This document shows positions 1-64,000 of a DNA stretch of 64,000 bases, piece by piece. The notes beneath the pieces were generated by a model. The model ran no database searches. It saw nothing but the letters and a program-made list of their open reading frames with translations, and was not told the DNA's origin. How positions within the stretch are numbered: the stretch's first letter is position 1; every line of letters begins with the position of its first letter. Source of the stretch: Gammaproteobacteria bacterium (GTDB taxonomy: Bacteria > Pseudomonadota > Gammaproteobacteria > Burkholderiales > Rhodocyclaceae); assembly GCA_018824085.1 (NCBI GenBank), contig JAHJHI010000037.1, positions 62,001 to 126,000 on the forward strand. The letters run 5' to 3'. The translations under genes were made by a program, and so were the position numbers.

Positions 1-2
1 AA

Positions 3-443
3 GCGGATGGAACCCTTGAGCAGATGTTGCTGTCCGTGGAACCGCTGGCCGTGATCGTACTGGCGAAGGTGTGTGCGTACTGGCTGCTGACCGGATTGCC
101 GCTGGTCGTGATGGCGCCGCTGATTGCGCTGCAGTTCAACCTCACGCCGGACGAAACGCTGATCGCCTGCGCGACGCTGCTGATCGGCTCTCCCACGCTG
201 TCGCTGCTCGGTGCGGTGGGTGCGTCGCTCACGCTGGGGCTGCGCGGCGGCGGCGCGCTGATCGCGCTGCTGGTGTTGCCGCTGTACGCGCCGCTGCTCA
301 TCTTCGGTGCCGGTGCGGTCGATGCGTGGCGCGCCGGACTGGGTGTGCAGTCGCATTTCGCGCTGCTTGGCGCGTGTCTGCTGGTGGCGCTCGCGGTCTG
401 TCCGCTGGCCAGTGCCGCGGCGCTGCGCATCGCGCAGGATTGA
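3..443 (+). CDS. ccmB: Heme exporter protein CcmB, C-terminal part (5' end outside window)
   Basis: Membrane subunit of the CcmAB ABC transporter, which drives release of heme-loaded CcmE during System I cytochrome c maturation. The open frame runs in from the left edge, beginning with residues reading ADGTLEQ, a stretch typical of the CcmB interior. About 146 residues remain of a family length near 220. What remains is strongly hydrophobic, with roughly four membrane helices. The gene is followed by ccmC to ccmI in the usual order, so ccmA is expected just upstream of the window. It is truncated only by the window edge. Confidence 0.9.
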   Translation, partial: ADGTLEQMLLSVEPLAVIVLAKVCAYWLLTGLPLVVMAPLIALQFNLTPDETLIACATLLIGSPTLSLLGAVGASLTLGLRGGGALIALLVLPLYAPLLIFGAGAVDAWRAGLGVQSHFALLGACLLVALAVCPLASAAALRIAQD

Positions 444-594
444 GCGTCGCGGACCGTCCGGTGTGACGAGTCGGTTAAACTGGCGGGCTGGCATGTCGGC
501 AGTGCCGCCGGCATGATCGTTGTTGCAATGCGCGGATGTTCCGTGCCGTCGTGCCGCCGAATAACTTGAACCTTGGGTCGTCCAAATTCCGTCG

Positions 595-1380
595 ATGTCT
601 GACTCCCAGCTTTCCGCAACACGCGCGCCTTCCGCCGGCGTCAGCCTGTTTCACTACGCCAGCCCGCAAACCTTTTTTCCGCTCGCCGGCAAATTGCTGT
701 GGCCGAGCTGGATCGCTGCCGTCGCGCTGACGCTGGCCGGCCTCTACACCGGCTTCTTCATCGCGCCGACCGATGCCACGCAGGGCGACAGCTACCGCAT
801 CATCTTCATCCACGTGCCGGCGGCCTGGATGTCCATGGTGGTGTATCTGGCGATGGCGTTCTGGTGCGCGGTCGGGCTGGTGTTCAATACCCGCCTGTCC
901 TTCATGATGTCGAGCGCGCTTGCGCCGACCGGTGCACTGTGGGCCTTCGTCGCGCTGTGGACCGGCGCGCTGTGGGGCAAGCCGACCTGGGGTACCTACT
1001 GGGCCTGGGACGCGCGCATGACCTCGGAACTCATTCTGTTCTTCCTCTATTGCGGCTACATGGCACTGCAGGCCGCCATCGACGATCCGCGGCGCGCCGA
1101 TCGCGCCGGTGCGCTCATCGCCATCGTCGGCGCGGTGAACGTGCCCATCATCTATTTTTCCGTCAAATGGTGGAACACCCTGCATCAGGGCGCGTCCGTC
1201 AGCCTGACGCAGTCACCGTCCATGGCGAGCACCATGCTCACCGGCATGCTGCTGATGGCGCTGGCGGCGTGGGCATACACGATTGCAGTGGCGCTGATGC
1301 GGGTGCGCGCCATCATGATTGAACGAGAGCGGCAGACCGACTGGGTGCGCCAGCTCGCAACCGGAGAGACGAAGGCATGA
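595..1380 (+). CDS. ccmC: Heme exporter/handling protein CcmC
   Basis: Integral inner-membrane protein that loads heme onto the periplasmic chaperone CcmE. The 261-residue product has about six membrane helices and the tryptophan-rich WGTYWAWD signature near residue 133, the heme-handling WWD domain. A periplasmic His sits in HVPAAW (about residue 71) and another in NTLHQG. The start lies 151 bp after ccmB, and the stop overlaps the ccmD start as ATGA. The N-terminal extension before the first helix is somewhat long, so a slightly later start is possible. Confidence 0.93.
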   Translation: MSDSQLSATRAPSAGVSLFHYASPQTFFPLAGKLLWPSWIAAVALTLAGLYTGFFIAPTDATQGDSYRIIFIHVPAAWMSMVVYLAMAFWCAVGLVFNTRLSFMMSSALAPTGALWAFVALWTGALWGKPTWGTYWAWDARMTSELILFFLYCGYMALQAAIDDPRRADRAGALIAIVGAVNVPIIYFSVKWWNTLHQGASVSLTQSPSMASTMLTGMLLMALAAWAYTIAVALMRVRAIMIERERQTDWVRQLATGETKA

Positions 1381-1574
1381 ACTGGGAAAGCGCCAGCGAC
1401 TTCTGGCACATGGGTGGCTATGGCTTCTACGTGTGGGGTTCCTATGCGGTGACTGCCGTGCTGCTTGCATTTGAAGTGTGGGCCGTTGCGCGCCGCGGCC
1501 GGCTGGCGCGCGTGCGCGTCGCGCGGGACGTCGCCGTCGAGCGCATGGACGAGCGCAGGCGGGAGCCGACATGA
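1377..1574 (+). CDS. ccmD: Heme exporter accessory protein CcmD
   Basis: Small 65-residue membrane protein that stabilises the CcmC-CcmE-CcmAB complex and helps release holo-CcmE. It has one central hydrophobic helix (residues about 12-37, beginning [12 protein letters not shown]) followed by a basic Arg-rich tail, which is the family pattern. It overlaps both neighbours by ATGA (1377-1380 and 1571-1574), indicating translational coupling. Confidence 0.88.
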
Positions 1575-2017
1575 AACCGAGGCAGAAACGGTTTGCGCTG
1601 GTCGCGCTCGGCGTGGCCGCGCTGGCGGGTGCGGTGACGCTGGTTCTCACGGCGTTCGAGGACAACATGGTGTTCTTCTTCACGCCGACGCAGATTGCGA
1701 CGCATGAGGCGCCGCAGGACCGTACCTTCCGCATCGGCGGCATGGTCGAGGAGAACAGCCTCGAGCGTGGTGCCGACGGCACCTCGGTGAGGTTTCTCGT
1801 CACCGACACCGCACATCGCGTCGCGGTGACCTATACCGGCGCGCTGCCCGACCTGTTCAAGGAAGGCAAGGGCGTGGTGGCGCAGGGACGGCTGGGCGCG
1901 GACGGCGTGTTTGCCGCGAGTGAAGTGCTGGCCAAGCACGACGAGAACTACATGCCGCCGGAAGCTGCCCACGCGCTGGAACAGGCGAAGAAGGCTCAGG
2001 CGACCGTCGTTCAGTGA
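1571..2017 (+). CDS. ccmE: Cytochrome c-type biogenesis heme chaperone CcmE
   Basis: Periplasmic membrane-anchored heme chaperone that binds heme covalently before handing it to CcmF/H. The 148-residue protein has an N-terminal signal anchor (residues about 7-27) and an OB-fold domain. The heme-binding motif [12 protein letters not shown] carries the ligating His and the conserved Tyr. The start at 1571 overlaps the ccmD stop; longer in-frame starts would run into ccmD and are unlikely. Confidence 0.93.
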
Positions 2018-2089
2018 GGTTCAATGCACGCCGCGCGATGCTTCCGTCCGGAAGCACGGGCGCGGCGGCGTTTCATGGGTGGTGCAACG

Positions 2090-4102
2090 ATGTTTCCGGA
2101 ACTCGGTAATTTCTCCCTGTCGATTGCGCTTGCGCTGGCGTTGCTGCTCGGCGTGCTGCCGATGGTCGGCGCACACCGCAGCGACGCGCGACTGATGTCA
2201 TCGGCGCGGCCGCTGACGCAAGGTGTGTTCGTCTTCGTCGCCTTTGCGTTTTTTTGCCAGATCCAGTCCTTCGTTCTGAACGACTTTTCGGTGCTGAACG
2301 TGGCGACGAATTCCAATTCGACGCTGCCGATCGAATATCGCATCTCGGCCGCCTGGGGCAGCCACGAAGGATCGCTGTTGCTGTGGGTGTTCATGCTGAC
2401 CGTGTGGTCGCTCGCGGTAAGCGTGTTCTCGCGCCGCCTGCCGCCCGACATGGTGGCTCGCGTGCTGGCGGTGCTCGGCTGGGTGACGGTCGGTTTCCTC
2501 GCCTTCATGATCGCGAGTTCGAATCCGTTCGATCGCCTGTTGCCGGCGGCCGTTGACGGCCGGGATCTGAATCCGCTGCTGCAGGACCCGGGGATGATTT
2601 TCCATCCGCCCATGCTCTACATGGGTTACGTCGGCTTTTCGGTTGCGTTTGCGTTTGCGCTGGCGGCACTCATCGGCGGACGGCTCGACGCGGCCTGGGC
2701 GCGCTGGTCGCGGCCGTGGACAACGGTTGCATGGATGTTCCTGACGCTGGGCATCGCACTGGGCAGCTACTGGGCCTACTACGAACTGGGCTGGGGCGGC
2801 TGGTGGTTCTGGGATCCGGTCGAGAATGCGTCGTTCATGCCGTGGCTGGTCGGTACCGCGCTGATCCATTCGCTCGCCGTGACCGAAAAGCGCGGCGCCT
2901 TCAAGAGCTGGACCGTGCTGCTGGCGATCGCGGCCTTTTCGCTGTCGCTTCTGGGCACCTTCCTCGTGCGCTCGGGTGTGCTGACCTCGGTGCATGCGTT
3001 TGCCACCGATCCGGAGCGCGGTGTGTTCATTCTGGCCCTGCTGGTGTTCGTCATCGGCGGTTCGCTGTTGTTGTTCGCCATCCGTGCGCCGTCGGTCGGC
3101 CTTGGTGGCGGTTTTGCGTCACTGTCGCGCGAGACGGCGCTGCTCGCCAACAACGTGCTGCTCGCGGTCGCGACGTCAGCGGTGCTGCTCGGCACGCTCT
3201 ATCCGCTGTTTCTCGACGCGCTCGGCCTGGGCAAGATTTCGGTCGGCGTGCCGTATTTCAACTCGGTGTTCGTGCCGTTGATGACGCCGGTGACCTTTCT
3301 GATGGCCGTCGGGCCGTTCGTGCGCTGGAAGAAGGACGCATTGCCCGGCCTCGTGCTGCGGCTGCGCTGGGCGCTTGGCGTCAGCGTTGCGAGCACGGTC
3401 GTCATGATGGTCGCCAGTGGCCACTACACGGCAATGCTCGGGCTTGGCACCTTCATGGCCATCTGGATCGGCGCGACCAGCGTGCAGCATCTTGTCGAGC
3501 GGCTGCGCGGACGGGGCGATGGCGCCGGCTGGCTGGCGCGCGCGCGTGCCATCCCGGGTGGCTGGTGGGGCATGTGGCTGGCGCACCTCGGCATTGCCGT
3601 GACCATCGTCGGCATCACGCTGGTGAAGGGCTTCGAGCTGAACGCCGACCTCAAGATGTCGCCGGGACAGACGACGGAGCTGGCGGGCTATACCTTCCGC
3701 TTCGACGGCGCCTTCGACCATGGCGGCCCGAACTACGATGCCGCGCAGGGTCGCATCGAAGTGACGCGCGACGGCCGGCCGGTTGCCCTCATGTTGCCGG
3801 AGAAGCGCCTGTATCGCGTGTCGCAGATGCCGATGACGGAAGCGGCGATCGATTCGGGGTTCACGCGCGACATCTATGTGTCGATGGGCGAACCCCTGCC
3901 GGACAGCGACGCATGGATCGTGCGCATCTTCTACAAGCCCTTCGTCAACTGGATATGGGTCGGTGCGCTGATCATGGCGCTCGGCGGCGGCATTGCCGCG
4001 GCTGATCGCCGCTACCGCAAGCTCGCGCAGCGCCAGACGGCGAAGGCGGGGCAGGCATCGCCGCCGGATTCCTCCGGGCCGGCCCGGGAGCAGCACGCAT
4101 GA
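2090..4102 (+). CDS. ccmF: Heme lyase CcmF
   Basis: Large membrane subunit of the cytochrome c heme lyase that ligates heme to apocytochrome CXXCH motifs. The 670-residue product has many membrane helices and the WWD heme-handling region reading GWGGWWFWDPVENASFMPWL. I start it at 2090 because MFPELGNFSLSIAL matches the usual N terminus; an in-frame ATG at 2075 and another at 2024 lie upstream. The gene overlaps ccmG by ATGA. The C-terminal periplasmic domain and last helix are intact. Confidence 0.94.
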   Translation: MFPELGNFSLSIALALALLLGVLPMVGAHRSDARLMSSARPLTQGVFVFVAFAFFCQIQSFVLNDFSVLNVATNSNSTLPIEYRISAAWGSHEGSLLLWVFMLTVWSLAVSVFSRRLPPDMVARVLAVLGWVTVGFLAFMIASSNPFDRLLPAAVDGRDLNPLLQDPGMIFHPPMLYMGYVGFSVAFAFALAALIGGRLDAAWARWSRPWTTVAWMFLTLGIALGSYWAYYELGWGGWWFWDPVENASFMPWLVGTALIHSLAVTEKRGAFKSWTVLLAIAAFSLSLLGTFLVRSGVLTSVHAFATDPERGVFILALLVFVIGGSLLLFAIRAPSVGLGGGFASLSRETALLANNVLLAVATSAVLLGTLYPLFLDALGLGKISVGVPYFNSVFVPLMTPVTFLMAVGPFVRWKKDALPGLVLRLRWALGVSVASTVVMMVASGHYTAMLGLGTFMAIWIGATSVQHLVERLRGRGDGAGWLARARAIPGGWWGMWLAHLGIAVTIVGITLVKGFELNADLKMSPGQTTELAGYTFRFDGAFDHGGPNYDAAQGRIEVTRDGRPVALMLPEKRLYRVSQMPMTEAAIDSGFTRDIYVSMGEPLPDSDAWIVRIFYKPFVNWIWVGALIMALGGGIAAADRRYRKLAQRQTAKAGQASPPDSSGPAREQHA

Positions 4103-4626
4103 ACCGTTTTCTGTGGCCGCTCGGCATCTTCATCGTGCTGGCCGGTTTCCTCTTCGCGGGCCTCTACCTGAATCCGCGTGAAGTGCCGAGCCCGCTCATC
4201 GGCAAGCCGGCGCCCGCCTTCACGGTGGCGCAGCTGGGGGAACAGGGCAAGATGTTTTCGCCGACCGACATGAAGGGCAAGGTGTGGCTGCTCAATGTGT
4301 GGGCATCGTGGTGTGTGGCCTGCAGGCAGGAACATCCGCTGCTGGTGGAGCTTGGCAAGAGCGGTGTCGTGCCGGTCGTCGGCCTGCAGTACAAGGACGA
4401 ACCGGAGGCGGGTCTCGCCTGGCTGCGCGAACACGGCAACCCCTATGTGCTGTCGGCGCAGGACCGAGATGGACGCGTTGGCATCGATTTCGGCGTGTAC
4501 GGAGTGCCGGAAACCTTCGTCATCGATCGCAACGGCATCATCCGCCACAAGCATATCGGTCCGCTCACGCCGGAGCGGCTGCGCGACGAAGTCCTGCCGC
4601 GCGTGCGCGAGCTTGAGGCCTCCTGA
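4099..4626 (+). CDS. ccmG: Thiol:disulfide interchange protein CcmG/DsbE
   Basis: Periplasmic membrane-anchored thioredoxin-fold protein that keeps the apocytochrome heme-binding cysteines reduced. The 175-residue product has an N-terminal anchor (residues about 5-25) and the active-site motif WASWCVACRQEHP. A conserved cis-Pro region reads YGVPETFVIDRNG. The CVAC active site differs from the enteric CPTC but is seen in betaproteobacterial homologues. It is coupled to ccmF by ATGA and followed one base later by ccmH. Confidence 0.92.
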   Translation: MNRFLWPLGIFIVLAGFLFAGLYLNPREVPSPLIGKPAPAFTVAQLGEQGKMFSPTDMKGKVWLLNVWASWCVACRQEHPLLVELGKSGVVPVVGLQYKDEPEAGLAWLREHGNPYVLSAQDRDGRVGIDFGVYGVPETFVIDRNGIIRHKHIGPLTPERLRDEVLPRVRELEAS

Positions 4627-4627
4627 C

Positions 4628-5104
4628 ATGCGTCGATACCTTGCCGTGACGGCAGCACTCATGCTGCTGTGCCTGACGCCTGTCCACGCCGACGAAGCCG
4701 TGCCGCTGACCGACGACCCGGTGACGGAAGAACGGGTGCACAAGCTGGGCGAAGAACTGCGCTGCCTTGTTTGCCAGAACCAGAACATTGCCGATTCGCA
4801 CGCCGATCTGGCAATGGATCTGAAGAAGGAACTGCGGGAGCAGGTGAGCGCCGGACGATCGGACCGCGAAATCCTCGACTTCATGGTCGAGCGCTACGGC
4901 GACTTCGTGCTCTATCGCCCGCCATTCAAGGCCATCACCGTATTGCTGTGGGTCGGCCCGTTCGCGCTGCTGCTGATCACCGTTTTCGCGCTCGCCAGAC
5001 GCCTGCGCCATCGCGCCGTGCTGGCGGCGCGTGCCAACACGCTGAACGCCGACGATCAGGCGCGCGCACGTGCGCTGCTCGCCGACGAGGAGAACAAGGT
5101 TTGA
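4628..5104 (+). CDS. ccmH: Cytochrome c-type biogenesis protein CcmH
   Basis: Membrane-anchored periplasmic thiol-oxidoreductase subunit of the heme lyase complex. The 158-residue product begins with a signal peptide (residues about 1-21). It carries the redox motif LRCLVCQNQNIADSHA (CXXC) and the conserved LYRPP, with one C-terminal membrane helix. The start at 4628 lies one base after the ccmG stop. It corresponds to the short N-terminal half of enteric CcmH, the TPR half being the separate next gene. Confidence 0.93.
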   Translation: MRRYLAVTAALMLLCLTPVHADEAVPLTDDPVTEERVHKLGEELRCLVCQNQNIADSHADLAMDLKKELREQVSAGRSDREILDFMVERYGDFVLYRPPFKAITVLLWVGPFALLLITVFALARRLRHRAVLAARANTLNADDQARARALLADEENKV

Positions 5105-5955
5105 CGACATTCATGATTGGCGCGGGCGTGATGCTCGCCGCCGCGCTGGCCTTCGTACTGGTGCCGCTGATGCGGGGCCGCGGAGCGCCTTCCGGGCCAG
5201 AAGCGCAGCGCGCGTTCACCCTCGCCATCCATCGCGATGCGATGGCCGAGCTTGACCGCGATCTCGCAGCGGGCCTGGTGGACGAAGCGCAGTACCGGAT
5301 TTCCTGCGCCGAACTTGAGCGTCGGGTGCTTGACGAGGCGGGCGTGACCCCGCCGGCGGCACGAGATGCTTCGGGGCGCTGGGTAGCCGTTGTCGCCGGC
5401 CTCACGGTGCCGCTGCTGGCCGTACCGGTGTATCTCGCCCTCGGACAGCCGCAGGCCATCAATGCGCCGCGCAGCAGCCCGGCCGTCGCGGAGCAGCCGA
5501 TGGAAATAACGCCCGAGCGCATTCAGGCAATGGTGGCGCAGCTTGCAGAGCGCATGAAGAGCGAGCCGGACAACGCGGAAGGCTGGGCAATGTTGGCGCG
5601 TTCCTACTTCAATCTGCAGCAATTTGACAAGTCGGCGGATGCCTATGGAAAGCTGGTGAAGCTTGTCGGTGGCGATGCGCAGATATGGACCGATTACGCG
5701 GATGCCGTGGCGATGAAGCAGGGCCGCAGCCTGCAGGGCGAACCGGAGACGATGCTCGCACGGGCGCTCGAACTGGATCCGGACAATATCAAGGCGCTTG
5801 CGCTGGCCGGGAGCGCGGCGATGCAGCGTGGCGATCACGCGAAGGCGCGCCGGCACTGGGAGCGCCTGCTTGCATTGCTGCCGGAAGATTCACCGTTGAT
5901 CGCGCCGATACGGGAAAGCCTTGATGCGGCACAGACAGCCAAACCCGCCGGCTGA
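5101..5955 (+). CDS. ccmI: Cytochrome c biogenesis TPR protein CcmI
   Basis: Inner-membrane protein whose periplasmic TPR domain binds apocytochrome c and delivers it to CcmF/H. It has a first membrane helix (from MIGAGVMLAAAL), a cytoplasmic loop rich in acidic heptads (REL/LER), a second helix (WVAVVAGLTVPLLAVPVYLAL) and about three TPR repeats (for example NAEGWAMLARSYFNLQQFDKSADAYGKL, shortened here). The TTG at 5101 overlaps the ccmH stop as TTGA; ATG at 5113 is the alternative start. It is the last gene of the ccm operon. Confidence 0.88.
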   Translation: MTTFMIGAGVMLAAALAFVLVPLMRGRGAPSGPEAQRAFTLAIHRDAMAELDRDLAAGLVDEAQYRISCAELERRVLDEAGVTPPAARDASGRWVAVVAGLTVPLLAVPVYLALGQPQAINAPRSSPAVAEQPMEITPERIQAMVAQLAERMKSEPDNAEGWAMLARSYFNLQQFDKSADAYGKLVKLVGGDAQIWTDYADAVAMKQGRSLQGEPETMLARALELDPDNIKALALAGSAAMQRGDHAKARRHWERLLALLPEDSPLIAPIRESLDAAQTAKPAG

Positions 5956-6031
5956 CGGCGCGTTCGCCGACAGCGGTGCCGGTGGTGCTGCGCGGGCTGT
6001 CGAAGGAAACGGAAAGACGGAAGCAGAAATG

Positions 6032-6058
6032 AAAAAAGCCGGCAAAGCCGGCTTTTTT
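6032..6058. terminator. Bidirectional Rho-independent terminator between ccmI and the convergent lipoprotein gene
   Basis: A perfect inverted repeat AAAAAAGCCGGC-AAA-GCCGGCTTTTTT with a T-tract on both strands. It lies between ccmI (plus) and the lipoprotein gene (minus), so it can stop transcription from both sides. Confidence 0.9.
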
Positions 6059-6076
6059 CATGCTGGAAAAGAAGAA

Positions 6077-6400
6077 TTACTTCTTCATTTCTTCGGCAGC
6101 AGCCTTGGCCGCGTCAGCAGCGGCGTTGACAGCTTCGCCGGCGGCCTTGGCAGCTTCGCCAGCAGCGTCGGTCGCTGCGTCGGCGGCGACGGCAGCCGAA
6201 TCAGCAGCGGCGTCAGCCGAAGCGGCGGCAGCGTCAGCAGCCGGAGCAGCAGCGTCAGCAGCCGGAGCGGCAGCGTCGGCAGCCGGGGCAGCGACATCGG
6301 CAGCCGGAGCGGCAGCTTCCGGAGCGGGGGCTTCTTCAGGCTTGGAGCAAGCTGCGAGCGTGGCGGCGAGCAGGGCGGCGAGGAGGAGGGAATGTTTCAT
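6077..6400 (-). CDS. Ala-rich repeat lipoprotein of unknown function
   Basis: The 107-residue product opens with a lipoprotein signal (MKHSLLLAALLAATLAACSKPEE); the lipobox LAAC predicts acylation at Cys19. The mature part is almost only Ala, Asp, Pro and Glu. About five AAPAAD-type repeats come first, followed by an Ala/Asp/Glu-rich region likely to form an amphipathic helix, and a KK end. The ATG at 6400 is preferred because it begins the signal peptide. Function is not recognisable; the composition resembles small envelope or Lpp-like helical lipoproteins. It is transcribed towards the shared terminator at 6032-6058. Confidence 0.7.
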   Translation of the reverse strand: MKHSLLLAALLAATLAACSKPEEAPAPEAAAPAADVAAPAADAAAPAADAAAPAADAAAASADAAADSAAVAADAATDAAGEAAKAAGEAVNAAADAAKAAAEEMKK

Positions 6401-6532
6401 TATGGTTTCCTTGGCTGTTGGCAACAACGTGAATTCGGTACATCTCAACACCCGATCGAGCTAGCGACCTCGATCAGCCCAAAATATTAGCACGTGGGAT
6501 GTCATGCAAGTGATGGACGGGGAAACATGTCC

Positions 6533-7021
6533 CTAGAGGCCGAGTTTTGTTGTGCTGATGCAACACGTGCTCAGCTCCCATAATTGCCCGAACCGGGATG
6601 CATAGCCTGCACAGCCAGGGGCGTCGCGCCGCAGGATCTTGCCCCGCCAGTGGTCGCCATGGAAGCGGACAAGCGCGCTGCCGGGCGGTGTCAGCATGAA
6701 CAGTTCACTGACGTGGCGAAGGTTGCGCGGGGATTGCCGGACCTGCACGCCATGCGAATGGGTTTCGCACAGCGCCAATAGCCTTGGCATGCGCGCCTGC
6801 AGCATTGCAGGGTCGTGAAGAACGATCCGGATGGCAGCTTTCGCTTCATTCGCGAGCACTTGTTGCAGCACAGCGACGCGCTGCGCATCGGCCAGGCCGG
6901 TGTCGACGAGATCGGTGTCGAAGATGTCCAGCGTGCCGGGGCAGTCCGCGAGAAGCTCGTCGAGCGCGGCGCGATAGCCGGCACGATCGTCGAAGTGCCG
7001 GACCGGCCCGTGTTCAGCCAT
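6533..7021 (-). CDS. Conserved hypothetical protein coupled to RoxA
   Basis: A 162-residue soluble protein with no signal peptide or membrane helix. It overlaps the end of the cupin oxygenase gene by 8 bases and is on the same strand, so the two are translationally coupled. The middle holds a run (residues about 60-130) with RIVLHDP, HGVQVRQSPRNLRHVSELFML and RFHGDHWRGKI, which recalls the half-domain of phospholipase-D-like proteins seen in betaproteobacterial hypotheticals; I am not certain of this. The start was chosen at ATG 7021; the frame remains open further upstream only as a shadow of the neighbour. Two late cysteines (STCC) are present. Confidence 0.7.
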   Translation of the reverse strand: MAEHGPVRHFDDRAGYRAALDELLADCPGTLDIFDTDLVDTGLADAQRVAVLQQVLANEAKAAIRIVLHDPAMLQARMPRLLALCETHSHGVQVRQSPRNLRHVSELFMLTPPGSALVRFHGDHWRGKILRRDAPGCAGYASRFGQLWELSTCCISTTKLGL

Positions 7022-8141
7022 CGCGTGCGCCGACGTGCAGGAAGCCGTCGCAATACCAGTCATGCAGCAGATGCAGCGCCGTGTCGTCCTCGCCGACCGT
7101 TGCCAGCGAGCGTGTGCTGGCGAGCGTGCGCAGGGTGGCGTGAACACCTGCGGGCACCTCCACCGCCTCGCCGTTGATCCAGAAGCGCCGGCCACTGCGC
7201 AGCAGCTGCGTGCGCGCGTCGAGACGCACGCCGCTGCGGGCCGCTTTCCTCGCAAAGCGCTTTGCTGTCGCCGGTTCGTCGGGCGGGTCGAAGAACACGT
7301 GCGGTTTGGGTTCGCTCAGATAGCCGCCCAGAAACTGTTCGATCTCGTTGCGCGACCAGTGGATGTCCTGGAGCATGCCGGCGACACGGTCGACCATCGC
7401 GGCGGGCAGTTGGGCCGGGTCGGTCTGTACGGCGAGGTCGGGGTCGGCATACATGCCCCGGAGGCATAGCCTGTCGCGCAGATGGTCGAGGAAGGCCGTG
7501 CCCAGTTCCTGCGCCGACGGCGCGCGAAAGCCGACGGAGTAAGTCGTGCATTCGCCTTCGGCGATGCCGTTGTGGGCGTAGTGCGGCGGCAGATAGAGCA
7601 TGTCGCCCGGCTCGAGCACCCATTCCTGTTCGGGGACGAAGTTGCGCAGGATGCGCAGCGGTGCGCCGTCGACCAGTGACAGGTCCTTCTGCGCGCTGAT
7701 CTGCCAGCGGCGCCGGCCCGTGCCCTGCAGCAGGAATACGTCATACGAGTCGAAGTGCGGGCCGACGCCGCCGCCGTCGGTGGCATAGCTCACCATGACG
7801 TCGTCCAGGCGCGCGTAGGGAATGAATGCGAAGCGCCGCATCAGCGCGTCGGCCTCGGGCAGCAGCAGGTTCAGGCCCTGTACGAGTACGGTCCAGGGCG
7901 TCGATACCGGCCGGCGCAGCAGCCGCTTCGGCAAGGGCCCGCGTTCGAGCTGCCAAGCCCGGTCGTCGTGGGCAATGAAGCGCGATTCGATGTCTTCGTC
8001 GCGGGCCATCTCGAACAGCGCATCGCGTTCAAGGAGGCCGCTGAAACCGGGGATTGCGTTGCGGATGAGCAGCGGCTTCTTTTGCCAGTAGTCGCGCAGG
8101 AAGGTACGCGGGCTGAGCCCGCCAAGCAGATTTTTGTCCAT
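7014..8141 (-). CDS. roxA: Ribosomal oxygenase RoxA (YcfD), 2-oxoglutarate/Fe(II) arginine hydroxylase of L16
   Basis: JmjC-cupin oxygenase; its E. coli homologue hydroxylates an Arg of ribosomal protein L16. The 375-residue length matches that family (about 373). The Fe-binding triad is visible as HFD in GVGPHFDSYDVF and the distal His in LPPHYAHNG. A Lys/Arg pair suited to 2-oxoglutarate binding follows the HXD strand (RRRWQIS). The C-terminal half holds the dimerisation and winged-helix part. It is the first gene of a two-gene minus-strand unit. Confidence 0.9.
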   Translation of the reverse strand: MDKNLLGGLSPRTFLRDYWQKKPLLIRNAIPGFSGLLERDALFEMARDEDIESRFIAHDDRAWQLERGPLPKRLLRRPVSTPWTVLVQGLNLLLPEADALMRRFAFIPYARLDDVMVSYATDGGGVGPHFDSYDVFLLQGTGRRRWQISAQKDLSLVDGAPLRILRNFVPEQEWVLEPGDMLYLPPHYAHNGIAEGECTTYSVGFRAPSAQELGTAFLDHLRDRLCLRGMYADPDLAVQTDPAQLPAAMVDRVAGMLQDIHWSRNEIEQFLGGYLSEPKPHVFFDPPDEPATAKRFARKAARSGVRLDARTQLLRSGRRFWINGEAVEVPAGVHATLRTLASTRSLATVGEDDTALHLLHDWYCDGFLHVGARDG

Positions 8142-8223
8142 GCGCGGATTATCCCCGATGTACCGATCGCGGCGCGTTCAGCGGGTAAAATCTCGCTCCC
8201 TGAAGAAAACGCCGGATCGCCTC

Positions 8224-9543
8224 ATGCCCGTTGCACGCATCGAATCGCTGGACCACGAAGGTCGCGGTGTCACCCATGCCGACGGCAAGGTCATTTTTGT
8301 CGATGGTGCCCTGCCAGGCGAAATCGTTGATTTTTCGCCCTACCGACGCAAGTCGTCCTACGAACTGGCGCAGATCAGCCGCATCGTGCGCGCGAGCCCG
8401 CAACGGGTCACGCCCGGCTGTGCCTATTTTGGTTATTGCGGCGGCTGCAGCATGCAGCATCTGGACGTCACCGCGCAGGCGTCGGTCAAGCAGCGCGTGC
8501 TAGAGGATGCGTTGTGGCACGTCGGGCGAGTGCGGCCGGAAACCGTCTTTGCTCCGCTGGTCGGTCCCGGCTGGGGCTATCGCTACCGTGCGCGCCTGTC
8601 GGTACGGCACGTGCCGCGCAAGGGCGGTGTGCTGGTGGGGTTTCGCGAGCGCAAGTCGGCTTATGTGGCGGACATGTCGTCATGCGCAGTCCTGCCGCCC
8701 CACGTTTCCGCGCTGTTGCTGCCGCTGCGCGCGCTGATCGACGGCCTGTCGGTGCACGCGCACCTGCCGCAGATCGAAGTGGCCGTGGGCGGCGAACGCG
8801 AGGAACAGATGACGGCGCTGGTGTTCCGCATCCTGCAGCCGCTGACCGCGCACGATGAACAGGCTGTCCGCGACTTCGCGGACGAACATCGCGTGCTCAT
8901 CTACCTGCAGCCGGGCGGCCCGGACACGCTGACGCCGTTCTGGCCGCTGCCGATGCCGGAACTCGTGTATTCGCTGCCGGATTTTGGCGTACGGCTGGCG
9001 TTTGCACCGAGCGAGTTCACGCAGGTGAATCACGGCATCAACCGCTCGCTGCTGCGGCGTTCCATGAGCATGCTGGCGCCCGTGGCCGGCGAGCGCATTG
9101 CCGACATGTTTTGCGGGCTTGGCAATTTCTCGTTGCCGATCGCGGCGCTCGGCGCCGAGGTTGTCGGCATCGAAGGCTCCGACGCACTGGTGGCCCGCGC
9201 CGCGCGAAATGCCGAAGCCAACGGCCTGCAGTCGCGCGCCAGTTTCCGGGTGTCGAATCTGTTCAAGGCAACGGCGGAGAGCATTGCCGCGCTTGGGCGC
9301 TTCGACAAGATGCTGATCGATCCGCCGCGCGAGGGTGCATTCGATCTGGTGAAGGCATTGCCGGGCGCGACCGACGAGCGCGCGCTGAAGGCCATCGTTT
9401 ACGTATCGTGCAATCCGGCCACACTGGCGCGCGACCTTGCCGTGCTGGTGACGGAGAAGGGCTATCGCCTGCGTGGTGCGGGCATTGCGAACATGTTCCC
9501 GCAGACCTCGCATGTCGAATCGATCGCCTTCCTCGAACGCTGA
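8224..9543 (+). CDS. rlmD: 23S rRNA (uracil(1939)-C(5))-methyltransferase RlmD
   Basis: SAM-dependent RNA methyltransferase that makes m5U1939 in 23S rRNA. The 440-residue product has an N-terminal TRAM domain (residues about 1-60), a [4Fe-4S] cluster motif (CAYFGYCGGCSMQH plus a later Cys near residue 158), the SAM-binding DMFCGLGNFSLPIA and the catalytic SCNPATLARDL with its nucleophilic Cys. ATG 8224 places MPVARIESLDHEGRG at the start of the TRAM fold; the longer frame upstream is not needed. It is divergent from roxA, with only 82 bp between the starts. Confidence 0.93.
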   Translation: MPVARIESLDHEGRGVTHADGKVIFVDGALPGEIVDFSPYRRKSSYELAQISRIVRASPQRVTPGCAYFGYCGGCSMQHLDVTAQASVKQRVLEDALWHVGRVRPETVFAPLVGPGWGYRYRARLSVRHVPRKGGVLVGFRERKSAYVADMSSCAVLPPHVSALLLPLRALIDGLSVHAHLPQIEVAVGGEREEQMTALVFRILQPLTAHDEQAVRDFADEHRVLIYLQPGGPDTLTPFWPLPMPELVYSLPDFGVRLAFAPSEFTQVNHGINRSLLRRSMSMLAPVAGERIADMFCGLGNFSLPIAALGAEVVGIEGSDALVARAARNAEANGLQSRASFRVSNLFKATAESIAALGRFDKMLIDPPREGAFDLVKALPGATDERALKAIVYVSCNPATLARDLAVLVTEKGYRLRGAGIANMFPQTSHVESIAFLER

Positions 9544-9561
9544 GGCGGGGCGCTCTGTCAG

Positions 9562-9599
9562 GCAACAAAAAAGGCGACCGAAGTCGCCTTTTTTGTTGC
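9562..9599. terminator. Bidirectional Rho-independent terminator between rlmD and the YccA-like gene
   Basis: A 17-bp perfect stem (GCAACAAAAAAGGCGAC, loop CGAA, complementary arm) with A/T runs that give a U-tract on either strand. It sits between two convergent genes. Confidence 0.92.
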
Positions 9600-9608
9600 G
9601 CTCGGGAT

Positions 9609-10298
9609 TCAGTCGCGCTGACCCGTGAGTGCCATCAGCAGGTGCAGCAGGCTGACGAACATGTTGTACAGGTTCAGGTAGACCGACAGCGACGCCGACA
9701 CGTAGTTGGTTTCGCCGCCGCGCACGATGCGCTGGATGTCGTACAGCATCCATGCAGCGGAGATGAGCACGATGGCGCCCGAGATGGCCAGCGACAGGCC
9801 CGGCATCTGGAAGAAGATGTTCGCGACGATGGCGAGCAGGATGACGATCATGCCGACCATCAGGAAGCTGCCCATGTTCGAGAAGTCGCGCTTCGTCGTC
9901 GATGCGATGGTGGCCATCGCGAAGAAGGTGATGGCCGTGCCGCCTGCCGCCATCGCGATCATCGAACCGCCGTTGGAGAAGCCCAGCGCGATCTGCAGGA
10001 TGCGGCTCAGCATCAGCCCCATGAAGAATGTGAAGCCAAGCAGCAGGGCAACGCCAAGACCGCTGTTCTTGTTGCGCTCGATGCCCCACATGAAGCCCCA
10101 GGCGATTCCCAGGAACAGCAGGAAGGAAATCATCGGGCTGCCGGCAAAGAAGCTGAAGCGCATCTGGATGCCGACCAGCGCGCCAAGCGCCGTCGGGACC
10201 ATGGACGCTGCCAGCATCATGTAGGTGTTGCGGAGCACGCGGTTCTGGCCTGCGGACAGTGCGCCGCTGGTGTGCATGCCTTGGTATTGCGGTTGCAT
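9609..10298 (-). CDS. yccA: Bax inhibitor-1/YccA family membrane protein
   Basis: Multi-pass inner-membrane protein of the BI-1 family (TMBIM), 229 residues with about seven hydrophobic helices. The last helix ends in a short charged tail (GQRD). A family-typical stretch reads WMLYDIQRIVRGGETNYVSASLSVYLNLYN (shortened; residues about 180-210) and contains the conserved Asp pair region. In E. coli YccA modulates FtsH proteolysis of membrane proteins; whether this homologue does so is inferred. The start at 10298 has a GGAG upstream on the minus strand. Confidence 0.88.
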   Translation of the reverse strand: MQPQYQGMHTSGALSAGQNRVLRNTYMMLAASMVPTALGALVGIQMRFSFFAGSPMISFLLFLGIAWGFMWGIERNKNSGLGVALLLGFTFFMGLMLSRILQIALGFSNGGSMIAMAAGGTAITFFAMATIASTTKRDFSNMGSFLMVGMIVILLAIVANIFFQMPGLSLAISGAIVLISAAWMLYDIQRIVRGGETNYVSASLSVYLNLYNMFVSLLHLLMALTGQRD

Positions 10299-10438
10299 CC
10301 CTTGTCTCCCGGAGGATAGTTAATGCGCTAAAGACTATCCTACGGGCCACTAAGTTTCAACGCCGTCGCCCATGATAGACTGCGCGCCCGTCTGCATCGC
10401 ATGGCCGTGGCCGTTTACCGCCCGTCGTGCGGGCTTCC

Positions 10439-10526
10439 GGAAGCGTGGCAGAGTGGTCGATTGCACCGGTCTTGAAAACCGGCAACGGGCAACCGTTCGT
10501 GAGTTCGAATCTCACCGCTTCCGCCA
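10439..10526 (+). tRNA. tRNA-Ser (UGA anticodon), CCA encoded
   Basis: An 88-nt gene with acceptor arms GGAAGCG/CGCTTCC, the D-loop GGCAGAGTGGTCGA, the anticodon loop CTTGAAA (anticodon TGA at 10473-10475), a long variable arm (AACGGGCAACCGTT) as expected for class II tRNA-Ser, the T-loop GTTCGAATC and a genomically encoded CCA end. It reads UCN serine codons. Confidence 0.96.
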
Positions 10527-10655
10527 ATGAAACAAGGGGTGTCAATTCCTCCGGCCATTCCGGCGCCCAGCCGGCCGTCCGGGTCGTCGCATTTCTTTCC
10601 TCCGTGACCGCCCACCGCATTGCCACGCCGCCGTGAAGCGGCGTTGCGGGGATCT

Positions 10656-12182
10656 TCACGCTTGGACATCGTGTGGCTGGCCGGATGGCGTATCGCGATG
10701 CGCCGCCTGGAGCGTGCGCCGGACGGCGTCGATGTCGGCGTCGGGATAGAGCCAGGCGAGGATGTCGAGCGCGATCGAGCGCGTTGTCGTGCCGAGCACG
10801 TTGCGGGCGCGGGTGTCGCTTCCGTCGCTGCGGATCCGGGCAAGGATGTGGTCCAGCGTCGGGGCCTCGGCGGCGATGATCTGCTGCGACTGCCGGATCC
10901 ACGATTGGGGCATCGACTCCTGCCGGAAGTCGCCCCGGCCGCGCCCGAAGTGGGCGATCGCGACATATTTCAGCAGTGCGTCCTGCAGCAATCCGCGCAG
11001 GGCCGCGTCGCTCAGGCGGACGCTTTCCTGCTGCGTGCCCCGGGCCCGATTGCTGCCTTCCGCGCCAAGCGCGAAGAGCAGGGCGCCGCCGATGGCGCCG
11101 AGCAGGGCGCCGGTGCCCAGCGTCAGGCCTCCGGACGCGAGATCCGCCGCCAGTCCGCTGGCGCCACCCGAGGCGAGTGCGCCGCCGATGCCTGCGCGCA
11201 CGGGGTCGAGCGGGGTGCGTGATTCCAGATCGGCCGCGTCGAGGCCCTTCAGGAACGGGTCTTCGGATTTTCCCTGCAGACCGTGCAGCGCCAGCAGTTC
11301 CCGCGTGGTCCGGCTGCGGCCGCTTGTCAGCATGTCGGTCAGCGCCCGGTGGCTGAGCCGCTGCGCCGGCTCAGGCCCGGTGCGCCCGGCCAGCCAGCCC
11401 TTGATGCCGGCCCACGCACTGTGTGGCGCGACGATCTGGCGCTCGCGTGCCGCGTCGGCGATCTGTCCGGCGACGATGTCCATCGAGCGCGCGAAGCGGT
11501 CGATGTTGCGTTGCTGCCAGGTCTGTTGCAGCCGGCGGTAGCCGGCCTTCTTCGCGTCGCCGATCCATTTGCCGACGGCCTGGAAGAAGGCATGCTCGTG
11601 CACCCAGCAGCGGGTGAAGGCGTCAAGTGGAAGAACGTCCCTGACGGCCGGAATGTCGCGCAGGTGTCCCGCCCATCGGGCGAGCTCCGCGTCGGGTTGG
11701 CGCGGATCCTGTGCCTGCCCGGTCTGGTTGAGCAGCACGATGACCGGCTTGTCGAGCCAGGCCAGCAGCTTCAGCTCGGGCATCAGATAGCCTGCCTCTG
11801 CGGGCTCTTCGGTCACGTTTACGAGATAGAGCACGACGTCGGCGCTGTCGCGCGCCGCGCGCATGGCCTCCTGGCTGAGGAAGAAGGCCTGATCGGTCCA
11901 GCGGTCCCACACGTGCGACAGAAACCAGCCCAGCGGTTGCGCGGACGCACTCAGGCGCTTGTGCAGGCGCGCCGAATCACCGAAACCCGGGGTGTCCCAC
12001 AGAATCAGCCGGTCGCCTGCGTCGGTGGCGAGCAGTTCGTGCGCGTCCGCCGTCTGCGTGACGTGTGCCGAATCGCGGACCTCGCCGACGTCGCGGCCCA
12101 GCAGCGTGCGTGCAAGCGTGGTCTTGCCGGCATTGGTGTGGGACACCAGACAGAGTTCGATGCGAACGCCGGTTTCGCGCAT
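10656..12182 (-). CDS. DUF3482-type GTPase
   Basis: 508-residue TRAFAC-class GTPase. G1 reads SHTNAGKTTL near residue 14, with Ser where the first P-loop Gly normally is. G3 is DTPGFGD, and the G4 position is NQTG rather than NKXD. An Ala/Gly-rich segment (residues about 345-400, with GGALASGGASGLAAD and GALLGAIGGALLFALG) looks membrane-active, and a helical tail follows. The family is regularly found next to DUF2868 proteins, as here: the ATG lies one base after the upstream stop (TGACATG). Role unknown; membrane association and GTP hydrolysis are inferred. Confidence 0.82.
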   Translation of the reverse strand: MRETGVRIELCLVSHTNAGKTTLARTLLGRDVGEVRDSAHVTQTADAHELLATDAGDRLILWDTPGFGDSARLHKRLSASAQPLGWFLSHVWDRWTDQAFFLSQEAMRAARDSADVVLYLVNVTEEPAEAGYLMPELKLLAWLDKPVIVLLNQTGQAQDPRQPDAELARWAGHLRDIPAVRDVLPLDAFTRCWVHEHAFFQAVGKWIGDAKKAGYRRLQQTWQQRNIDRFARSMDIVAGQIADAARERQIVAPHSAWAGIKGWLAGRTGPEPAQRLSHRALTDMLTSGRSRTTRELLALHGLQGKSEDPFLKGLDAADLESRTPLDPVRAGIGGALASGGASGLAADLASGGLTLGTGALLGAIGGALLFALGAEGSNRARGTQQESVRLSDAALRGLLQDALLKYVAIAHFGRGRGDFRQESMPQSWIRQSQQIIAAEAPTLDHILARIRSDGSDTRARNVLGTTTRSIALDILAWLYPDADIDAVRRTLQAAHRDTPSGQPHDVQA

Positions 12183-12183
12183 G

Positions 12184-13608
12184 TCAGCCTCCGAGGTTCA
12201 TGACATGCACACGGGTCACGCCGCGTTGTCGCGCGAATTCTTCCCACAGCGCCCGGCGCTCGTTCAGGCGCTCGGTGCCGGACACGCCTTGGCCCAGCTT
12301 GCCGATGAATCCCGAGCTGTCGAGGATGACCAGCGCCGCGTCGCCGGCGACGTCTTTCAGGCGCGCGAGAAAGACGCCATGCGTCTCGCTCTCCGGCGTT
12401 GCGGACAGCGGGAACAGCGCCGCCGTGAGCGGCACCTCGCCATCGGCGGCGCCCGGGCGTTGTGCGGGCAGTGTGTCGGGGCGGACACCGTAGGGCGTCG
12501 CCGGATGCAGGCTGACCGTCGTGTTCGCGCCGAGCATGGCGACGGCCTGCTGTTCGAGCGCGCCGGCGCGCGCGCTGTCGATCGACGTACTGTAGGGCCA
12601 CACGGCCAGCCGGTGGCGCAGGCCGGAACCGGACGCGAGCAGGGCGGCGAAATAGGGTGCGGTCAGGTCAAGCGGGAAATGGCGGCGGAGCCTGCGCGCA
12701 CGCGCCGATTGCACGAGCCAGAGCACGAGCCGGGGCACGACGACCGATACCAGCAGCAGCGTCACGACGAGCTGCAGCCAGCGATCCGCCAGTTCCGGAT
12801 GCGTGCCCTGCCAGTGATGCATGGAGGCGATCTCGTCCAGCGAGAACGGCTCGATGCCGGTGACGCCGGACAGCAGCGACACCGGAAGGAAGAGCGCTTG
12901 CAGCACGGCGTGCACGGCGTCGGGCGTTTTCAGAAGCTGGCTTTCCCATCCCACGCTGAACTCGTTGGGCAGGGCCTTGGCCGCCATGTAGGCCATCAGC
13001 CCCAGCGCCATCACGGCCGCGCTCAGGTGGAGCGTACCGGTCACGCGTGCGCGCATCAGCGGCGCAGCGGATTCGAACCACGAACGGCTGAACGCGGTGG
13101 CAACGGCGAAGCTGTCGCGCCGCCAGCGTGCGGACAGGGCGGAGAGGCCGGCTAGCCAGGCATGGCCGGAGGCAGGGCGTCGCAGACCGGCGAGTTTCAG
13201 CACCGTCCAGATCAGGGCCATCGCCCAGTTCCAGGCGACGATGCCGAAAAGCGGTGCGGACAACAGGTTGATCCGGCCCGGATTGGCCAGCGCGTCGGAT
13301 GCGAGCCCGCCGGCCAATCCGGCCAGCACGACGGCGCCACGCACAAGCGGCCAGACCGGTGACGGCGAGGCCAGCGTCTGGATGGCCGGACGCCGTGCCG
13401 CCGCGTCCTGGTAGAGGCGTTCCGCCCGCTTGATCAGGAAGCGTTCAGACCAGCTCCGGTGCGTCAGAGACCTGCCCGGCCCGGGCATGCTTGCGCGCAC
13501 CACGTCCGACGCGTCCTGGCGCTGTTGCAGCGACAGCAGGCGGCCTTCCGGATCGGCGGTTTCCATCGCCTTGACGAGCAAGACCCTGCGCGCGTCGTCT
13601 TCATTCAA
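12184..13608 (-). CDS. DUF2868 membrane protein, partner of the GTPase
   Basis: 474-residue protein with about four membrane helices: two around residues 95-150 (SPVWPLVRGAVVLAGLAGG and GIVAWNWAMALIWTVLKLAG) and two around residues 190-300. A C-terminal soluble part contains LFPLSATPESETHGVF and LVILDSSGF. I recognise it as the DUF2868 family that pairs with DUF3482 GTPases. The start appears to be TTG at 13608, preceded by GGGGAG at 8 nt; no in-frame ATG is well placed. The two genes form a tight operon. Confidence 0.78.
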   Translation of the reverse strand: MNEDDARRVLLVKAMETADPEGRLLSLQQRQDASDVVRASMPGPGRSLTHRSWSERFLIKRAERLYQDAAARRPAIQTLASPSPVWPLVRGAVVLAGLAGGLASDALANPGRINLLSAPLFGIVAWNWAMALIWTVLKLAGLRRPASGHAWLAGLSALSARWRRDSFAVATAFSRSWFESAAPLMRARVTGTLHLSAAVMALGLMAYMAAKALPNEFSVGWESQLLKTPDAVHAVLQALFLPVSLLSGVTGIEPFSLDEIASMHHWQGTHPELADRWLQLVVTLLLVSVVVPRLVLWLVQSARARRLRRHFPLDLTAPYFAALLASGSGLRHRLAVWPYSTSIDSARAGALEQQAVAMLGANTTVSLHPATPYGVRPDTLPAQRPGAADGEVPLTAALFPLSATPESETHGVFLARLKDVAGDAALVILDSSGFIGKLGQGVSGTERLNERRALWEEFARQRGVTRVHVMNLGG

Positions 13609-13957
13609 GACCCGATCTCCCCGGCGCCGGAAAACGCGTCGCCCCCTGATTGTTGCGTACCGGTCGCCGCAACGGAGTGCTTCCTGTCAGTGATGCAGTC
13701 AAATGGCCTCCTGCCGCGAGGTTTCCCGCCAGAAGGTCCGGCGAGGCGCTGATGATCGTGCCTGTCCGGTGCCCTCCGGGCGAGCGGGCACACATTGTCG
13801 CGCGGAACGCACGGTGAAGCACCGGCCCGTGCCGGACGGAGGCGCCGCAGGGCGCCGTCCGGTGCGTTGCACAAGGTCACATGCACCGGGTCGGGCGCCA
13901 AGTTTAGCGTGCTAACCTTTGCCGGCCTGATCTGACTGCAGCCAGGTCTGCCGGTAG

Positions 13958-13973
13958 TGGCTTGAAATGTGCT
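13958..13973 (+). promoter_or_regulatory. Possible sigma-54 promoter upstream of the short ORF and kinase
   Basis: TGGCTTGAAATGTGCT has GG and GC separated by 10 bases as required for a -24/-12 element. It matches TGGCACG-N4-TTGCW at most positions (three mismatches outside the GG/GC core). No GTTTC-N5-GAAAC box is nearby, so this is weaker than the three other candidates in the island. Confidence 0.35.
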
Positions 13974-14116
13974 TTGCTCCATGGGCGTGCCGATCGACAC
14001 GCCTGTCGCAGACTGCGCGGATCGCCATCGCCGACAGTCCGAGGCAATAACTGACGCGTTCGTCCGTCGGGGCACCATGCCCGGTCGGGCCGGACGCCGG
14101 GACAAAGGAGGACTTC

Positions 14117-14239
14117 GTGAACCGTTCTGCCGAATCATCCGCACCCCCCTTCCCGACATTGCCGGTTCGCGTGCGCGACGCGCGCGGCAAGCCGGAACAC
14201 CCCGTTCTCCAGCTCATTTTCCGCACTCGCCAATCCTGA
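14117..14239 (+). CDS. Possible 40-residue leader or small protein
   Basis: A GTG-started ORF preceded by AAAGGAGG at 5 nt, a nearly perfect ribosome-binding site that no other reading explains. The product (VNRSAESSAPPFPTLPVRVR then DARGKPEHPVLQLIFRTRQS) has no recognised relatives, no signal peptide and no membrane helix. It ends 94 nt before the kinase start, so it could be a small protein or a translated leader. The evidence is the ribosome-binding site and position only. Confidence 0.35.
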   Translation: MNRSAESSAPPFPTLPVRVRDARGKPEHPVLQLIFRTRQS

Positions 14240-14333
14240 CGGATTCCCCGCGAGGCTGCGGTCCTGCGGCATGCGCCCGTCGCCGTGCCCGCACCGCAGC
14301 GCTTGTTTCCCCTCTTTCGGAACAAGGAATCGG

Positions 14334-15383
14334 ATGCGCATGAAGAACGAATGGATGGATGTCAGCCGCAATGAGGTGCTGGACGCGTTTCCGTGGCCGG
14401 CGATCATGCTGGACGACGGCGGACGGATCATGTCCGTCAGCCGCGTGCCGCCAGGGTTTGACCGCGCCGCCTTTGCGTCCTGTCCGCTGCTGGCCGACGC
14501 GGCGCCTGACTACTGGCAGGCGCTGCAGGACGCCGGAGACGGGCCGTGCGAGCGGTACCGGGACATTTCGCGCCGCGTCGCCGGACGTGCCGTGCATGAG
14601 CGCGTCTGGTTCTCGCGCATGCGCGACGGCATCGTGCTGTTCGTCGAGGACCGTGGCGACGCCGTCGTCGCCTCGCAGGCGGAATTGCAGCGCGACCGCC
14701 TGGCGGCGCTCGGCTTCATGGTGGCGGGCGTGTGTCACGAGATCAGCAATCCGCTGACCGCTGTGCAGTCGATGATGCAGATGCTGCTGGGGCGCAGCGA
14801 CGTCGGCGCCGATGCGCTGCACAAGGGCTTGCGCATCGTGTCGGACAACGTCAGGCGTGTCATGGAGATTTCGCGCCGGCTGGTCGATTTCTCGCGCGTG
14901 GCCGAAGAGCCGCGCACCGCGGTCGAAATCGACGCGGCCGTGATAGAGGCCGTGGTCCTGCTGCGCCAGGGCCTGCGCACAGGCGACATTTCGGTCGAGC
15001 ACTTCCCCGAACTCGGCGCCGCGGTACTGGGCAATGCCGGGCAGCTGCAGGAGGTGATCTACAACATCCTCATCAACGCCGCGCACGCGATGGGCGATGG
15101 CGGACGCATTTTCATCACCACCTGTACGAACGAGGCGCGACGCGTCACGGTGCGCATCTCGGACACCGGACCCGGCATACCGGAAGACGTGCTGCAACGC
15201 ATTTTCGAACCCTTCTTCACGACCAAGCCGTCGGGGCAGGGTACCGGGCTCGGACTTGCCATCGCCTTTGAACTGGTACGTGAACACGGCGGGGACCTTC
15301 GCGCATTCAACAATCCGCAGGGCGGCGCAACGTTCGAGATCGACCTGCCCGCCCATTCCCGGAGGTCCGCGCATGACAAATAG
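14334..15383 (+). CDS. Soluble NtrB-like sensor histidine kinase
   Basis: 349-residue cytoplasmic kinase with no membrane helix. An N-terminal PAS-like sensor (residues about 10-110) precedes a HisKA domain with the phospho-accepting His135 in VCHEISNPLTAVQSM. An HATPase_c domain follows, with N-box NILINAAHAMG, G1 DTGPGIP, F-box FEPFFTTK and G2 GTGLGL. The start at 14334 has AAGGA at 5 nt; ATG 14340 is an alternative. It overlaps the next gene by 11 bp and is the obvious partner of that NtrC-type regulator. The input signal is unknown but must be cytoplasmic. Confidence 0.87.
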   Translation: MRMKNEWMDVSRNEVLDAFPWPAIMLDDGGRIMSVSRVPPGFDRAAFASCPLLADAAPDYWQALQDAGDGPCERYRDISRRVAGRAVHERVWFSRMRDGIVLFVEDRGDAVVASQAELQRDRLAALGFMVAGVCHEISNPLTAVQSMMQMLLGRSDVGADALHKGLRIVSDNVRRVMEISRRLVDFSRVAEEPRTAVEIDAAVIEAVVLLRQGLRTGDISVEHFPELGAAVLGNAGQLQEVIYNILINAAHAMGDGGRIFITTCTNEARRVTVRISDTGPGIPEDVLQRIFEPFFTTKPSGQGTGLGLAIAFELVREHGGDLRAFNNPQGGATFEIDLPAHSRRSAHDK

Positions 15384-16815
15384 GAAGATCGTCGAAACCC
15401 CCGCCCATTCGGAACGCATCCTCGTGATCGAGGACGATCCGGGCATCGCGGCCTGCGTGGACATGCTGCTCAAGGAGCGCGGCTATCGCTGTACCGTGCT
15501 GAACGACGGCTCCTCGGGGCTGGCGCGCCTGCACGCCGAAGAGTTCGACCTGCTGATCACCGACCTGCGGCTGCCGGACATGTCCGGCCTGGACATTCTG
15601 GGCGTCAGCAAGGCGGATCGTCCGGAGCTGCCCGTCATACTGATGACCAGCTACTCGTCCCTCGAGAACGCGATCGACGCCTTGCGCAAGGGCGCCGTCG
15701 ACTACCTGATCAAGCCGTTCGACAACGACGAGTTCCTGTTCGCGGTGGAGCGCGCGCTGAACGAGCAGCGCACGCGGCGGGAGAACACCCGGCTGCGGCG
15801 CAGCCTGCGCCGGGCCTACGGTGAGCGCAGCATCATCGGCGAGAGCGAAAGTGTGCGTCGCATGCTGGAGATGATCCGGCGCGTCGCCTCGACCGATGCC
15901 AACGTGCTGATCCAGGGCGAGAGCGGGACCGGCAAGGAACTGGTGGCGCAGGCCATCCATTCGGGCGGCGCGCGCGCCGATCGTCCCTTCGTGGCGATCA
16001 ACTGTGGCGCCATCCCGTCGGACCTGATCGAATCGGAACTGTTCGGCCATGCGAAGGGCGCATTCACCGGCGCGGTCAGCGCCAGCGAGGGCCTCATTCG
16101 CGAAGCGTCGGGCGGCACGCTGTTCCTGGATGAAATTTCAGAACTTCCGCTGAACGTGCAGGTGAAGCTTCTGCGCGTCATACAGGAACGGCAGGTCCGG
16201 CCGGTCGGCGCCACGCAGAGCTATCACACCGATACCCGCTTCGTGGCCGCGGCCAACCGGGACCTGCGCGCGGAAACCGAGAACAACACGTTCCGCGCCG
16301 ACCTGTTCTACCGGCTCAACGTCATCACCATCCAGGTGCCGCCGCTGCGCGAGCGTGGCGATGACATCGAGATTCTGGCGCAGCACTTCCTGGACGCGCA
16401 CTGCAAGCGGCTAGGCATTTCCATCCGCGGCATGTCGAAGGAGTTCGTGGAGTTCCTGCGCGAGCACCACTGGCCGGGCAACATCCGCGAACTGGAGAAC
16501 ATGATGGAGCGTGCCGTCATCATGGCCGAGTCGGAAATGCTCACGCTGGAGGATTCGTTCGACATGCTGCCGCAGGCGGCCGCGCCGCGGGAAGCGGGGC
16601 CGGCGATGGACGCCGGTGGCGGCCTGCTGTCCATCGAGGACTACATCCGCGAAGCCATCCTGCGCTATCAGGACGAGTACAGCGATCTGGATCTCGCCGC
16701 GATGCTGGGCATCGGGCGCAAGGCGCTGTGGATGCGCCGGCGCCGCTGGGGGCTGATGAAGGACCGTGGCCGTGGCGACGACGCCATCGTCACGGCTCAG
16801 CGAAAGGTGTCGTAG
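15373..16815 (+). CDS. NtrC-family sigma-54-dependent response regulator
   Basis: 480-residue enhancer-binding activator. The receiver domain has the acidic pair IEDD (residues 19-22), phospho-Asp64 in LLITDLRLPDM and Lys in KPF. The AAA+ domain has Walker A GESGTGKE, the sigma-54-contacting GAFTGA loop and Walker B GGTLFLDE, and the C terminus carries a Fis-like helix-turn-helix (DLDLAAMLGIGRKALWMRRRR). All catalytic elements are intact. The start at 15373 has GGAGG at 7 nt and overlaps the kinase gene. Sigma-54-like promoters and a shared palindrome upstream of nearby sulfur genes make it their likely activator. Confidence 0.9.
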   Translation: MTNRKIVETPAHSERILVIEDDPGIAACVDMLLKERGYRCTVLNDGSSGLARLHAEEFDLLITDLRLPDMSGLDILGVSKADRPELPVILMTSYSSLENAIDALRKGAVDYLIKPFDNDEFLFAVERALNEQRTRRENTRLRRSLRRAYGERSIIGESESVRRMLEMIRRVASTDANVLIQGESGTGKELVAQAIHSGGARADRPFVAINCGAIPSDLIESELFGHAKGAFTGAVSASEGLIREASGGTLFLDEISELPLNVQVKLLRVIQERQVRPVGATQSYHTDTRFVAAANRDLRAETENNTFRADLFYRLNVITIQVPPLRERGDDIEILAQHFLDAHCKRLGISIRGMSKEFVEFLREHHWPGNIRELENMMERAVIMAESEMLTLEDSFDMLPQAAAPREAGPAMDAGGGLLSIEDYIREAILRYQDEYSDLDLAAMLGIGRKALWMRRRRWGLMKDRGRGDDAIVTAQRKVS

Positions 16816-16860
16816 CGCCGTCCGGCCTGCGTGAGGCCGTGTTTCGTTTTGACCCATGAA

Positions 16861-16877
16861 CGTTTCCAAAGGAAACG
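16861..16877. promoter_or_regulatory. Palindromic activator site (GTTTC-N5-GAAAC) upstream of the stand-alone CNMP gene
   Basis: CGTTTCCAAAGGAAACG is a perfect 7-3-7 inverted repeat. Its centre is about 60 bp upstream of the -24 GG of the sigma-54-like promoter at 16928, a usual position for an enhancer-binding activator. The core GTTTC-N5-GAAAC recurs twice at 25373-25410. A half-matching copy (GTTTC-N5-GACCC) lies at 16841-16855, 21 bp upstream. Confidence 0.65.
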
Positions 16878-16927
16878 CGATCGTTCAGGCGGGTCGATAA
16901 TTCGTGCTCCTGCCGGGGTATCTGCCC

Positions 16928-16943
16928 TGGTATGGAATATGCA
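16928..16943 (+). promoter_or_regulatory. Sigma-54-type promoter of the stand-alone CNMP gene
   Basis: TGGTATGGAATATGCA aligns with TGGCACG-N4-TTGCW, keeping the GG (16929-16930) and GC (16941-16942) exactly 10 bases apart. It lies 34 bp before the ATG at 16977, with the NtrC-type activator gene ending 112 bp upstream. An in-frame ATG at 16932 falls inside this element, which supports the later translation start. Confidence 0.65.
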
Positions 16944-16976
16944 TTACTCCTGATGCTTATCCACAGAGAGAACCGC

Positions 16977-17435
16977 ATGTCTGAGGTATCGGCCCCGCTG
17001 CACGCGCCATTCGATGTATTGGCGAAGACGTCGTTTTTCAGTGCGCTGAACGCCGCGCAGCTGCAGAAGATCGCGAGCATTGCGCGGCTGGAACAGTGGC
17101 CGCGGTCCAGTCAGATCTACAACATCGGAGATCCGGTCAGATACCTGTACGTGCTGCTCGACGGCATGGTGCGCTTTGCGATAGGCGTGGGCGGGCGCAA
17201 CGCGTCCGCCGGCGACATTCTCGAACAGGGCCAGGTCTTCGGATGGGCGGCGCTGGTCCCCGAGGCGAAGGGCCGGATCGCCACGGCGTCATGCATGAAT
17301 GACTGCAGCGTGCTGGCCATCGACGGTCAGGAGCTGCTCGGTTTGATGGAGGCCGATCATTCGATGGGCTACAAGGTCATGAAACAGCTGAACCTGCTGA
17401 TCACCGGCACCTTCACCTCCTTCGCCGCCGGCTGA
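16977..17435 (+). CDS. Stand-alone cyclic-nucleotide-binding-like (CNMP/CRP-type) domain protein
   Basis: 152-residue protein consisting of one CRP-like beta-roll domain (residues about 15-125) and a C-terminal helix, with no helix-turn-helix. The phosphate-binding cassette region reads GQVFGWAALVPEAKGRIATAS. The classical Glu of FGE is replaced within FGWAAL (88-93), while Arg100 is in the right place. Two further copies of this domain type, sharing FGWAA, are fused to a Rieske ferredoxin and to a permease in the same island. It probably acts as a ligand-binding or protein-binding module, not a DNA-binding regulator. The ligand is unknown. Confidence 0.82.
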   Translation: MSEVSAPLHAPFDVLAKTSFFSALNAAQLQKIASIARLEQWPRSSQIYNIGDPVRYLYVLLDGMVRFAIGVGGRNASAGDILEQGQVFGWAALVPEAKGRIATASCMNDCSVLAIDGQELLGLMEADHSMGYKVMKQLNLLITGTFTSFAAG

Positions 17436-17583
17436 GCGGCGTCGCCATCGTCCGACGGCGCCGGCTTGCGGCGTCGGACGAGCCAGGCGGTCCCATTCCT
17501 TTCAGACACTGCCGAACACCAGGCCGGGTGTTGGCTTCAACACGCCCAACGAAGGGCAAACGCAGCTCGGACAGCGCCGTTCG

Positions 17584-17599
17584 CACGGCGTACGCCGTG
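17584..17599. repeat. Perfect 16-bp palindrome upstream of the TSUP gene
   Basis: CACGGCGTACGCCGTG is fully self-complementary and lies 17 bp before the TSUP start codon. It could be an operator or an RNA hairpin at the translation start; the sequence alone does not decide. Confidence 0.45.
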
Positions 17600-17616
17600 T
17601 GCGCACGGGAGCCGGT

Positions 17617-18366
17617 ATGGCGATGCTCATGATCATCGCGTTGGTCGTCGGGGTGCTCATCGGAGCCGTCGGCATCGGCGGTATCCTGCTGATTCCGGCC
17701 CTGAATCTGGCGGGAGGACTGTCCATCCAGTCCGCCATGGCGACCTCGCTGTTTACCTTCGTCTTCACCGGCATCGCCGGCACCATCGCGTTCCAGCGCC
17801 ACGGCAGTATCGACCGCCGCGTCACCGCGCCGGTATGCGCCGGCGCCTTGCTCTGCGGGTTTGCCGGCGCCTGGGCGAACGCGCGGATGGACGCGTCCTC
17901 GCTGATGCTCATCCTTGCCCTGCTGGTGGCCTTCGCCGGCGTCTACACGCTGATCACGCGGCGCAGCGGGCGCGAGCCCGTCCTGCAGCGCCGCCCGGGG
18001 ATGCAGCGCGCCATGCTGTTCGGTCTGGGAGGTGCCGCCGGCTTCGGCTCCGGCCTCACCGGTGTAGGCGGACCGGCGCTGTCGGTACCGATGATGGTGC
18101 TGGCGGGCTTTGCGCCGCTGACGGCCATCGGTACCAGCCAGGTCATCCAGATCCTCGCCGGCGTGTCCGGCACGCTCGGCAACCTGCAGTTCGGCGTCAT
18201 CGACTATCGGCTCGCCGCGCCGCTGGTGCTGTTCGAACTGGCCGGCGTCTTCGTCGGCGCGCGCATCGTGCATGCGATCAATGCGCAGCTGCTGCGCTTC
18301 TGGGTCGGCGTGCTGTGCGTTCTCGTCGGCGCCGGCCTGCTGCTCAAGGTGGCCGGTGTGCTGTAG
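17617..18366 (+). CDS. TSUP (TauE/SafE) family sulfur-compound exporter
   Basis: 249-residue membrane protein with about seven or eight helices. The family repeat is seen twice: GVLIGAVGIGGILLIP near the N terminus and GFGSGLTGVGGPALSVPMM near the middle. TauE/SafE members transport sulfite, sulfoacetate or related anions. The start at 17617 follows CGGGA at 6 nt; GTG 17599 is a poorer choice. It is downstream of the CNMP gene on the same strand (181 bp), so it could belong to the same sigma-54 transcript. Beside a sulfite dehydrogenase, export of sulfite or sulfate is the most sensible role. Confidence 0.83.
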   Translation: MAMLMIIALVVGVLIGAVGIGGILLIPALNLAGGLSIQSAMATSLFTFVFTGIAGTIAFQRHGSIDRRVTAPVCAGALLCGFAGAWANARMDASSLMLILALLVAFAGVYTLITRRSGREPVLQRRPGMQRAMLFGLGGAAGFGSGLTGVGGPALSVPMMVLAGFAPLTAIGTSQVIQILAGVSGTLGNLQFGVIDYRLAAPLVLFELAGVFVGARIVHAINAQLLRFWVGVLCVLVGAGLLLKVAGVL

Positions 18367-18568
18367 GCGCACGTCGTCCGAACCGCCCCTGCCCGCTGTT
18401 GCAGCCCTGACGCGTCACCCTGCGCTGCCGTCGCGCGTGTCCGTGCCGTGCCGCGCGGGGACAGCGGCCGGACATGCGGATCGGCCGCCTCGGGCGGCAC
18501 GGATGCGGGAAGGACGGGGGGCCGTGCGGACGGGACTGTGCGGGCGTGAAGGCTGGCGCACGCGGCGT

Positions 18569-18598
18569 CGGGGCCGCTCCCTTTCGGGGGCGGCCCCG
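18569..18598 (-). terminator. Stem-loop at the end of the sulP-soeABC operon
   Basis: Nine-bp stem CGGGGCCGC/GCGGCCCCG with a 12-nt loop, just after the soeC stop on the minus strand. There is no T-run, so it may act as an mRNA-stabilising hairpin or a Rho-assisted end, not as a classical terminator. Confidence 0.45.
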
Positions 18599-18605
18599 CG
18601 TCGGT

Positions 18606-19553
18606 TCAGGAGATCGTCTGGTAGTAGAGGTTCTGCGGATGGTTGGCCTGGGCGAAGAAGTACCAGCGTTCGGCCAGCAGGCCTATGTACTGGATGACGA
18701 ACGCCAGGCACAGCAGCGGGGCTGACGCGTTGAGCGCGCCGAAGGCGAGCAGCGGCAGCGGCAGGATGAAGGCGAGCAGCAGGAAGGTCCATTTGACGGA
18801 GCGCAGGAAGGCCAGCGTGCGGTGATGGAAGAATTCGCGCGTATTGAACGACCCGCCCATCAGCCCCTGCGACTTCTGCACGATGCGCGGATGGTGGATG
18901 CCGATGGCCGACTGCAGCGTGGAGCGGTGGCGGATGCGGCTGTTGCGTATCAGCGAGGCCGAGCGCGTTGCCAGACCGAGCAGCGTCAGTGCGACCGCCG
19001 CCAGCGTGAAGGCGGGAGTCAGCGACGCGGCGCTGAATGCGGCAGACGCGCTGGCCAGCGTCACGCCCGAGGCGCAGCCGAGCACGAGGTAGTTCACGAC
19101 GGTCAGCGGCGTTGCCCACTCCTGCAGGAACTTCAGGCACGCGTAGATCATGCCGGTGCAGATGAACAGCGCCACCGCGAAGAACGCGCCGGCCGCGCCG
19201 ATCGCAAGCACCGCTTGCGGTGCCCAGTCCAGCAGGTGGCCCAGCCCGTACAGCGCGACGCTGCCCATGAAGGCGGGCAGTACGATGACTTCGCGTGACA
19301 GCCACGAGGTGCGCCACATCGTGGCGGTGCGCCAGGCCCGTTCGGGACGCCCGAGGTGGAAGAAAGACGCGACCAGCCCGCCGCCGGCGAGCAGCAGGCT
19401 GACCACGGTGCCGGCGATGTAGAAATCGCTGCCGGGGTCGATGGACGGCATGTTCAGTGCGTGCATCAGGTGGGCGCCGAACATGGCCAGGAAGAGCCCC
19501 TGGCTGGTGCCGGTCAGCGTGGTCAGCAATATGACGGAGAAGGCTGGATTCAT
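18606..19553 (-). CDS. soeC: Membrane anchor subunit of sulfite dehydrogenase (DmsC/SoeC-like)
   Basis: 315-residue membrane protein of the DmsC family with about eight helices, which anchors the molybdo-iron-sulfur dimer to the cytoplasmic face and passes electrons to quinone. Family features include FHLGRPERAWRTATMWRTSWLSREV (shortened; residues about 65-90) with its conserved His and Arg residues. It is the last gene of a minus-strand set sulP-soeA-soeB-soeC and starts 43 bp after soeB with an AGGA site. The Soe assignment rests on the A subunit lacking a Tat signal and on the sulfur gene context; other DMSO-reductase-type enzymes remain possible. Confidence 0.78.
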   Translation of the reverse strand: MNPAFSVILLTTLTGTSQGLFLAMFGAHLMHALNMPSIDPGSDFYIAGTVVSLLLAGGGLVASFFHLGRPERAWRTATMWRTSWLSREVIVLPAFMGSVALYGLGHLLDWAPQAVLAIGAAGAFFAVALFICTGMIYACLKFLQEWATPLTVVNYLVLGCASGVTLASASAAFSAASLTPAFTLAAVALTLLGLATRSASLIRNSRIRHRSTLQSAIGIHHPRIVQKSQGLMGGSFNTREFFHHRTLAFLRSVKWTFLLLAFILPLPLLAFGALNASAPLLCLAFVIQYIGLLAERWYFFAQANHPQNLYYQTIS

Positions 19554-19596
19554 CGTGAAGTCCTGTCGTTCGATGTCGCGGGTTGTCGAGGCGCGC

Positions 19597-20328
19597 CTAC
19601 CAGCTGGCGGCGTCGTCGAGGGCGGGGCTGCTTGCGTCGGGCTTGGGCTGGAGGCCGTCGACCTTGCGCGGGTTGTCGGTACGCATGATCTGGTCCGGGC
19701 GTATGGAAATTTCCGTCTTGCGCCGCGGCAGGTAGTGGTTCGCCGGCTGTGTCGCCCACTCGGGCATCAGCTGGTAGCCGCCGCGTTCGCGGATGGCGGT
19801 CGACACGACCGATTCGGGGTCGTGCACGTCGCCGAACAGGCGCGCGCTGGTCGGGCAGGCCAGCACGCAGGCGGGCTTGCGGTCACGCTCGGGAAGGTCC
19901 TCGTTGTAGATGCGATCGACGCACAGCGTGCATTTCGTCATCTCCTTGCGTTCCATGTCGAGCTCGCGCGCGCCGTAAGGACAGGCCCAGGAGCAGTACT
20001 TGCAGCCGATGCATTTGTCGTAGTCGACGAGCACGATGCCGTCTTCTTCCCGCTTGTAGCTGGCGCCCGTCGGGCACACCGGCACGCACGGCGGTTCTTC
20101 GCAGTGCAGGCAGGACTTGGGGAAGTGCACCGTCTCGGTGTTCGGGTAGCTCCCGACCTCGAAGGTCTGCACGCGGTTGAAGAAGGTGCCCGTGGGGTCT
20201 TCGTCGTAGGGGCGCAGGTCGGCCAGCGCGCCGGCTGTTCCGGAGGTGTTCCACGACTTGCAACTGGTGACGCAGGCCTGACAGCCCACGCACACGTTGA
20301 GGTCGATCACCAGAGCCATCTGTGTCAT
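19597..20328 (-). CDS. soeB: Iron-sulfur subunit of sulfite dehydrogenase (SoeB-like)
   Basis: 243-residue electron-transfer subunit with four [4Fe-4S] cluster motifs: CVGCQACVTSCK, CLHCEEPPCVPVCP, CIGCKYCSWACPYG and CTLC with CVLACP. The ferredoxin-like fold and lack of a signal peptide match DmsB/SoeB. It shuttles electrons between the molybdenum subunit and the membrane anchor. AAGGAG precedes the ATG at 20328, 57 bp after soeA. The C-terminal 40 residues (with PRKVDGLQPKPD) are variable and probably contact the anchor. Confidence 0.85.
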   Translation of the reverse strand: MTQMALVIDLNVCVGCQACVTSCKSWNTSGTAGALADLRPYDEDPTGTFFNRVQTFEVGSYPNTETVHFPKSCLHCEEPPCVPVCPTGASYKREEDGIVLVDYDKCIGCKYCSWACPYGARELDMERKEMTKCTLCVDRIYNEDLPERDRKPACVLACPTSARLFGDVHDPESVVSTAIRERGGYQLMPEWATQPANHYLPRRKTEISIRPDQIMRTDNPRKVDGLQPKPDASSPALDDAASW

Positions 20329-20385
20329 TGCTGATCTCCTTGTGAGCCGCCGCGACGGCGGCGGTCTTGTTCCTGATGCGGGCGC

Positions 20386-23295
20386 CTAGCCGCGCTTCTT
20401 CCATTTGCCGACGAAGTAGGCCTGCACGTTCTTGCGCACGGAGTTCGTGCCCGGCAGGGACTTCATCGCGGGGAACTGCGGCCAGGTCTCCTTCGCCTCG
20501 TCGTCGCCCGCCTTGTAGATGCGCACATGGACGTCGTACCAGCCGGCCTGGCCGGTCACGGGGTCAGAGTTGGAAATGTGGCCGCTGCCGCCCTGCATCG
20601 GCAGCTCTTCCGAAATCAGGTGGTTGAGCAGGAAGCCGCGACGCGATTCGTTCGCGGTCGGCCCCAGGTTCCAGGCACCGCTGGCCTTGCCGATCGCGTT
20701 CCACGTCCACACCGTGCCGACCTCGACCGCTTCGCTGAAGCGGCACATGCAGCGCACCTTGCCCCACGTCGATTCGACCCAGATCCAGTCGCCGTCGGCG
20801 ATGTCCTGCGCGCGCGCGGTCACCGGGTTCACGTGCAGGTAGTTGTGCGAGTGGATCTGCCGCAGCCACGCGTTCTGCGAATCCCAGGAGTGGTACATCG
20901 CCATCGGACGCTGCGTCACCGCGTTCAGCGGATAGCGCGTGAGGTCCGTGCACTGCGACTCCAGCGGCGGGTAGTAGAAGGGCAGCGGGTCGAAGTACTT
21001 CTCGACGCGGTCGCGCAGTTCGGGCGGCGGCTGCCGTCCCGGACGCTTGCCCTGCGCGGCAAGGCGGAAGCGCTGCAGCACGTCGGAGTAGAGATGGATC
21101 AGGATGGGGTCGGCGTCGCGGCGCATGCGCACGCGCTGCGCCCAGTCCATGTAGCCCTTGTTCCAGTTGCGCATGTACTGGTAGGACGCCGGCAGCACGT
21201 AGTGGAAGACGCAGTTGTTCTTCGCGTACATCTCCCACTGGCGCGGATTCGGCTCGCCGCGGATGGATTTCTTGCCGTCGGCGCCGCGCCAGCCGGCCAG
21301 GAAGCCGATGCCGGAGCCGGGCTCGGTTTCGTAATTCACGATGAAGTCCGGGTAGTCGCGGAACTTGCGCGTGCCGTCCGGCCGCGTGAAGGCCGGCAGG
21401 CGCAGCCGGCTGCCCAGTTCGATCAGCACTTCCTGGAAGGGCTTGCAGTTGCCCTTGGGTTCGACGACCGGCACGCGGACCGAATCCATCGGGCCGTCGA
21501 ATTCGGAGATCGGACGGTCCAGGATGGACATGACGTCGTGCCGTTCCAGATACGTGGTGTCGGGCAGGATGAGGTCGGCAAATGCCGTCATTTCCGACTG
21601 GAAGGCGTCGCACACGACGATGAACGGGATCTTGTAGTTGCCGTCCTCGTTCTTGTCGTTGAGCATGTTGCGCACTTCGCTGGTGTTCATGCTGGAATTC
21701 CAGGCCATGTTCGCCATGAAGATGAGCAGCGTGTCGATCGGGTACGGGTCACCGCGCCAGGCGTTGGTGATGACGTTGTGCATCAGGCCGTGCGCCGACA
21801 GCGGGTGCTCCCACGAGAAGGCCTTGTCGATGCGCAAGGGCTTGCCGTCCTCGTCGATGCACAGGTCCTGCGGATCGGCCGGGAAGCCGAGCGGCATGCC
21901 GTCGAGCGGCGTGTCCGGCTTGACCGCGTGCGGCCCCTTGGGCGGCTTGGCGATCGGCGGAATGGCGCGCGGGAAGGGCGCCTTGTGGCGGAAGCCGCCC
22001 GGCCGGTCTATGGTGCCGAGCAGGCTCATCAGGATGGCCAGCGCGCGTATCGTATGGAAGCCGTTGGAGTGGGCCGCGAGACCGCGCATCGCATGGAAGG
22101 ACACCGGATTGCCGGTGACTTCGTCGTGCTCGACGCCCCAGCTGTCGGTCCACGAGATCGGCAGGTGGATCTTCTGGTCGCGCGCGGTGACGCCCATTTC
22201 GTGGGCCAGTCGACGTATCGTGTCCGCCGGTACGCCGCAGATGCCTTCGGCCCATTCGGGCGTGTGCTCCTTCAGGCGCTCGAGCAGCAGCTGGAAGGCC
22301 GGCTTGACCGGCGTGCCGTCGGGCAGCGCGTAGCTGCCGCGCAGGCGCGGGTCGGCGCCGGGCGTGTGCGTCGGCACGAGCCGGTCGCTCAGGCGGTCCC
22401 ACCAGTACTTGTTGTGCGGGTAGTCCGCATTGATCTTGTCGCCTTCCGGGTCCATGGCGAACAGGCCGAAGTCGTCCGCATCCGGGTCCTGCTTCACGAG
22501 CTGCCCGGCATTGGTGTAGCGGGCGAGGAATTCGCGGTCGTACAGGCCGCGCGCGATGAGCTCGTGACACAGCGCGAGCAGCAGCGCACCGTCGGTGCCC
22601 GGCTTGATCGGCACCCACTCGTCGGCGATCGCCGAATAGCCGGTGCGCACCGGGTTGATCGACACGAAGCGTCCGCCGTTGCGCTTGAACTTGGACAGTT
22701 CGATCTTCAGCGGATTGGAGTGGTGGTCCTCCGCCGTGCCGATCATGATGAACAGCTTGGAGCGTTCCAGATCCGGGCCGCCGAATTCCCAGAATGAGCC
22801 GCCTATCGTGTAGATCATGCCGGCGGCCATGTTCACGGAACAGAAGCCGCCGTGCGCGGCGTAGTTGGGCGTGCCGAACTGCTTGGCGAACATGCCGGTC
22901 AGCGCCTGCATCTGGTCGCGGCCGGTAAACAGCGCGAACTTCTTCGGATCCGTTTCGCGCAGCGTCCGCAGCCGGTCGCCCAGCAGCGTGAATACCTCTT
23001 CCCAGCTGATTTCCTCATAGTCGCCGGCGCCGCGTTCGGTGCCGGCCTTGCGGATCAGCGGCTGCGTCAGGCGGGCCGGAGACTGCTGCTTCATGACGCC
23101 CGAAGCACCCTTGGCACAGATCACGCCCTGGTTCAGCGGGTGATCGGGGTTGCCGTCGATGTAGCGGATTTCACCGTTGCGCATGTGCACGCGGATGCCG
23201 CAGCGACAGGCGCACATGTAGCAGGTGGTCTTCTTGACGTCGAGTTCGCCGACGGGCTCGGCGTACGGATTGGAAAGACGACTGGGGGTGGTCAT
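20386..23295 (-). CDS. soeA: Molybdopterin catalytic subunit of sulfite dehydrogenase (SoeA-like)
   Basis: 969-residue DMSO-reductase-family oxidoreductase. An N-terminal [4Fe-4S] motif (CYMCACRCG, then VICAKGAS) is followed by the molybdopterin domains. A likely molybdenum-ligand Cys occurs in HGGFCSVNMAAG near residue 150, and the C-terminal dinucleotide-binding domain (from about residue 800) contains SHNYLHVNPVTAR. There is no twin-arginine signal, so the enzyme should be cytoplasmic as in SoeABC and unlike DmsA or PhsA. Length and overall style fit SoeA, which oxidises sulfite to sulfate in the cytoplasm. Neighbouring TSUP and SulP transporters and an oxygenase operon support this. GGAG precedes the ATG. 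Confidence 0.8.
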   Translation of the reverse strand: MTTPSRLSNPYAEPVGELDVKKTTCYMCACRCGIRVHMRNGEIRYIDGNPDHPLNQGVICAKGASGVMKQQSPARLTQPLIRKAGTERGAGDYEEISWEEVFTLLGDRLRTLRETDPKKFALFTGRDQMQALTGMFAKQFGTPNYAAHGGFCSVNMAAGMIYTIGGSFWEFGGPDLERSKLFIMIGTAEDHHSNPLKIELSKFKRNGGRFVSINPVRTGYSAIADEWVPIKPGTDGALLLALCHELIARGLYDREFLARYTNAGQLVKQDPDADDFGLFAMDPEGDKINADYPHNKYWWDRLSDRLVPTHTPGADPRLRGSYALPDGTPVKPAFQLLLERLKEHTPEWAEGICGVPADTIRRLAHEMGVTARDQKIHLPISWTDSWGVEHDEVTGNPVSFHAMRGLAAHSNGFHTIRALAILMSLLGTIDRPGGFRHKAPFPRAIPPIAKPPKGPHAVKPDTPLDGMPLGFPADPQDLCIDEDGKPLRIDKAFSWEHPLSAHGLMHNVITNAWRGDPYPIDTLLIFMANMAWNSSMNTSEVRNMLNDKNEDGNYKIPFIVVCDAFQSEMTAFADLILPDTTYLERHDVMSILDRPISEFDGPMDSVRVPVVEPKGNCKPFQEVLIELGSRLRLPAFTRPDGTRKFRDYPDFIVNYETEPGSGIGFLAGWRGADGKKSIRGEPNPRQWEMYAKNNCVFHYVLPASYQYMRNWNKGYMDWAQRVRMRRDADPILIHLYSDVLQRFRLAAQGKRPGRQPPPELRDRVEKYFDPLPFYYPPLESQCTDLTRYPLNAVTQRPMAMYHSWDSQNAWLRQIHSHNYLHVNPVTARAQDIADGDWIWVESTWGKVRCMCRFSEAVEVGTVWTWNAIGKASGAWNLGPTANESRRGFLLNHLISEELPMQGGSGHISNSDPVTGQAGWYDVHVRIYKAGDDEAKETWPQFPAMKSLPGTNSVRKNVQAYFVGKWKKRG

Positions 23296-23322
23296 CGTGA
23301 GCTCCGGTGGGATGGACAGGCC

Positions 23323-23348
23323 CCTGCCGGCGAACGGGCGCCGGCAGG
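23323..23348 (-). other. Hairpin in the sulP-soeA intergenic gap
   Basis: CCTGCCGGC/GCCGGCAGG forms a perfect 9-bp stem with an 8-nt loop inside the 72-bp gap. It may be a processing or partial termination signal setting the ratio of transporter to enzyme message. Confidence 0.5.
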
Positions 23349-23367
23349 CGATGCGGGATGGCGGTGT

Positions 23368-25149
23368 TCAGCGCGGACGGCCATCGGGCAGACGCTCGCG
23401 GCATTGTTCGAAGATGCGTGTCGGGCAGTGCGCGCAGACGTCGGAGTCGAAGCGCGGATAGAGCTCGCCGATCACGTCCTGGCCGATCGAGAACAGGTTC
23501 TCGCGGCCGATGTCCCGCATGTGGCCGGCGTCATCCAGCGTCTGCACGGCCTGTTCGTTCAGGCGATGGAAGTAGAGGCCGCCATTGCGCGCGCGCCGCC
23601 GCCGGGCTTCGTCGGCCAGCAGCTCCGCGCCCGATGCGTCGATGTAGTTCATGCCGGGGGCGAGCAGCAGCAGGTGCTTCTGTGCCGGATTCATCACCTC
23701 CAGTTGATGGAAGTGGCGCTTGACGTGGTCGATCGCGCCGAAATAGACATCGCCGTCGATGAAGGCCATCTTCAGCTGGCAGCAATCCGGCTCGTCGTGC
23801 TGCGGCACGAAGTGGTACTGGCCGGGCCCCGGCGCCGGCACCGCCGGACGTATCGTCGGGCGCGACGTGCGCTCCAGATACAGGATCAGCGAGAGGATGA
23901 CGCCGGAATATATGGCGAATTCGAGCTGGAACACCAGCGTCGATATCAGCGTGGCGAACAGCACCGCGCTCTCGCGCCGGCTGCTGCGCAGCGTCGCGGC
24001 GATGTGCCTGAAGTCGATCAGCGAGAAGGCGACCATGAACAGGATGGCCGCCATGGATGCGATCGGCAGATAACGCGCGAGCGGTACGAAGAACAGCAGC
24101 GTGAGGATCAGGAAGAACGCCGAGAACACCGACGCGAGCGGCGTCACCGCGCCGGCTTCGTAGTTGATCCCGCTGCGGGTGAACGAGCCGCTCGACACAT
24201 AGGCGGAGAAGAAGCTGCCCACGACGTTGGCCAGCCCCTGCCCGAAGAACTCCTGGTTTCCGTCGATGTGCTGGCCCGACTTCGCGCCGACGGCGCGTGC
24301 GATCGACAGCGCCTCGGTCAGCGACAGCAGCGTCACGGCGAGTGCGATCGCGCCGAGCTGGCGCAGCACGTCGGCCGAGAACATCGGCATCGACAGCGGA
24401 GGAAGGCTGCGCGGAATCTCGGACACGGTGGTGATGCCGCCGTCGTGTCCGAGCGCGCTCTGCACGCCGAGCGCGTAGAGGCTGCCGACGACCATGGCAA
24501 TGATCATGTAGGGCAGGCGACGCGCGTAGCGCCGCGTCAGGATGCCGGCCGCGAGCGTCACGGCGCCGACGCCGGCGACATGCCAGTTGATGTCGCCCGC
24601 CGTCCGCGCGAAGTTGGCGAGGGCCGGATAGAACTCGCCGCCGGAGGAGTAGTCCAGGCCGAAGAAGTTCTTCAGCTGACTGGTCGCGATCAGCACCGCA
24701 GCGCCGGCCGTGAAGCCGATGACGACGCTGTGCGATATGAAGTTCACCAGCATGCCGAGGCGCGCGAACGCCAGCCCGAGCTGGATCACGCCGACCATGA
24801 AGGTGAGCGTCAGCACATAGGCGATGTAGGTCTGGCTGCCCGGTTCGGCCAGCGGGCTGATGGTCGAGAACACGACGATGGACAGCGCCGCGGTCGGCCC
24901 CGACACCAGATGCAGCGACGAGCCGAACAGCGCCGCGATGATGACCGGCGCGATGGCGGCGTACAGGCCATATGCCGCAGGCATTCCAGCGATGGTCGCG
25001 TACGCAACGGCCTGCGGCAGCAGGATGACCGTTCCCGTGAACCCTGCGATGGCGTCCTTGCGCAGTGAGTATCGTCCGACCAGCGGCCACCAGCGGCGCA
25101 TGGGCAGCAGCGATACGGCGCGGCGCCTGGCTGTCGAGGAAGTCTTCAA
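23368..25149 (-). CDS. SulP/SLC26-family sulfate transporter with STAS domain
   Basis: 593-residue anion transporter. Its 10-12 membrane helices span residues about 35-430 and include the SulP signature region near GLYAAIAPVIIAALFGSS. A cytoplasmic STAS domain follows (residues about 455-560, with LAPGMNYIDASGAELL). The end has a Cys cluster, CAHCPTRIFEQC. The frame begins at TTG 25149 with GGGACGGGAC upstream; ATG 25101 is an alternative without a clear ribosome-binding site. As first gene of the soe operon it probably moves sulfate across the inner membrane, though SulP members also carry bicarbonate and other anions. Confidence 0.83.
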   Translation of the reverse strand: MKTSSTARRRAVSLLPMRRWWPLVGRYSLRKDAIAGFTGTVILLPQAVAYATIAGMPAAYGLYAAIAPVIIAALFGSSLHLVSGPTAALSIVVFSTISPLAEPGSQTYIAYVLTLTFMVGVIQLGLAFARLGMLVNFISHSVVIGFTAGAAVLIATSQLKNFFGLDYSSGGEFYPALANFARTAGDINWHVAGVGAVTLAAGILTRRYARRLPYMIIAMVVGSLYALGVQSALGHDGGITTVSEIPRSLPPLSMPMFSADVLRQLGAIALAVTLLSLTEALSIARAVGAKSGQHIDGNQEFFGQGLANVVGSFFSAYVSSGSFTRSGINYEAGAVTPLASVFSAFFLILTLLFFVPLARYLPIASMAAILFMVAFSLIDFRHIAATLRSSRRESAVLFATLISTLVFQLEFAIYSGVILSLILYLERTSRPTIRPAVPAPGPGQYHFVPQHDEPDCCQLKMAFIDGDVYFGAIDHVKRHFHQLEVMNPAQKHLLLLAPGMNYIDASGAELLADEARRRRARNGGLYFHRLNEQAVQTLDDAGHMRDIGRENLFSIGQDVIGELYPRFDSDVCAHCPTRIFEQCRERLPDGRPR

Positions 25150-25222
25150 GCGTCCCGTCCCGATTGGTTGTCTTGGTTGGCGGGCAGCGACCGGATGGCG
25201 CTCCCGAGGTGGGAGCCGTCAC

Positions 25223-25237
25223 GCAAGTTCGGTGCCA
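25223..25237 (-). promoter_or_regulatory. Sigma-54-type promoter for sulP-soeABC
   Basis: Read on the minus strand the sequence is TGGCACCGAACTTGC, differing from TGGCACG-N4-TTGC at only one position, with GG and GC 10 bases apart. The expected transcript would start near 25212, about 63 nt before the TTG of sulP. This is the best sigma-54 match in the window. Confidence 0.72.
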
Positions 25238-25372
25238 GCGGCCTTCGAGGGCAGTGCGCCGCCGGGGCTTGCGGCGCGCCGATCCGCCCGCAGCAGGCGT
25301 CCGCAATCCGCGCCGTGCAATGCGGCGTGTCGATCACTCGTGCAGACGTGGCGACGCAGGGGAGGGGCGGAT

Positions 25373-25410
25373 GTTTCGTGAGGAAACCCGGGCGTGTTTC
25401 GCGAAGAAAC
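25373..25410. promoter_or_regulatory. Tandem GTTTC-N5-GAAAC activator sites
   Basis: Two palindromes, GTTTCGTGAGGAAAC (25373-25387) and GTTTCGCGAAGAAAC (25396-25410), are centred 23 bp apart, about two helical turns. Their midpoint is about 155 bp from the -24 element of each divergent sigma-54-type promoter, so one enhancer could serve both operons. The same core occurs upstream of the stand-alone CNMP gene at 16861. Confidence 0.68.
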
Positions 25411-25541
25411 AGCGCTACCCGAACGGGTCTTCCGGCCACGGCGGGCGGGCTTGCGCGGAGTGCTTTCCGGGGCCGGGTACGTGAGCCGCAATCCCTTGTC
25501 AGTAAAGGAATGCAGCGATTCCAGAGCAAGGGCTCGGGGCG

Positions 25542-25560
25542 TCAGGCACGGCTTCTGCTA
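25542..25560 (+). promoter_or_regulatory. Sigma-54-type promoter for the oxygenase operon
   Basis: The sequence AGGCACGGCTTCTGCT keeps GGCACG and TGC with GG (25545-25546) and GC (25557-25558) 10 bases apart. Predicted transcription would start near 25570, leaving an 85-nt leader before the ATG at 25655. Confidence 0.62.
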
Positions 25561-25654
25561 GTGAGGGTCATCGGCGCTCACTTCGGCGCTCGATAGCACG
25601 AGTCAGCCATGAACGAATCAGCTATTGCCAAATACGTCCCGGAAAGGAAATCAA

Positions 25655-26860
25655 ATGTCCCGTAATGCAGTGCAGTGGAAGCAGAAGCCGAATTTCCCCG
25701 AATCGCACTACGTCGACACGCGGATCTATACCGAGGAGGACATCTTCCTCGATGAGCAGCGCAAGATCTTCAACAAGTGCTGGATCATCGCGTGCCACGA
25801 ATCGGAAATACCGACTGCATATGACTACCGTACCTTCAGCCATCCGGGTGGCCCGCCGCTGATCGTCATCCGCGGCGAGGACATGAAGGTGCGCACCTTC
25901 TACAACATCTGTCCGCATCGCGGCAACACGCTGCTGTACGAACCGGTCGGCAACGCCAAGCGGATCACCTGCATCTTCCACGCGTGGTCCTTCAACTCGA
26001 CCGGCGACTGCGTCGACATCTCGCGCGGCAAGGAAGGCTACCAGGACCGCTTCGCATGCAAGGACGCAGGTCTGCGGGAAGTGAAGGCGGAAGTCGGCTT
26101 CGGCGGATTCGTCTGGGTGAATGTGGATGACGACGCCGGCACGCTGGCGGACTACATCGGTGACGCGATGGGGCTGCTCGGCGGCCATCTTGACGAGCCG
26201 CTGGAGGTGTTCCACTACCACAAGGCCATCGTCGATACGAACTACAAGCTGTGGCACGACACGAACAGCGAGTTCTATCACGACTACATGCACTACTTCA
26301 ATCGCATCACCGGGATGATCCAGCCGGGCTATTTCGACCGCAAGTACACGGGCTATCCGAATGGCCACGCGTCGGTCGGCTCGATGGCGATCAAGTACGA
26401 CGCCTACGAAGGCAGCAAGGCGCGCGGCGTGGGCTGGCCCGGCCTGGCACCGGGTGGCTGGGTGCTCATCGACATCTTCCCGGGCATGACCTACAACCTG
26501 CGCACCTCCGTGCTGCGCATGGACACGGCCATTCCGCTCGGCCCGAACAAGCTGCTGATCGAGTTCCGCGGCCTCGGCCTGAAGAGCGACACGCCGGAGC
26601 AGCGCGCCGAGCGCATCCGCGACCACAACCAGATCTGGGGACCGTTCGGCCGCAACCTGCACGAAGACCTGCTGGGCGTGCATGGCCAGGGCCTGGCGAT
26701 GCGCGAGCGCACCGACAGCAAGTGGGTCATCCACGGACGCGAAGAGAACATGACCATCCACGACGAGGGCGGCATGCGCCACTTCTATGCCGAGTGGAGC
26801 CGGCGCATGGGGCGCGACGCATTCAACCCCTATGGCGAACAGACCGAAGCGGCGAAGTAA
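25655..26860 (+). CDS. Rieske non-heme iron oxygenase, alpha (catalytic) subunit
   Basis: 401-residue ring-hydroxylating-type oxygenase. The Rieske motif CPH-X17-CIFH lies at residues about 86-109. The mononuclear iron site is NYKLWHDTNSEFYHDYMH, where the usual DXXH-X4-H is EXXH-X3-H, a notable variation. The later Asp ligand is probably in LHEDLLGVHGQG. AAGGA lies 6 nt before ATG 25655; an upstream TTG is weaker. With the beta subunit, reductase, ferredoxin, a TauT-type importer and sulfite-handling genes around it, an organosulfonate mono- or dioxygenase releasing sulfite is the best hypothesis. Length and gene set recall methanesulfonate monooxygenase, but that enzyme is reported to have a longer Rieske spacing. 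Confidence 0.82.
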   Translation: MSRNAVQWKQKPNFPESHYVDTRIYTEEDIFLDEQRKIFNKCWIIACHESEIPTAYDYRTFSHPGGPPLIVIRGEDMKVRTFYNICPHRGNTLLYEPVGNAKRITCIFHAWSFNSTGDCVDISRGKEGYQDRFACKDAGLREVKAEVGFGGFVWVNVDDDAGTLADYIGDAMGLLGGHLDEPLEVFHYHKAIVDTNYKLWHDTNSEFYHDYMHYFNRITGMIQPGYFDRKYTGYPNGHASVGSMAIKYDAYEGSKARGVGWPGLAPGGWVLIDIFPGMTYNLRTSVLRMDTAIPLGPNKLLIEFRGLGLKSDTPEQRAERIRDHNQIWGPFGRNLHEDLLGVHGQGLAMRERTDSKWVIHGREENMTIHDEGGMRHFYAEWSRRMGRDAFNPYGEQTEAAK

Positions 26861-26901
26861 GCGCTCCGTTCAACCCAGAATTCTCAAAAGACGAGGTTAG
26901 C

Positions 26902-27363
26902 GTGGATACAAGAACTGCCATCACCGAACTCATCCATCGATCGGGTCTGATCATGGACGACGTGAATTTCAAGGGTTATCTCGACCTGTGCGCGCCGGAT
27001 TACCAGTACCGGATTTCCGCCTACAGCCCGGAAATCCGCAAGGACATGACCTGGCTCGAACATGACCGCGCAGGCATGAAATCGCTGTTCGACAACCTGC
27101 ACAAGCACAACAGCGACAAGTCGCCGATCACGCGCCACATCAGCGTGTGCACGGTGGCGATCGACGAGCAGGCGAAGACCGCCGATGTCGTGAGCACGCT
27201 GCAGGTGTTCCGCACGACGCTGGATGGCGGCCAGACCGAGCTGTTCGCCGTGGGCCGGATGCTCGACACGGTCGCCCTCGGCGACGACGGGCCACTGCTC
27301 AAGGCGCGCAACGTCCGGCTTGATACGCGGATGCTGGGGTTTGGCTACCACATTCCGTTCTGA
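26902..27363 (+). CDS. Rieske oxygenase beta subunit (SnoaL/NTF2-like)
   Basis: 153-residue cone-fold protein typical of small subunits of ring-hydroxylating oxygenases, contributing to the alpha3beta3 assembly without cofactors. Features include an N-terminal helix (AITELIHRSGLIMDDVNFKG), the central RHISVCTVAI strand and the C-terminal KARNVRLDTRML. The start is GTG 26902 with GAGG at about 7 nt. It lies 41 bp after the alpha gene and 21 bp before the reductase gene. Confidence 0.82.
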   Translation: MDTRTAITELIHRSGLIMDDVNFKGYLDLCAPDYQYRISAYSPEIRKDMTWLEHDRAGMKSLFDNLHKHNSDKSPITRHISVCTVAIDEQAKTADVVSTLQVFRTTLDGGQTELFAVGRMLDTVALGDDGPLLKARNVRLDTRMLGFGYHIPF

Positions 27364-27384
27364 CAACCGAGCCGGGGCCACGAC

Positions 27385-28431
27385 ATGAAGATCCAGGTCA
27401 ACGCACGAAATCGAACGCATCTGTTTGAGACGGAGGCGGGCGCGGGCGAGAAGATTCTGCACGCGGGGTTGATGCGGGGCATCGCATTGCCCTACGAGTG
27501 TGCGAGCGGCACCTGCGGCACCTGCAAGGCGCGCCTGGTATCGGGAGACATTTCCGATGCCTGGCCGGATGCGCCGGGCCGCAAGTACCTCAAGGCAGCA
27601 GGCGAGTTCCTGATGTGCCAGTGCAGCGCGACGACCGACGTCGTGGCCGAAGTGCCCGCCTTTGTCCAGCTGATGGAAACGGGCTCCTGTGTGCCGCTGG
27701 CAAGCAAGGGCTGCATCGTGGCGACGCAGATGCTGACGCACGACGTGATGACGCTGGACATCGAGTCGGCGGAAGCGATCGACTTCGACGCCGGGCAATT
27801 CATGCTCGTCGGGGTGTCCGAAGTCGAGGGCATGCGCGGCTGGTCGATGGTGAATTTCGACCGCCATGCGCGCCTGCTGCGCTTCCTCGTCCGGCGCAAG
27901 CCGGGCGGTGTGCTGTCCGACTGGCTGTTCGCGGACGGATCGCGCACCGGCGCCGGCGTGGATCTGTACGGACCGCTCGGCCACGCGACGTTCTATCCCA
28001 GTCTCGGCAAGGACCTGCTGTGCATCGCCGGCGGCAGCGGCATCGCGGGAATGATGTCCATCCTCGCCCGGGCCGAACAGGACAACTACTTCGAACGCCA
28101 TGACGGCAACGTGTTCTTCGGCGTGCGTTCGATGAAGGATGTCTATTTTCTCGACGAGTTCACGCGCCTGCGCGCGCAGTGCGGAAACCGGCTGGCGGTG
28201 ACCGTGGCGCTCAGCGACGAGGACCCGCCTGACGGGCTGGATGACGAATATCCGCTGATCCGCTTCGAGCGCGGCTTCGTGCATGAGGTGGCCGCCCGGC
28301 AGATGCAGCAGAAGCTCGCGAACGTGATGGCCTATCTGGCGGGGCCACCGCCCGCGGTCGATGCGTCGATACGCATGTTGCTGCTGTCCAGGGTCACCGC
28401 GGACAACATCCGATACGACAAATTCAGCTAG
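27385..28431 (+). CDS. NAD(P)H:ferredoxin oxidoreductase, 2Fe-2S plus FAD type
   Basis: 348-residue reductase feeding electrons to the oxygenase. An N-terminal plant-type [2Fe-2S] ferredoxin (residues about 1-90; CASGTCGTC and a distal Cys in MCQC) precedes an FAD domain (the RXYS motif is RGWS in this protein) and an NAD-binding domain (IAGGSGIAGMMSIL). The C terminus lacks the usual CGPP-type nucleotide motif (LAGPPPAVDASIR instead). It sits between the beta subunit and the Rieske ferredoxin, 10 bp from the latter, as expected for a three-component system. Confidence 0.86.
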   Translation: MKIQVNARNRTHLFETEAGAGEKILHAGLMRGIALPYECASGTCGTCKARLVSGDISDAWPDAPGRKYLKAAGEFLMCQCSATTDVVAEVPAFVQLMETGSCVPLASKGCIVATQMLTHDVMTLDIESAEAIDFDAGQFMLVGVSEVEGMRGWSMVNFDRHARLLRFLVRRKPGGVLSDWLFADGSRTGAGVDLYGPLGHATFYPSLGKDLLCIAGGSGIAGMMSILARAEQDNYFERHDGNVFFGVRSMKDVYFLDEFTRLRAQCGNRLAVTVALSDEDPPDGLDDEYPLIRFERGFVHEVAARQMQQKLANVMAYLAGPPPAVDASIRMLLLSRVTADNIRYDKFS

Positions 28432-28441
28432 GACCGCGGAT

Positions 28442-29167
28442 ATGCAAAAAGAACGAATCTGCAGCGCCACGGACATCCCGGACAACGGGATGAAGACCTA
28501 CGAAATCAAGGGCGTGAAAGTGCTGGTGGCCAACGCCGGCGAGTGCTTCTACGCCTACCAGGGGCTGTGTCCGCATCAGGACGTGTGTCTGGACGAGGGC
28601 TATTTCGATGGTTCGGTGCTCACCTGCCACCAGCATCTGTGGCAGTGGGACATCCGCACCGGCGAGGCGATGGGTCTGGCCGAGGCGCCGCTCGAAAAAT
28701 ACGAGGTGGAGGTCAGTGACGGCGAACTGTTCGTCGTGCAGTCGAGCGCGCTGAAGGCGGTCGAGATGCTGAAGGACGTGTCTGCGGCGACGCTGTCGCG
28801 TCTGGAGCAACTCGCCAAGCGCGAGGAGTACGACGAAGGCGCGGTGGTCTATGAGGTCAACGATCCGACGGATGACCTCTACGTGCTGGAGTCGGGACGC
28901 GTCGAATTCACGATCGGTCGTGAGGACCGTACGCGCCTGGCGGGTTTCATGCTGCGCAAGGGCGAGGTCTTTGGCTGGGCGGCGTTGCTCGAACAGTCGC
29001 CGCGCCGGATCGCGAAGGCGATCTGCCACGAGAAGTCGGTGCTGCTGCGCATAGATGGCGGCGCGATGCTGGAAGTGCTCGAGGCCGACCCCGCGTCCGG
29101 CCTGGTGGTGATGAGGCGTCTGTCCGAGCTCATCGCGCGCCACATGTCCGGGCCGCAGAACGGCTGA
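28442..29167 (+). CDS. Rieske ferredoxin fused to a cyclic-nucleotide-binding-like domain
   Basis: 241 residues in two domains. Residues 1-100 are a Rieske ferredoxin like TmoC, with ligands Cys43, His45, Cys62 and His65 in CPHQDVCL and LTCHQHLWQWD. Residues about 108-225 are a CRP-like beta-roll (DDLYVLESGRVEFTIG, GEVFGWAALLEQSPRRIAKA), followed by a helix and no DNA-binding domain. The FGWAAL core (177-182) is shared with the stand-alone protein and the permease fusion. No stop or frameshift separates the halves, so this is a true fusion. It probably carries electrons from the reductase to the oxygenase and may be switched by a ligand. Confidence 0.85.
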   Translation: MQKERICSATDIPDNGMKTYEIKGVKVLVANAGECFYAYQGLCPHQDVCLDEGYFDGSVLTCHQHLWQWDIRTGEAMGLAEAPLEKYEVEVSDGELFVVQSSALKAVEMLKDVSAATLSRLEQLAKREEYDEGAVVYEVNDPTDDLYVLESGRVEFTIGREDRTRLAGFMLRKGEVFGWAALLEQSPRRIAKAICHEKSVLLRIDGGAMLEVLEADPASGLVVMRRLSELIARHMSGPQNG

Positions 29168-29277
29168 ACGCCCGGCTGACGATGATTTTGTACGAGACAC
29201 GACGGAAGGTGCAGGGAGTCAGGATGAAGTAGTCAGATCGATTCAGTGATCCAAAACATAAACAGGAGGAGTAAGCC

Positions 29278-30420
29278 ATGAAAGTCCTTACGAACCGGGT
29301 CAGCAGGGTACTGAAGACGGTTGCCACGACAGTGACGCTGGTGGTCGCAAGTGTTGGCAGCGCGAGTGCGGGAGATCTCGATTTTGGCAAGGCGGGGGAA
29401 CCCGTGAAGCTGGTGGTCGGCTATCAGCCGTACTACACCGAAGCGTGGTCGGGCGTGGTCATGCGCGGCAAGAAGTTCTACGAGAAGTATCTGCCGAAGG
29501 GCTCCAGCGTCGAGTTCGCCGTCGGCCTGCAGGGTGCCGTCATCGTCAATGCGATGCTGGCCGGCAAGCAGCACATCGGCTACGTCGGCGACATGCCGGG
29601 CATCGTGTCGACGACCAAGCAGCAGGTGGCCGACATCCGCATCGTCGGCGCGCTGGGTCTGGGCAAGGACCAGTGCAACATCTTCCTGACCCGCAAGGAC
29701 GCACCGGCGTTCGCTTCCCCCAAAGAGGCGCTGAAGTGGCTCAACGGCAAGAACGTCGCGGTGCCCAAGGGCAGCTGTACCGACCGCTTCGCACAGGAGG
29801 TGTTCAAGAAGGAGAACATCACGCCGGGTGCCTACCTGAACCAGAACATCGAGGTGATCACCAGCGGTCTTCGCGCCGGCAAGCTCGATGCAGCGGTGGT
29901 GTGGGAACCGACCGCATCGCGGCTGGTGCTGGAGGGCCTGGCGAAGCGGGTTGCATCCGGTGCGTCCGTGGATGAAAACGACGGCAGCCTGCTGACGATG
30001 CGCGCCGATCTCATCAAGCAGCGCCCGGACATCGTGAAGGCCTGGCTGAATGCCGAACTCGATGCGCAGCTCTATCTGGCAGACCCGAAGAACTCGCTGG
30101 AGATCGCCCGCATGGCGGTCGAACAGACCACGGGTTTCACGGAACAGGTGCTGTGGTCGTCGATGTTCCTCGAATATCCGGCCAGCGAAGGCGGCATCAA
30201 GGAGCGGCTGTTGCTGCCCTTCACCATCACGCCGGACGTCGAGCAGCTGATCAGCACCTCGGCAACCTTCCTTCACAGCATCAAGAGCATCCACGTGCCC
30301 AAGCTTCGTCCTGAAGCAGTGATGCCCGAGTTCACTCAGGAAGTACTCAAGGAACGCGGACTGACGGCCCCGATCGGTGCCGTGCAGGCTCTGCCTGCGT
30401 CCGAATACAAAGGCAAGTAA
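29278..30420 (+). CDS. ABC transporter substrate-binding protein (NitT/TauT-like)
   Basis: 380-residue periplasmic protein with a Sec signal peptide ending near ASASAG (residue about 31). The fold and motifs (VVGYQPYYTEAWSGVV, GYVGDMPGIVST, DAAVVWEPTASRL) match the nitrate/sulfonate/taurine-binding family. AGGAGG precedes ATG 29278. It is the first of five transporter genes and is followed by a GC-rich stem-loop, a common way to raise binding protein expression over the membrane parts. The long C-terminal extension after residue 300 is unusual. Ligand unknown; a sulfonate is inferred from context. Confidence 0.85.
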   Translation: MKVLTNRVSRVLKTVATTVTLVVASVGSASAGDLDFGKAGEPVKLVVGYQPYYTEAWSGVVMRGKKFYEKYLPKGSSVEFAVGLQGAVIVNAMLAGKQHIGYVGDMPGIVSTTKQQVADIRIVGALGLGKDQCNIFLTRKDAPAFASPKEALKWLNGKNVAVPKGSCTDRFAQEVFKKENITPGAYLNQNIEVITSGLRAGKLDAAVVWEPTASRLVLEGLAKRVASGASVDENDGSLLTMRADLIKQRPDIVKAWLNAELDAQLYLADPKNSLEIARMAVEQTTGFTEQVLWSSMFLEYPASEGGIKERLLLPFTITPDVEQLISTSATFLHSIKSIHVPKLRPEAVMPEFTQEVLKERGLTAPIGAVQALPASEYKGK

Positions 30421-30474
30421 TCGCGGAGATTCCGGTCGGGAACGGACGGCTGGCGGCATGAGAGTCCGCAACCG

Positions 30475-30511
30475 TCCGGCCCGGGACGCGTCGCGCCCCC
30501 GGGCGGCCGGA
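30475..30511 (+). other. Intercistronic stem-loop after the binding protein gene
   Basis: TCCGGC-CCGGG pairs with CCCGG-GCG-GCCGGA around a 12-nt loop. Hairpins at this place usually stabilise the upstream message and limit read-through to the permease genes. Confidence 0.5.
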
Positions 30512-30540
30512 GCTGTGCCACAACGCAATTGCGAGGGACT

Positions 30541-31890
30541 ATGGAACAAGTCGAGCAGCTACTCAAGCGGACCTTGCCATTCCAGGTGGTTTCGCCCGAG
30601 ACACTGGGCAACATCGCGGGGATATCGCAGCGCGAAACCTTCAGCGAAGGTGATGTCATCTATTCGGCCGGCCAGTCGGCGAATGATGTGTATGTACTGG
30701 CGTCGGGGCGTTTGCATCACGCGATCACCCCGCAGGTCAACGCCAAGATCCACGAGAAGTCGTTGAACGCGGGCGACGTGTTCGGCTGGGCCGCCATTTT
30801 CGAAGGAGAGCGGATTCGCCTCGCGGACGTGTCCTGCACGGAGCCGGTGGAGGTGCTGCGGATCGACGGCACGAAACTGCTGGATCTGCTGCGCCGCGAC
30901 CGCAATTTCGGCGACGCGGCGATGCGCAGCTTTTCCCAGTTGATCAGCCAGCAGTACTACCTGCCGCCGTCGGTGGCCAATCGCGTACCGAGCACGCTTG
31001 CCGCGCCGGCCACGACCGCGGAGGAGCCGGGCGAGCCGGCGGCCCAGATGGCGTCGACCTGGACGCTGACGATGTACCGGGCGGGTGAATGGATCAGAAG
31101 TCCCGATCCGTACCTGATGATGATCGGCTTCATGCTGCTGCTGGGCTCCTGGTATCTGACGGTCGAGGTGTTCAAGCTGCCGCGCTTCGAGGATCTGCCC
31201 GGACTGACGACGGTCGTCACCGAGTGGTTCGCGACCGATCCGATGTACGGCTTGTCGATCCACACCTCGGAGTATTACCAGCACGTCTGGGTGAGCATCC
31301 GTCGCGTTGCGATCGCCTTCCTGCTGGCGACGGCGCTCGGTGTGCCGCTGGGGCTGTTTCTCGGCTGGTCCAGGACCTTCCGCGAATACGTGTTCCCGGT
31401 GTTCGAGCTGCTGCGCCCGATCCCGATCCTGGCCTGGGTGCCGCTCGCCATCATCATGTTCACGGGCAGCGAGACGCCGGTCATCTTCCTGACTTTCCTG
31501 GCGTCCTTCTTCGCGACCGCGCTGAACACGATGCTGGGCGTCGAGTCGATCGACGAGTCCTATACGCGTGCCGCCTACTGTCTGGGTGCGAACCGCTGGC
31601 AGGTGTTCCGCGAAGTCATCATTCCGGGCGCGATGCCGTACGTGTTCACCGGTCTGCAGATTTCGGTCGGCGTCGCCTGGTTCTCGCTGGTCGCGGGTGA
31701 AATGGTGTCCGGCCAGTACGGCCTGGGCTACGTGATCAACACGTCCTACACGATGGTCCGCTACCCGACCATCATCATCGGCATGGTCACGCTTGGGATC
31801 GTCGGTTACGCGACGAGTGCGATGGTGCGAGTCGCCGGCAACTACATGATGCAGTGGCGCCTGCGCGAGATGGCTCTGGGAGGCCGGTAA
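30541..31890 (+). CDS. ABC permease with N-terminal cyclic-nucleotide-binding-like domain
   Basis: 449 residues. Residues about 10-138 form a CRP-like domain (NDVYVLASGRLHHAI, AGDVFGWAAIFEGERIRLADV; FGWAAI at 81-86), residues 140-175 form a Pro/Ala linker, and from about 190 there are six or seven membrane helices of a BPD/TauC-type permease. The EAA-like loop reads AAYCLGANRWQVFREVIIPGAMP. The cytoplasmic sensor is thus tethered to the translocation pore. GAGGG precedes ATG 30541 and the stop overlaps the ATPase start (TAATG). ABC regulation through such an N-terminal domain is not something I know from described importers. Confidence 0.87.
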   Translation: MEQVEQLLKRTLPFQVVSPETLGNIAGISQRETFSEGDVIYSAGQSANDVYVLASGRLHHAITPQVNAKIHEKSLNAGDVFGWAAIFEGERIRLADVSCTEPVEVLRIDGTKLLDLLRRDRNFGDAAMRSFSQLISQQYYLPPSVANRVPSTLAAPATTAEEPGEPAAQMASTWTLTMYRAGEWIRSPDPYLMMIGFMLLLGSWYLTVEVFKLPRFEDLPGLTTVVTEWFATDPMYGLSIHTSEYYQHVWVSIRRVAIAFLLATALGVPLGLFLGWSRTFREYVFPVFELLRPIPILAWVPLAIIMFTGSETPVIFLTFLASFFATALNTMLGVESIDESYTRAAYCLGANRWQVFREVIIPGAMPYVFTGLQISVGVAWFSLVAGEMVSGQYGLGYVINTSYTMVRYPTIIIGMVTLGIVGYATSAMVRVAGNYMMQWRLREMALGGR

Positions 31891-32753
31891 TGAATGCAAT
31901 GCTAGAGAAGGTGAAGCCTCGCACCAACGAGGCGCGCTACGGCGCAATCCGGATCGACGACGTGGTCAAGATCTACGATCCGGAAGGGGCTGCGGTCATG
32001 GCGGTGGATCACTGCACGCTGGACATCAAGGCCGGAGAGATCTGCATGATCGTCGGGCCGTCCGGCTGCGGGAAGACGTCGCTGCTGAACGCGATTGCCG
32101 GTTTCCATGACATCACGTCGGGGTCCATCCACATGGACGGCGAGATGCTGTGCGGCCCCGGCAAGCCGAAGGCCGAACCGGGCGCGGACCGCATCGTCGT
32201 GTTCCAGAACGGAGCGCTGTTCCCGTGGAAGACCAATCTGGAGAACGTCGCATTCGGCCCGATGATGGCGGGCAAGCTCAGCAAGAAGGAGATCCACGAG
32301 AAGGCCCGCGCAATGATGGCGGACGCGGGCCTGAGCGGGACCGAGCACAACTATCCGGGCGAGGTGTCGTCCGGCTTGCGGCGCCGGGTGGAGATCGTGC
32401 GGGCGCTGATGAACGACCCCAAGGTGCTGCTGTTCGACGAGCCGTATCGCGCGCTCGACTCGCTGACCCGCTCGGTCATGCACGAGTCGCTGCTCGAGAT
32501 CTACTACAAGAACAAGGTCACGATCTTCTTCATCACGCACGATCTGGAAGAAGCCATTTTCCTCGGCCACAAGCTGGTGATCATGACGTCTCGGCCGTGT
32601 CGCCCGAAGAAGATTCTCGAGGTCGACATCCCGCATCCGCGCGACTACAGCGTATTGACCAGTCCGCGCTTCCGCGAACTGCTCGAAGAGACTTCCGAGG
32701 TTGTTCACGAAGAAGCGCGCAAGTCCTTTGCTGCAGGCGAGAAGGAAGGTTGA
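31890..32753 (+). CDS. ABC transporter ATPase 1 (non-canonical signature motif)
   Basis: 287-residue nucleotide-binding subunit of the TauB/SsuB type. Walker A is GPSGCGKTS (56-64), the Q-loop is VVFQNGALFPW, Walker B is VLLFDEP (Glu184) and switch His217 is present in FITHDLEEA. The signature is VSSGLRRR (159-166) instead of LSGGMQQR, so its contribution to the partner's ATP site is degenerate. It starts by overlapping the permease stop and is followed 3 bp later by the second permease. See ATPase 2 for the complementary defect. Confidence 0.88.
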   Translation: MNAMLEKVKPRTNEARYGAIRIDDVVKIYDPEGAAVMAVDHCTLDIKAGEICMIVGPSGCGKTSLLNAIAGFHDITSGSIHMDGEMLCGPGKPKAEPGADRIVVFQNGALFPWKTNLENVAFGPMMAGKLSKKEIHEKARAMMADAGLSGTEHNYPGEVSSGLRRRVEIVRALMNDPKVLLFDEPYRALDSLTRSVMHESLLEIYYKNKVTIFFITHDLEEAIFLGHKLVIMTSRPCRPKKILEVDIPHPRDYSVLTSPRFRELLEETSEVVHEEARKSFAAGEKEG

Positions 32754-32756
32754 GCC

Positions 32757-33590
32757 ATGGCCATGAACCGGATAACCAAGATCAAACGCTCGATCTTCAG
32801 CCGCAGCAGCTTGCGGGCGATCATCGCCATCATCGTGTTCCTGGTGCTGTGGGAATGCGGATCCCGTTCGAAGGAGTGGCTCGGTCACTCGCTGCCCTGG
32901 ATCGGACTGGTGCCGCCGCCTTCAGCGGTGGTGCTGGTCTGGATGGACCTGCTCGGTGACAGCGGCTATTGGGAGAGCTGGTATCTGAGCACCATGCGGG
33001 TCATGAGCGGCTTCGTGGCCGCGATGATCATCGGCATTCCGCTGGGCCTGATGATGGCGGTCAGCCGGACCTTCAATTCGATCACGTTCCCGACGTTTGA
33101 AATCCTGCGCCCGATTCCGCCGCTTGCCTGGGTGCCCGTGGCCATCATCTTCTGGCCGACCGAAGAGCTGTCGATTGCGTTCGTGACCTTCCTCGGTGCG
33201 TTCTTCACGGTCGTGATCAATGTGCTCGGTGGCGCCAAGGCGATCGACATGCGCTTCTACCAGTCGGCGCAGGCGATGGGCTCGTCGCAGTGGGACATCT
33301 TCCGGCGGGTCGTGCTGCCGGCCACCATACCGTCGATCGTCGTCGGGTCGTCGGTCGGCATGGGCATCACGTGGAACGTCGTCGTGGCGGCCGAGATGAT
33401 TTCCGGCGGTGGCGGGGGTACCAGCGGTACCGGCGGCGGTCTCGGCTTCTTCATCTGGAACTCGTACGTTGGCGGCTCCTACGAGCAGATCGTCGTCGGC
33501 ATGATCAGCATCGGTATCGCGGGCTACGCCAGCAGCGAGCTGCTGCGTGGCATCGGCGGCTTCTTCACACCGTGGTTGAAGACTAGGTAA
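32757..33590 (+). CDS. ABC transporter permease 2 (TauC/SsuC-like)
   Basis: 277-residue membrane protein with about six helices and the EAA-type loop SAQAMGSSQWDIFRRVVLPATIP. It lacks the sensor domain of the first permease but aligns with its transmembrane half, so the importer probably has a heterodimeric channel. An unusual Gly/Thr-rich stretch (SGGGGGTSGTGGG) lies near residue 220 between membrane segments. Start ATG 32757 has GAAGG upstream. Confidence 0.86.
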   Translation: MAMNRITKIKRSIFSRSSLRAIIAIIVFLVLWECGSRSKEWLGHSLPWIGLVPPPSAVVLVWMDLLGDSGYWESWYLSTMRVMSGFVAAMIIGIPLGLMMAVSRTFNSITFPTFEILRPIPPLAWVPVAIIFWPTEELSIAFVTFLGAFFTVVINVLGGAKAIDMRFYQSAQAMGSSQWDIFRRVVLPATIPSIVVGSSVGMGITWNVVVAAEMISGGGGGTSGTGGGLGFFIWNSYVGGSYEQIVVGMISIGIAGYASSELLRGIGGFFTPWLKTR

Positions 33591-33599
33591 GGAGTGAAC

Positions 33600-34496
33600 A
33601 TGGCAATCGCATCAGGCGGCGCGGCAGCGCCAGTCACCAGCAAGCTCCAGGTCAGTGCCGGCGAGATCATTGTCGACAACGTCAGCAAGTCCTACGGCAC
33701 GGGCATCTTCGAGAAGAAGGTCGTGAAGGGGTGTTCATTCACGATCGAGCGCAACAAGCTCACCGTGATGATCGGCCCGTCGGGCTGCGGCAAGAGCACG
33801 CTGATCAAGCTGCTCGCGGGTTTCGAGAAACCGACCACGGGCAACATCCTGCTCAACGGCAAGCCGGTCACCGGTCCCGGCCGGGATCGTCTGGTGGTGT
33901 TCCAGGAGTCGGCACTGTTCCCGTGGATGACCACCTACGACAACATCATGTACGGGCCCATCGCCCGCGGCGAGGCGGATCAGAAGGCGCGTGACCTTGC
34001 CGAGTTCCTGCTCGACAAGGTGGGGCTGCGCGACTTCCGCTCGAAGTATCCGACGCAGTTGTCGGGCGGCATGCAGCGCCGTGCGGAACTGGCGAGAGCG
34101 ATGATCAACAACCCGGAAGTGATGATTCTCGACGAGCCGTTCCGCGGCCTGGACGCCATGTCCAAGGAGCTGATGTGGGAGTACTACTCGGCGCTGTTCG
34201 AGGAGTCGCACCGTACCAACTTCTTCGTCACGACCGACATCGACGAGGCGCTCTTCCTCGCCGACCGGCTGATCATCATGAGCAACATCCCGACCCGTGT
34301 CAGGGCGACGATCGAGGTGAACATTCCTCGTCCCCGCAAGCTCGCCGACTTCTTCACCAGCGAGCGCGCCAACGAAGTGAAGATGACCGCGCTGTCACTG
34401 CTGCATGAGGAGGCGATGAAGTCCTTCTCCGGCGGCAGCAAGGCGGCAGCCGACTTCGTGGATTCATACGCCAGGAGATCCGAACAGAAAGCATGA
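33600..34496 (+). CDS. ABC transporter ATPase 2 (switch histidine replaced)
   Basis: 298-residue TauB-type ATPase. Walker A is GPSGCGKST (59-67), the canonical signature LSGGMQRR is at 154-161 and Walker B is VMILDEP. The switch loop reads FVTTDIDEA, with Thr212 where His is normally required. Together with ATPase 1 this segregates the defects into one of the two composite ATP sites. GGAG at 5 nt selects ATG 33600 over GTG 33594. It closes the transporter gene block. Confidence 0.88.
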   Translation: MAIASGGAAAPVTSKLQVSAGEIIVDNVSKSYGTGIFEKKVVKGCSFTIERNKLTVMIGPSGCGKSTLIKLLAGFEKPTTGNILLNGKPVTGPGRDRLVVFQESALFPWMTTYDNIMYGPIARGEADQKARDLAEFLLDKVGLRDFRSKYPTQLSGGMQRRAELARAMINNPEVMILDEPFRGLDAMSKELMWEYYSALFEESHRTNFFVTTDIDEALFLADRLIIMSNIPTRVRATIEVNIPRPRKLADFFTSERANEVKMTALSLLHEEAMKSFSGGSKAAADFVDSYARRSEQKA

Positions 34497-34666
34497 CGCG
34501 GCGCGCCGCATGGCGCGTGCGTTGAGCCGTTGCCGGGCGCGCTTGCGCGCACCCGCAGGGCCCGCGTACGCCCGAAAAACGTGATCGCGCCGGAAGACGC
34601 GGTCTTGGAGCAGTCGGTTGGAGGTCGTCGCCTCCACTATTCATTCAATCCCGAAAGGCGGACAAC

Positions 34667-35515
34667 ATGGCTCAGAAAATAATCGATATGCGCAGCAGGC
34701 CCTCGTTCCTGCATGACTTCTACGGTGCGACACCGGGGACGAACGAGTTCGAGGTCGTCAAGTGGCTGAACCGCAGGGTCGGCGCGAAGGACGAAATGCA
34801 TTTCACGAAATCCGGCGACGTGAAGGCCTTCGTCAAGGAAGTGGAGGCGGCGGGCATTTCGTCCGCCGTCGTGGTCGGGCGCGACACGCCGGGGATCAAG
34901 CACTCGAACGACGACATCAAGAAGCTCGTGTCGGCGAGCAAGACGCTGGTCGGCATCGGCTCGGTCGACCCGCACGCCAGTGGCGTGAAGGCGGCCACCG
35001 ACGAGATCGAACGCGCCGTGAAGACGCTCGGCCTGAAGGGCATCAACATCGAGCCGGGCTTCTGCAATCCGGCCGTGGCCGCGGACGACGCGCAGCTGTA
35101 TCCGGTCTATGAAGCCTGCCAGGCGCTCGGCGTGCCGGTATGCATCATGTCGGGCCCGACGACGCCGCGCTTCGAACTGACCGATCCGGCACCCGTCGGA
35201 CGCGTGGCACGCGCCTTCCCGCAGCTGAAGATCGTCTGCTATCACGGCTTCTATCCGTACGTGAACCAGATGGTGGGCATCGCCTTCCGCTACGACAACG
35301 TGTTCGTCGTGGCCGACATGTACATCTTCATGCCGGGCGGCGGCCTGTACGTCGAAGCGGCCAACGGCTTCATGCAGGACCAGCTGCTGTTCGGCAGTTC
35401 CTACCCGTTCCGTCCCATGGCGCAGTCGGTCGAGGACTACCAGAAGCTCGGTTTCACCGATGCGGTCATCGACAAGGTGATGGGCGGCAACGCAGCCCGC
35501 GTGCTCGGCCTCTGA
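34667..35515 (+). CDS. Amidohydrolase-fold (amidohydrolase 2/ACMSD-like) protein lacking usual metal ligands
   Basis: 282-residue TIM-barrel protein. The strand-1 HXH is replaced by RSR (residues 9-11 in IIDMRSRPSF), and the C-terminal GSDYP motif reads GSSYP, so Asp is absent. A His remains in CYHGFYPYVNQM, and the strand with LKGINIEPGF is typical of the family. It may therefore be a metal-free enzyme or have a rebuilt active site. Its place after the importer suggests it acts on the oxygenase substrate or product. GAAAGG precedes ATG 34667. Confidence 0.78.
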   Translation: MAQKIIDMRSRPSFLHDFYGATPGTNEFEVVKWLNRRVGAKDEMHFTKSGDVKAFVKEVEAAGISSAVVVGRDTPGIKHSNDDIKKLVSASKTLVGIGSVDPHASGVKAATDEIERAVKTLGLKGINIEPGFCNPAVAADDAQLYPVYEACQALGVPVCIMSGPTTPRFELTDPAPVGRVARAFPQLKIVCYHGFYPYVNQMVGIAFRYDNVFVVADMYIFMPGGGLYVEAANGFMQDQLLFGSSYPFRPMAQSVEDYQKLGFTDAVIDKVMGGNAARVLGL

Positions 35516-35520
35516 GCGGC

Positions 35521-36006
35521 ATGAACGGCATCGAGGAGGACAACCCGGCGCAGCAAGGTGGCGTTTCCGTGTCGATCAGGCTGGCGGTGGAGTCGGACCT
35601 GTCATGGTTGCTCGACATGTACGCGGCGCTCGACCTGGTGCCGGAGCCGCGTCTCGATGCCGACACTGCCATCGAGCGCTTCCGGCGCATGTGCAGCTAT
35701 CCGGACTACCGCGTCTACGTCTGCGAACAGGCGGGTGTGGCGGTGGGCACGTTCTCGCTGCTGCTTGTCGACGGGCTCGCCCACGGCGGGCGCCCGCACG
35801 GCATCGTCGAAGACGTTGTCGTGACGCAGGGGCTCAGGGGCTGCGGGCTGGGGCGAACCATGATGCAGTTCGCAATGGCCCGCTGCGCCGAGGCTGGCTG
35901 CTACAAGATGGGCTTGTCCAGCCATCTGCGGCGGGAGGATGCACACCGCTTCTATGAAGGTCTCGGTTTCGACCGTCACGGATACAGCTACCTGATCGCT
36001 TGCTAG
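35521..36006 (+). CDS. GNAT-family N-acetyltransferase
   Basis: 161-residue acetyltransferase with the acetyl-CoA loop QGLRGCGLGRTMM (Q/RXXGXG/A motif) and C-terminal HRFYEGLGFDRHGYSYLI. It starts 5 bp after the amidohydrolase stop and is the last gene of the operon, before a strong terminator. It may modify an amine of the substrate or a self-protection target, but the family is too broad to say. Confidence 0.83.
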   Translation: MNGIEEDNPAQQGGVSVSIRLAVESDLSWLLDMYAALDLVPEPRLDADTAIERFRRMCSYPDYRVYVCEQAGVAVGTFSLLLVDGLAHGGRPHGIVEDVVVTQGLRGCGLGRTMMQFAMARCAEAGCYKMGLSSHLRREDAHRFYEGLGFDRHGYSYLIAC

Positions 36007-36017
36007 GCGATTTTCCC

Positions 36018-36059
36018 CGGAGGATGGACGAAGGCTCTCCCGTCCTCCTCCGTTTTTTT
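36018..36059 (+). terminator. Rho-independent terminator of the oxygenase-transporter operon
   Basis: CGGAGGA-T-GGACG pairs with CGTCC-TCCTCCG around a 10-nt loop, followed by seven T residues. It ends the operon that begins at about 25570. Confidence 0.92.
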
Positions 36060-36105
36060 GCGTCAGCCGCACCGGCGCACCGTCGCCGCGGACATTCGTG
36101 CCGCA

Positions 36106-36122
36106 CTTAATCCGGCGTTAAG
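36106..36122 (+). promoter_or_regulatory. PmrA/QseB-like box upstream of the PAP2 and glycosyltransferase genes
   Basis: CTTAAT-CCGGC-GTTAAG fits the direct-repeat layout CTTAAN-N5-CTTAAG used by PmrA/QseB-type response regulators (one mismatch). It lies 47 bp before the PAP2 start. Both downstream genes belong to families that remodel lipid A, a known target of such regulators. Confidence 0.5.
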
Positions 36123-36168
36123 ACAGGCTTTCCAGACTCCGCACATCGCAACGATTACGGAGTCCTTC

Positions 36169-36951
36169 GTGCCGCCTTCCGCGTCCGGTCCTGACGTGAG
36201 CCATCCGTCGCCTTCGCCGTTCCGGGCCGCGCACCCGTCACCGCCGCTGTCGGCCCCGGCGGTGCATGCGCTGCGGTGCGCACTGAAGCGCGCCGACATC
36301 CGGCTGTTCATGGCAACCGTTCTGCTGTTCTCGCTGTTTCCCGCACTTGATCCGGCCTTCAGCGCGCTGTTTTTCGACCCCGTCAGTCGCACGTTCATCG
36401 GCCGGGACATCCCGTTTGACCGCTTCGTCTATGTCGCCACGCCGGTGATCGGATGGCTTTCGTTCGCGCTGGTGTCCGGCCTTGCGCTGTATTTTCTCGC
36501 GACGGCGCCTCAGCTTCGGCGTCTGGCGCACGCACGGCGCAGCCTCTTCCTGCTGGCGGTGCTCGTCGCCGGCCCCGGCTTCGGCGCCATCGTGCTGAAG
36601 GACCATTGGGGGCGTGGCCGGCCGATACACGTCGAACAGTTCGGCGGCACCGCGCACTTCACGCCGGCCCTGCTGCCGGCCGACCAGTGTCACCGCAATT
36701 GCTCCTTCGTCAGCGGACACGCCGCCACCGCCTTCTGCTTCATGGCCTTCGCGTGGGTCTTCCCGCGCCGGCGCCGGCTGCTGTTCTCCGCCGGCCTGGC
36801 ACTGGGCGCCACCGTGGGTCTGGTGCGCATCATGCAGGGCGCGCACTTCCTGTCGGACGTCCTGTTCAGCGGCTGGATGATCTACGGCGTCTGCTGTGCC
36901 GTCGCGTTCGCGATGCACCGCCGGGGGCGATGGACGGGGACCGGCGCGTGA
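36169..36951 (+). CDS. PAP2-family membrane phosphatase (lipid A 1-phosphatase/PgpB-like)
   Basis: About 260 residues with five or six membrane helices. All three acid-phosphatase motifs are present: KDHWGRGRP, CSFVSGHAATAF and RIMQGAHFLSDV. Such enzymes remove phosphate from undecaprenyl diphosphate, phosphatidylglycerol phosphate or lipid A at the periplasmic face. I place the start at GTG 36169 with GGAG upstream; the frame extends further but into the preceding terminator. Its stop overlaps the following GTG (GTGA), coupling it to the glycosyltransferase. Confidence 0.85.
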   Translation: MPPSASGPDVSHPSPSPFRAAHPSPPLSAPAVHALRCALKRADIRLFMATVLLFSLFPALDPAFSALFFDPVSRTFIGRDIPFDRFVYVATPVIGWLSFALVSGLALYFLATAPQLRRLAHARRSLFLLAVLVAGPGFGAIVLKDHWGRGRPIHVEQFGGTAHFTPALLPADQCHRNCSFVSGHAATAFCFMAFAWVFPRRRRLLFSAGLALGATVGLVRIMQGAHFLSDVLFSGWMIYGVCCAVAFAMHRRGRWTGTGA

Positions 36952-38477
36952 GCGGCGCGGCGCCGCGTGCGGGAGGCGGCACGGCGGCTCTCGCGGCCGG
37001 CCTGCTGGCGCTGGTCCTCTGGCGCGTGCTGGCGCTGAGGCTCAACGGACTCGACCTGTTCATGGACGAAGCGCAGTACGTCGTGTGGGCACGCGATCTG
37101 GCGTCCGGCTATTACTCCAAGCCGCCACTGCTGGCCTGGATCATCGCGCTGACGACGCATGCGTGCGGCGAAGGCCAGGCGTGCGTGCGTTCCGCAGCGA
37201 CGGTGATGTACGCATTGACGGCGCTGTGCATCCACGTCGCCATGCGTGGACGGTTCGATGCGCGCAGCGGCGTGTACGCCGCGCTCATCTACATCACGCT
37301 GCCGCTGATCGGCATCTACAGCCTGTTCATCTCGACCGACGCGCCGCTGTCGCTGATGACGGCGCTCGCCATCGTCTTCGCGCTGCGCGCGCTGCGCACC
37401 GGCGCCACGGCCGACTGGCTGCTGCTCGGCCTGAGCGCCGGGCTCGGCCTGCTGGCGAAATACAGTTTCGGCCTGCTCATCCTCGCCTTCGTGGCGTTCC
37501 TGCTGGCCGACCCCGGCGCGCGGCGCCTCTGGCGCACACCGGGGCCGTGGCTCGCCGCCGCGCTCGGCGCGGCCGTGTTCGCGCCCAATCTTGCGTGGAA
37601 CGCCGGGCAGCACTTCATTACCTTCACCCACACGGCTGAAATTTCGCAGTTGGACAAGCGCTCGCTGCATCCGCTCGGCTTGCTCGCGTTCGTGGCCGGG
37701 CAGTGCCTGGCCTTCGGCCCGATCGCCGTCTGGTTGCTGGTGCGGAACGTTCGCCTGCCGTCACGCGTCGCCGACCGGGAACCCGCGCGGCAGCAGGCGC
37801 TGCGTCTGCTGCTGACGCTGGCTGCGTTGCCGCTGCTGTTCTTCTGCGGCCTCGCGTTCGCGTCGCGCGCGAACCTGAACTGGCCGATGTTCGCGTTCGT
37901 GCCGCTGTCGATGTTGCTCGGACATGCGCTCGCGCAGCGCGCCCGCGTGCGCGCGCTCGCGCTGGTCGCCGGCTTCGGCGTCGTCGCGGGCGGGCTGGTG
38001 CAGCACTATCCGGCCTGGTCTGCGTGGGCCGGCATGCGGCCGGCGTACAGGCACGATCCGTTCGGGCGCGTCGCCGGCTGGTCGGCGCTTGCCGGGCGCG
38101 TATCCGACGTGATGCAGCGCCATCCGGACTGCGACATCCTGACCGATACGCGCACGCTGGCGGCGGAGTTGCTCTACTACGTCAAGCCGACGCCGGAAGG
38201 TCTCGCCATGTGGAATCCGTCGGGCCGCATCACGGACCATTTCCGGCTTACGCGGGATGTGGCGGCGCGGCCCGCAGGCAGCTTCATCTATGTGGGGGAA
38301 GGGGCCGATCCGGCCGTCTTTGCGGACGCCTTTGAGCGGGTCGAGGTGCTGCAGCGCATCGAGGTCAGCACGCATCCCGATCACGCACATCGCGTCTGGC
38401 TGATGCGCCTCACGCACTTCAAGGGCTATCCGGCACGTGTCGCGCGCGCGGATGATCCGCCCGGCCCGTTCGATTGA
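36948..38477 (+). CDS. GT-C glycosyltransferase of the ArnT/PMT family
   Basis: 509-residue membrane protein with about ten to twelve helices and a periplasmic C-terminal domain. The catalytic acidic pair sits in the first periplasmic loop (LFMDEAQYVVWARDLASGYYSKPPLLAW, shortened; residues about 36-65), which is characteristic of polyprenyl-phosphate-dependent enzymes. Likely adds a sugar to lipid A or another envelope target. It is coupled by GTGA to the PAP2 phosphatase. The substrate is inferred from this neighbour and the PmrA-like box, not from specific residues. Confidence 0.83.
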   Translation: MSGAAPRAGGGTAALAAGLLALVLWRVLALRLNGLDLFMDEAQYVVWARDLASGYYSKPPLLAWIIALTTHACGEGQACVRSAATVMYALTALCIHVAMRGRFDARSGVYAALIYITLPLIGIYSLFISTDAPLSLMTALAIVFALRALRTGATADWLLLGLSAGLGLLAKYSFGLLILAFVAFLLADPGARRLWRTPGPWLAAALGAAVFAPNLAWNAGQHFITFTHTAEISQLDKRSLHPLGLLAFVAGQCLAFGPIAVWLLVRNVRLPSRVADREPARQQALRLLLTLAALPLLFFCGLAFASRANLNWPMFAFVPLSMLLGHALAQRARVRALALVAGFGVVAGGLVQHYPAWSAWAGMRPAYRHDPFGRVAGWSALAGRVSDVMQRHPDCDILTDTRTLAAELLYYVKPTPEGLAMWNPSGRITDHFRLTRDVAARPAGSFIYVGEGADPAVFADAFERVEVLQRIEVSTHPDHAHRVWLMRLTHFKGYPARVARADDPPGPFD

Positions 38478-38587
38478 CGACGTCGCGGCCCCGGCCCGGC
38501 GAGCAGGCGGCCACCGCCACCGGTGAGCAGCGCGATGCCGCCGAAGAACGCTGTGCCGCCGGCCAGTGCGGCCATCAACGGGCGAGG

Positions 38588-38617
38588 GCCGCCCGCCGGA
38601 TGCCGCCGGCGGGCGGC
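38588..38617. terminator. Strong stem-loop between convergent glycosyltransferase and rhlE genes
   Basis: A perfect 12-bp stem GCCGCCCGCCGG/CCGGCGGGCGGC with a 6-nt loop. There is no T-run, so this is probably a transcription barrier or partial terminator. The rest of the 241-bp gap shows no gene. Confidence 0.5.
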
Positions 38618-38718
38618 ATCGTTCTGAATTCTTGATCGAATGGGTGGGGGGGGCGAAGGCCGGGCTCGGGCAGCGCCGCGGCGGACCGGCCGGCGTCCCG
38701 TGCCGGACCGATCCTGTT

Positions 38719-40164
38719 TCAGCGCTTGCCGCTGCCGCCCAGCAGTGCTGCGACCTGGCGCTTTTGCGGACGACCGCTGCGCGCACCCGTGCCTGAAGGG
38801 TTGTCCTCGGCGGGTGCGGGCTGGGTTGATTCATACGGCTTGCTGAAATCGAATCCGTCGGCCGACACCGTGGAGCGCGGTGCGCGGGGTGCGCGTGGCG
38901 CGCGCGGTGCATCGCTGGCGGCGCTGCTGCTGCCGGTGCGTCGCGGCCGCTCGTCCGACGCGGTGCGGCCGCGGCGGGGGGTATCACCCGAGCGCACTTC
39001 ACGGCTGTGCGCGCGCGCCGGATCGAAGCCTTCCGGTGTGGCCGGCTCGATCACCTTGCGGATCAGTTTCTCGATATCGGCGACGCGTCCCTTTTCTTCC
39101 GGCGCCATCAGCGAAATGGCTTCACCGCTGCGGCCCGCGCGGCCGGTGCGGCCGATGCGGTGCACGTAGTCTTCGGCGTTGTGCGGCAGTTCGAAATTGA
39201 TGACGAAAGGCAGGTCTTCGATGTCGAGGCCGCGCGCCGCGACGTCCGTCGCCACCAGCACGCGCACGCTGCCACTCTTGAAGGCTTCGAGCGCTTCGGT
39301 GCGTTGTTGCTGGCTCTTGTCGCCGTGGATGGCATCCGCCGCGACGCCCTGTCGTACCAGATGCACCGCCAGACGGCTCGCGCCGAACTTGGTATTGACG
39401 AACACCAGTGCCTGGCGGCTCACGTAGTCGGGCTGGGTCAGCAGATGCGTCAGCAACGCGCGCTTGTCGTCCGTGGCGCAGGCATGCACGCGGTGCGTGA
39501 TCGTGTCGGCGGTCGCGTTGCGGCGCGCAACCTCGATCAGCTGCGGGTCGCGCAGCATGGCCTGTGCAAGCTTCTTGATCTCTTCCGAGAAGGTTGCCGA
39601 GAACAGCAGGCTCTGGCGCTGCACCGGCAGCAGCGCGAGGATGCGCTTGATGTCAGGGATGAAGCCCATGTCGAGCATGCGGTCGGCTTCGTCGAGCACC
39701 AGCATCTGCACCTGGCCGAGGCCGATCGACTTGCCTTCGACGTGGTCAAGCAGGCGGCCCGGCGTGGCGACGACGATTTCACGGCCTTCGCGCAACTCCT
39801 TGACCTGCGCCTTCATGTCCACCCCGCCATAGATGCAGACGGAGCGCAGCGGCAGGTGCTTGCAGTAGGTCTTGACGCTCTCGTGCACCTGCATCGCAAG
39901 TTCGCGCGTCGGGCAGACGATGAGTGCGCGTACCGGATGCCGGGCGGGCGAGGGCGAGCTGCTGGCGAACGGCGCGAGGCGCTGCAGCAGCGGCAGCGTG
40001 AAGCTGGCCGTTTTGCCTGTGCCGGTCTGGGCGCCGCCCATGACGTCGCGGCCCGCCAGTACGACGGGGATGGCCTGTGCCTGGATGGGCGTGGGTTCGG
40101 TATAGCCGGTGTCTGCGACAGCGCGCAGCAATTCGGGGATCAGCCCGAGGTCTTCAAACGACAT
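38719..40164 (-). CDS. rhlE: DEAD-box ATP-dependent RNA helicase RhlE
   Basis: 481-residue helicase. Motifs in order: the Q motif (GLIPELLRAV, then YTEPTPIQAQAIPVV), AQTGTGKT (I), PTRELA (Ia), VATPGR (Ib), VLDEADRM (II), FSATF (III), VFVNTK (IV), TDVAARGLDI (V) and HRIGRTGRAG (VI). A basic, Arg/Ser/Pro-rich tail (residues about 380-481) is the RNA-binding extension typical of RhlE. In bacteria RhlE acts in ribosome assembly and RNA decay. It is transcribed convergently with the glycosyltransferase gene. Confidence 0.92.
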   Translation of the reverse strand: MSFEDLGLIPELLRAVADTGYTEPTPIQAQAIPVVLAGRDVMGGAQTGTGKTASFTLPLLQRLAPFASSSPSPARHPVRALIVCPTRELAMQVHESVKTYCKHLPLRSVCIYGGVDMKAQVKELREGREIVVATPGRLLDHVEGKSIGLGQVQMLVLDEADRMLDMGFIPDIKRILALLPVQRQSLLFSATFSEEIKKLAQAMLRDPQLIEVARRNATADTITHRVHACATDDKRALLTHLLTQPDYVSRQALVFVNTKFGASRLAVHLVRQGVAADAIHGDKSQQQRTEALEAFKSGSVRVLVATDVAARGLDIEDLPFVINFELPHNAEDYVHRIGRTGRAGRSGEAISLMAPEEKGRVADIEKLIRKVIEPATPEGFDPARAHSREVRSGDTPRRGRTASDERPRRTGSSSAASDAPRAPRAPRAPRSTVSADGFDFSKPYESTQPAPAEDNPSGTGARSGRPQKRQVAALLGGSGKR

Positions 40165-40414
40165 GTATGCGAAGCTCTTTGTTTAAGGACTTCCGCCTGG
40201 CATGCCGGTTCAGGCTGGGGAAATCGGTTCCGGAAAACCCGGCGCGAGGGCGCGCGGCGCATTGGCCGGCGCGGATGTCGAGCCCGGGGCGCAGGCGCCT
40301 GGGCGGGGGAAGTGGTGATCGGGGCGGGCGTCCCGCCGGATCGAATACTCCTGGCCACGCCATAACCGGCGGGGCGACTGCGCACGCATTATCGCACAGT
40401 GCGACCGTCGCCCA

Positions 40415-41515
40415 TCAGCGACGCTTTTTTCGCGCCGATGGCGCCTTGCCGGGGACGCCGAGATAGCCGGTGACTTCCTCGCGGTCATGGTAGAGCTGGC
40501 GAAAGCGCAGCTCGTGCTTCTTGTCGACCGATTCGAGCGCCTCGGCGATGACGTCGGTGCACAGCTGCAATTCGTCGTAGCGACGCTTCATCGGCAGCTT
40601 GAGGTTGAAGATCGCGTGCTGGCACAGGCCCTGCGCCACCCAGCGCGCAACGAGCGCGGCGACGCGCCGTGGCTGTTCGACCATGTCGCACACCAGCCAG
40701 TCGACCGGCTTGCGCGGCACGAAGCGGAAACCGTCCTCGCGCTTGTGCAGCACGAGACCGGTTTCCAGCAGGTCGCCCTTCATCGGGCCGTTGTCGACGG
40801 CGGTCACGTGGATGTGCCGCGACACCAGCTGCCAGGTCCAGCCGCCGGGCGCGGCGCCGAGGTCGACCGCGGTCATGCCCGGTTTGAGCAGGCGCAACTG
40901 TTCTTCTTCGGTGAGAAGGCTGTGGAAGGCTTCGGCGAGTTTCAGCGTGGAACGCGACGGCGCTTCGTGAGGCATGCGCAGGCGCGGAATGCCGCCCGCC
41001 CATTCGCTGCGCCGGCCCGGCCAGGACAGCGCGACGATGGCCCGGTCCGTGGCGGTGAACAGTACGTGCAGACGCGGCGCCGTGCGGTCCTCCGTGAAAG
41101 CGCCGGCATCGTCCAGCGCCTGTCCCAGATGGCCCTCCAGCTTGCGCGTCAGCGCGGACAGCGATTTCGCGGTGTCGGTATCCGGCGTCTCGATGAAAAA
41201 GTCGGTGTAGGCCGGTGCGAGATCGAGGGCGGCTTCGACGAGCGGCGTGATGCGGTCGCCCGCGCTCATGCCTTCCACTGTCTTGCCGCGCCACAGCAGT
41301 TGCCGTGAGAAGGCGAGGTCACGCCAGTTCAGCACGCGTGCTAGCGCGTGCAGCGCGCGCCCGTCGGCGCTGGCCAGCACGAAGCCGCTGCCCGCCTGCG
41401 CCTCGGCGTCGACCATGTGGCCGGCCTCGCCGCAGTGGTCAATGACTTCCTGCGCACACTCGCGCTCGAAGCCCGCGCGACAGTAGAGCAGCAGGCCGTG
41501 GAGATTTGTTTTCAA
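40415..41515 (-). CDS. rlmM: 23S rRNA (cytidine(2498)-2'-O)-methyltransferase RlmM
   Basis: SAM-dependent RNA 2'-O-methyltransferase of the Rossmann FtsJ type. With a TTG start at 41515 the protein is 366 residues, the exact length of the E. coli enzyme, and opens with LKTNLHGLLLYCRAGFE like the family; the longer frame upstream lacks similarity. The N-terminal THUMP-like part is followed by the SAM loop VDLGAAPGGWTWQL and the K-D-K-E catalytic region (GDLLE, VCDMVEQ, NLKLPMKRR). The TTG start may lower expression. Confidence 0.9.
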   Translation of the reverse strand: MKTNLHGLLLYCRAGFERECAQEVIDHCGEAGHMVDAEAQAGSGFVLASADGRALHALARVLNWRDLAFSRQLLWRGKTVEGMSAGDRITPLVEAALDLAPAYTDFFIETPDTDTAKSLSALTRKLEGHLGQALDDAGAFTEDRTAPRLHVLFTATDRAIVALSWPGRRSEWAGGIPRLRMPHEAPSRSTLKLAEAFHSLLTEEEQLRLLKPGMTAVDLGAAPGGWTWQLVSRHIHVTAVDNGPMKGDLLETGLVLHKREDGFRFVPRKPVDWLVCDMVEQPRRVAALVARWVAQGLCQHAIFNLKLPMKRRYDELQLCTDVIAEALESVDKKHELRFRQLYHDREEVTGYLGVPGKAPSARKKRR

Positions 41516-41601
41516 GGTATTTCCGATCAGGTTGAATCCAGGCCCGGCCAGGCGGTCTGTGGTACATGTCTTCGCTTTGACGATGTAAGCTTGCGCAACC
41601 G

Positions 41602-42654
41602 ATGAACAGCACACGACACATCACGCGCCGCACACTCGGGCGCTCGGATCTCGAAGTTCCGGCCATCGGCCTCGGCACCATGACCTTCGGCCAGCAGGTC
41701 GATGAAGCGACCGCACACGCCATCATGGACGAGGCGTTCGATGCAGGCATCGACTTTCTCGATGCGGCCGAAATGTACCCGGTCCCGGCACGCGCGCAAA
41801 CCTTTGGTGAAACCGAGCGCATCGTCGGCAGCTGGCTGGCGCGCAAACCGCGCGAGTCCGTGATCATCGCGAGCAAGGTTGCCGGACCGGCGCGCGGCAT
41901 GCCGTGGATACGCGGCGGCCCGCTGTCGCTGGGTGACGCCGACATCCGCGAGGCGATCGAAGGGTCGCTGCGCCGCCTGCGCACCGACTACATCGATCTG
42001 TACCAGATTCACTGGCCGGCGCGCAATGTGCCGATGTTCGGCCACTATGAATATGATCCGGCGGCAGAACGCGAATGCGCGTCGCTGCGCAGCCAGCTGG
42101 AATCCCTGTCCCGCCTCGTCGACGAAGGCAAGGTGCGTCACGTCGGCGTGTCGAACGAAACCCCCTGGGGCCTGATGAGCTGTCTGCGGCTGGCCGACGA
42201 AGGGTTGCCGCGCGTGGTGAGCATCCAGAACGCCTACCATCTGCTTAACCGCACGTTCGACATGGGCTTGTCTGAGGTGTGCTCGCGCGAGCAGGTGTCG
42301 CTGCTGGCTTATTCGCCGCTCGGCTTCGGCCATCTGAGCGGCAAGTATGTCGACCACGCCGATGCGCCCGGCCGCATCACGGAGTTTCCGCAGTTCGGCC
42401 AGCGCTACTTCAAGGAAAACGTCGCACCCGCCTCGCGCGCCTATGCGGAACTGGCGCGCAGCAACGGCCTGACGCCCGCACAGCTCGCGCTGGCCTTCTG
42501 CTACCGGCGCCGCACGGTTGCCAGTACCTTGATCGGTGTCACGTCCGGCGAGCAGCTGCGTGAGAACATCGGGGCATGGTCGGTGACGCTGAACGACGAA
42601 CTGCTTGCGTCCATCGACGCCCTACATTTGCGTTACACGAATCCGGCGCCGTGA
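41602..42654 (+). CDS. tas: Aldo/keto reductase (Tas-like)
   Basis: 350-residue NADPH-dependent aldo/keto reductase. Catalytic Asp and Tyr are in DAAEMYP, and the catalytic His in LYQIHWP. The cofactor loop near the C terminus reads STLIGVTSGEQLREN. Length and the long insertion after YP match E. coli Tas (about 346 residues). It is divergent from rlmM with 86 bp between starts. Physiological substrate unknown. Confidence 0.88.
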   Translation: MNSTRHITRRTLGRSDLEVPAIGLGTMTFGQQVDEATAHAIMDEAFDAGIDFLDAAEMYPVPARAQTFGETERIVGSWLARKPRESVIIASKVAGPARGMPWIRGGPLSLGDADIREAIEGSLRRLRTDYIDLYQIHWPARNVPMFGHYEYDPAAERECASLRSQLESLSRLVDEGKVRHVGVSNETPWGLMSCLRLADEGLPRVVSIQNAYHLLNRTFDMGLSEVCSREQVSLLAYSPLGFGHLSGKYVDHADAPGRITEFPQFGQRYFKENVAPASRAYAELARSNGLTPAQLALAFCYRRRTVASTLIGVTSGEQLRENIGAWSVTLNDELLASIDALHLRYTNPAP

Positions 42655-42701
42655 GTCGCGGCCCGTCACGGAGCGCAGCGTCATTGCTGCGAACAGGAGA
42701 T

Positions 42702-44045
42702 ATGCGGATGTTTCTCAAGCCGTTAGCCGCGCTTGTCGCGGCCAGCGTCATGGTGTTGTCCATGTCGAACGCCCTGGCTGCCGACGCGAAGAAGGCGGCT
42801 CCGGCAAAGAAGAGTGCGGCGAAGAAGCCGGCGGTACCAGCGGAAAGCGCCGAACTGGAGCTGGTGTACGTGCTCGACGACGACAGCGCTCAGGCGCTGC
42901 AGGGTCTGATTGACGAATTCAATGCCAGCGGCAAGGGCAAGCAGAAGATTGTGCTCAGCACGCGCAACTGGGAAGAGGGCAAGCTGCCGGCGTTGCTGCT
43001 GCTCGACGATGCGGCGCGTCAGCGTTTCCTCGACGGCAAGCCGCGCTTCACGCCGCTCCATCAGGTGATGGCCAGCGCGAAGGAAAAATTTGCGCCGATG
43101 CATATCCCGGCCGCGATGCCGCCCTATCTGAGCGGCGCCAAAGGTCGGCTCAATGCCCTGCCCATCGGACTGACCACGCCGGTGATGTTCTACAACAAGG
43201 ACGCGTTCGCGCGGGTCGGGCTCAATCCGGACGCGCCGCCCGATCACTGGCTGACGCTTCAGGCTGCGCTTGGCACGCTGCGCGACGGCGGCTACGCATG
43301 TCCCTATACCAGCGCTCGCCCGGCGCTGATCCATGTGGACAACCTGAGCGCCTGGCACAACGAACCGTTCGCGCGCAAGAGCGGCAAGAGCGGTGAGGCG
43401 CTGGCCATCAACGGCCTGGTGCAGGTCAAGCATCTGGCGCTGATGTCGTCCTGGTACAAGAGCCGTTACCTGCACATCTTCGGTCGCGGCGATGAAGCCG
43501 TGCCCATGTTCTCGGGCGGTCAGTGCCAGGTGCTGACGGCGCGTTCGTCGGCCTGGCCGCAGATTCAGCGCGATGCGAAATTCAACGTCGGCGTTGCCGC
43601 ACTGCCCTTCCATGACGACATTCGCCAGGCGCCGGGCCATACGCTGGCCGACGGCAGCAGTCTGTGGGTCAGCGAAAAGCGTGGCCGCGACGACATCCGT
43701 ACGATAGCGAGCCTGGTCACCTTCATTCTCGATCCGGAGCGTCAGGCGCGATGGGCGCTGGCGACCGGCTTCATCCCGCTGAACCGTGCCGGCATGGTGG
43801 CGATCAGCCCGGTCGACGCGCCGACGGTGGATGGCGTCGCGCGTGTGGCATTGCGCCAGCTGTCCGGACGTCCCGGCGCGCCGGCTTCGGCGACCAGCGT
43901 GTCGGCCAGCAATCCGAGCGTGCGCGCCGTACTGGACGAAGAACTGGAATCGCTGTGGGCCGATCGCCTGCCCGCCAAGGCGGTTCTCGACAACGCAGTC
44001 AAGAGGGTCGGCCCATGTGCGGCAGCGAGCAGCTTGTCCTGCTGA
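42702..44045 (+). CDS. Extracellular solute-binding protein (UgpB/MalE-type fold)
   Basis: 447-residue periplasmic binding protein. After the signal peptide (ends near ALAADA, residue about 27) comes a Lys/Ala-rich linker (KKAAPAKKSAAKKPA), then a family-1 binding fold with MFYNKDAFARVGLNPDAPPDHW and FSGGQCQVLTARSSAW. The N terminus of the fold has shrunk compared with UgpB. AGGAGA precedes ATG 42702. It is followed by a small gene and ugpQ, suggesting glycerophosphodiester metabolism, but no ugpA, ugpE or ugpC lies nearby, so it is an orphan or works with distant permeases. Confidence 0.8.
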   Translation: MRMFLKPLAALVAASVMVLSMSNALAADAKKAAPAKKSAAKKPAVPAESAELELVYVLDDDSAQALQGLIDEFNASGKGKQKIVLSTRNWEEGKLPALLLLDDAARQRFLDGKPRFTPLHQVMASAKEKFAPMHIPAAMPPYLSGAKGRLNALPIGLTTPVMFYNKDAFARVGLNPDAPPDHWLTLQAALGTLRDGGYACPYTSARPALIHVDNLSAWHNEPFARKSGKSGEALAINGLVQVKHLALMSSWYKSRYLHIFGRGDEAVPMFSGGQCQVLTARSSAWPQIQRDAKFNVGVAALPFHDDIRQAPGHTLADGSSLWVSEKRGRDDIRTIASLVTFILDPERQARWALATGFIPLNRAGMVAISPVDAPTVDGVARVALRQLSGRPGAPASATSVSASNPSVRAVLDEELESLWADRLPAKAVLDNAVKRVGPCAAASSLSC

Positions 44046-44248
44046 TACGCGCGGCGCGCGACGACGCCTCGGTGCGTGAGCCGCTGCGCCGCCTGCTCGC
44101 GATGGACGACGTCGCGCGCGTGGCGGCGATCGAGCGCTGGGTGCGTGACGGTGTTGCCGCCGGCGCGCCGGTCGACCTGATGGCCGCCATCGCCTGGCTT
44201 GCCGACGACGATGTCGCTCACCAGGCGAAGGACGTGCTCGGGCTGTGA
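44015..44248 (+). CDS. Small hypothetical protein between the binding protein and ugpQ
   Basis: 77 residues, predicted all-helical, reading MCGSEQLVLLIRAARDDAS at the start and AIAWLADDDVAHQAKDVLGL at the end. The ATG at 44015 overlaps the upstream gene by 31 nt and the stop overlaps the ugpQ GTG (GTGA), so it is translationally coupled on both sides, which argues that it is real. No family recognised. Confidence 0.62.
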   Translation: MCGSEQLVLLIRAARDDASVREPLRRLLAMDDVARVAAIERWVRDGVAAGAPVDLMAAIAWLADDDVAHQAKDVLGL

Positions 44249-44985
44249 CCGACTGGCCGTATCCGCTGTGGATTGCGCACCGCGGCGGTGGCGGTGCGGC
44301 ACCCGAGAACACGCTTGCCGCACTGCGCACCGGCGCCGCGGCGGGTTTCCGCATGGTGGAATTCGACGTGATGCTCAGTCGCGACGGGGTACCGGTCCTC
44401 ATGCACGACGAAACGCTCGATCGCACGACGAACGGCCAGGGCAACGTGAATTCGCGCGATTGCGCCGAGCTTGAACGCCTGGATGCAGGCAGCCGGCATG
44501 GTGCTGCCTTCGCCGGCGAACGCATTCCCACGCTGGCAACGGCGCTCGACACGCTGCTGTCGCTCGGCCTTGCCGCCAACATCGAGATCAAGCCGGCGGC
44601 CGGTTTCGAGCGCGAAACCGGCGAAGTCGCCGCGCGCCTTGTCGCGGCGCGCTGGCCGGGCACCGCGGTGCCGCCCTTGCTGTCGTCCTTTTCGCAGGTG
44701 GCGCTTGCTGCAGCGCGCGAGGAGGCGCCGGGTTTGCCTCGCGGCCTGCTGTTCGACGACGTGCCCGATGACTGGCCGGCGCAGCTGGCCGCGCATGAAG
44801 CGGTGTCCCTGCACTGCAACGAGGCGGCGCTGGACGATGCGACCTTGCGCGCATTGCGCGCGGCCGGTGTGCCGGTGCTGTGCTACACGGTCAATGACGG
44901 CGTGCGCGCACAGGCGTTGATCGCGGCCGGTGTCGCAGGCCTGTTTACCGACAGCCTGGAACTGCCTTCGCGCCTGCAGGGCTAA
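44245..44985 (+). CDS. ugpQ: Glycerophosphodiester phosphodiesterase UgpQ
   Basis: 246-residue cytoplasmic enzyme that hydrolyses glycerophosphodiesters to glycerol 3-phosphate. GDPD motifs: HRGGGGAAPENT at the N terminus (catalytic His), EFDVMLSRDGVPVLMHDETLDRTT (shortened; residues about 38-60) with the metal ligands and second His, NIEIKP, and the C-terminal TVNDG. No signal peptide. Start GTG 44245 overlaps the small ORF stop. Confidence 0.9.
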   Translation: MTDWPYPLWIAHRGGGGAAPENTLAALRTGAAAGFRMVEFDVMLSRDGVPVLMHDETLDRTTNGQGNVNSRDCAELERLDAGSRHGAAFAGERIPTLATALDTLLSLGLAANIEIKPAAGFERETGEVAARLVAARWPGTAVPPLLSSFSQVALAAAREEAPGLPRGLLFDDVPDDWPAQLAAHEAVSLHCNEAALDDATLRALRAAGVPVLCYTVNDGVRAQALIAAGVAGLFTDSLELPSRLQG

Positions 44986-45178
44986 GCACGGGACGTTCGT
45001 CGCGCGGACCATCGGAGTTGCCGGCACTGTTCCGGCGAACATTCAGGAAGCGGGTTGGCGTGACGCCTGCGCAGAGGCGCCCGCGCGACAGGGCGGGCGG
45101 CAATGTGGCGGCGTGACCGCGCGCCGGTGTCCGCCCGCTTCATGTGCCCGACAGGCCCGCAGCGGCCTGCCGATGCCG

Positions 45179-46027
45179 TCAGAGCGGCGGCATGCGGGTG
45201 ACCGCGTGCTGGCTGAATATCCGGTCCAGCGTGCCGTCCCGCGCCAGCTCGGCGATGGCGTCCTCGAGTGCCTTTGCCAGTTCGACCTGATCCACCTCGA
45301 CCGCCAGTCCCAGCGCCCAGCCGGCTTGGGGCAGGCCGGGCAGCGGCGGCGGCGTGCTGACCGAGAACGGCTTGCTGCTCGCCGCCTTCATGGATTCAAC
45401 CTGGCTGCGCAGGCCGAAGAAACCGGCGATGCGCCCGTCCTCAAGCGCCTGACGTGCTGCGTCCGTCGTGCGGAAGTGCTGCACCTGATTGCGCAGGCGT
45501 CCGGCATTCGACGACAGCAGGGCCATCGACATGATGGATTCCTCCTCCACACCGAGCGCCTGCTTGTCGATGTCGGTGACCGCGTCCAGCTTCTGCAGCT
45601 TTTCCGTGTCGCGGATGACCGCCATCGTTTCGCGGTGGTAGGGCGCGAAGATTTTCACCTGCGGGTTGCGAAAGCCCATGCCGGGGTCGACCGGGACGTG
45701 CACCATGACGTCAGACGGACCCGGGCCGAGACCGAGGAAATTGCCTTTCCAGACGATGTTGCGCAGGTCGTCGTCCATGTTCTCGCCGGCCTCATAGGTG
45801 CGCACCTCCACCTTGACGCCGAGCTTGTCGGCCAGTGCCTTGCCGAGGTCGACGTCGATGCCGGAACCGGCGTCGGAGTAAGGCGGGAAATCCTTGTACA
45901 TGCCGACGCGCAGCGTGCCGCTGCTGCGGATCTGTTCGAGGTCGCGTGCCTGGGCGCCGGTATAGACGAGGGTGCAGAAGGCCGTGACGGCGGTGGTGAT
46001 GAGGGCGGTGACTGTGGTCGGACGCAT
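45179..46027 (-). CDS. Family 3 extracellular solute-binding protein
   Basis: 282-residue periplasmic binding protein with a signal peptide (cleavage near TGAQA, residue about 26). Motifs: LRVGMYKDFPPYSDA, GIDVDLGKALADKLGV and WALGLAVEVDQVELAKALEDAI. AAGGAG precedes ATG 46027. No permease or ATPase is adjacent. It is divergent from a membrane-bound kinase that starts 182 bp away, so it may act as a ligand sensor for that kinase. It also shows some resemblance to binding proteins associated with quinoprotein dehydrogenases; I am not certain of this. Confidence 0.82.
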   Translation of the reverse strand: MRPTTVTALITTAVTAFCTLVYTGAQARDLEQIRSSGTLRVGMYKDFPPYSDAGSGIDVDLGKALADKLGVKVEVRTYEAGENMDDDLRNIVWKGNFLGLGPGPSDVMVHVPVDPGMGFRNPQVKIFAPYHRETMAVIRDTEKLQKLDAVTDIDKQALGVEEESIMSMALLSSNAGRLRNQVQHFRTTDAARQALEDGRIAGFFGLRSQVESMKAASSKPFSVSTPPPLPGLPQAGWALGLAVEVDQVELAKALEDAIAELARDGTLDRIFSQHAVTRMPPL

Positions 46028-46209
46028 TGTTTTCTCCTTGGGTTGCGCCTGCACACCTTACGGTCCGGCGCGTGTCGGGGCGCCAGAGATCTGCCGGCAG
46101 CATGCCGGTCAAATTGCCCGCCATGCCGCGCGGCCACCGTCCTATCATGGCGGCGCCTGACGGCGCGGGCATCATGCGCGCGGCCGTCCCGCCCGGGAAA
46201 ACAGATCGG

Positions 46210-47604
46210 ATGAAACGTGTAGACCTCAAGCGCAGCCTGCTGCTGCGCATCACCATTTTTGCGTTCGCACTCATGCTGTGTGCCGTCGCGGTCACGCTGA
46301 ACGAGGCGCGCAACCGGATTCGTGCGGACATCCAGCGCACCGGCAGCACCATCGCGCAGCTGATAGAAGCCGAAGTGGCCACGAGCACCCCGGCCTTCAA
46401 TCGCGACCTGCGCGGGCTCGAACTGACCAGCCTTGCCGGCATTGGCGGGCTCATCCACTTCTGCGCGTCGGTCGAGGATCTGTATGTCCGGCCGGTCGTC
46501 GCCCGCTGCTTCGGTGACGCGCAGGCGCCGCTGCTGCTGCCGGCGTCGTTCATGCAGTGGCTGGTCGGGCGCGATGCCACGTATGTCGGGCGGATCGGCA
46601 AGTACCCCGGCATCAAGGTGGGCGAACTCGTCATCACGCCGAATTTCGGGAGCGAGGCGGCGATGGTGTGGGCCGACATCCGCAACCTGCTGTTCATCAC
46701 CGGCGGCGTGCTGCTGCTCAACGTGCTGGTCTATCTGCCGGTGCGCCGTGCGCTGCGCCCGACCGACGACATCCTGCAACGGCTCGGGCGCATGCAGGCA
46801 GGCGATCTGGCGGTGCGTCTGCCGCCGGTCGAGCTGATCGAACTGCAGCGCATCGGCGACGTATTCAATCATCTGGCCGATCGCCTGGAACACACGATAG
46901 GCGAACAGCGCCAGCTCGCCTCCCGCCTGCTCGACGTGCGCGAGGAAGAACGACGTCACCTGGCACGCGAGCTGCACGACGAACTCGGTCAGTGCCTGAC
47001 GTCGATCCAGGCGGAAGCCGCCTACGCGCGCGAACTGGCCGACGACCAGCTGCCTGCGCTGCGGCCGTGCGCGGAGGCGATTGCACGCATCACCGCGCAC
47101 ATGATGGAGGTGCTGCAGCTCATCCTGCGCGAACTGCGGCCGATCGGCCTGGAGGAATTCGGGCTCGTCGCCAGCCTTGAAGAACTGGTGGCCGCGCGCA
47201 ATCGCAGCAGCCACGGCCGCTGCGTGCATACGCTGGACATCGGCCCCGGCGTGGGTGCGGCATCGGACAACCTGAACGTGAGCATCTACCGCATCGTGCA
47301 GGAAAGCCTGACCAATGCGGTCAAGCACGGCGACGCGGATCACGTTGATGTGTCGCTGCGCGTGGACGGCGCGGATCTGCAGTTGCGCATCGATGACGAC
47401 GGCCGTTCCGATCCGGACGCCGATTTCAGCGGTGGCCTGGGCGTGCTCGGCATGCACGAGCGGGTGCGCGCGCTCGGCGGCAGCCTGACGCTGACGCGCC
47501 GCCCGGAACGCGGCCTGCGCGTCGACGTGCGCCTGCCGATGCACGCCGCCGGCGTGTCGCGCCGGACGGTGGCGACGGCCGGATTCGCGGGGAGCGCGGC
47601 ATGA
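46210..47604 (+). CDS. Membrane sensor histidine kinase, NarX/NarQ-like (HisKA_3)
   Basis: 464-residue kinase. Two membrane helices (residues about 10-30 and 158-178) flank a periplasmic sensor. A HAMP domain (residues about 180-230) and HisKA_3 follow, with the phospho-His in RHLARELHDELGQCLTSIQ, then HATPase_c with the N-box SLTNAVKHG, the G box reading DDDGR and GGLGVLGMHERV. Start ATG 46210 is chosen before the first helix. It overlaps the response regulator gene by ATGA. Confidence 0.88.
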   Translation: MKRVDLKRSLLLRITIFAFALMLCAVAVTLNEARNRIRADIQRTGSTIAQLIEAEVATSTPAFNRDLRGLELTSLAGIGGLIHFCASVEDLYVRPVVARCFGDAQAPLLLPASFMQWLVGRDATYVGRIGKYPGIKVGELVITPNFGSEAAMVWADIRNLLFITGGVLLLNVLVYLPVRRALRPTDDILQRLGRMQAGDLAVRLPPVELIELQRIGDVFNHLADRLEHTIGEQRQLASRLLDVREEERRHLARELHDELGQCLTSIQAEAAYARELADDQLPALRPCAEAIARITAHMMEVLQLILRELRPIGLEEFGLVASLEELVAARNRSSHGRCVHTLDIGPGVGAASDNLNVSIYRIVQESLTNAVKHGDADHVDVSLRVDGADLQLRIDDDGRSDPDADFSGGLGVLGMHERVRALGGSLTLTRRPERGLRVDVRLPMHAAGVSRRTVATAGFAGSAA

Positions 47605-48251
47605 TCCGTCTGCTGCTGGTCGATGATCACGCGGTCGTGCGCGAAGGCTATCGTCGCCTGCTGGAGCGCCGTCGTGACCTGCAGATCGACGGCGAGGCGG
47701 CCACCGCGGCCGACGCACTGGAGGTGTTCCGTCGCGTCGATCCGGACGTCGTCGTGCTGGATCTGGCCTTGCCCGACATGGGTGGCATCGAACTGATCGG
47801 CCGCCTGTTCCAGCGCAACGCGCGTGCGCGCATCCTGGTGTTCAGCATGCATCGTGACCCGCTGTTCGCCTCGCAGGCGCTGCGCGCCGGTGCGCTGGGC
47901 TATGTCACGAAGAGCTGCGCGCCGGAAGTGCTGATCCAGGCGGTGTACCAGGTGGCCGCGCGGCGACGCGTGCTCAGCCCGGACATCGCGCCGGACCTCG
48001 CGCTGGCGCTGCTGAGCGAAGTCGACAACCCGATCGATGCGCTGTCGCCACGCGAATTCGAAGTGCTGCGCATGCTGCTCGACGGACGCAGCGCGGACGA
48101 GATCGGAGTCGGGCTGCACATCAGTCCGAAGACGGTGCAGAACACGCACTACCAGATCAAGGCGAAGCTCGGTGTGAAGAGCGACATCGACCTGATGCGC
48201 CTGGCGATGAAATGGAAGCTGGTGCGCGAGGACGGCAGCCCGGGGCAGTGA
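47601..48251 (+). CDS. NarL/LuxR-family response regulator
   Basis: 216 residues. The receiver domain has phospho-Asp in [13 protein letters not shown] (residue about 54) and conserved Lys in VTKSC. A LuxR-type helix-turn-helix ([43 protein letters not shown], shortened; residues about 145-190) ends the protein. It is translationally coupled to the kinase and forms a complete two-component system. Targets not visible, though the divergent binding protein gene is a natural one. Confidence 0.9.
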
Positions 48252-48288
48252 GCGAGGGCAGGGTGCCGATGCCGGCCGGCGCTTGAGG

Positions 48289-48789
48289 CTAAGGCGATCC
48301 GGCAGCGCGCAGGCGCGCCTTTTCCAGGTACTCCGCTGCGTCCTGCACACCCTCGCTGGCGGCGCGGCGCAGCCAGTGCTCGCCGGCTTCGGCGTCGCGC
48401 GGCGTGCCGCGGCCTTCGAACAGCGCGACCCCGTAGTGATAGCGGGTCAGGCTGTAATAGCCATCCGTTTCGGCGCTTTGCGCACCGCGCCTGAGCAGCG
48501 CGGTGGCGCGCGGCAGGTCCTGCGGCACCCCGACGCCCGCTTCGAGTATCTGTGCCAGCCAGATAATGGAAAAACCGTCGTTCCAGCGCGCGATGCAGTC
48601 CTCGAAGATGCGGACCGCCGCCGCGTGGTCGCCGGTCTTGTCGGCGGCGTAGCCGTACAGGCATTTGAATCGGCGCGGACTGTCGATCCACGATTCGTAG
48701 CTCAACTCGTTGCCCGATCCGGCGACGGCGTGCGAGGACAGATTGCAGGCGAGCAGGGCGGCGCCGACGGCGCGGATGAGCGGGGACAT
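48289..48789 (-). CDS. Secreted Sel1-like repeat protein
   Basis: 166-residue protein with an N-terminal signal peptide (residues about 1-23, [14 protein letters not shown]) and at least two Sel1-like repeats ([25 protein letters not shown] and [25 protein letters not shown]; shortened consensus). Probably a periplasmic protein-interaction module. It converges on the response regulator gene; no specific function recognised. Confidence 0.75.
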
Positions 48790-48918
48790 GGCGGTGACAG
48801 GTGCGGCTGGGAGGACAGCCGGATGCTAGCGCCGGCGGCGGCCGGGCGTCATGGCGCCGGCGCCGCGCGGGCAATACCCGGTGTCGGTCCGGGTAATTTG
48901 CCCGCGCCGCGACCGGCG

Positions 48919-50394
48919 TCAATGCGCGGCTGCGTGTTGCAGCGTCGAATGCAGCGCTGCACGCCAGCGCGCCAGCAGCGCTTCGTCGACCGGCAGGTCG
49001 CGCGCCGCGTGACTGCGTGCGCCGCGCTCCGGCGGCACCATCTCGATGCCGGCGCCATGCGCCGCGAGCAGTGCCGCGCCCAGCGCGGTTGTTTCGGCCG
49101 TCGCCGCGATGCGCACGCTGCATCCCAGCAGGTCGGCCTGCATCTGCATCAACAGCGCGTTGGCGGTGCCGCCGCCATCGACGCGCAGTTCGCGCAGCTT
49201 CACACCGGCGTCGGCTTCCATCGCGCGCATCACGTCCAGCGTCTGCAGTGCGATGGCTTCCAGCGCGGCGCGCGCGATATGGCTGCGCGTGGTGCCGCGC
49301 GTGAGTCCGTAGATCGCGCCCCGGGCGTCCGCCGACCAGTGCGGCGCACCCAGTCCGGTGAAGGCGGGCACGATGGTGACGCCGCCGCTGTCCGGCACGC
49401 CGGCCGCCAGCGTTTCGATGTCGCAGGCGCGCGATATCAGGCCGAGCTGGTCGCGCAGCCACTGCACCAGTGCGCCGCTGACGAACACGCTGCCTTCGAG
49501 CACGTACTCGATGTCCGGCGTGGTCTGCGCGGCGCAACTGGTGAGCAGGCCGTTGCGCGACACGATGGCCTGCGCGCCGGTGTGCATCAGCATGAAGCAG
49601 CCGGTGCCATAGGTGTTCTTGGCCAGCCCGGCGCTGGTGCAGCCCTGGCCGTACAGTGCGGCCTGCTGGTCGCCGGCGATGCCGGTGACCGGAATCGGCC
49701 GTCCGAACAGTGCGGCGTCGGTTTGCGCGATGTCGCCGCTCGATGCCACGACCTGCGGCAGCAGCTCGCGCGGTACGCCGAACAGCGCGAGCAGGCTGTC
49801 GTCCCACTGGCCGGTATGGATGTCGAGCAGCTGGGTACGGCTCGCGTTGGTGAGGTCGGTGATGTGCACGCGGCCCGCCGTGAGCTGCCATACCAGCCAG
49901 CTGTCCATCGTGCCGCAGGCGAGTTCGCCGCGCTGCGCGCGCGAACGCGCGCCCGGAACGTGGTCAAGCAGCCAGGCAATCTTGCTGGCCGAGAAATAGG
50001 GGTCGAGCACCAGGCCGGTCCGGGCGCGCACCGCATCTTCGTGGCCATCCGCCTTGAGGCGCGCGCAGGCCGCCGCGGTTCGCCTATCCTGCCACACGAT
50101 GGCGGGTGCGATGGGCGTGCCGGTCGCGCGATCCCAGATGACCACCGTTTCGCGCTGGTTGGTGATGCCGATGGCGGCCACGTCGGTCGCCTTGAGCGAT
50201 ACCTGTGCCAGCGCCTCGCGCGCGCAGGCGAGCGTGGTGCGCCAGATTTCACCGGCGTCGTGCTCGACCTGTCCGGGCTGCGGAAAGTGCTGCGACAGTT
50301 CGCGCTGCGCCATGCTGTGCAGCTGGCCGGTCGCGTCGAACACGAGCGCGCGCGAACTCGTCGTGCCCTGGTCAAGCGCAAGGATGTAGCTCAT
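48919..50394 (-). CDS. glpK: Glycerol kinase
   Basis: 491-residue FGGY-family kinase that phosphorylates glycerol to sn-glycerol 3-phosphate. Start motif [15 protein letters not shown], substrate-site WQDRRTA, the FGGY signature region ([11 protein letters not shown]) and the second ATP-binding part ([20 protein letters not shown], shortened) are present. AGGAGGGAG precedes ATG 50394; the longer frame is not needed. No glpF or glpD is adjacent. Confidence 0.94.
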
Positions 50395-50535
50395 TTTCTT
50401 CTCCCTCCTGTGCGGTGGCGGTGCGTGCGGCGCGCAAACGCGGGTTTGCGCCATCGGCCGCAGACGGCCCGAATGCTAGAATCAGCGGCTGTTTTCCGCG
50501 CCATGCAGCGCCCTCCAGATTCCAGATTGCCGACC

Positions 50536-53166
50536 ATGAACAGCGCCGATATCCGTTCCGCCTTCCTCAATTACTTCGCTTCGAAAGGTCACCAGATCGT
50601 GGCGTCGAGTTCCCTCGTGCCGCACGAGGATCCGACCCTGCTGTTTACCAACGCCGGCATGAACCAGTTCAAGGACGTGTTCCTCGGTTTCGACAAGCGC
50701 GGCTACAGCCGCGCCACGACGTCGCAGAAGTGCGTGCGCGCGGGTGGCAAGCACAACGATCTGGAAAACGTCGGGTACACGGCCCGTCACCATACCTTCT
50801 TTGAAATGCTGGGCAACTTCAGCTTCGGCGACTACTTCAAGCGCGATGCGATCGGCTTCGCCTGGGAGCTGCTGACCGGCGTGTTCAAGCTGCCGAAGGA
50901 CAAGCTGACGATCACCGTCTATGCCGAGGACGACGAGGCCTACGACATCTGGACGAAGGAAATCGGCGTGCCGGCCGGGCGCGTGATACGCATCGGCGAC
51001 AACAAGGGCGCGCGCTACGCCTCCGACAATTTCTGGATGATGGGCGACACCGGCCCGTGCGGCCCGTGCACCGAAATCTTCTACGACCACGGCGCCGACA
51101 TTCCGGGCGGCCCGCCGGGCTCGCCGGACGAAGATGGCGACCGCTACATCGAAATCTGGAACAACGTGTTCATGCAGTACAACCGCGACGAAGCGGGCGT
51201 GCTGCATCCGCTGCCCAAGCCGAGCGTGGATACCGGCATGGGGCTGGAACGCATCGCTGCGGTACTGCAGGGCGTGCACAGCAATTACGAGATCGACCTG
51301 TTCCAGGCGCTGATCAGGGCCGCCGCGCGCGAGACGGACTGCGCCGACCTCGGCAATCCGTCGCTGAAGGTGCTGGCGGACCACATCCGCGCCTGTTCCT
51401 TCCTGATCGCGGACGGCGTCATTCCGGGCAACGAAGGCCGTGGCTACGTGCTTCGCCGCATCATCCGCCGCGCCATCCGCCATGGCTGGAAGCTGGGCGC
51501 GCGTGCGCCGTTCTTCCATCGCATGGTGGCCGATCTGGTGACCGAAATGGGGCAGGCCTACGGCGAACTGGTGCAGGGCGAGGCACGCATCACCGAATTG
51601 CTGAAGCAGGAAGAGACGCGCTTTTTCGAAACGATCGAACACGGCATGGCGATACTCGATGCGGCGCTGGCCGCGTTGGCAGCCGACGGCGGCAAGCAGC
51701 TCGACGGCGACACCGCCTTCAAGCTGCATGACACCTACGGCTTCCCGCTCGACCTCACTGCCGACATCGGCCGCGAGCGTGGCGTGTCGGTGGACGAAGC
51801 CGCGTTTGAACGCGCCATGGCGCGCCAGCGCGATCAGGCGCGCGCGGCCGGCAAGTTCAGGATGGCCACGGCGCTTGAATACGATGACGTGAAGACCGCG
51901 TTCCACGGCTACGCGACGCTGTCGCACGAGGGCCGCGTGACCGCGCTGTATCGCGATGGCGTGGCGGTGCCGCGATTGCTGGCCGGCGAATCCGGCGTCG
52001 TCGTGCTCGACAACACGCCGTTCTATGCGGAATCCGGCGGGCAGGTCGGGGATTGCGGCGAAATCAGCAAGCGCGGCGTGTGCATCAACCTGTTCCGGGT
52101 GGCCGACACGCAGAAGATCCAGGCGGACGTGTTCGGCCACCACGGCGAAATGATCAATGGAGAACTGTCGGTCGGCGACACCGTCGCGGCCGACGTGGAC
52201 GTGGCCGCACGCCATCGCACGATGCGCCACCACTCGGCGACCCACCTGATGCACAAGGCGCTGCGCGAGGTGCTCGGCGAGCACGTCCAGCAGAAGGGTT
52301 CGCTGGTCGATACCGACAAGACGCGTTTCGACTTCGCGCACACGCAGGCGATGACGGCTGACGAGATCCGCCGGGTCGAACAGCTGGTGAATCAGGAAAT
52401 CCTCGCCAACGTCCCGACGCAGGCGCGCGTGATGTCGATCGACGACGCGCAGAAGACCGGCGCCATGATGCTGTTCGGCGAGAAGTACGGCGACGAGGTG
52501 CGGGTGCTGGACATCGGCAGCTCGCGCGAGCTGTGCGGCGGCACGCATGTGCAGCGCACCGGTGACATCGGCCTGTTCCGCATCGTCGCTGAAAGCGGTG
52601 TGGCGGCAGGGGTGCGGCGCGTCGAGGCCGTGTGCGGCGACGTGGCGCTGGCGCGCGTGCAGCAACAGGACACGCTGCTGGCTGCCGTCGCCGGTGCGCT
52701 GAAGGCACCGGCGGAAGAAGCCGCGCTGCGCGTGACGCAGATGATCGAACACGTGCGCACGCTGGAGAAGGACATTGCGCGCTTCAAGAGCAAGCTGGCT
52801 GCAAGCCAGGGCGACGACCTTGCGGCGCAGGCCGTGGCGGTCGGCAATGCGAAGGTGCTGGCCGCGGTGCTCGAGGGCGCCGATGTGCCTGCGCTGCGCG
52901 AAACGATGGACAAGCTGCGCGACAAGCTCGGCAGCGCCATCGTCGTGCTCGGTGCCGTGAATGACGGCAAGGTGAGCCTGATCGCGGGTGTCACCGCAGA
53001 CCTCACCGCGCGCGTAAAGGCCGGTGAACTGGTGAATTTCGTCGCCGGTCAGGTCGGGGGCAAGGGGGGCGGAAAGCCCGACATGGCGCAGGCCGGCGGC
53101 ACGCAGCCGGAGAACCTGCCGGCCGCGCTGGCGTCCGTTGCCGGGTGGGTCGGGCCGCGCGTCTGA
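50536..53166 (+). CDS. alaS: Alanyl-tRNA synthetase
   Basis: 876 residues, the same length as E. coli AlaRS. Class II motifs are in the N-terminal half ([23 protein letters not shown]). The editing domain has HHSATHLMH and [13 protein letters not shown] with zinc ligands, and the C-terminal C-Ala domain ends in [15 protein letters not shown]. Start ATG 50536. Although the frame stays open for over 2 kb upstream, that stretch is antisense to glpK and the Sel1-like gene and is not coding. Confidence 0.96.
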
Positions 53167-53190
53167 GCCGTTTCCGGCGCCCGCGCTGAA

Positions 53191-53223
53191 AGCAAAAAGC
53201 CGCCTCAAGGGCGGCTTTTTGCT
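53191..53223. terminator. Bidirectional terminator between alaS and the HDOD gene
   Basis: AGCAAAAAGCCGCC pairs with GGCGGCTTTTTGCT around a 5-nt loop, giving a T-run on both strands between convergent genes. Confidence 0.92.
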
Positions 53224-53236
53224 GCGTGTCGGACAC

Positions 53237-54064
53237 TTACACCATGACGTCCGCTTCTGCGGCGTGTTCCACGCAGTACTCGATGTCCGGCAGCATGGCC
53301 ATGCGGTCCAGTCCGCACATGTCGGTGACCGACTGGTTGAGGTGGCGGGCAATCTCGTCCGGCTGGACGTGTTCGTCGATCTCGAATGCGATCTGTGCCG
53401 CGACATTGGTCAGGCGCGCGAGACGCGTTGCGCCGCTGTTGTGCGGCTGGCAGTAGTACTGCAGCGCGCGGGCGATGTCTTCCGGAAAATTCCAGCGCGC
53501 TGCCAGTTCGGCGCCGATTTCGCAATGATTGGTGTGCAGCTTCAGGTGTTCGACGGCGGCGCGTTCGGTGACGCTGAGGTCGCGGCAGTCGCGCGCGATC
53601 TCCTCGGCGATGCGCGGAAACGCCATGTGGATCATGAGCTGGCCGATGCGATGCATGAGACCGGCGCTGTAGGCGAATTCCGGGTCCTCGCCGCAGCGTG
53701 AGGCGAGCAGCTTGTTGGCGCTCGCGGTCATGAGCGCGTGGCGCCAGAATTCTTTCAGGTTCACGCCGGGCACCTTCGGAAACGCACCGCCGATGCCGGC
53801 CGTGATGACCAGCGTGCGCATGGCGCGCGTTCCGATCAGCGTGACCGCGTCGTCGATCGAGCCGACGCTGCGGCGGCTGCCGTAGAAACCGGAATTCGCC
53901 AGGCGCAGCAGCCGTGCCGAGATCGCCGGGTCCTGGCGTATCTCGGCGATCAGCGGCTGCAGGTCCACGTCATCGTGCTTGAGCGATTCGACCAGATTCG
54001 CGACGACCTGCGGAATGGCCGGAATCTGGCTGACCGTGCTGAAGATGCGTTCTATGGCACTCAT
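53237..54064 (-). CDS. HDOD-domain protein
   Basis: 275-residue single HDOD domain (related to HD phosphohydrolases but lacking the catalytic HD). Recognisable parts: IPAIPQVVANLVESL, ISARLLRLANSGFYGSRRSVGSIDDAVTLIG (shortened), FWRHALMTA and AGLMHRIGQLMIHMAFP. Such proteins act in signalling and cell differentiation. It follows the EAL-HDOD gene on the same strand by 23 bp. The start at 54064 has AAGGA upstream. Confidence 0.86.
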   Translation of the reverse strand: MSAIERIFSTVSQIPAIPQVVANLVESLKHDDVDLQPLIAEIRQDPAISARLLRLANSGFYGSRRSVGSIDDAVTLIGTRAMRTLVITAGIGGAFPKVPGVNLKEFWRHALMTASANKLLASRCGEDPEFAYSAGLMHRIGQLMIHMAFPRIAEEIARDCRDLSVTERAAVEHLKLHTNHCEIGAELAARWNFPEDIARALQYYCQPHNSGATRLARLTNVAAQIAFEIDEHVQPDEIARHLNQSVTDMCGLDRMAMLPDIEYCVEHAAEADVMV

Positions 54065-54087
54065 GATCCTTCTTCTCCCTGTGGCAT

Positions 54088-55323
54088 TTAATTCGAGAGG
54101 CTCGCGGCCCAGAGCATGGCTTCCGAGGTCGCGAGGTTGAAATCTTCCAGCGTCAATGGCGGCAGTGATGTCAGCACTGCCGAAAACGCGTCCGGCGCGC
54201 CGTTCTCCCAGTGACTCATCAATGCCAGCAGGCGGCCGAGGGTTCCGCTGCCGTCGAGCAGCGCGCCGCGCACAGCGGCGTCTACGGCCAGCGTGCGGAG
54301 TATTTCGTCGATGGGAACGTTCAGCAGTGACGGCAGCAGTGAAAGGATGCCGGCGAGGAAGGCGCCGTCGGGGTCGCACGTACTGTCGCCGCACCGCCCG
54401 GCCAGCTGCTCCATCGTGCGCGCGCGCGTTGCCACCATGCCCAGCAGGGGGTTCCGGGTGATGTCACCGCCCTGGGAACAGAACAGCAACAGCTGCAGCC
54501 AGCGTTGCAGCTGCCGGCGGCCGAGCAGCGTGATCGCCTCGCGCGCAGTGCTGATCTGACGGTTGCTGCCGTTGCCGATCGAATTCGAAATGCGCATCAG
54601 GTTCACCAGCAGCGCCGGTTCCTGCTTTATCAACGGCTCCATGTCGACGGTTTCCGCGTCGTTCATGACCATGCCGAGCAGGCGCAGCAACACCGTTTCG
54701 CCCGGGCTCAGCTTGCGCGTGCTCAGTACGCTTGGCCGCGCGAAGTGATAGCCCTGAAAATAATCAAAGCCCAGTTCCATGCAGCGCCGTGCCTGTTGTT
54801 CGTTGTCGACCTTCTCGGCGAGCAGCCTTGCCGCGTAGGGACGGAAGCAGTCGACCAGCAGGGGCAGCTTGTCCGGATCGACGGCCAGCAGGTCGATCTT
54901 GATGAAGGACGCGATCTCGATCAGCGGCATGAACGCGTCGTCCAGCGTGATCACGTCGTCCAGCGCCAGCCGGAAGCCCTTGCGCACCAGTTCGCGAGCC
55001 CGCCGGATGACGTCCGGCGTGGGCGGGATGGTTTCCAGCAGTTCGATGACGATCTTGTTGGCGGGCAGCAGCTCTATCGTTTCCGACAGCAGCATGTCCT
55101 CGCTGACGTTGATGAAGCCGAAGGCGTTGCCCAGCGCCTGTTCCAGACCGAGTTCGTTGAAAACGGCGGTGATGACCTGTGCCGTGGCAGATACGTCATC
55201 GTGGAACTCGGCGCTTTCCACGTGCCCGGCACGGAACAGGAATTCGTACGCGTACAGCGCGTTCTTCCGGTCCAGGATGGGTTGTCGGCCGACGAAGATG
55301 TTTGATGTGGCGGCAAGGGGCAT
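54088..55323 (-). CDS. EAL-HDOD (YuxH-type) signalling protein, probably not a c-di-GMP phosphodiesterase
   Basis: 411 residues: a degenerate EAL domain (residues about 8-200), where the EAL signature reads YEFLFR and the catalytic EXLXR set is incomplete, followed by an HDOD domain (residues about 205-400, with KQEPALLVNLMRISNS). The architecture matches the YuxH family, whose EAL domain may bind but not hydrolyse c-di-GMP. It lies directly upstream of the single-domain HDOD gene, so the two probably form an operon. Confidence 0.85.
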   Translation of the reverse strand: MPLAATSNIFVGRQPILDRKNALYAYEFLFRAGHVESAEFHDDVSATAQVITAVFNELGLEQALGNAFGFINVSEDMLLSETIELLPANKIVIELLETIPPTPDVIRRARELVRKGFRLALDDVITLDDAFMPLIEIASFIKIDLLAVDPDKLPLLVDCFRPYAARLLAEKVDNEQQARRCMELGFDYFQGYHFARPSVLSTRKLSPGETVLLRLLGMVMNDAETVDMEPLIKQEPALLVNLMRISNSIGNGSNRQISTAREAITLLGRRQLQRWLQLLLFCSQGGDITRNPLLGMVATRARTMEQLAGRCGDSTCDPDGAFLAGILSLLPSLLNVPIDEILRTLAVDAAVRGALLDGSGTLGRLLALMSHWENGAPDAFSAVLTSLPPLTLEDFNLATSEAMLWAASLSN

Positions 55324-55440
55324 GTCCTTCTTTCGGCATGCCCGCCGTTACATTTAGGGTGTCCGCGCAGTTTATTTGCGCAAATGGGGCGGACGGCACG
55401 GGCCAGCGGCAGGGCGCCGGCCCGTCGGTCTTGACGGCGG

Positions 55441-56817
55441 CTAGAAGGGCAGGGTGAGGCCGGGGCGCGCACGCTGCAGCACGGCGCGGAAGTCGGCCTG
55501 GATGCGCGCGAGCGCCGCATCGTTGTCAGCCTCGAAGCGCAGCACGACGACAGGCGTCGTGTTGGACGCACGCATCAGGCCGAAACCGTCTTCGTATTCC
55601 ACCCGGAGTCCGTCGATCTTGATGATGTCACGCGCGCCGTCGAACGTTGCCGACTGCTGCATCTCGGCGATCAGCGCATGCGGTTCGCCTTCGTTCATCT
55701 TCAGATTCAGTTCCGGCGTCGACGTGGCGTCCGGCAGCGCCTTGAGCACCGCGTTGCCATCCGGCGAGGCGGACAGGATTTCGAGCAGGCGTGCGGCGGC
55801 GTACAGTCCGTCGTCGAAGCCGAACCAGCGTTCCTTGAAGAACATGTGGCCGCTCATCTCGCCTGCCAGCGCGGCGCCGCTCTGCTTGAGCTTGGCCTTG
55901 ATCAGCGCATGGCCGGTATTCCACATGACCGGCTCGCCGCCGTGCTGGCGCACCCACGGTGCGAGCAGCCGCGTGCACTTGACGTCGTAGACGATCTGCG
56001 CGCCCGGCTGGCGCGACAGCACGTCGGCGGCGAACAGCATGAGCTGGCGGTCCGGGTAGATGATTTCGCCGTCGCGCGTGACCACGCCCAGGCGGTCGCC
56101 GTCGCCGTCGAAGGCGAGGCCGATTTCTGCGTCGCCGGCGGCCAGCACGCGGATCAGGTCTGCGAGGTTCTCCGGCTTGGACGGGTCCGGGTGGTGGTTC
56201 GGGAAGTGGCCATCCACCTCGCAGAACAGCGGCGTCACCTCGCAGCCCATCGCTTCGAACAAGCGCGGCGCGATGTCGCCCGCGACGCCGTTGCCGCAGT
56301 CGATGACGATCTTCATCGGCCGCTTGAGTTTCACGTCGGACGTGATGCGGGTCATGTAGGCGTCCCGTACGTCGGCGTGGCGTGTGCTGCCCTTGCCGTG
56401 CACGAGATCGTTCTCGAGGATGCGGCGGCGCAGGTCCTGGATCATGTCGCCGTACAGCGTCTGGCCGCCCAGCACCATTTTCAGGCCGTTGTAGTCCGGA
56501 GGATTGTGGCTGCCGGTGACGCTGACCGCACTGTCTGTGCCGAGATCGAAAGCGGCGAAGTAGGACAGCGGAGTCGGAACGCAGCCGATGTCGAGCACGT
56601 CCACACCGGCGGCATTGATGCCTTCTGCCAGTGCGCCCGCAAGTTCGGGGCCGGACAGGCGGCCGTCGCGGCCGACGGCGATCGTGTGCTGGCCGCGCTT
56701 GACCGCCTCGGAACCGAGCGCGTGGCCGATGGCGCGGACCGCGTCTGCCGTGAGCGTCTTGTCGACGATGCCGCGAATGTCATAGGCCTTGAAGATTTCG
56801 GGTGCCGGAAACGACAT
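55441..56817 (-). CDS. algC: Phosphomannomutase/phosphoglucomutase AlgC
   Basis: 458-residue alpha-D-phosphohexomutase that interconverts hexose 1- and 6-phosphates for polysaccharide and lipopolysaccharide synthesis. Active-site phosphoserine loop TGSHNPPDYNG, metal loop DGDGDRLG, sugar loop GEMSGHMFF and phosphate-binding RASNTTPVVVLRFE all present. Start ATG 56817 with AAAGGAG upstream. Confidence 0.93.
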   Translation of the reverse strand: MSFPAPEIFKAYDIRGIVDKTLTADAVRAIGHALGSEAVKRGQHTIAVGRDGRLSGPELAGALAEGINAAGVDVLDIGCVPTPLSYFAAFDLGTDSAVSVTGSHNPPDYNGLKMVLGGQTLYGDMIQDLRRRILENDLVHGKGSTRHADVRDAYMTRITSDVKLKRPMKIVIDCGNGVAGDIAPRLFEAMGCEVTPLFCEVDGHFPNHHPDPSKPENLADLIRVLAAGDAEIGLAFDGDGDRLGVVTRDGEIIYPDRQLMLFAADVLSRQPGAQIVYDVKCTRLLAPWVRQHGGEPVMWNTGHALIKAKLKQSGAALAGEMSGHMFFKERWFGFDDGLYAAARLLEILSASPDGNAVLKALPDATSTPELNLKMNEGEPHALIAEMQQSATFDGARDIIKIDGLRVEYEDGFGLMRASNTTPVVVLRFEADNDAALARIQADFRAVLQRARPGLTLPF

Positions 56818-56913
56818 CTGTACTCCTTTCTGATTTTCTGTTGTCCGCAATGCGGCGATGCATCAATTATCCGCCCTGAGCCACGACGGGGGCGCGAAAG
56901 TTTGCCGCTACCG

Positions 56914-57489
56914 TCAGCCACCCGTGATCAGGTGCGCGATGAAGGCGCGGGCGGCGGGCGGGCTGCGGGATTCCCGTTCGCCGTCCATCATGCCCAGACC
57001 GAACACATAGGCGTAGAGCAGGAGGCTGCGATTGCGTGCCTCGTCGGGCGTGATGCCGGCGCCGACGAACAGGGCCGTGGCACAGTCGAGGCGCACCGCG
57101 TCCACGGCGTCGACGACGGCGCGTGCGCGCTGGTCGTGCCGCGCCCAGTCCCGCACCGCCAGTTCCACCCTTATACCGCGCTGGTTGCGTGCGACGCTGT
57201 AGGTGTCGATGACATGGTGAAGCTGCGCCATCTCCTCGCCCGGAGTGCATCGGGTCAGTGAACGGATGTCGTCCAGCCGTCCGTCATGCCAGGTGTCGAG
57301 CATGGCGTCCAGCAGTTCGCGCCGGTCGCGGAAATGCCAGTAGAAGCTGCCCTTGGTCAATCCGAGCCTGCGCGCCAGTGTTTCCACCTTCACGCCGTCG
57401 AGCCCGTGCTCGGCAAGTGCGTGCGTGGCGGCGCGCACCCAGGTGCTTCGGTCGGTCTGGTTGCGAAGAGGGGCGTCAGGAGCAGTCAC
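56914..57489 (-). CDS. TetR-family regulator divergent from etfBA
   Basis: 191 residues if started at GTG 57489 (VTAPDAPLRN); ATG 57531 is an alternative, but it lies inside an operator. The N-terminal helix-turn-helix reads VETLARRLGLTKGSFYWHFRDRRELL, followed by a helical ligand domain (QRARAVVDAVDAVR). Two identical-core palindromes in the 195-bp gap to etfB are its likely binding sites. Position suggests control of the ETF/acyl-CoA dehydrogenase operon by an acyl-CoA, similar in role to PsrA or FadR regulators, and self-repression. Confidence 0.8.
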   Translation of the reverse strand: MTAPDAPLRNQTDRSTWVRAATHALAEHGLDGVKVETLARRLGLTKGSFYWHFRDRRELLDAMLDTWHDGRLDDIRSLTRCTPGEEMAQLHHVIDTYSVARNQRGIRVELAVRDWARHDQRARAVVDAVDAVRLDCATALFVGAGITPDEARNRSLLLYAYVFGLGMMDGERESRSPPAARAFIAHLITGG

Positions 57490-57528
57490 GGCGACATTCC
57501 GGTTCCGGGTATTGACCCGTCGTTCTGG

Positions 57529-57568
57529 CATACGGTAGCGTATGGAGTGGAACATACGCACCCGTATG
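57529..57568. promoter_or_regulatory. Twin palindromic TetR operators
   Basis: CATACGGTAGCGTATG (57529-57544) and CATACGCACCCGTATG (57553-57568) share the form CATACG-N4-CGTATG, 24 bp apart centre to centre. They lie in the divergent promoter of the TetR gene and etfB, as expected for its own operators. Confidence 0.75.
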
Positions 57569-57683
57569 GGTAGTGCGTCGTGCAAAGGGGTGTGACATCG
57601 TGCACCGTGCGCGTCGGCCTGCTTCGTGCGGGCCGCACAATATGAACAGCAATCCAGACAGGCAATCGCAGGAGGTTTCGAGC

Positions 57684-58436
57684 ATGAAGGTACTGGTTCC
57701 GGTCAAACGGGTGATCGACTACAACGTCAGGATCCGGGTGGCGGCAGACGGCAGTGGCGTGGATACCGCCAACGTGAAGATGTCGATGAATCCGTTCGAC
57801 GAAATCGCCGTGGAAGAGGCGGTACGCCTGCGGGAGCGTGGCGCCGCGACGGAAGTGGTCGTGGTGTCGTGCGGTGTTGCCGCCTGCCAGGACACACTGC
57901 GCGCGGCGATGGCCATCGGTGCCGACCGTGCGGTGCTCGTCGCCACCGACGCGGAACTGCAGCCGCTCGCCGTGGCGCGTTTGCTGCATGCCGTGGCGCA
58001 GCGCGAGCAGCCCGGGCTGGTCATCTGCGGCAAGCAGGCGATCGACGACGACGCCAGCCAGACCGGCCAGATGCTGGCTGCACTGCTCGGCTGGGGACAG
58101 GCGACCTTCGCGTCGAAGCTCGAACTGTCCGATGGAAGGGCCGTCGTGACGCGCGAGATCGACGGTGGACTGGAGACGATCAGCGTCGCACTGCCGGCGC
58201 TCGTCACCACCGATCTGCGGCTGAACGAGCCGCGTTACGCGAGCCTGCCCAATATCATGAAGGCAAAGAAAAAGCCGCTGGAAACGCTGACGCCGGAGGC
58301 GCTCGGCGTCGACGTCACGCCGCGCCTGATCACCGTGCGCGTGAGCGAACCGGCCAAACGCCAGTCCGGCGTCAAGGTGGCCGACGTGGCCGAACTCGTC
58401 CGCAAGCTGCGCGACGAAGCCAAAGTCCTGCGCTGA
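57684..58436 (+). CDS. etfB: Electron transfer flavoprotein beta subunit
   Basis: 250-residue EtfB, which with EtfA carries electrons from acyl-CoA dehydrogenases to the membrane quinone pool. The AMP-binding part and signature are present: [19 protein letters not shown] (shortened) and [27 protein letters not shown] at 8 nt selects ATG 57684. EtfA follows after 11 bp. Confidence 0.93.
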
Positions 58437-58447
58437 GGAAACCGCCG

Positions 58448-59395
58448 ATGACCATTCTCGTAATTGCAGAACATGACAATGCCGCGCTGCGTGCGGTCAC
58501 GCTGAACACCATCACGGCGGCCAGCCGCATCGGCGGCGACATCACCGTGCTGGTCGCCGGGCATGGTTGCGCCGGAGTGGCCGCCGCCGCGGCCGCCGTC
58601 GCCGGCGTGAGCCGCGTGCTGCTCGCCGACGCGCCGGCCTTCGAACATCCGCTGGCAGAAGACGTTGCCGCACTCGTCATCGCGCTGGCGTCCGGACACA
58701 GCCATGTGCTGGCACCGGCCACGAGCTTTGGCAAGAACTTCATGCCGCGCGTCGCCGCCTTGCTTGACGTGGCCCAGGTGTCGGACATCGTCGGCGTGGA
58801 AGCGCCCGATACCTTCGTGCGTCCGATCTACGCCGGCAACGCGCTGGCGACGGTGCGCAGCATCGACGCGACCAAGGTGATCACGGTGCGCGCGACGGCA
58901 TTCGACGCGGCGCCGGCCGATGGCGGCAGCGCCACCGTCGACGCGGTCGAGGCGCCTGCAGGCAGCGGCCTCAGCGCCTTCGTGTCGCAGACGCTGTCGA
59001 AATCCGAACGTCCGTCGCTGGGCGACGCACGCGTCGTCGTGTCCGGCGGGCGCGGGCTGGGCAGCGCCGAGCAGTACCGCGGCGTGCTTGAACCGCTGGC
59101 AGACAGGCTGGGCGCCGCGCTCGGCGCAAGCCGTGCCGCCGTCGATTCCGGCTATGCGCCGAACGACCATCAGGTCGGCCAGACCGGCCAGATCGTCGCG
59201 CCCGAGCTGTACATCGCGATCGGCCTGTCGGGCGCGATCCAGCACCTCGCGGGCATGAAGGCGTCACGCGTCATCGTCGCCATCAACAAGGATTCCGACG
59301 CACCGATCTTCCAGGTTGCCGATTACGGCCTCGTGGGCGACCTGTTCGACGTCGTGCCGCAGCTGGTCGCCGCGCTGGATGCCGAACCGGGCTGA
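58448..59395 (+). CDS. etfA: Electron transfer flavoprotein alpha subunit
   Basis: 315-residue EtfA with the FAD-binding C-terminal domain ([42 protein letters not shown]; shortened) that holds the flavin. Partner of EtfB upstream; followed after 50 bp by the acyl-CoA dehydrogenase that probably donates the electrons. Start ATG 58448. Confidence 0.93.
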
Positions 59396-59445
59396 TCGCC
59401 GTTTTACCCACGCTCCCGCTCGCCGGGAGGACGCAGGAGAATGCC

Positions 59446-61236
59446 ATGAGCGAATACTTTGCACCGCTGCGCGACATGCGTTTCGTGCTCGAACTGGTCG
59501 GTCTGGAGGCGGTCAGCGCCTTGCCCGGTTACGAAGAGGCCAGCGCCGATGTTGTCGACGCCGTGCTGGACGAGGCCGCGCGCTTCACGACCGAAGTGCT
59601 GTCGCCGCTGAACGCCGTCGGGGACCGCGTCGGTGCCCTCCTCGGTGACGACGGCCGGGTGACGATGCCGGACGGGTTCGCCGCCGCCTACCGCCAGTAC
59701 GCGGACAACGGCTGGAACGGCATGGGCTGCGATCCCGCCCACGGCGGCGCCGGCATGCCGCATCTGGTGGTCGCCATGATCCAGGAGATGGTCATGGGCG
59801 CGAACATGGCGTTCTCGCTGTGCCCGCTGCTGACCGCCGGCGCCATCGAGGCGCTGTCGCTGTGCGGCTCGGACGAGTTGAAGCGCATCTATCTGTCGCG
59901 CATGGTCAGCGGCGAGTGGACCGGCACGATGAATCTGACCGAACCGCAGGCCGGGTCGGATCTGGCCGCGGTGCGCAGCCGCGCCGAGCCGCAGCCCGAC
60001 GGCAGCTTCCGCATCTTCGGGCAGAAGATATTCATCACCTTCGGCGAGCACGAGCTTGCGGACAACATCGTGCATCTGGTACTCGCTCGCACGCCGGGCG
60101 CCCCGGACGGCGTAAAGGGCATTTCGCTGTTCGTCGTGCCGAAGTTCATTCCCGAGGCTGACGGCTCGCCCGGCGAGCGCAACGACGTACGCTGCGTGTC
60201 GCTCGAACACAAGCTGGGCATCCACGCGAGTCCGACCTGCGTCATGGCGTACGGCGACGACGGCGGCGCGACCGGCTGGCTGTGCGGCGAGGAGAACCGC
60301 GGCATCGAGTACATGTTCATCATGATGAATGCCGCGCGCTACGCGGTCGGGCTGCAGGGCATCGCCGTCGCCGAGCGCGCGTTGCAGCGGGCGATGCATT
60401 ACGCGCGTGACCGGCTGCAGGGCACCGAAGCGGGCGCGGGGGAGGGCGAGCGCGTCGCCATCATTCGACATCCGGACGTGCGGCGCATGCTGCTGCTGAT
60501 GAAGTCGCAGGTCGAGGCGATGCGCGTGCTGGCTGCGGCGACCGCGGCGGCGCGCGATCACGCGGCGCACCACCCGGAGGCCGCCGGACGCGAACGCGCA
60601 CAGGCCTTCGTCGAACTGATGATTCCGGTGGTAAAGGGCTGGAGCACCGAAACCGGCAACGACGTCGCCTCGCTTGGCGTGCAGGTGCACGGCGGCATGG
60701 GCTACATCGAGGAAACGGGCGCGGCGCAATACCTGCGCGACGCGCGCATCACGAACATCTACGAAGGTACGACCGGCATACAGGCGAACGATCTGGTGAG
60801 CCGCAAGATCGCGCGCGACGGCGGCGCGGCGGCGCGCGCCGTCATCGTCGACATGCGCAGCGTGGTGGCCGCGCTGGAGGCGTCCGGCGACGACAGCCTG
60901 CGCGCGATCGCCGAGGCGCTGTCCGACGGCGTCGCGGCGCTCGAACGCTGCGTCGGCTTTGTCGTTGCGAACTGGCGCAGCGACATGCGCGCGGTGCTTG
61001 CCGGCGCGGTGCCGCTGCTCGGGCTGTTCGGGCGCGTGGCCGGCGGCTGGCAGATGGCGCGCGCCGCGCTGCTCGCCCACGAGCGTCTCGCCGCCTACGA
61101 TTCCGAGTCGGCCTTCTACCGCGCCAAGGTCGTGTCCGCGCGCTTCTACGCGGACCATGTGCTGAGCCAGTCGAGCGGGCTCGCGCACGCGGTGTGCGCC
61201 GGAGCCGTCAGCACGCTGGACGAGACGCTGGCCTGA
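59446..61236 (+). CDS. Acyl-CoA dehydrogenase, long form with extra C-terminal domain
   Basis: 596 residues, longer than the usual 380-400 and matching the group that includes 3-methylmercaptopropionyl-CoA dehydrogenase DmdC. FAD-binding motifs [17 protein letters not shown] and [17 protein letters not shown] precede the catalytic base region [17 protein letters not shown] (Glu), with an extra domain after residue about 470. It is the third gene of the etfBA operon. The acyl-CoA substrate cannot be told from the sequence; DmdC-like activity is one option, fatty acyl-CoA another. Confidence 0.86.
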
Positions 61237-61265
61237 CCGGGGCCTGTTGGGCGCCTGTTGCGCGC

Positions 61266-61880
61266 TCAGTCCGCCGCGGGTTTGCGGGTCGCCAGCAACT
61301 GGGCGAGTTCGACCGCCGAGCGCACGGCCATCTTCTCGAAGATGCGTGCGCGGTGCACCTCGACGGTGCGCATCGTCACGCCCAGATCCGCTGCGATGAC
61401 CTTGTTCATCAGTCCGGCGAGGATGCGCTCCATGACTTCGACCTCGCGCGCCGTCAGGTGGGCCAGCCTGTCCTCCAGCTCCCGTTCGGCAGTGCGCCGC
61501 GACGCATGTGCCCGGTGGCTTTCGAGTGCGCTCAGGGCGCGGTCCACCAGTTCATTGTCGTTGAACGGCTTTTCGACGAAGTCGAACGCGCCCTGCTTGA
61601 GCGCCGCCACGGCCATCGGTACGTCGGCGTGGCCGGTCAGGAAGATGACCGGCATTTCGTGAGCGTTCGCGCGCAGCCAGCCGAACAGTTCCAGCCCGCT
61701 CATGCCGTCCATGCGGATGTCCAGCACCAGGCAGCCGCAGCTTGCGAGGTCGCCGCTGGCGATGAGCGCTTCGGCCGACGGCCACAGCCGCGCGACATGG
61801 CCGCGCGAACGGAACAGCCAGCCAAGTGCGTCGCGGATGGCGTCGTCGTCGTCAACGATGAATATCTGGTGAGCGTCCAT
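61266..61880 (-). CDS. FixJ-type response regulator
   Basis: 204 residues: a receiver domain (IVDDDDAIRD, phospho-Asp in LVLDIRMDGMSG, Lys in EKPF) and a LuxR helix-turn-helix (LTAREVEVMERILAGLMNKVIAADLGVTMRTVEVHRARIFEKM, shortened). It starts 4 bp after the sensor kinase stop, forming a FixLJ-like pair. Confidence 0.9.
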   Translation of the reverse strand: MDAHQIFIVDDDDAIRDALGWLFRSRGHVARLWPSAEALIASGDLASCGCLVLDIRMDGMSGLELFGWLRANAHEMPVIFLTGHADVPMAVAALKQGAFDFVEKPFNDNELVDRALSALESHRAHASRRTAERELEDRLAHLTAREVEVMERILAGLMNKVIAADLGVTMRTVEVHRARIFEKMAVRSAVELAQLLATRKPAAD

Positions 61881-61884
61881 GGCT

Positions 61885-63813
61885 TCAGGCGCCGGCCGGC
61901 AGTTTCAGGATGAATACGGTGCCGCCGCCGTCCGCCGCTTCGAACCACAGCCGGCCCTGGTGCAGTTCGACGATGGAGCGGCAGATATTCAGGCCCATCC
62001 CCATGCCGTCGGGTTTGGTCGTGAAAAACGGCGCGAACAGCTTGTCGGCAACGTCGGCGCCGATGCCGCTCCCGCTGTCGCGCACGGCGACCTGCACGCC
62101 TTCCGTGTCCGCGCTGGTCTGGATCAGCAGGCGTCGCCGGTCGTCCGCACAGTCGACCATGGCGTCCATGCCGTTGCGGATCAGATTGAGCAGTACCTGT
62201 TCGATCATGACCCGGTCAGCCATCATCTGCGGCAGCTTGCCGGCCAGTGAGCAGCTGATGCGGATGTCGCGCTTGCGCGCGTCCGCTTCGATCAGCCCGA
62301 TCGCCTCTTCGACGATGTCGTTCAGCGAACACGCGACCCGCTTCGGTTCCGAGCGGCGCACGAATTCGTGCACGCGACGGATGATGGTGCCGGCACGCCG
62401 CGCCTGCGTGTTCATCCTGGACAGCGGCTCCTTCAGGTCCGCCACTTCGCCGCGCCCCTGTTCGATCATGTTCAGGCAGGCGGTGCTGTAGCTGGAAATC
62501 GCCGACAGCGGCTGGTTCAGCTCGTGCGCCAGCGTCGATGCCATTTCGCCCATGGTGATCAGGCGGCCGGTGAACTGCAGCTTCTCCTGCTGCTGGCGGT
62601 ACAGCGCCTCGGCGTTCTTGCGTTCGGTGATGTCGAGCACCGAACTCATCCAGCCGACCTGGCGACCGTCGGTGTCGACCAGCGGGGCCTCGGAGATCAA
62701 TACGTCGAAGCGCTCGCCGTTGCGGCGCACGAACTTCAGCTCCATCGCCTCGTGGGTCATCGCGTCGCCGGACAGTATGCCGTCGTGCAGCGCATGCAGC
62801 TGCTCGGCCTGTTCCGGTGCCCAGTAGGGCATCGGCGCCTTCATTCCCATCAGTTCGTCGGCGCTCCAGCCGACCATGCGGCAGAACGCCGGATTGACGT
62901 GGGTGATGCGTCCGTCGAGGCCGCGCGCGCGCAGGCCGATGATGAGCGAGTTCTCCATTGCCGTGCGGAAGGTGTGCTCCTCGCGCAGCGCCTGTTCGGC
63001 GGCGAGCCGGCGCGCCAGATGGCGGCGCAGTGCCCACAGGCTCCACAGCATGGTCAGCGCGAGCCCGACGATGGTGACCACCAGCAGCGCGGGCAGCAGC
63101 CGTGTGTCGCTGCGGTAGGCGGTGACGCGCAGGCGCAGGCCGTGGCCTGGCGGATCGAACACCAGCGCGTAGCTCAGACCGTCGTGTTCCACCGACACCT
63201 TGGATTTGCTGGCGAGCACGGCTTCCGTGTTGTCGATGACGTCGAGCTTGTAGCGCTCGGCAAACCACCAGGGCACGGAACGCGTGAGCATCTGCGTGAT
63301 GGAGTAGGAGGCGCGCATCCAGCCTTCGCCGGTGCCCAGCGGCACCACCATGTCGAACTGGACATCGTCGTCGGCGGTGCGATAGGGCGGCAGGTAGACC
63401 GCGCGCCCCAGTTGCGCGGCCAGCCGGGCCGGGCCGGCAAGTTCGCGATCGTCCGGCGCGACCGCGGGGAGCGTGCCGATGCCCAGCAGGCCGTGACCGT
63501 TGGCGATCAGGTTGCGCTTGCGCAACTCGATGTCGTGGGCGCCGAGGCGCCGGTCGGCGATCTCGCGTCCGAGCTGGGCGATCTGCTCCGCATTGCGGTC
63601 GAGGTGAAAGCGCAGGTCCTGCTCCATCCACAGCACGTCGCTGATCATCGTCGCGCGCTGCTCTTCGAGGTCGGTGTGGTGCAGCCACCAGACCAGCGTG
63701 GCGATCGCCAGCAGGAACAGCGCGACCGCCACGCGCGGCACGACCCAGTACCAGCCCGGCGCGGTCGCGGGCAGCGCACCGGACGAAGGGAGGCTGATGG
63801 ACGGTGTGGTCAT
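61885..63813 (-). CDS. Membrane PAS sensor histidine kinase, FixL/DctB-like
   Basis: 642 residues. First helix (residues about 20-45), a periplasmic sensor (about 46-240), second helix (about 245-265, ALLVVTIVGLALTMLWSLW), a PAS domain with PAC (about 290-400), then HisKA with phospho-His in STLAHELNQPLSAISSYS and HATPase_c with NLIRNGMDAM, DSGSGIG and GMGMGLNICRSI. It pairs with the FixJ-like regulator downstream. No heme-binding motif of FixL was recognised in the PAS. Start 63813. Confidence 0.88.
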   Translation of the reverse strand: MTTPSISLPSSGALPATAPGWYWVVPRVAVALFLLAIATLVWWLHHTDLEEQRATMISDVLWMEQDLRFHLDRNAEQIAQLGREIADRRLGAHDIELRKRNLIANGHGLLGIGTLPAVAPDDRELAGPARLAAQLGRAVYLPPYRTADDDVQFDMVVPLGTGEGWMRASYSITQMLTRSVPWWFAERYKLDVIDNTEAVLASKSKVSVEHDGLSYALVFDPPGHGLRLRVTAYRSDTRLLPALLVVTIVGLALTMLWSLWALRRHLARRLAAEQALREEHTFRTAMENSLIIGLRARGLDGRITHVNPAFCRMVGWSADELMGMKAPMPYWAPEQAEQLHALHDGILSGDAMTHEAMELKFVRRNGERFDVLISEAPLVDTDGRQVGWMSSVLDITERKNAEALYRQQQEKLQFTGRLITMGEMASTLAHELNQPLSAISSYSTACLNMIEQGRGEVADLKEPLSRMNTQARRAGTIIRRVHEFVRRSEPKRVACSLNDIVEEAIGLIEADARKRDIRISCSLAGKLPQMMADRVMIEQVLLNLIRNGMDAMVDCADDRRRLLIQTSADTEGVQVAVRDSGSGIGADVADKLFAPFFTTKPDGMGMGLNICRSIVELHQGRLWFEAADGGGTVFILKLPAGA

Positions 63814-64000
63814 GGGCCGGCGGCCGAGCGGTTCCTGATCATGCCGATGATACGGATGCGACGGCCACTGTCATTGACGGATATCCACAGTGCAACGGTT
63901 GGTGCGCGCCCGACGCGGGGGAGGCGAGCGGGCGGTGCGGCGCCGCGGCAGCCGCATGTTGCCACCGGCAATCCGTTGCGCAGAAACATTCTGGCCGATT
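63814..64000. other. Intergenic edge with no recognised feature
   Basis: 187 bp upstream of the sensor kinase up to the window edge. No gene, terminator or clear promoter recognised. Confidence 0.4.

Follow-up and report, generated by a model that had tools for sequence, protein, structure and literature searches.

The gene at positions 30541-31890 of the window (the whole 64,000-nucleotide stretch of DNA analysed here) encodes a CNMP-fold domain followed by a linker and a CmpB/NrtB-like ABC importer permease, and CNMP modules of the same subtype recur on a Rieske ferredoxin of the same operon and as a free-standing protein beside a nearby sigma-54 regulator (Table 1). We posit that the operon serves organosulfonate uptake and oxygenolytic desulfonation, with CNMP modules under one ligand controlling both the permease and the ferredoxin, a model to which we assign a probability of roughly 45%. 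ABC importers with a fused regulatory-type domain are already known; here such a domain is moved to the permease and repeated on an electron carrier, and this operon-wide repetition of one CNMP subtype is more interesting than the permease fusion alone.

Architecture and fold of the fusion permease

Structurally, the open reading frame comprises 449 residues from an ATG start, with a GAGG beginning 8 bases upstream. Pfam places cNMP_binding (PF00027) at residues 32-120 (E 4.8e-14; 52.5 bits against a cut-off of 27.5) and BPD_transp_1 (PF00528) at residues 267-424 (E 1.1e-25, over its cut-off). We built an AF2 model from 7 rows of the window plus L030. Its overall confidence is intermediate (mean pLDDT 59.9): taken in blocks of ten residues, the CNMP part lies mostly at 65-89, residues 64-71 fall below 50 and the linker is at about 30. 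In structure alignments, residues 1-140 matched 3mdp (Z 18.4), the CNMP half matched the CNMP domains of HCN2, PKG and MloK1 (Z about 17-18, many of them ligand-bound entries), and the permease half (about 188-440) matched CmpB/NrtB chains (Z 17-21, 26-29% identity). On the combined evidence of family assignment and modelled fold, the N-terminal domain has the CNMP fold and the remainder is a type I ABC importer permease of the NrtB/TauC family. The proposal in the initial annotation that a CNMP domain sits N-terminally on an ABC importer permease is thus borne out by Pfam, by the AF2 fold matches and by orthologues in several families; its description of a 138-residue domain with a Pro/Ala linker holds in the window's species, but the linkers of orthologues are variable and often neither long nor rich in Pro/Ala. 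By our own reading of a hydropathy scan, about four hydrophobic segments separate the N-terminal domain from the EAA loop, so that the CNMP domain would face the cytoplasm.

Evolutionarily, sequence comparisons indicate that the CNMP part evolves faster than the permease part. Against two same-genus orthologues, dN/dS was 0.21 and 0.25 for the CNMP part (dS near 1) and 0.077 for the permease part; against more distant orthologues, the CNMP part gave 0.83 (L063), 0.18 (L064) and 0.39 (L069), with dS high for L064 and L069, and L074 yielded no estimate. The G321 protein shares 38% identity with that of the window in the CNMP part and 80% in the permease, the CNMP dN/dS estimate there being 0.83.

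Distribution of fused and non-fused permeases

A search for homologues of the same architecture, which had been suggested as a check, recovered the full-length fusion in 13 distinct genomes (the window's included) and a partial one in G085, whose contig ends inside the gene. Among 101 relatives, the fusion was full-length in the window's genome (a 4.28 Mb assembly) and in three same-genus genomes at 82% identity. A draw of 399 genomes from the order held G085 and nine full-length cases, the window's among them and the other eight at 61-65%; a class draw (369 genomes) added G508, of a different order, at 57%; and a phylum draw (398 genomes) held only the window's genome and G321. These draws overlap, the E-value limit was 1e-50 for the 101 relatives and 1e-60 for order, class and phylum, and at most the best 16 candidates per genome (relatives) or the best four (order, class and phylum) were scored; absences are therefore soft, and CNMP domains joined to permeases of other families would escape detection. 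Of the loci that carry a name, the nearest is L030, which belongs to a Methyloversatilis discipulorum MAG, coincides with the G004 locus and is 81% identical across the whole fusion protein.

Two other explanations for the fusion or its distribution were examined and rejected. A sequencing or annotation artefact is ruled out, since the fusion occurs in three same-genus genomes and ten others (G085, partial, being one of the ten). As to plasmid spread, none of 72,556 plasmid records covers 80% of the query in one place; among 40 matches listed from a total of 1505, 39 start no earlier than residue 169 and the remaining one (H14) starts at residue 118, and the CNMP part alone matches two of the records, neither annotated as a permease.

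Non-fused permeases at 50-55% identity, with the match starting after the CNMP part, were found in G403, G407, G062 and G508, and no CNMP domain lay beside or before them in the stretches read; G666 and G855 have similar relatives by their match rows alone. Both forms, fused and non-fused, occur in G403 and G508, and a separate CNMP gene, sought in the non-fused paralogue cluster of G403 (L065) by CNMP queries and by Pfam on seven ORFs, was not found. At the other extreme, the G191 permease carries two tandem CNMP domains ahead of the membrane part (L066, 9008-10933, minus strand, an open frame of 642 codons). The permease of G066 (L047, 1-1050) is 74% identical and CNMP-less, starting directly at the permease with an in-frame stop just upstream (170 bases before the permease were available); this genome is 68% complete and gave no oxygenase match at the cut-off used. 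Thus, the domain is not required to make a permease. Such a natural CNMP-less form, together with the faster evolution of the CNMP part, would suit a captured domain that merely aids folding or membrane insertion of the permease. We consider this quite improbable, however, given that the domain is kept in 14 genomes with an invariant cassette, that its dN/dS is held at 0.21-0.25 within the genus, and that a second fusion, on the ferredoxin, is found in all 14 genomes.

Operon and neighbouring genes

The operon runs in the order Rieske oxygenase alpha, beta, reductase, Rieske ferredoxin, binding protein, CNMP-permease, ATPase, second permease and second ATPase. An amidohydrolase and a GNAT protein close it in part of the orthologous loci, and in G107 and G085 it is broken across contigs.

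Table 1 Features of the operon and its surroundings in the window.
Feature	Position	Strand	Remarks
Histidine kinase	14271..15383	+	
Sigma-54 response regulator	15097..16815	+	ORF start too far upstream; receiver domain begins at residue 108
Free-standing CNMP protein	16932..17435	+	same subtype
TauE/SafE sulfite exporter	17599..18366	+	
Molybdopterin oxidoreductase, FeS subunit, DmsC/NrfD-like anchor	18606..23295	-	presumably SoeABC-like
SulP sulfate permease family protein	23368..25149	-	
Sigma-54 -24/-12-like site	25222..25237	-	upstream of divergent SulP gene; 10/11 letters
Sigma-54 -24/-12-like site	25544..25559	+	upstream of operon; 9/11 letters
Rieske oxygenase alpha subunit	25655..26860	+	C-x-H-x17-C-x2-H; short-spacer MsmA-like
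Oxygenase beta subunit	26890..27363	+	by Pfam
BenC-like NAD(P)H reductase	27385..28431	+	
Rieske [2Fe-2S] ferredoxin with C-terminal CNMP domain	28442..29167	+	same subtype; start inferred, ORF opens at 28361
Periplasmic substrate-binding protein	29278..30420	+	SsuA/TauA (NMT1-like) family
CNMP-permease fusion, ABC importer	30541..31890	+	CNMP 1-138, Pro/Ala linker 139-175, permease 176-449
ABC ATPase 1	31884..32753	+	no extra domain found; degenerate signature SSG; start may be 31890
Second permease	32757..33590	+	no CNMP domain
ABC ATPase 2	33594..34496	+	no extra domain found; H-loop His absent (TTD)
Amidohydrolase_2 protein	34667..35515	+	downstream in part of orthologous loci

In a further draw of 399 genomes from the order, oxygenase alpha at an identity of at least 74% was found in 10 genomes, the same 10 that carry the fusion in the other 399-genome order draw (G085 counted), and at 44-45% in two more; the best four candidates or fewer were scored per genome. 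Four alpha paralogues at 56-62% occur in G107, G151 and G191. No CNMP-fused ferredoxin was seen in the stretches around three of these (G151 C2, G191 C34 and G107 C48), and the fourth, G107 C38, adjoins the CNMP operon itself. Of the 13 loci tested, all but L070 have a sigma-54-like site ahead of oxygenase alpha that agrees in 9 or 10 of 11 letters; for each of these 12, between 0 and 13 of 300 mononucleotide shuffles scored as well. SulP is preceded by such a site in four of five loci tested; window-wide, five such sites were found against 2.4 expected, which is no significant enrichment.

Several apparent reading frames in this region were discarded: those at 20527-22797 and 22852-25068 (both plus strand) have no Pfam family and lie antisense to the SoeA-like and SulP genes, and that at 17413-18372 (minus strand) lies antisense to the real TauE gene. 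A GNAT acetyltransferase gene at 35536-36006 follows the amidohydrolase, as it does in five other loci (L042, L043, L044, L063 and L064).

A probable role in sulfonate use

Functionally, the surrounding genes point to sulfur. The exporter belongs to the TauE/SafE family (PF01925, 135.9 bits against a cut-off of 32.6), and a TauE-like gene lies near the operon in 11 of the 14 fusion genomes in the stretches read (49-80% identical to that of the window in 10 of the 13 others); it was not seen for G191, G004 and G010, where the stretches read may not reach it. SulP and SoeA genes stand beside the operon in six of the 14 (the window, G001, G004, G010, G321 and G085) and were not seen in the stretches read of the other eight. 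The molybdoenzyme, which we take to be SoeABC-like, has the corresponding subunits (MGD, FeS and NrfD/DmsC anchor), with no Soe model among its matches. On plasmids, the two closest oxygenase relatives (H43 and H44, 60% and 54%) adjoin TSUP or TauE genes, the Methylobacterium nodulans plasmid relative also having a molybdopterin oxidoreductase and a cytochrome c nearby. Among the four plasmid stretches read, TauE is not shown in the two more distant ones: H45 (44.5%) carries a putative sulfate exporter and a TRAP system, and H47 (38%) has neither TauE nor an ABC importer among the genes listed. Taken together, the nearby TauE and SulP/SoeABC-like genes, the context of the plasmid relatives and the sigma-54-like sites suggest that the operon carries out sulfonate breakdown by oxidation with sulfite release, and that the imported substrate is probably a sulfonate.

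From an enzymatic perspective, the oxygenase alpha subunit has a Rieske spacer of 17 residues and lacks the MsmA pattern (C-x-H-x26-C-x2-H); the 26-residue spacer is the signature of proven methanesulfonate monooxygenases according to PMC4433239, whose authors regard methanesulfonate oxidation by the short-spacer 'MsmA' of Methyloversatilis universalis and others as unproven. PMC5023235 describes the methanesulfonate-use genes of M. universalis, which may correspond to this operon, as silent under the conditions tested. With this short spacer and the unproven standing of short-spacer MsmA, we name the substrate no more closely than as a probable sulfonate. A non-sulfonate aromatic acid as substrate, with the nearby sulfite genes forming a separate unit, seems unlikely to us: the oxygenase's best profile matches are indeed aromatic acid dioxygenases, and SoeA and SulP adjoin the operon in only six of 14 genomes, but the TauE-like gene accompanies it in 11 of 14, TSUP/TauE genes stand by two plasmid relatives, and the binding protein belongs to the SsuA/TauA family.

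Three sister CNMP modules with a modified cassette

All 14 fusion genomes have a ferredoxin that ends in a CNMP domain of the permease's subtype; ferredoxin genes beside the related plasmid oxygenases are short (318 bases in Paraburkholderia graminis and 369 bases in M. nodulans). The AF2 model of the ferredoxin fusion has a mean pLDDT of 60.9, its Rieske part being too poor for use. As a separate observation, G508 has a second Rieske-like stretch directly upstream of the Rieske-CNMP ferredoxin (L110, 15903-16952, minus strand).

Searched through 319 phylum genomes (E <= 1e-22, with the best 12 candidates or fewer scored per genome), the subtype profile matched no genomes but the window's own and G321, each with three copies (ferredoxin, permease and free-standing) that all lie in the operon locus. 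Of 11 further genomes, ten have the fusion, and a free-standing copy occurs in eight of the ten, G403 and G140 showing none at the search strength used. It shares the operon's contig or, in G085, the contig with the rest of the transporter, the G191 copy being known from the match listing. All three modules are present in 10 of the 12 fusion genomes examined (G004 and G010 lie outside the 12), and the free-standing gene adjoins a sigma-54 response regulator in the window and in seven of eight fusion-genome loci read, the contig ending in G107. G066 has two free-standing GW-type CNMP proteins elsewhere in its genome (L144 and L155), of a broader kind. With sisters on the ferredoxin and free-standing beside a regulator, the shared CNMP module is probably not a permease-only device, a wider pattern that the initial annotation did not describe. 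In a tree of the modules the permease group clusters; the outgroups sit on long branches and the forks that join them are weak, and we therefore make no claim about the order of the fusion events.

Conservation among the modules was read from an alignment and profile of 23 rows (12 permease, nine ferredoxin and two free-standing) and 151 columns. From this set we omitted L043 and L044, as nearly identical to L042; the ferredoxin of L042; both the ferredoxin and the free-standing copy of L071; and the additional tandem domain of L066. The majority of these enter a wider alignment of 27 rows. Nine columns are invariant in the 23 rows, including Gly82, Trp83, Ala84, Ala85, Arg93 and Ala95, all within the segment that profile comparison pairs with the PKG and PKA phosphate-binding cassette. 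That six of nine fall within the 14 columns Gly82-Ala95 has a hypergeometric probability of 1.5e-5, although we picked these columns with the alignment already in view; and since the structure of the cassette is as a rule conserved in CNMP domains, the invariance counts for less than the figure implies. The cassette Glu and Arg of canonical domains bind ribose and phosphate, and the kinase CNMP domains aligned have mostly Gly-Glu and Arg-Ser/Thr here. In our modules the motif is GWAA..R[LI]A, that is, Gly-Trp and Arg-Leu/Ile with the Arg retained, in all 23 rows and likewise throughout the 27 rows of the wider alignment, where the tandem extra domain of L066 reads GWSA.

By sequence, then, the canonical cAMP/cGMP cassette of Gly-Glu and Arg-(Ser/Thr) is absent, and the Trp in place of Glu means that cAMP or cGMP would not be the favoured ligand. 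Classical cAMP/cGMP control of the importer could draw on four class III cyclase-family matches in the window's genome (none of class I), on the retained Arg and on the profile similarity to PKG and PKA domains; we nonetheless regard it as very improbable, because Trp replaces Glu and Leu/Ile replaces the Ser/Thr after Arg in 23 of 23 rows, and Gly-Glu persists in three further CNMP sequences from that genome. Those sequences come from 13 further CNMP matches in the window's genome, of which the profile recovered six loci amounting to five distinct sequences (L115 and L120 overlap and are one sequence), three with Gly-Glu and two with Gly-Leu; the seven unrecovered matches were left out.

The modules might instead serve docking, C-helix pairing between them holding the oxygenase chain at the importer or recruiting a shared partner so that substrate is channelled, with the motif keeping a fold or interface. 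The presence of one subtype on two proteins of a pathway plus a free, adaptor-like copy would fit this, as would the replacement of the cassette Glu by Trp in every copy aligned and the two tandem modules of the G191 permease; most invariant columns, though, lie in the cassette region and none in the C-terminal helix. This pattern of conservation leans towards ligand sensing over docking, which we judge unlikely, if far from implausible.

Proposed mechanism

We posit that an SsuA/TauA-type binding protein and a heteromeric ABC importer, with two permeases and two ATPases, would import an organosulfonate, which the Rieske oxygenase, receiving electrons via the reductase and the Rieske ferredoxin, would cleave to sulfite; the sulfite would be exported by TauE or, where present, oxidised by the SoeABC-like enzyme. 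One CNMP subtype would then sit on both the permease and the ferredoxin, at points where flux would be controlled, and also occur free by the sigma-54 regulator, and these cytoplasmic modules may all bind one small ligand in the modified phosphate-binding cassette, through a Trp/Arg pocket. On binding, the C-terminal helix and the linker would move, so that import is slowed or permitted at the interface between NBD and permease, and electron transfer from the ferredoxin would likewise be slowed or permitted. CNMP gating of transport is, we think, a reasonable proposal, and its effect would be to keep uptake and oxygenation in step with what the cell can handle of toxic products (sulfite and possibly an aldehyde). 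That a single signal, perhaps a sulfur-oxidation intermediate or an adenylated sulfur species, is read by all three modules, such that uptake, the first catabolic step and transcription respond together, is a tentative extension that we rate as more doubtful than the model itself.

Relation to known systems

Among the papers listed in searches of the open-licence PMC literature there was none on a CNMP-ABC permease or a CNMP-Rieske ferredoxin fusion. If the model is correct, this would be, as far as our searches reach, the first ABC importer gated via a permease-borne sensor and the first CNMP-controlled Rieske electron carrier: the control point of an importer would shift from ATPase to permease, and a single catabolic pathway would have the same sensory module duplicated on its transporter and on its electron carrier. 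Through these modules, the ligand of a non-canonical CNMP subtype becomes accessible to experiment, and the fused, tandem-fused and domain-less permeases form a natural comparison set.

Among membrane proteins, MFS-CNMP transporters and the CNMP-gated channels MloK1 and HCN resemble the window's permease in tethering a CNMP domain to a substrate-conducting protein, but neither are ABC systems. MloK1 and HCN have canonical CNMP cassettes, and the channel matches are, by their titles, ligand-bound structure entries. The EAL enzyme Bd1971, which appeared as a profile match, is another bacterial protein in which a CNMP domain is joined to a module that does not bind DNA; it differs in being a soluble enzyme under cAMP control, with cAMP as its ligand. 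CNBD fusions have been described for MFS transporters in PMC10710835.

Metabolically, the msmABCD/msmEFGH methanesulfonate system shares the Rieske oxygenase alpha and beta subunits, ferredoxin, reductase, sulfonate ABC importer and sulfite genes, and differs in the 26-residue Rieske spacer of true MsmA as against 17 in the window's alpha subunit. The gene spans of Filomicrobium MsmC, F and H (378, 888 and 867 bases, from PMC4433239) leave no room for CNMP fusions.

The closest importers in fold and family are of the nitrate/taurine/sulfonate type. MetNI, ModABC (transinhibition) and OpuA have a fused cytoplasmic regulatory domain, as we propose for the window importer; in OpuA, CBS domains are carried on the ATPase. 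For MetNI and ModABC, PMC10710835 locates the regulatory domain on the NBD (MetN and ModC), as opposed to the permease in the window, in agreement with the earlier remark that importer regulatory domains are normally on the ATPase. The nitrate and bicarbonate importers NrtBCD and CmpBCD (8wm8 and 9ua0) share permease fold and family with the window's, and differ in that the window has short ATPases and its CNMP domain on the permease. NrtBCD and CmpBCD themselves carry an extra domain on the ATPase; in CmpC chains of 665-690 residues, residues 440-523 weakly match the window's binding protein (E about 0.001). In the window, the ATPases have 289 and 300 residues, which leaves no space for an added domain of the NrtC/CmpC kind, and family matches are confined to the ATPase core. 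Additionally, the pair is asymmetric, ATPase 1 having SSG for SGG in its signature and ATPase 2 having TTD with no H-loop His, so that one composite ATP site would look canonical and the other degenerate; the asymmetry is kept in the window and in all 12 close loci read (11 fusion-type loci and G066), and the pattern is similar in four non-fused paralogue clusters.
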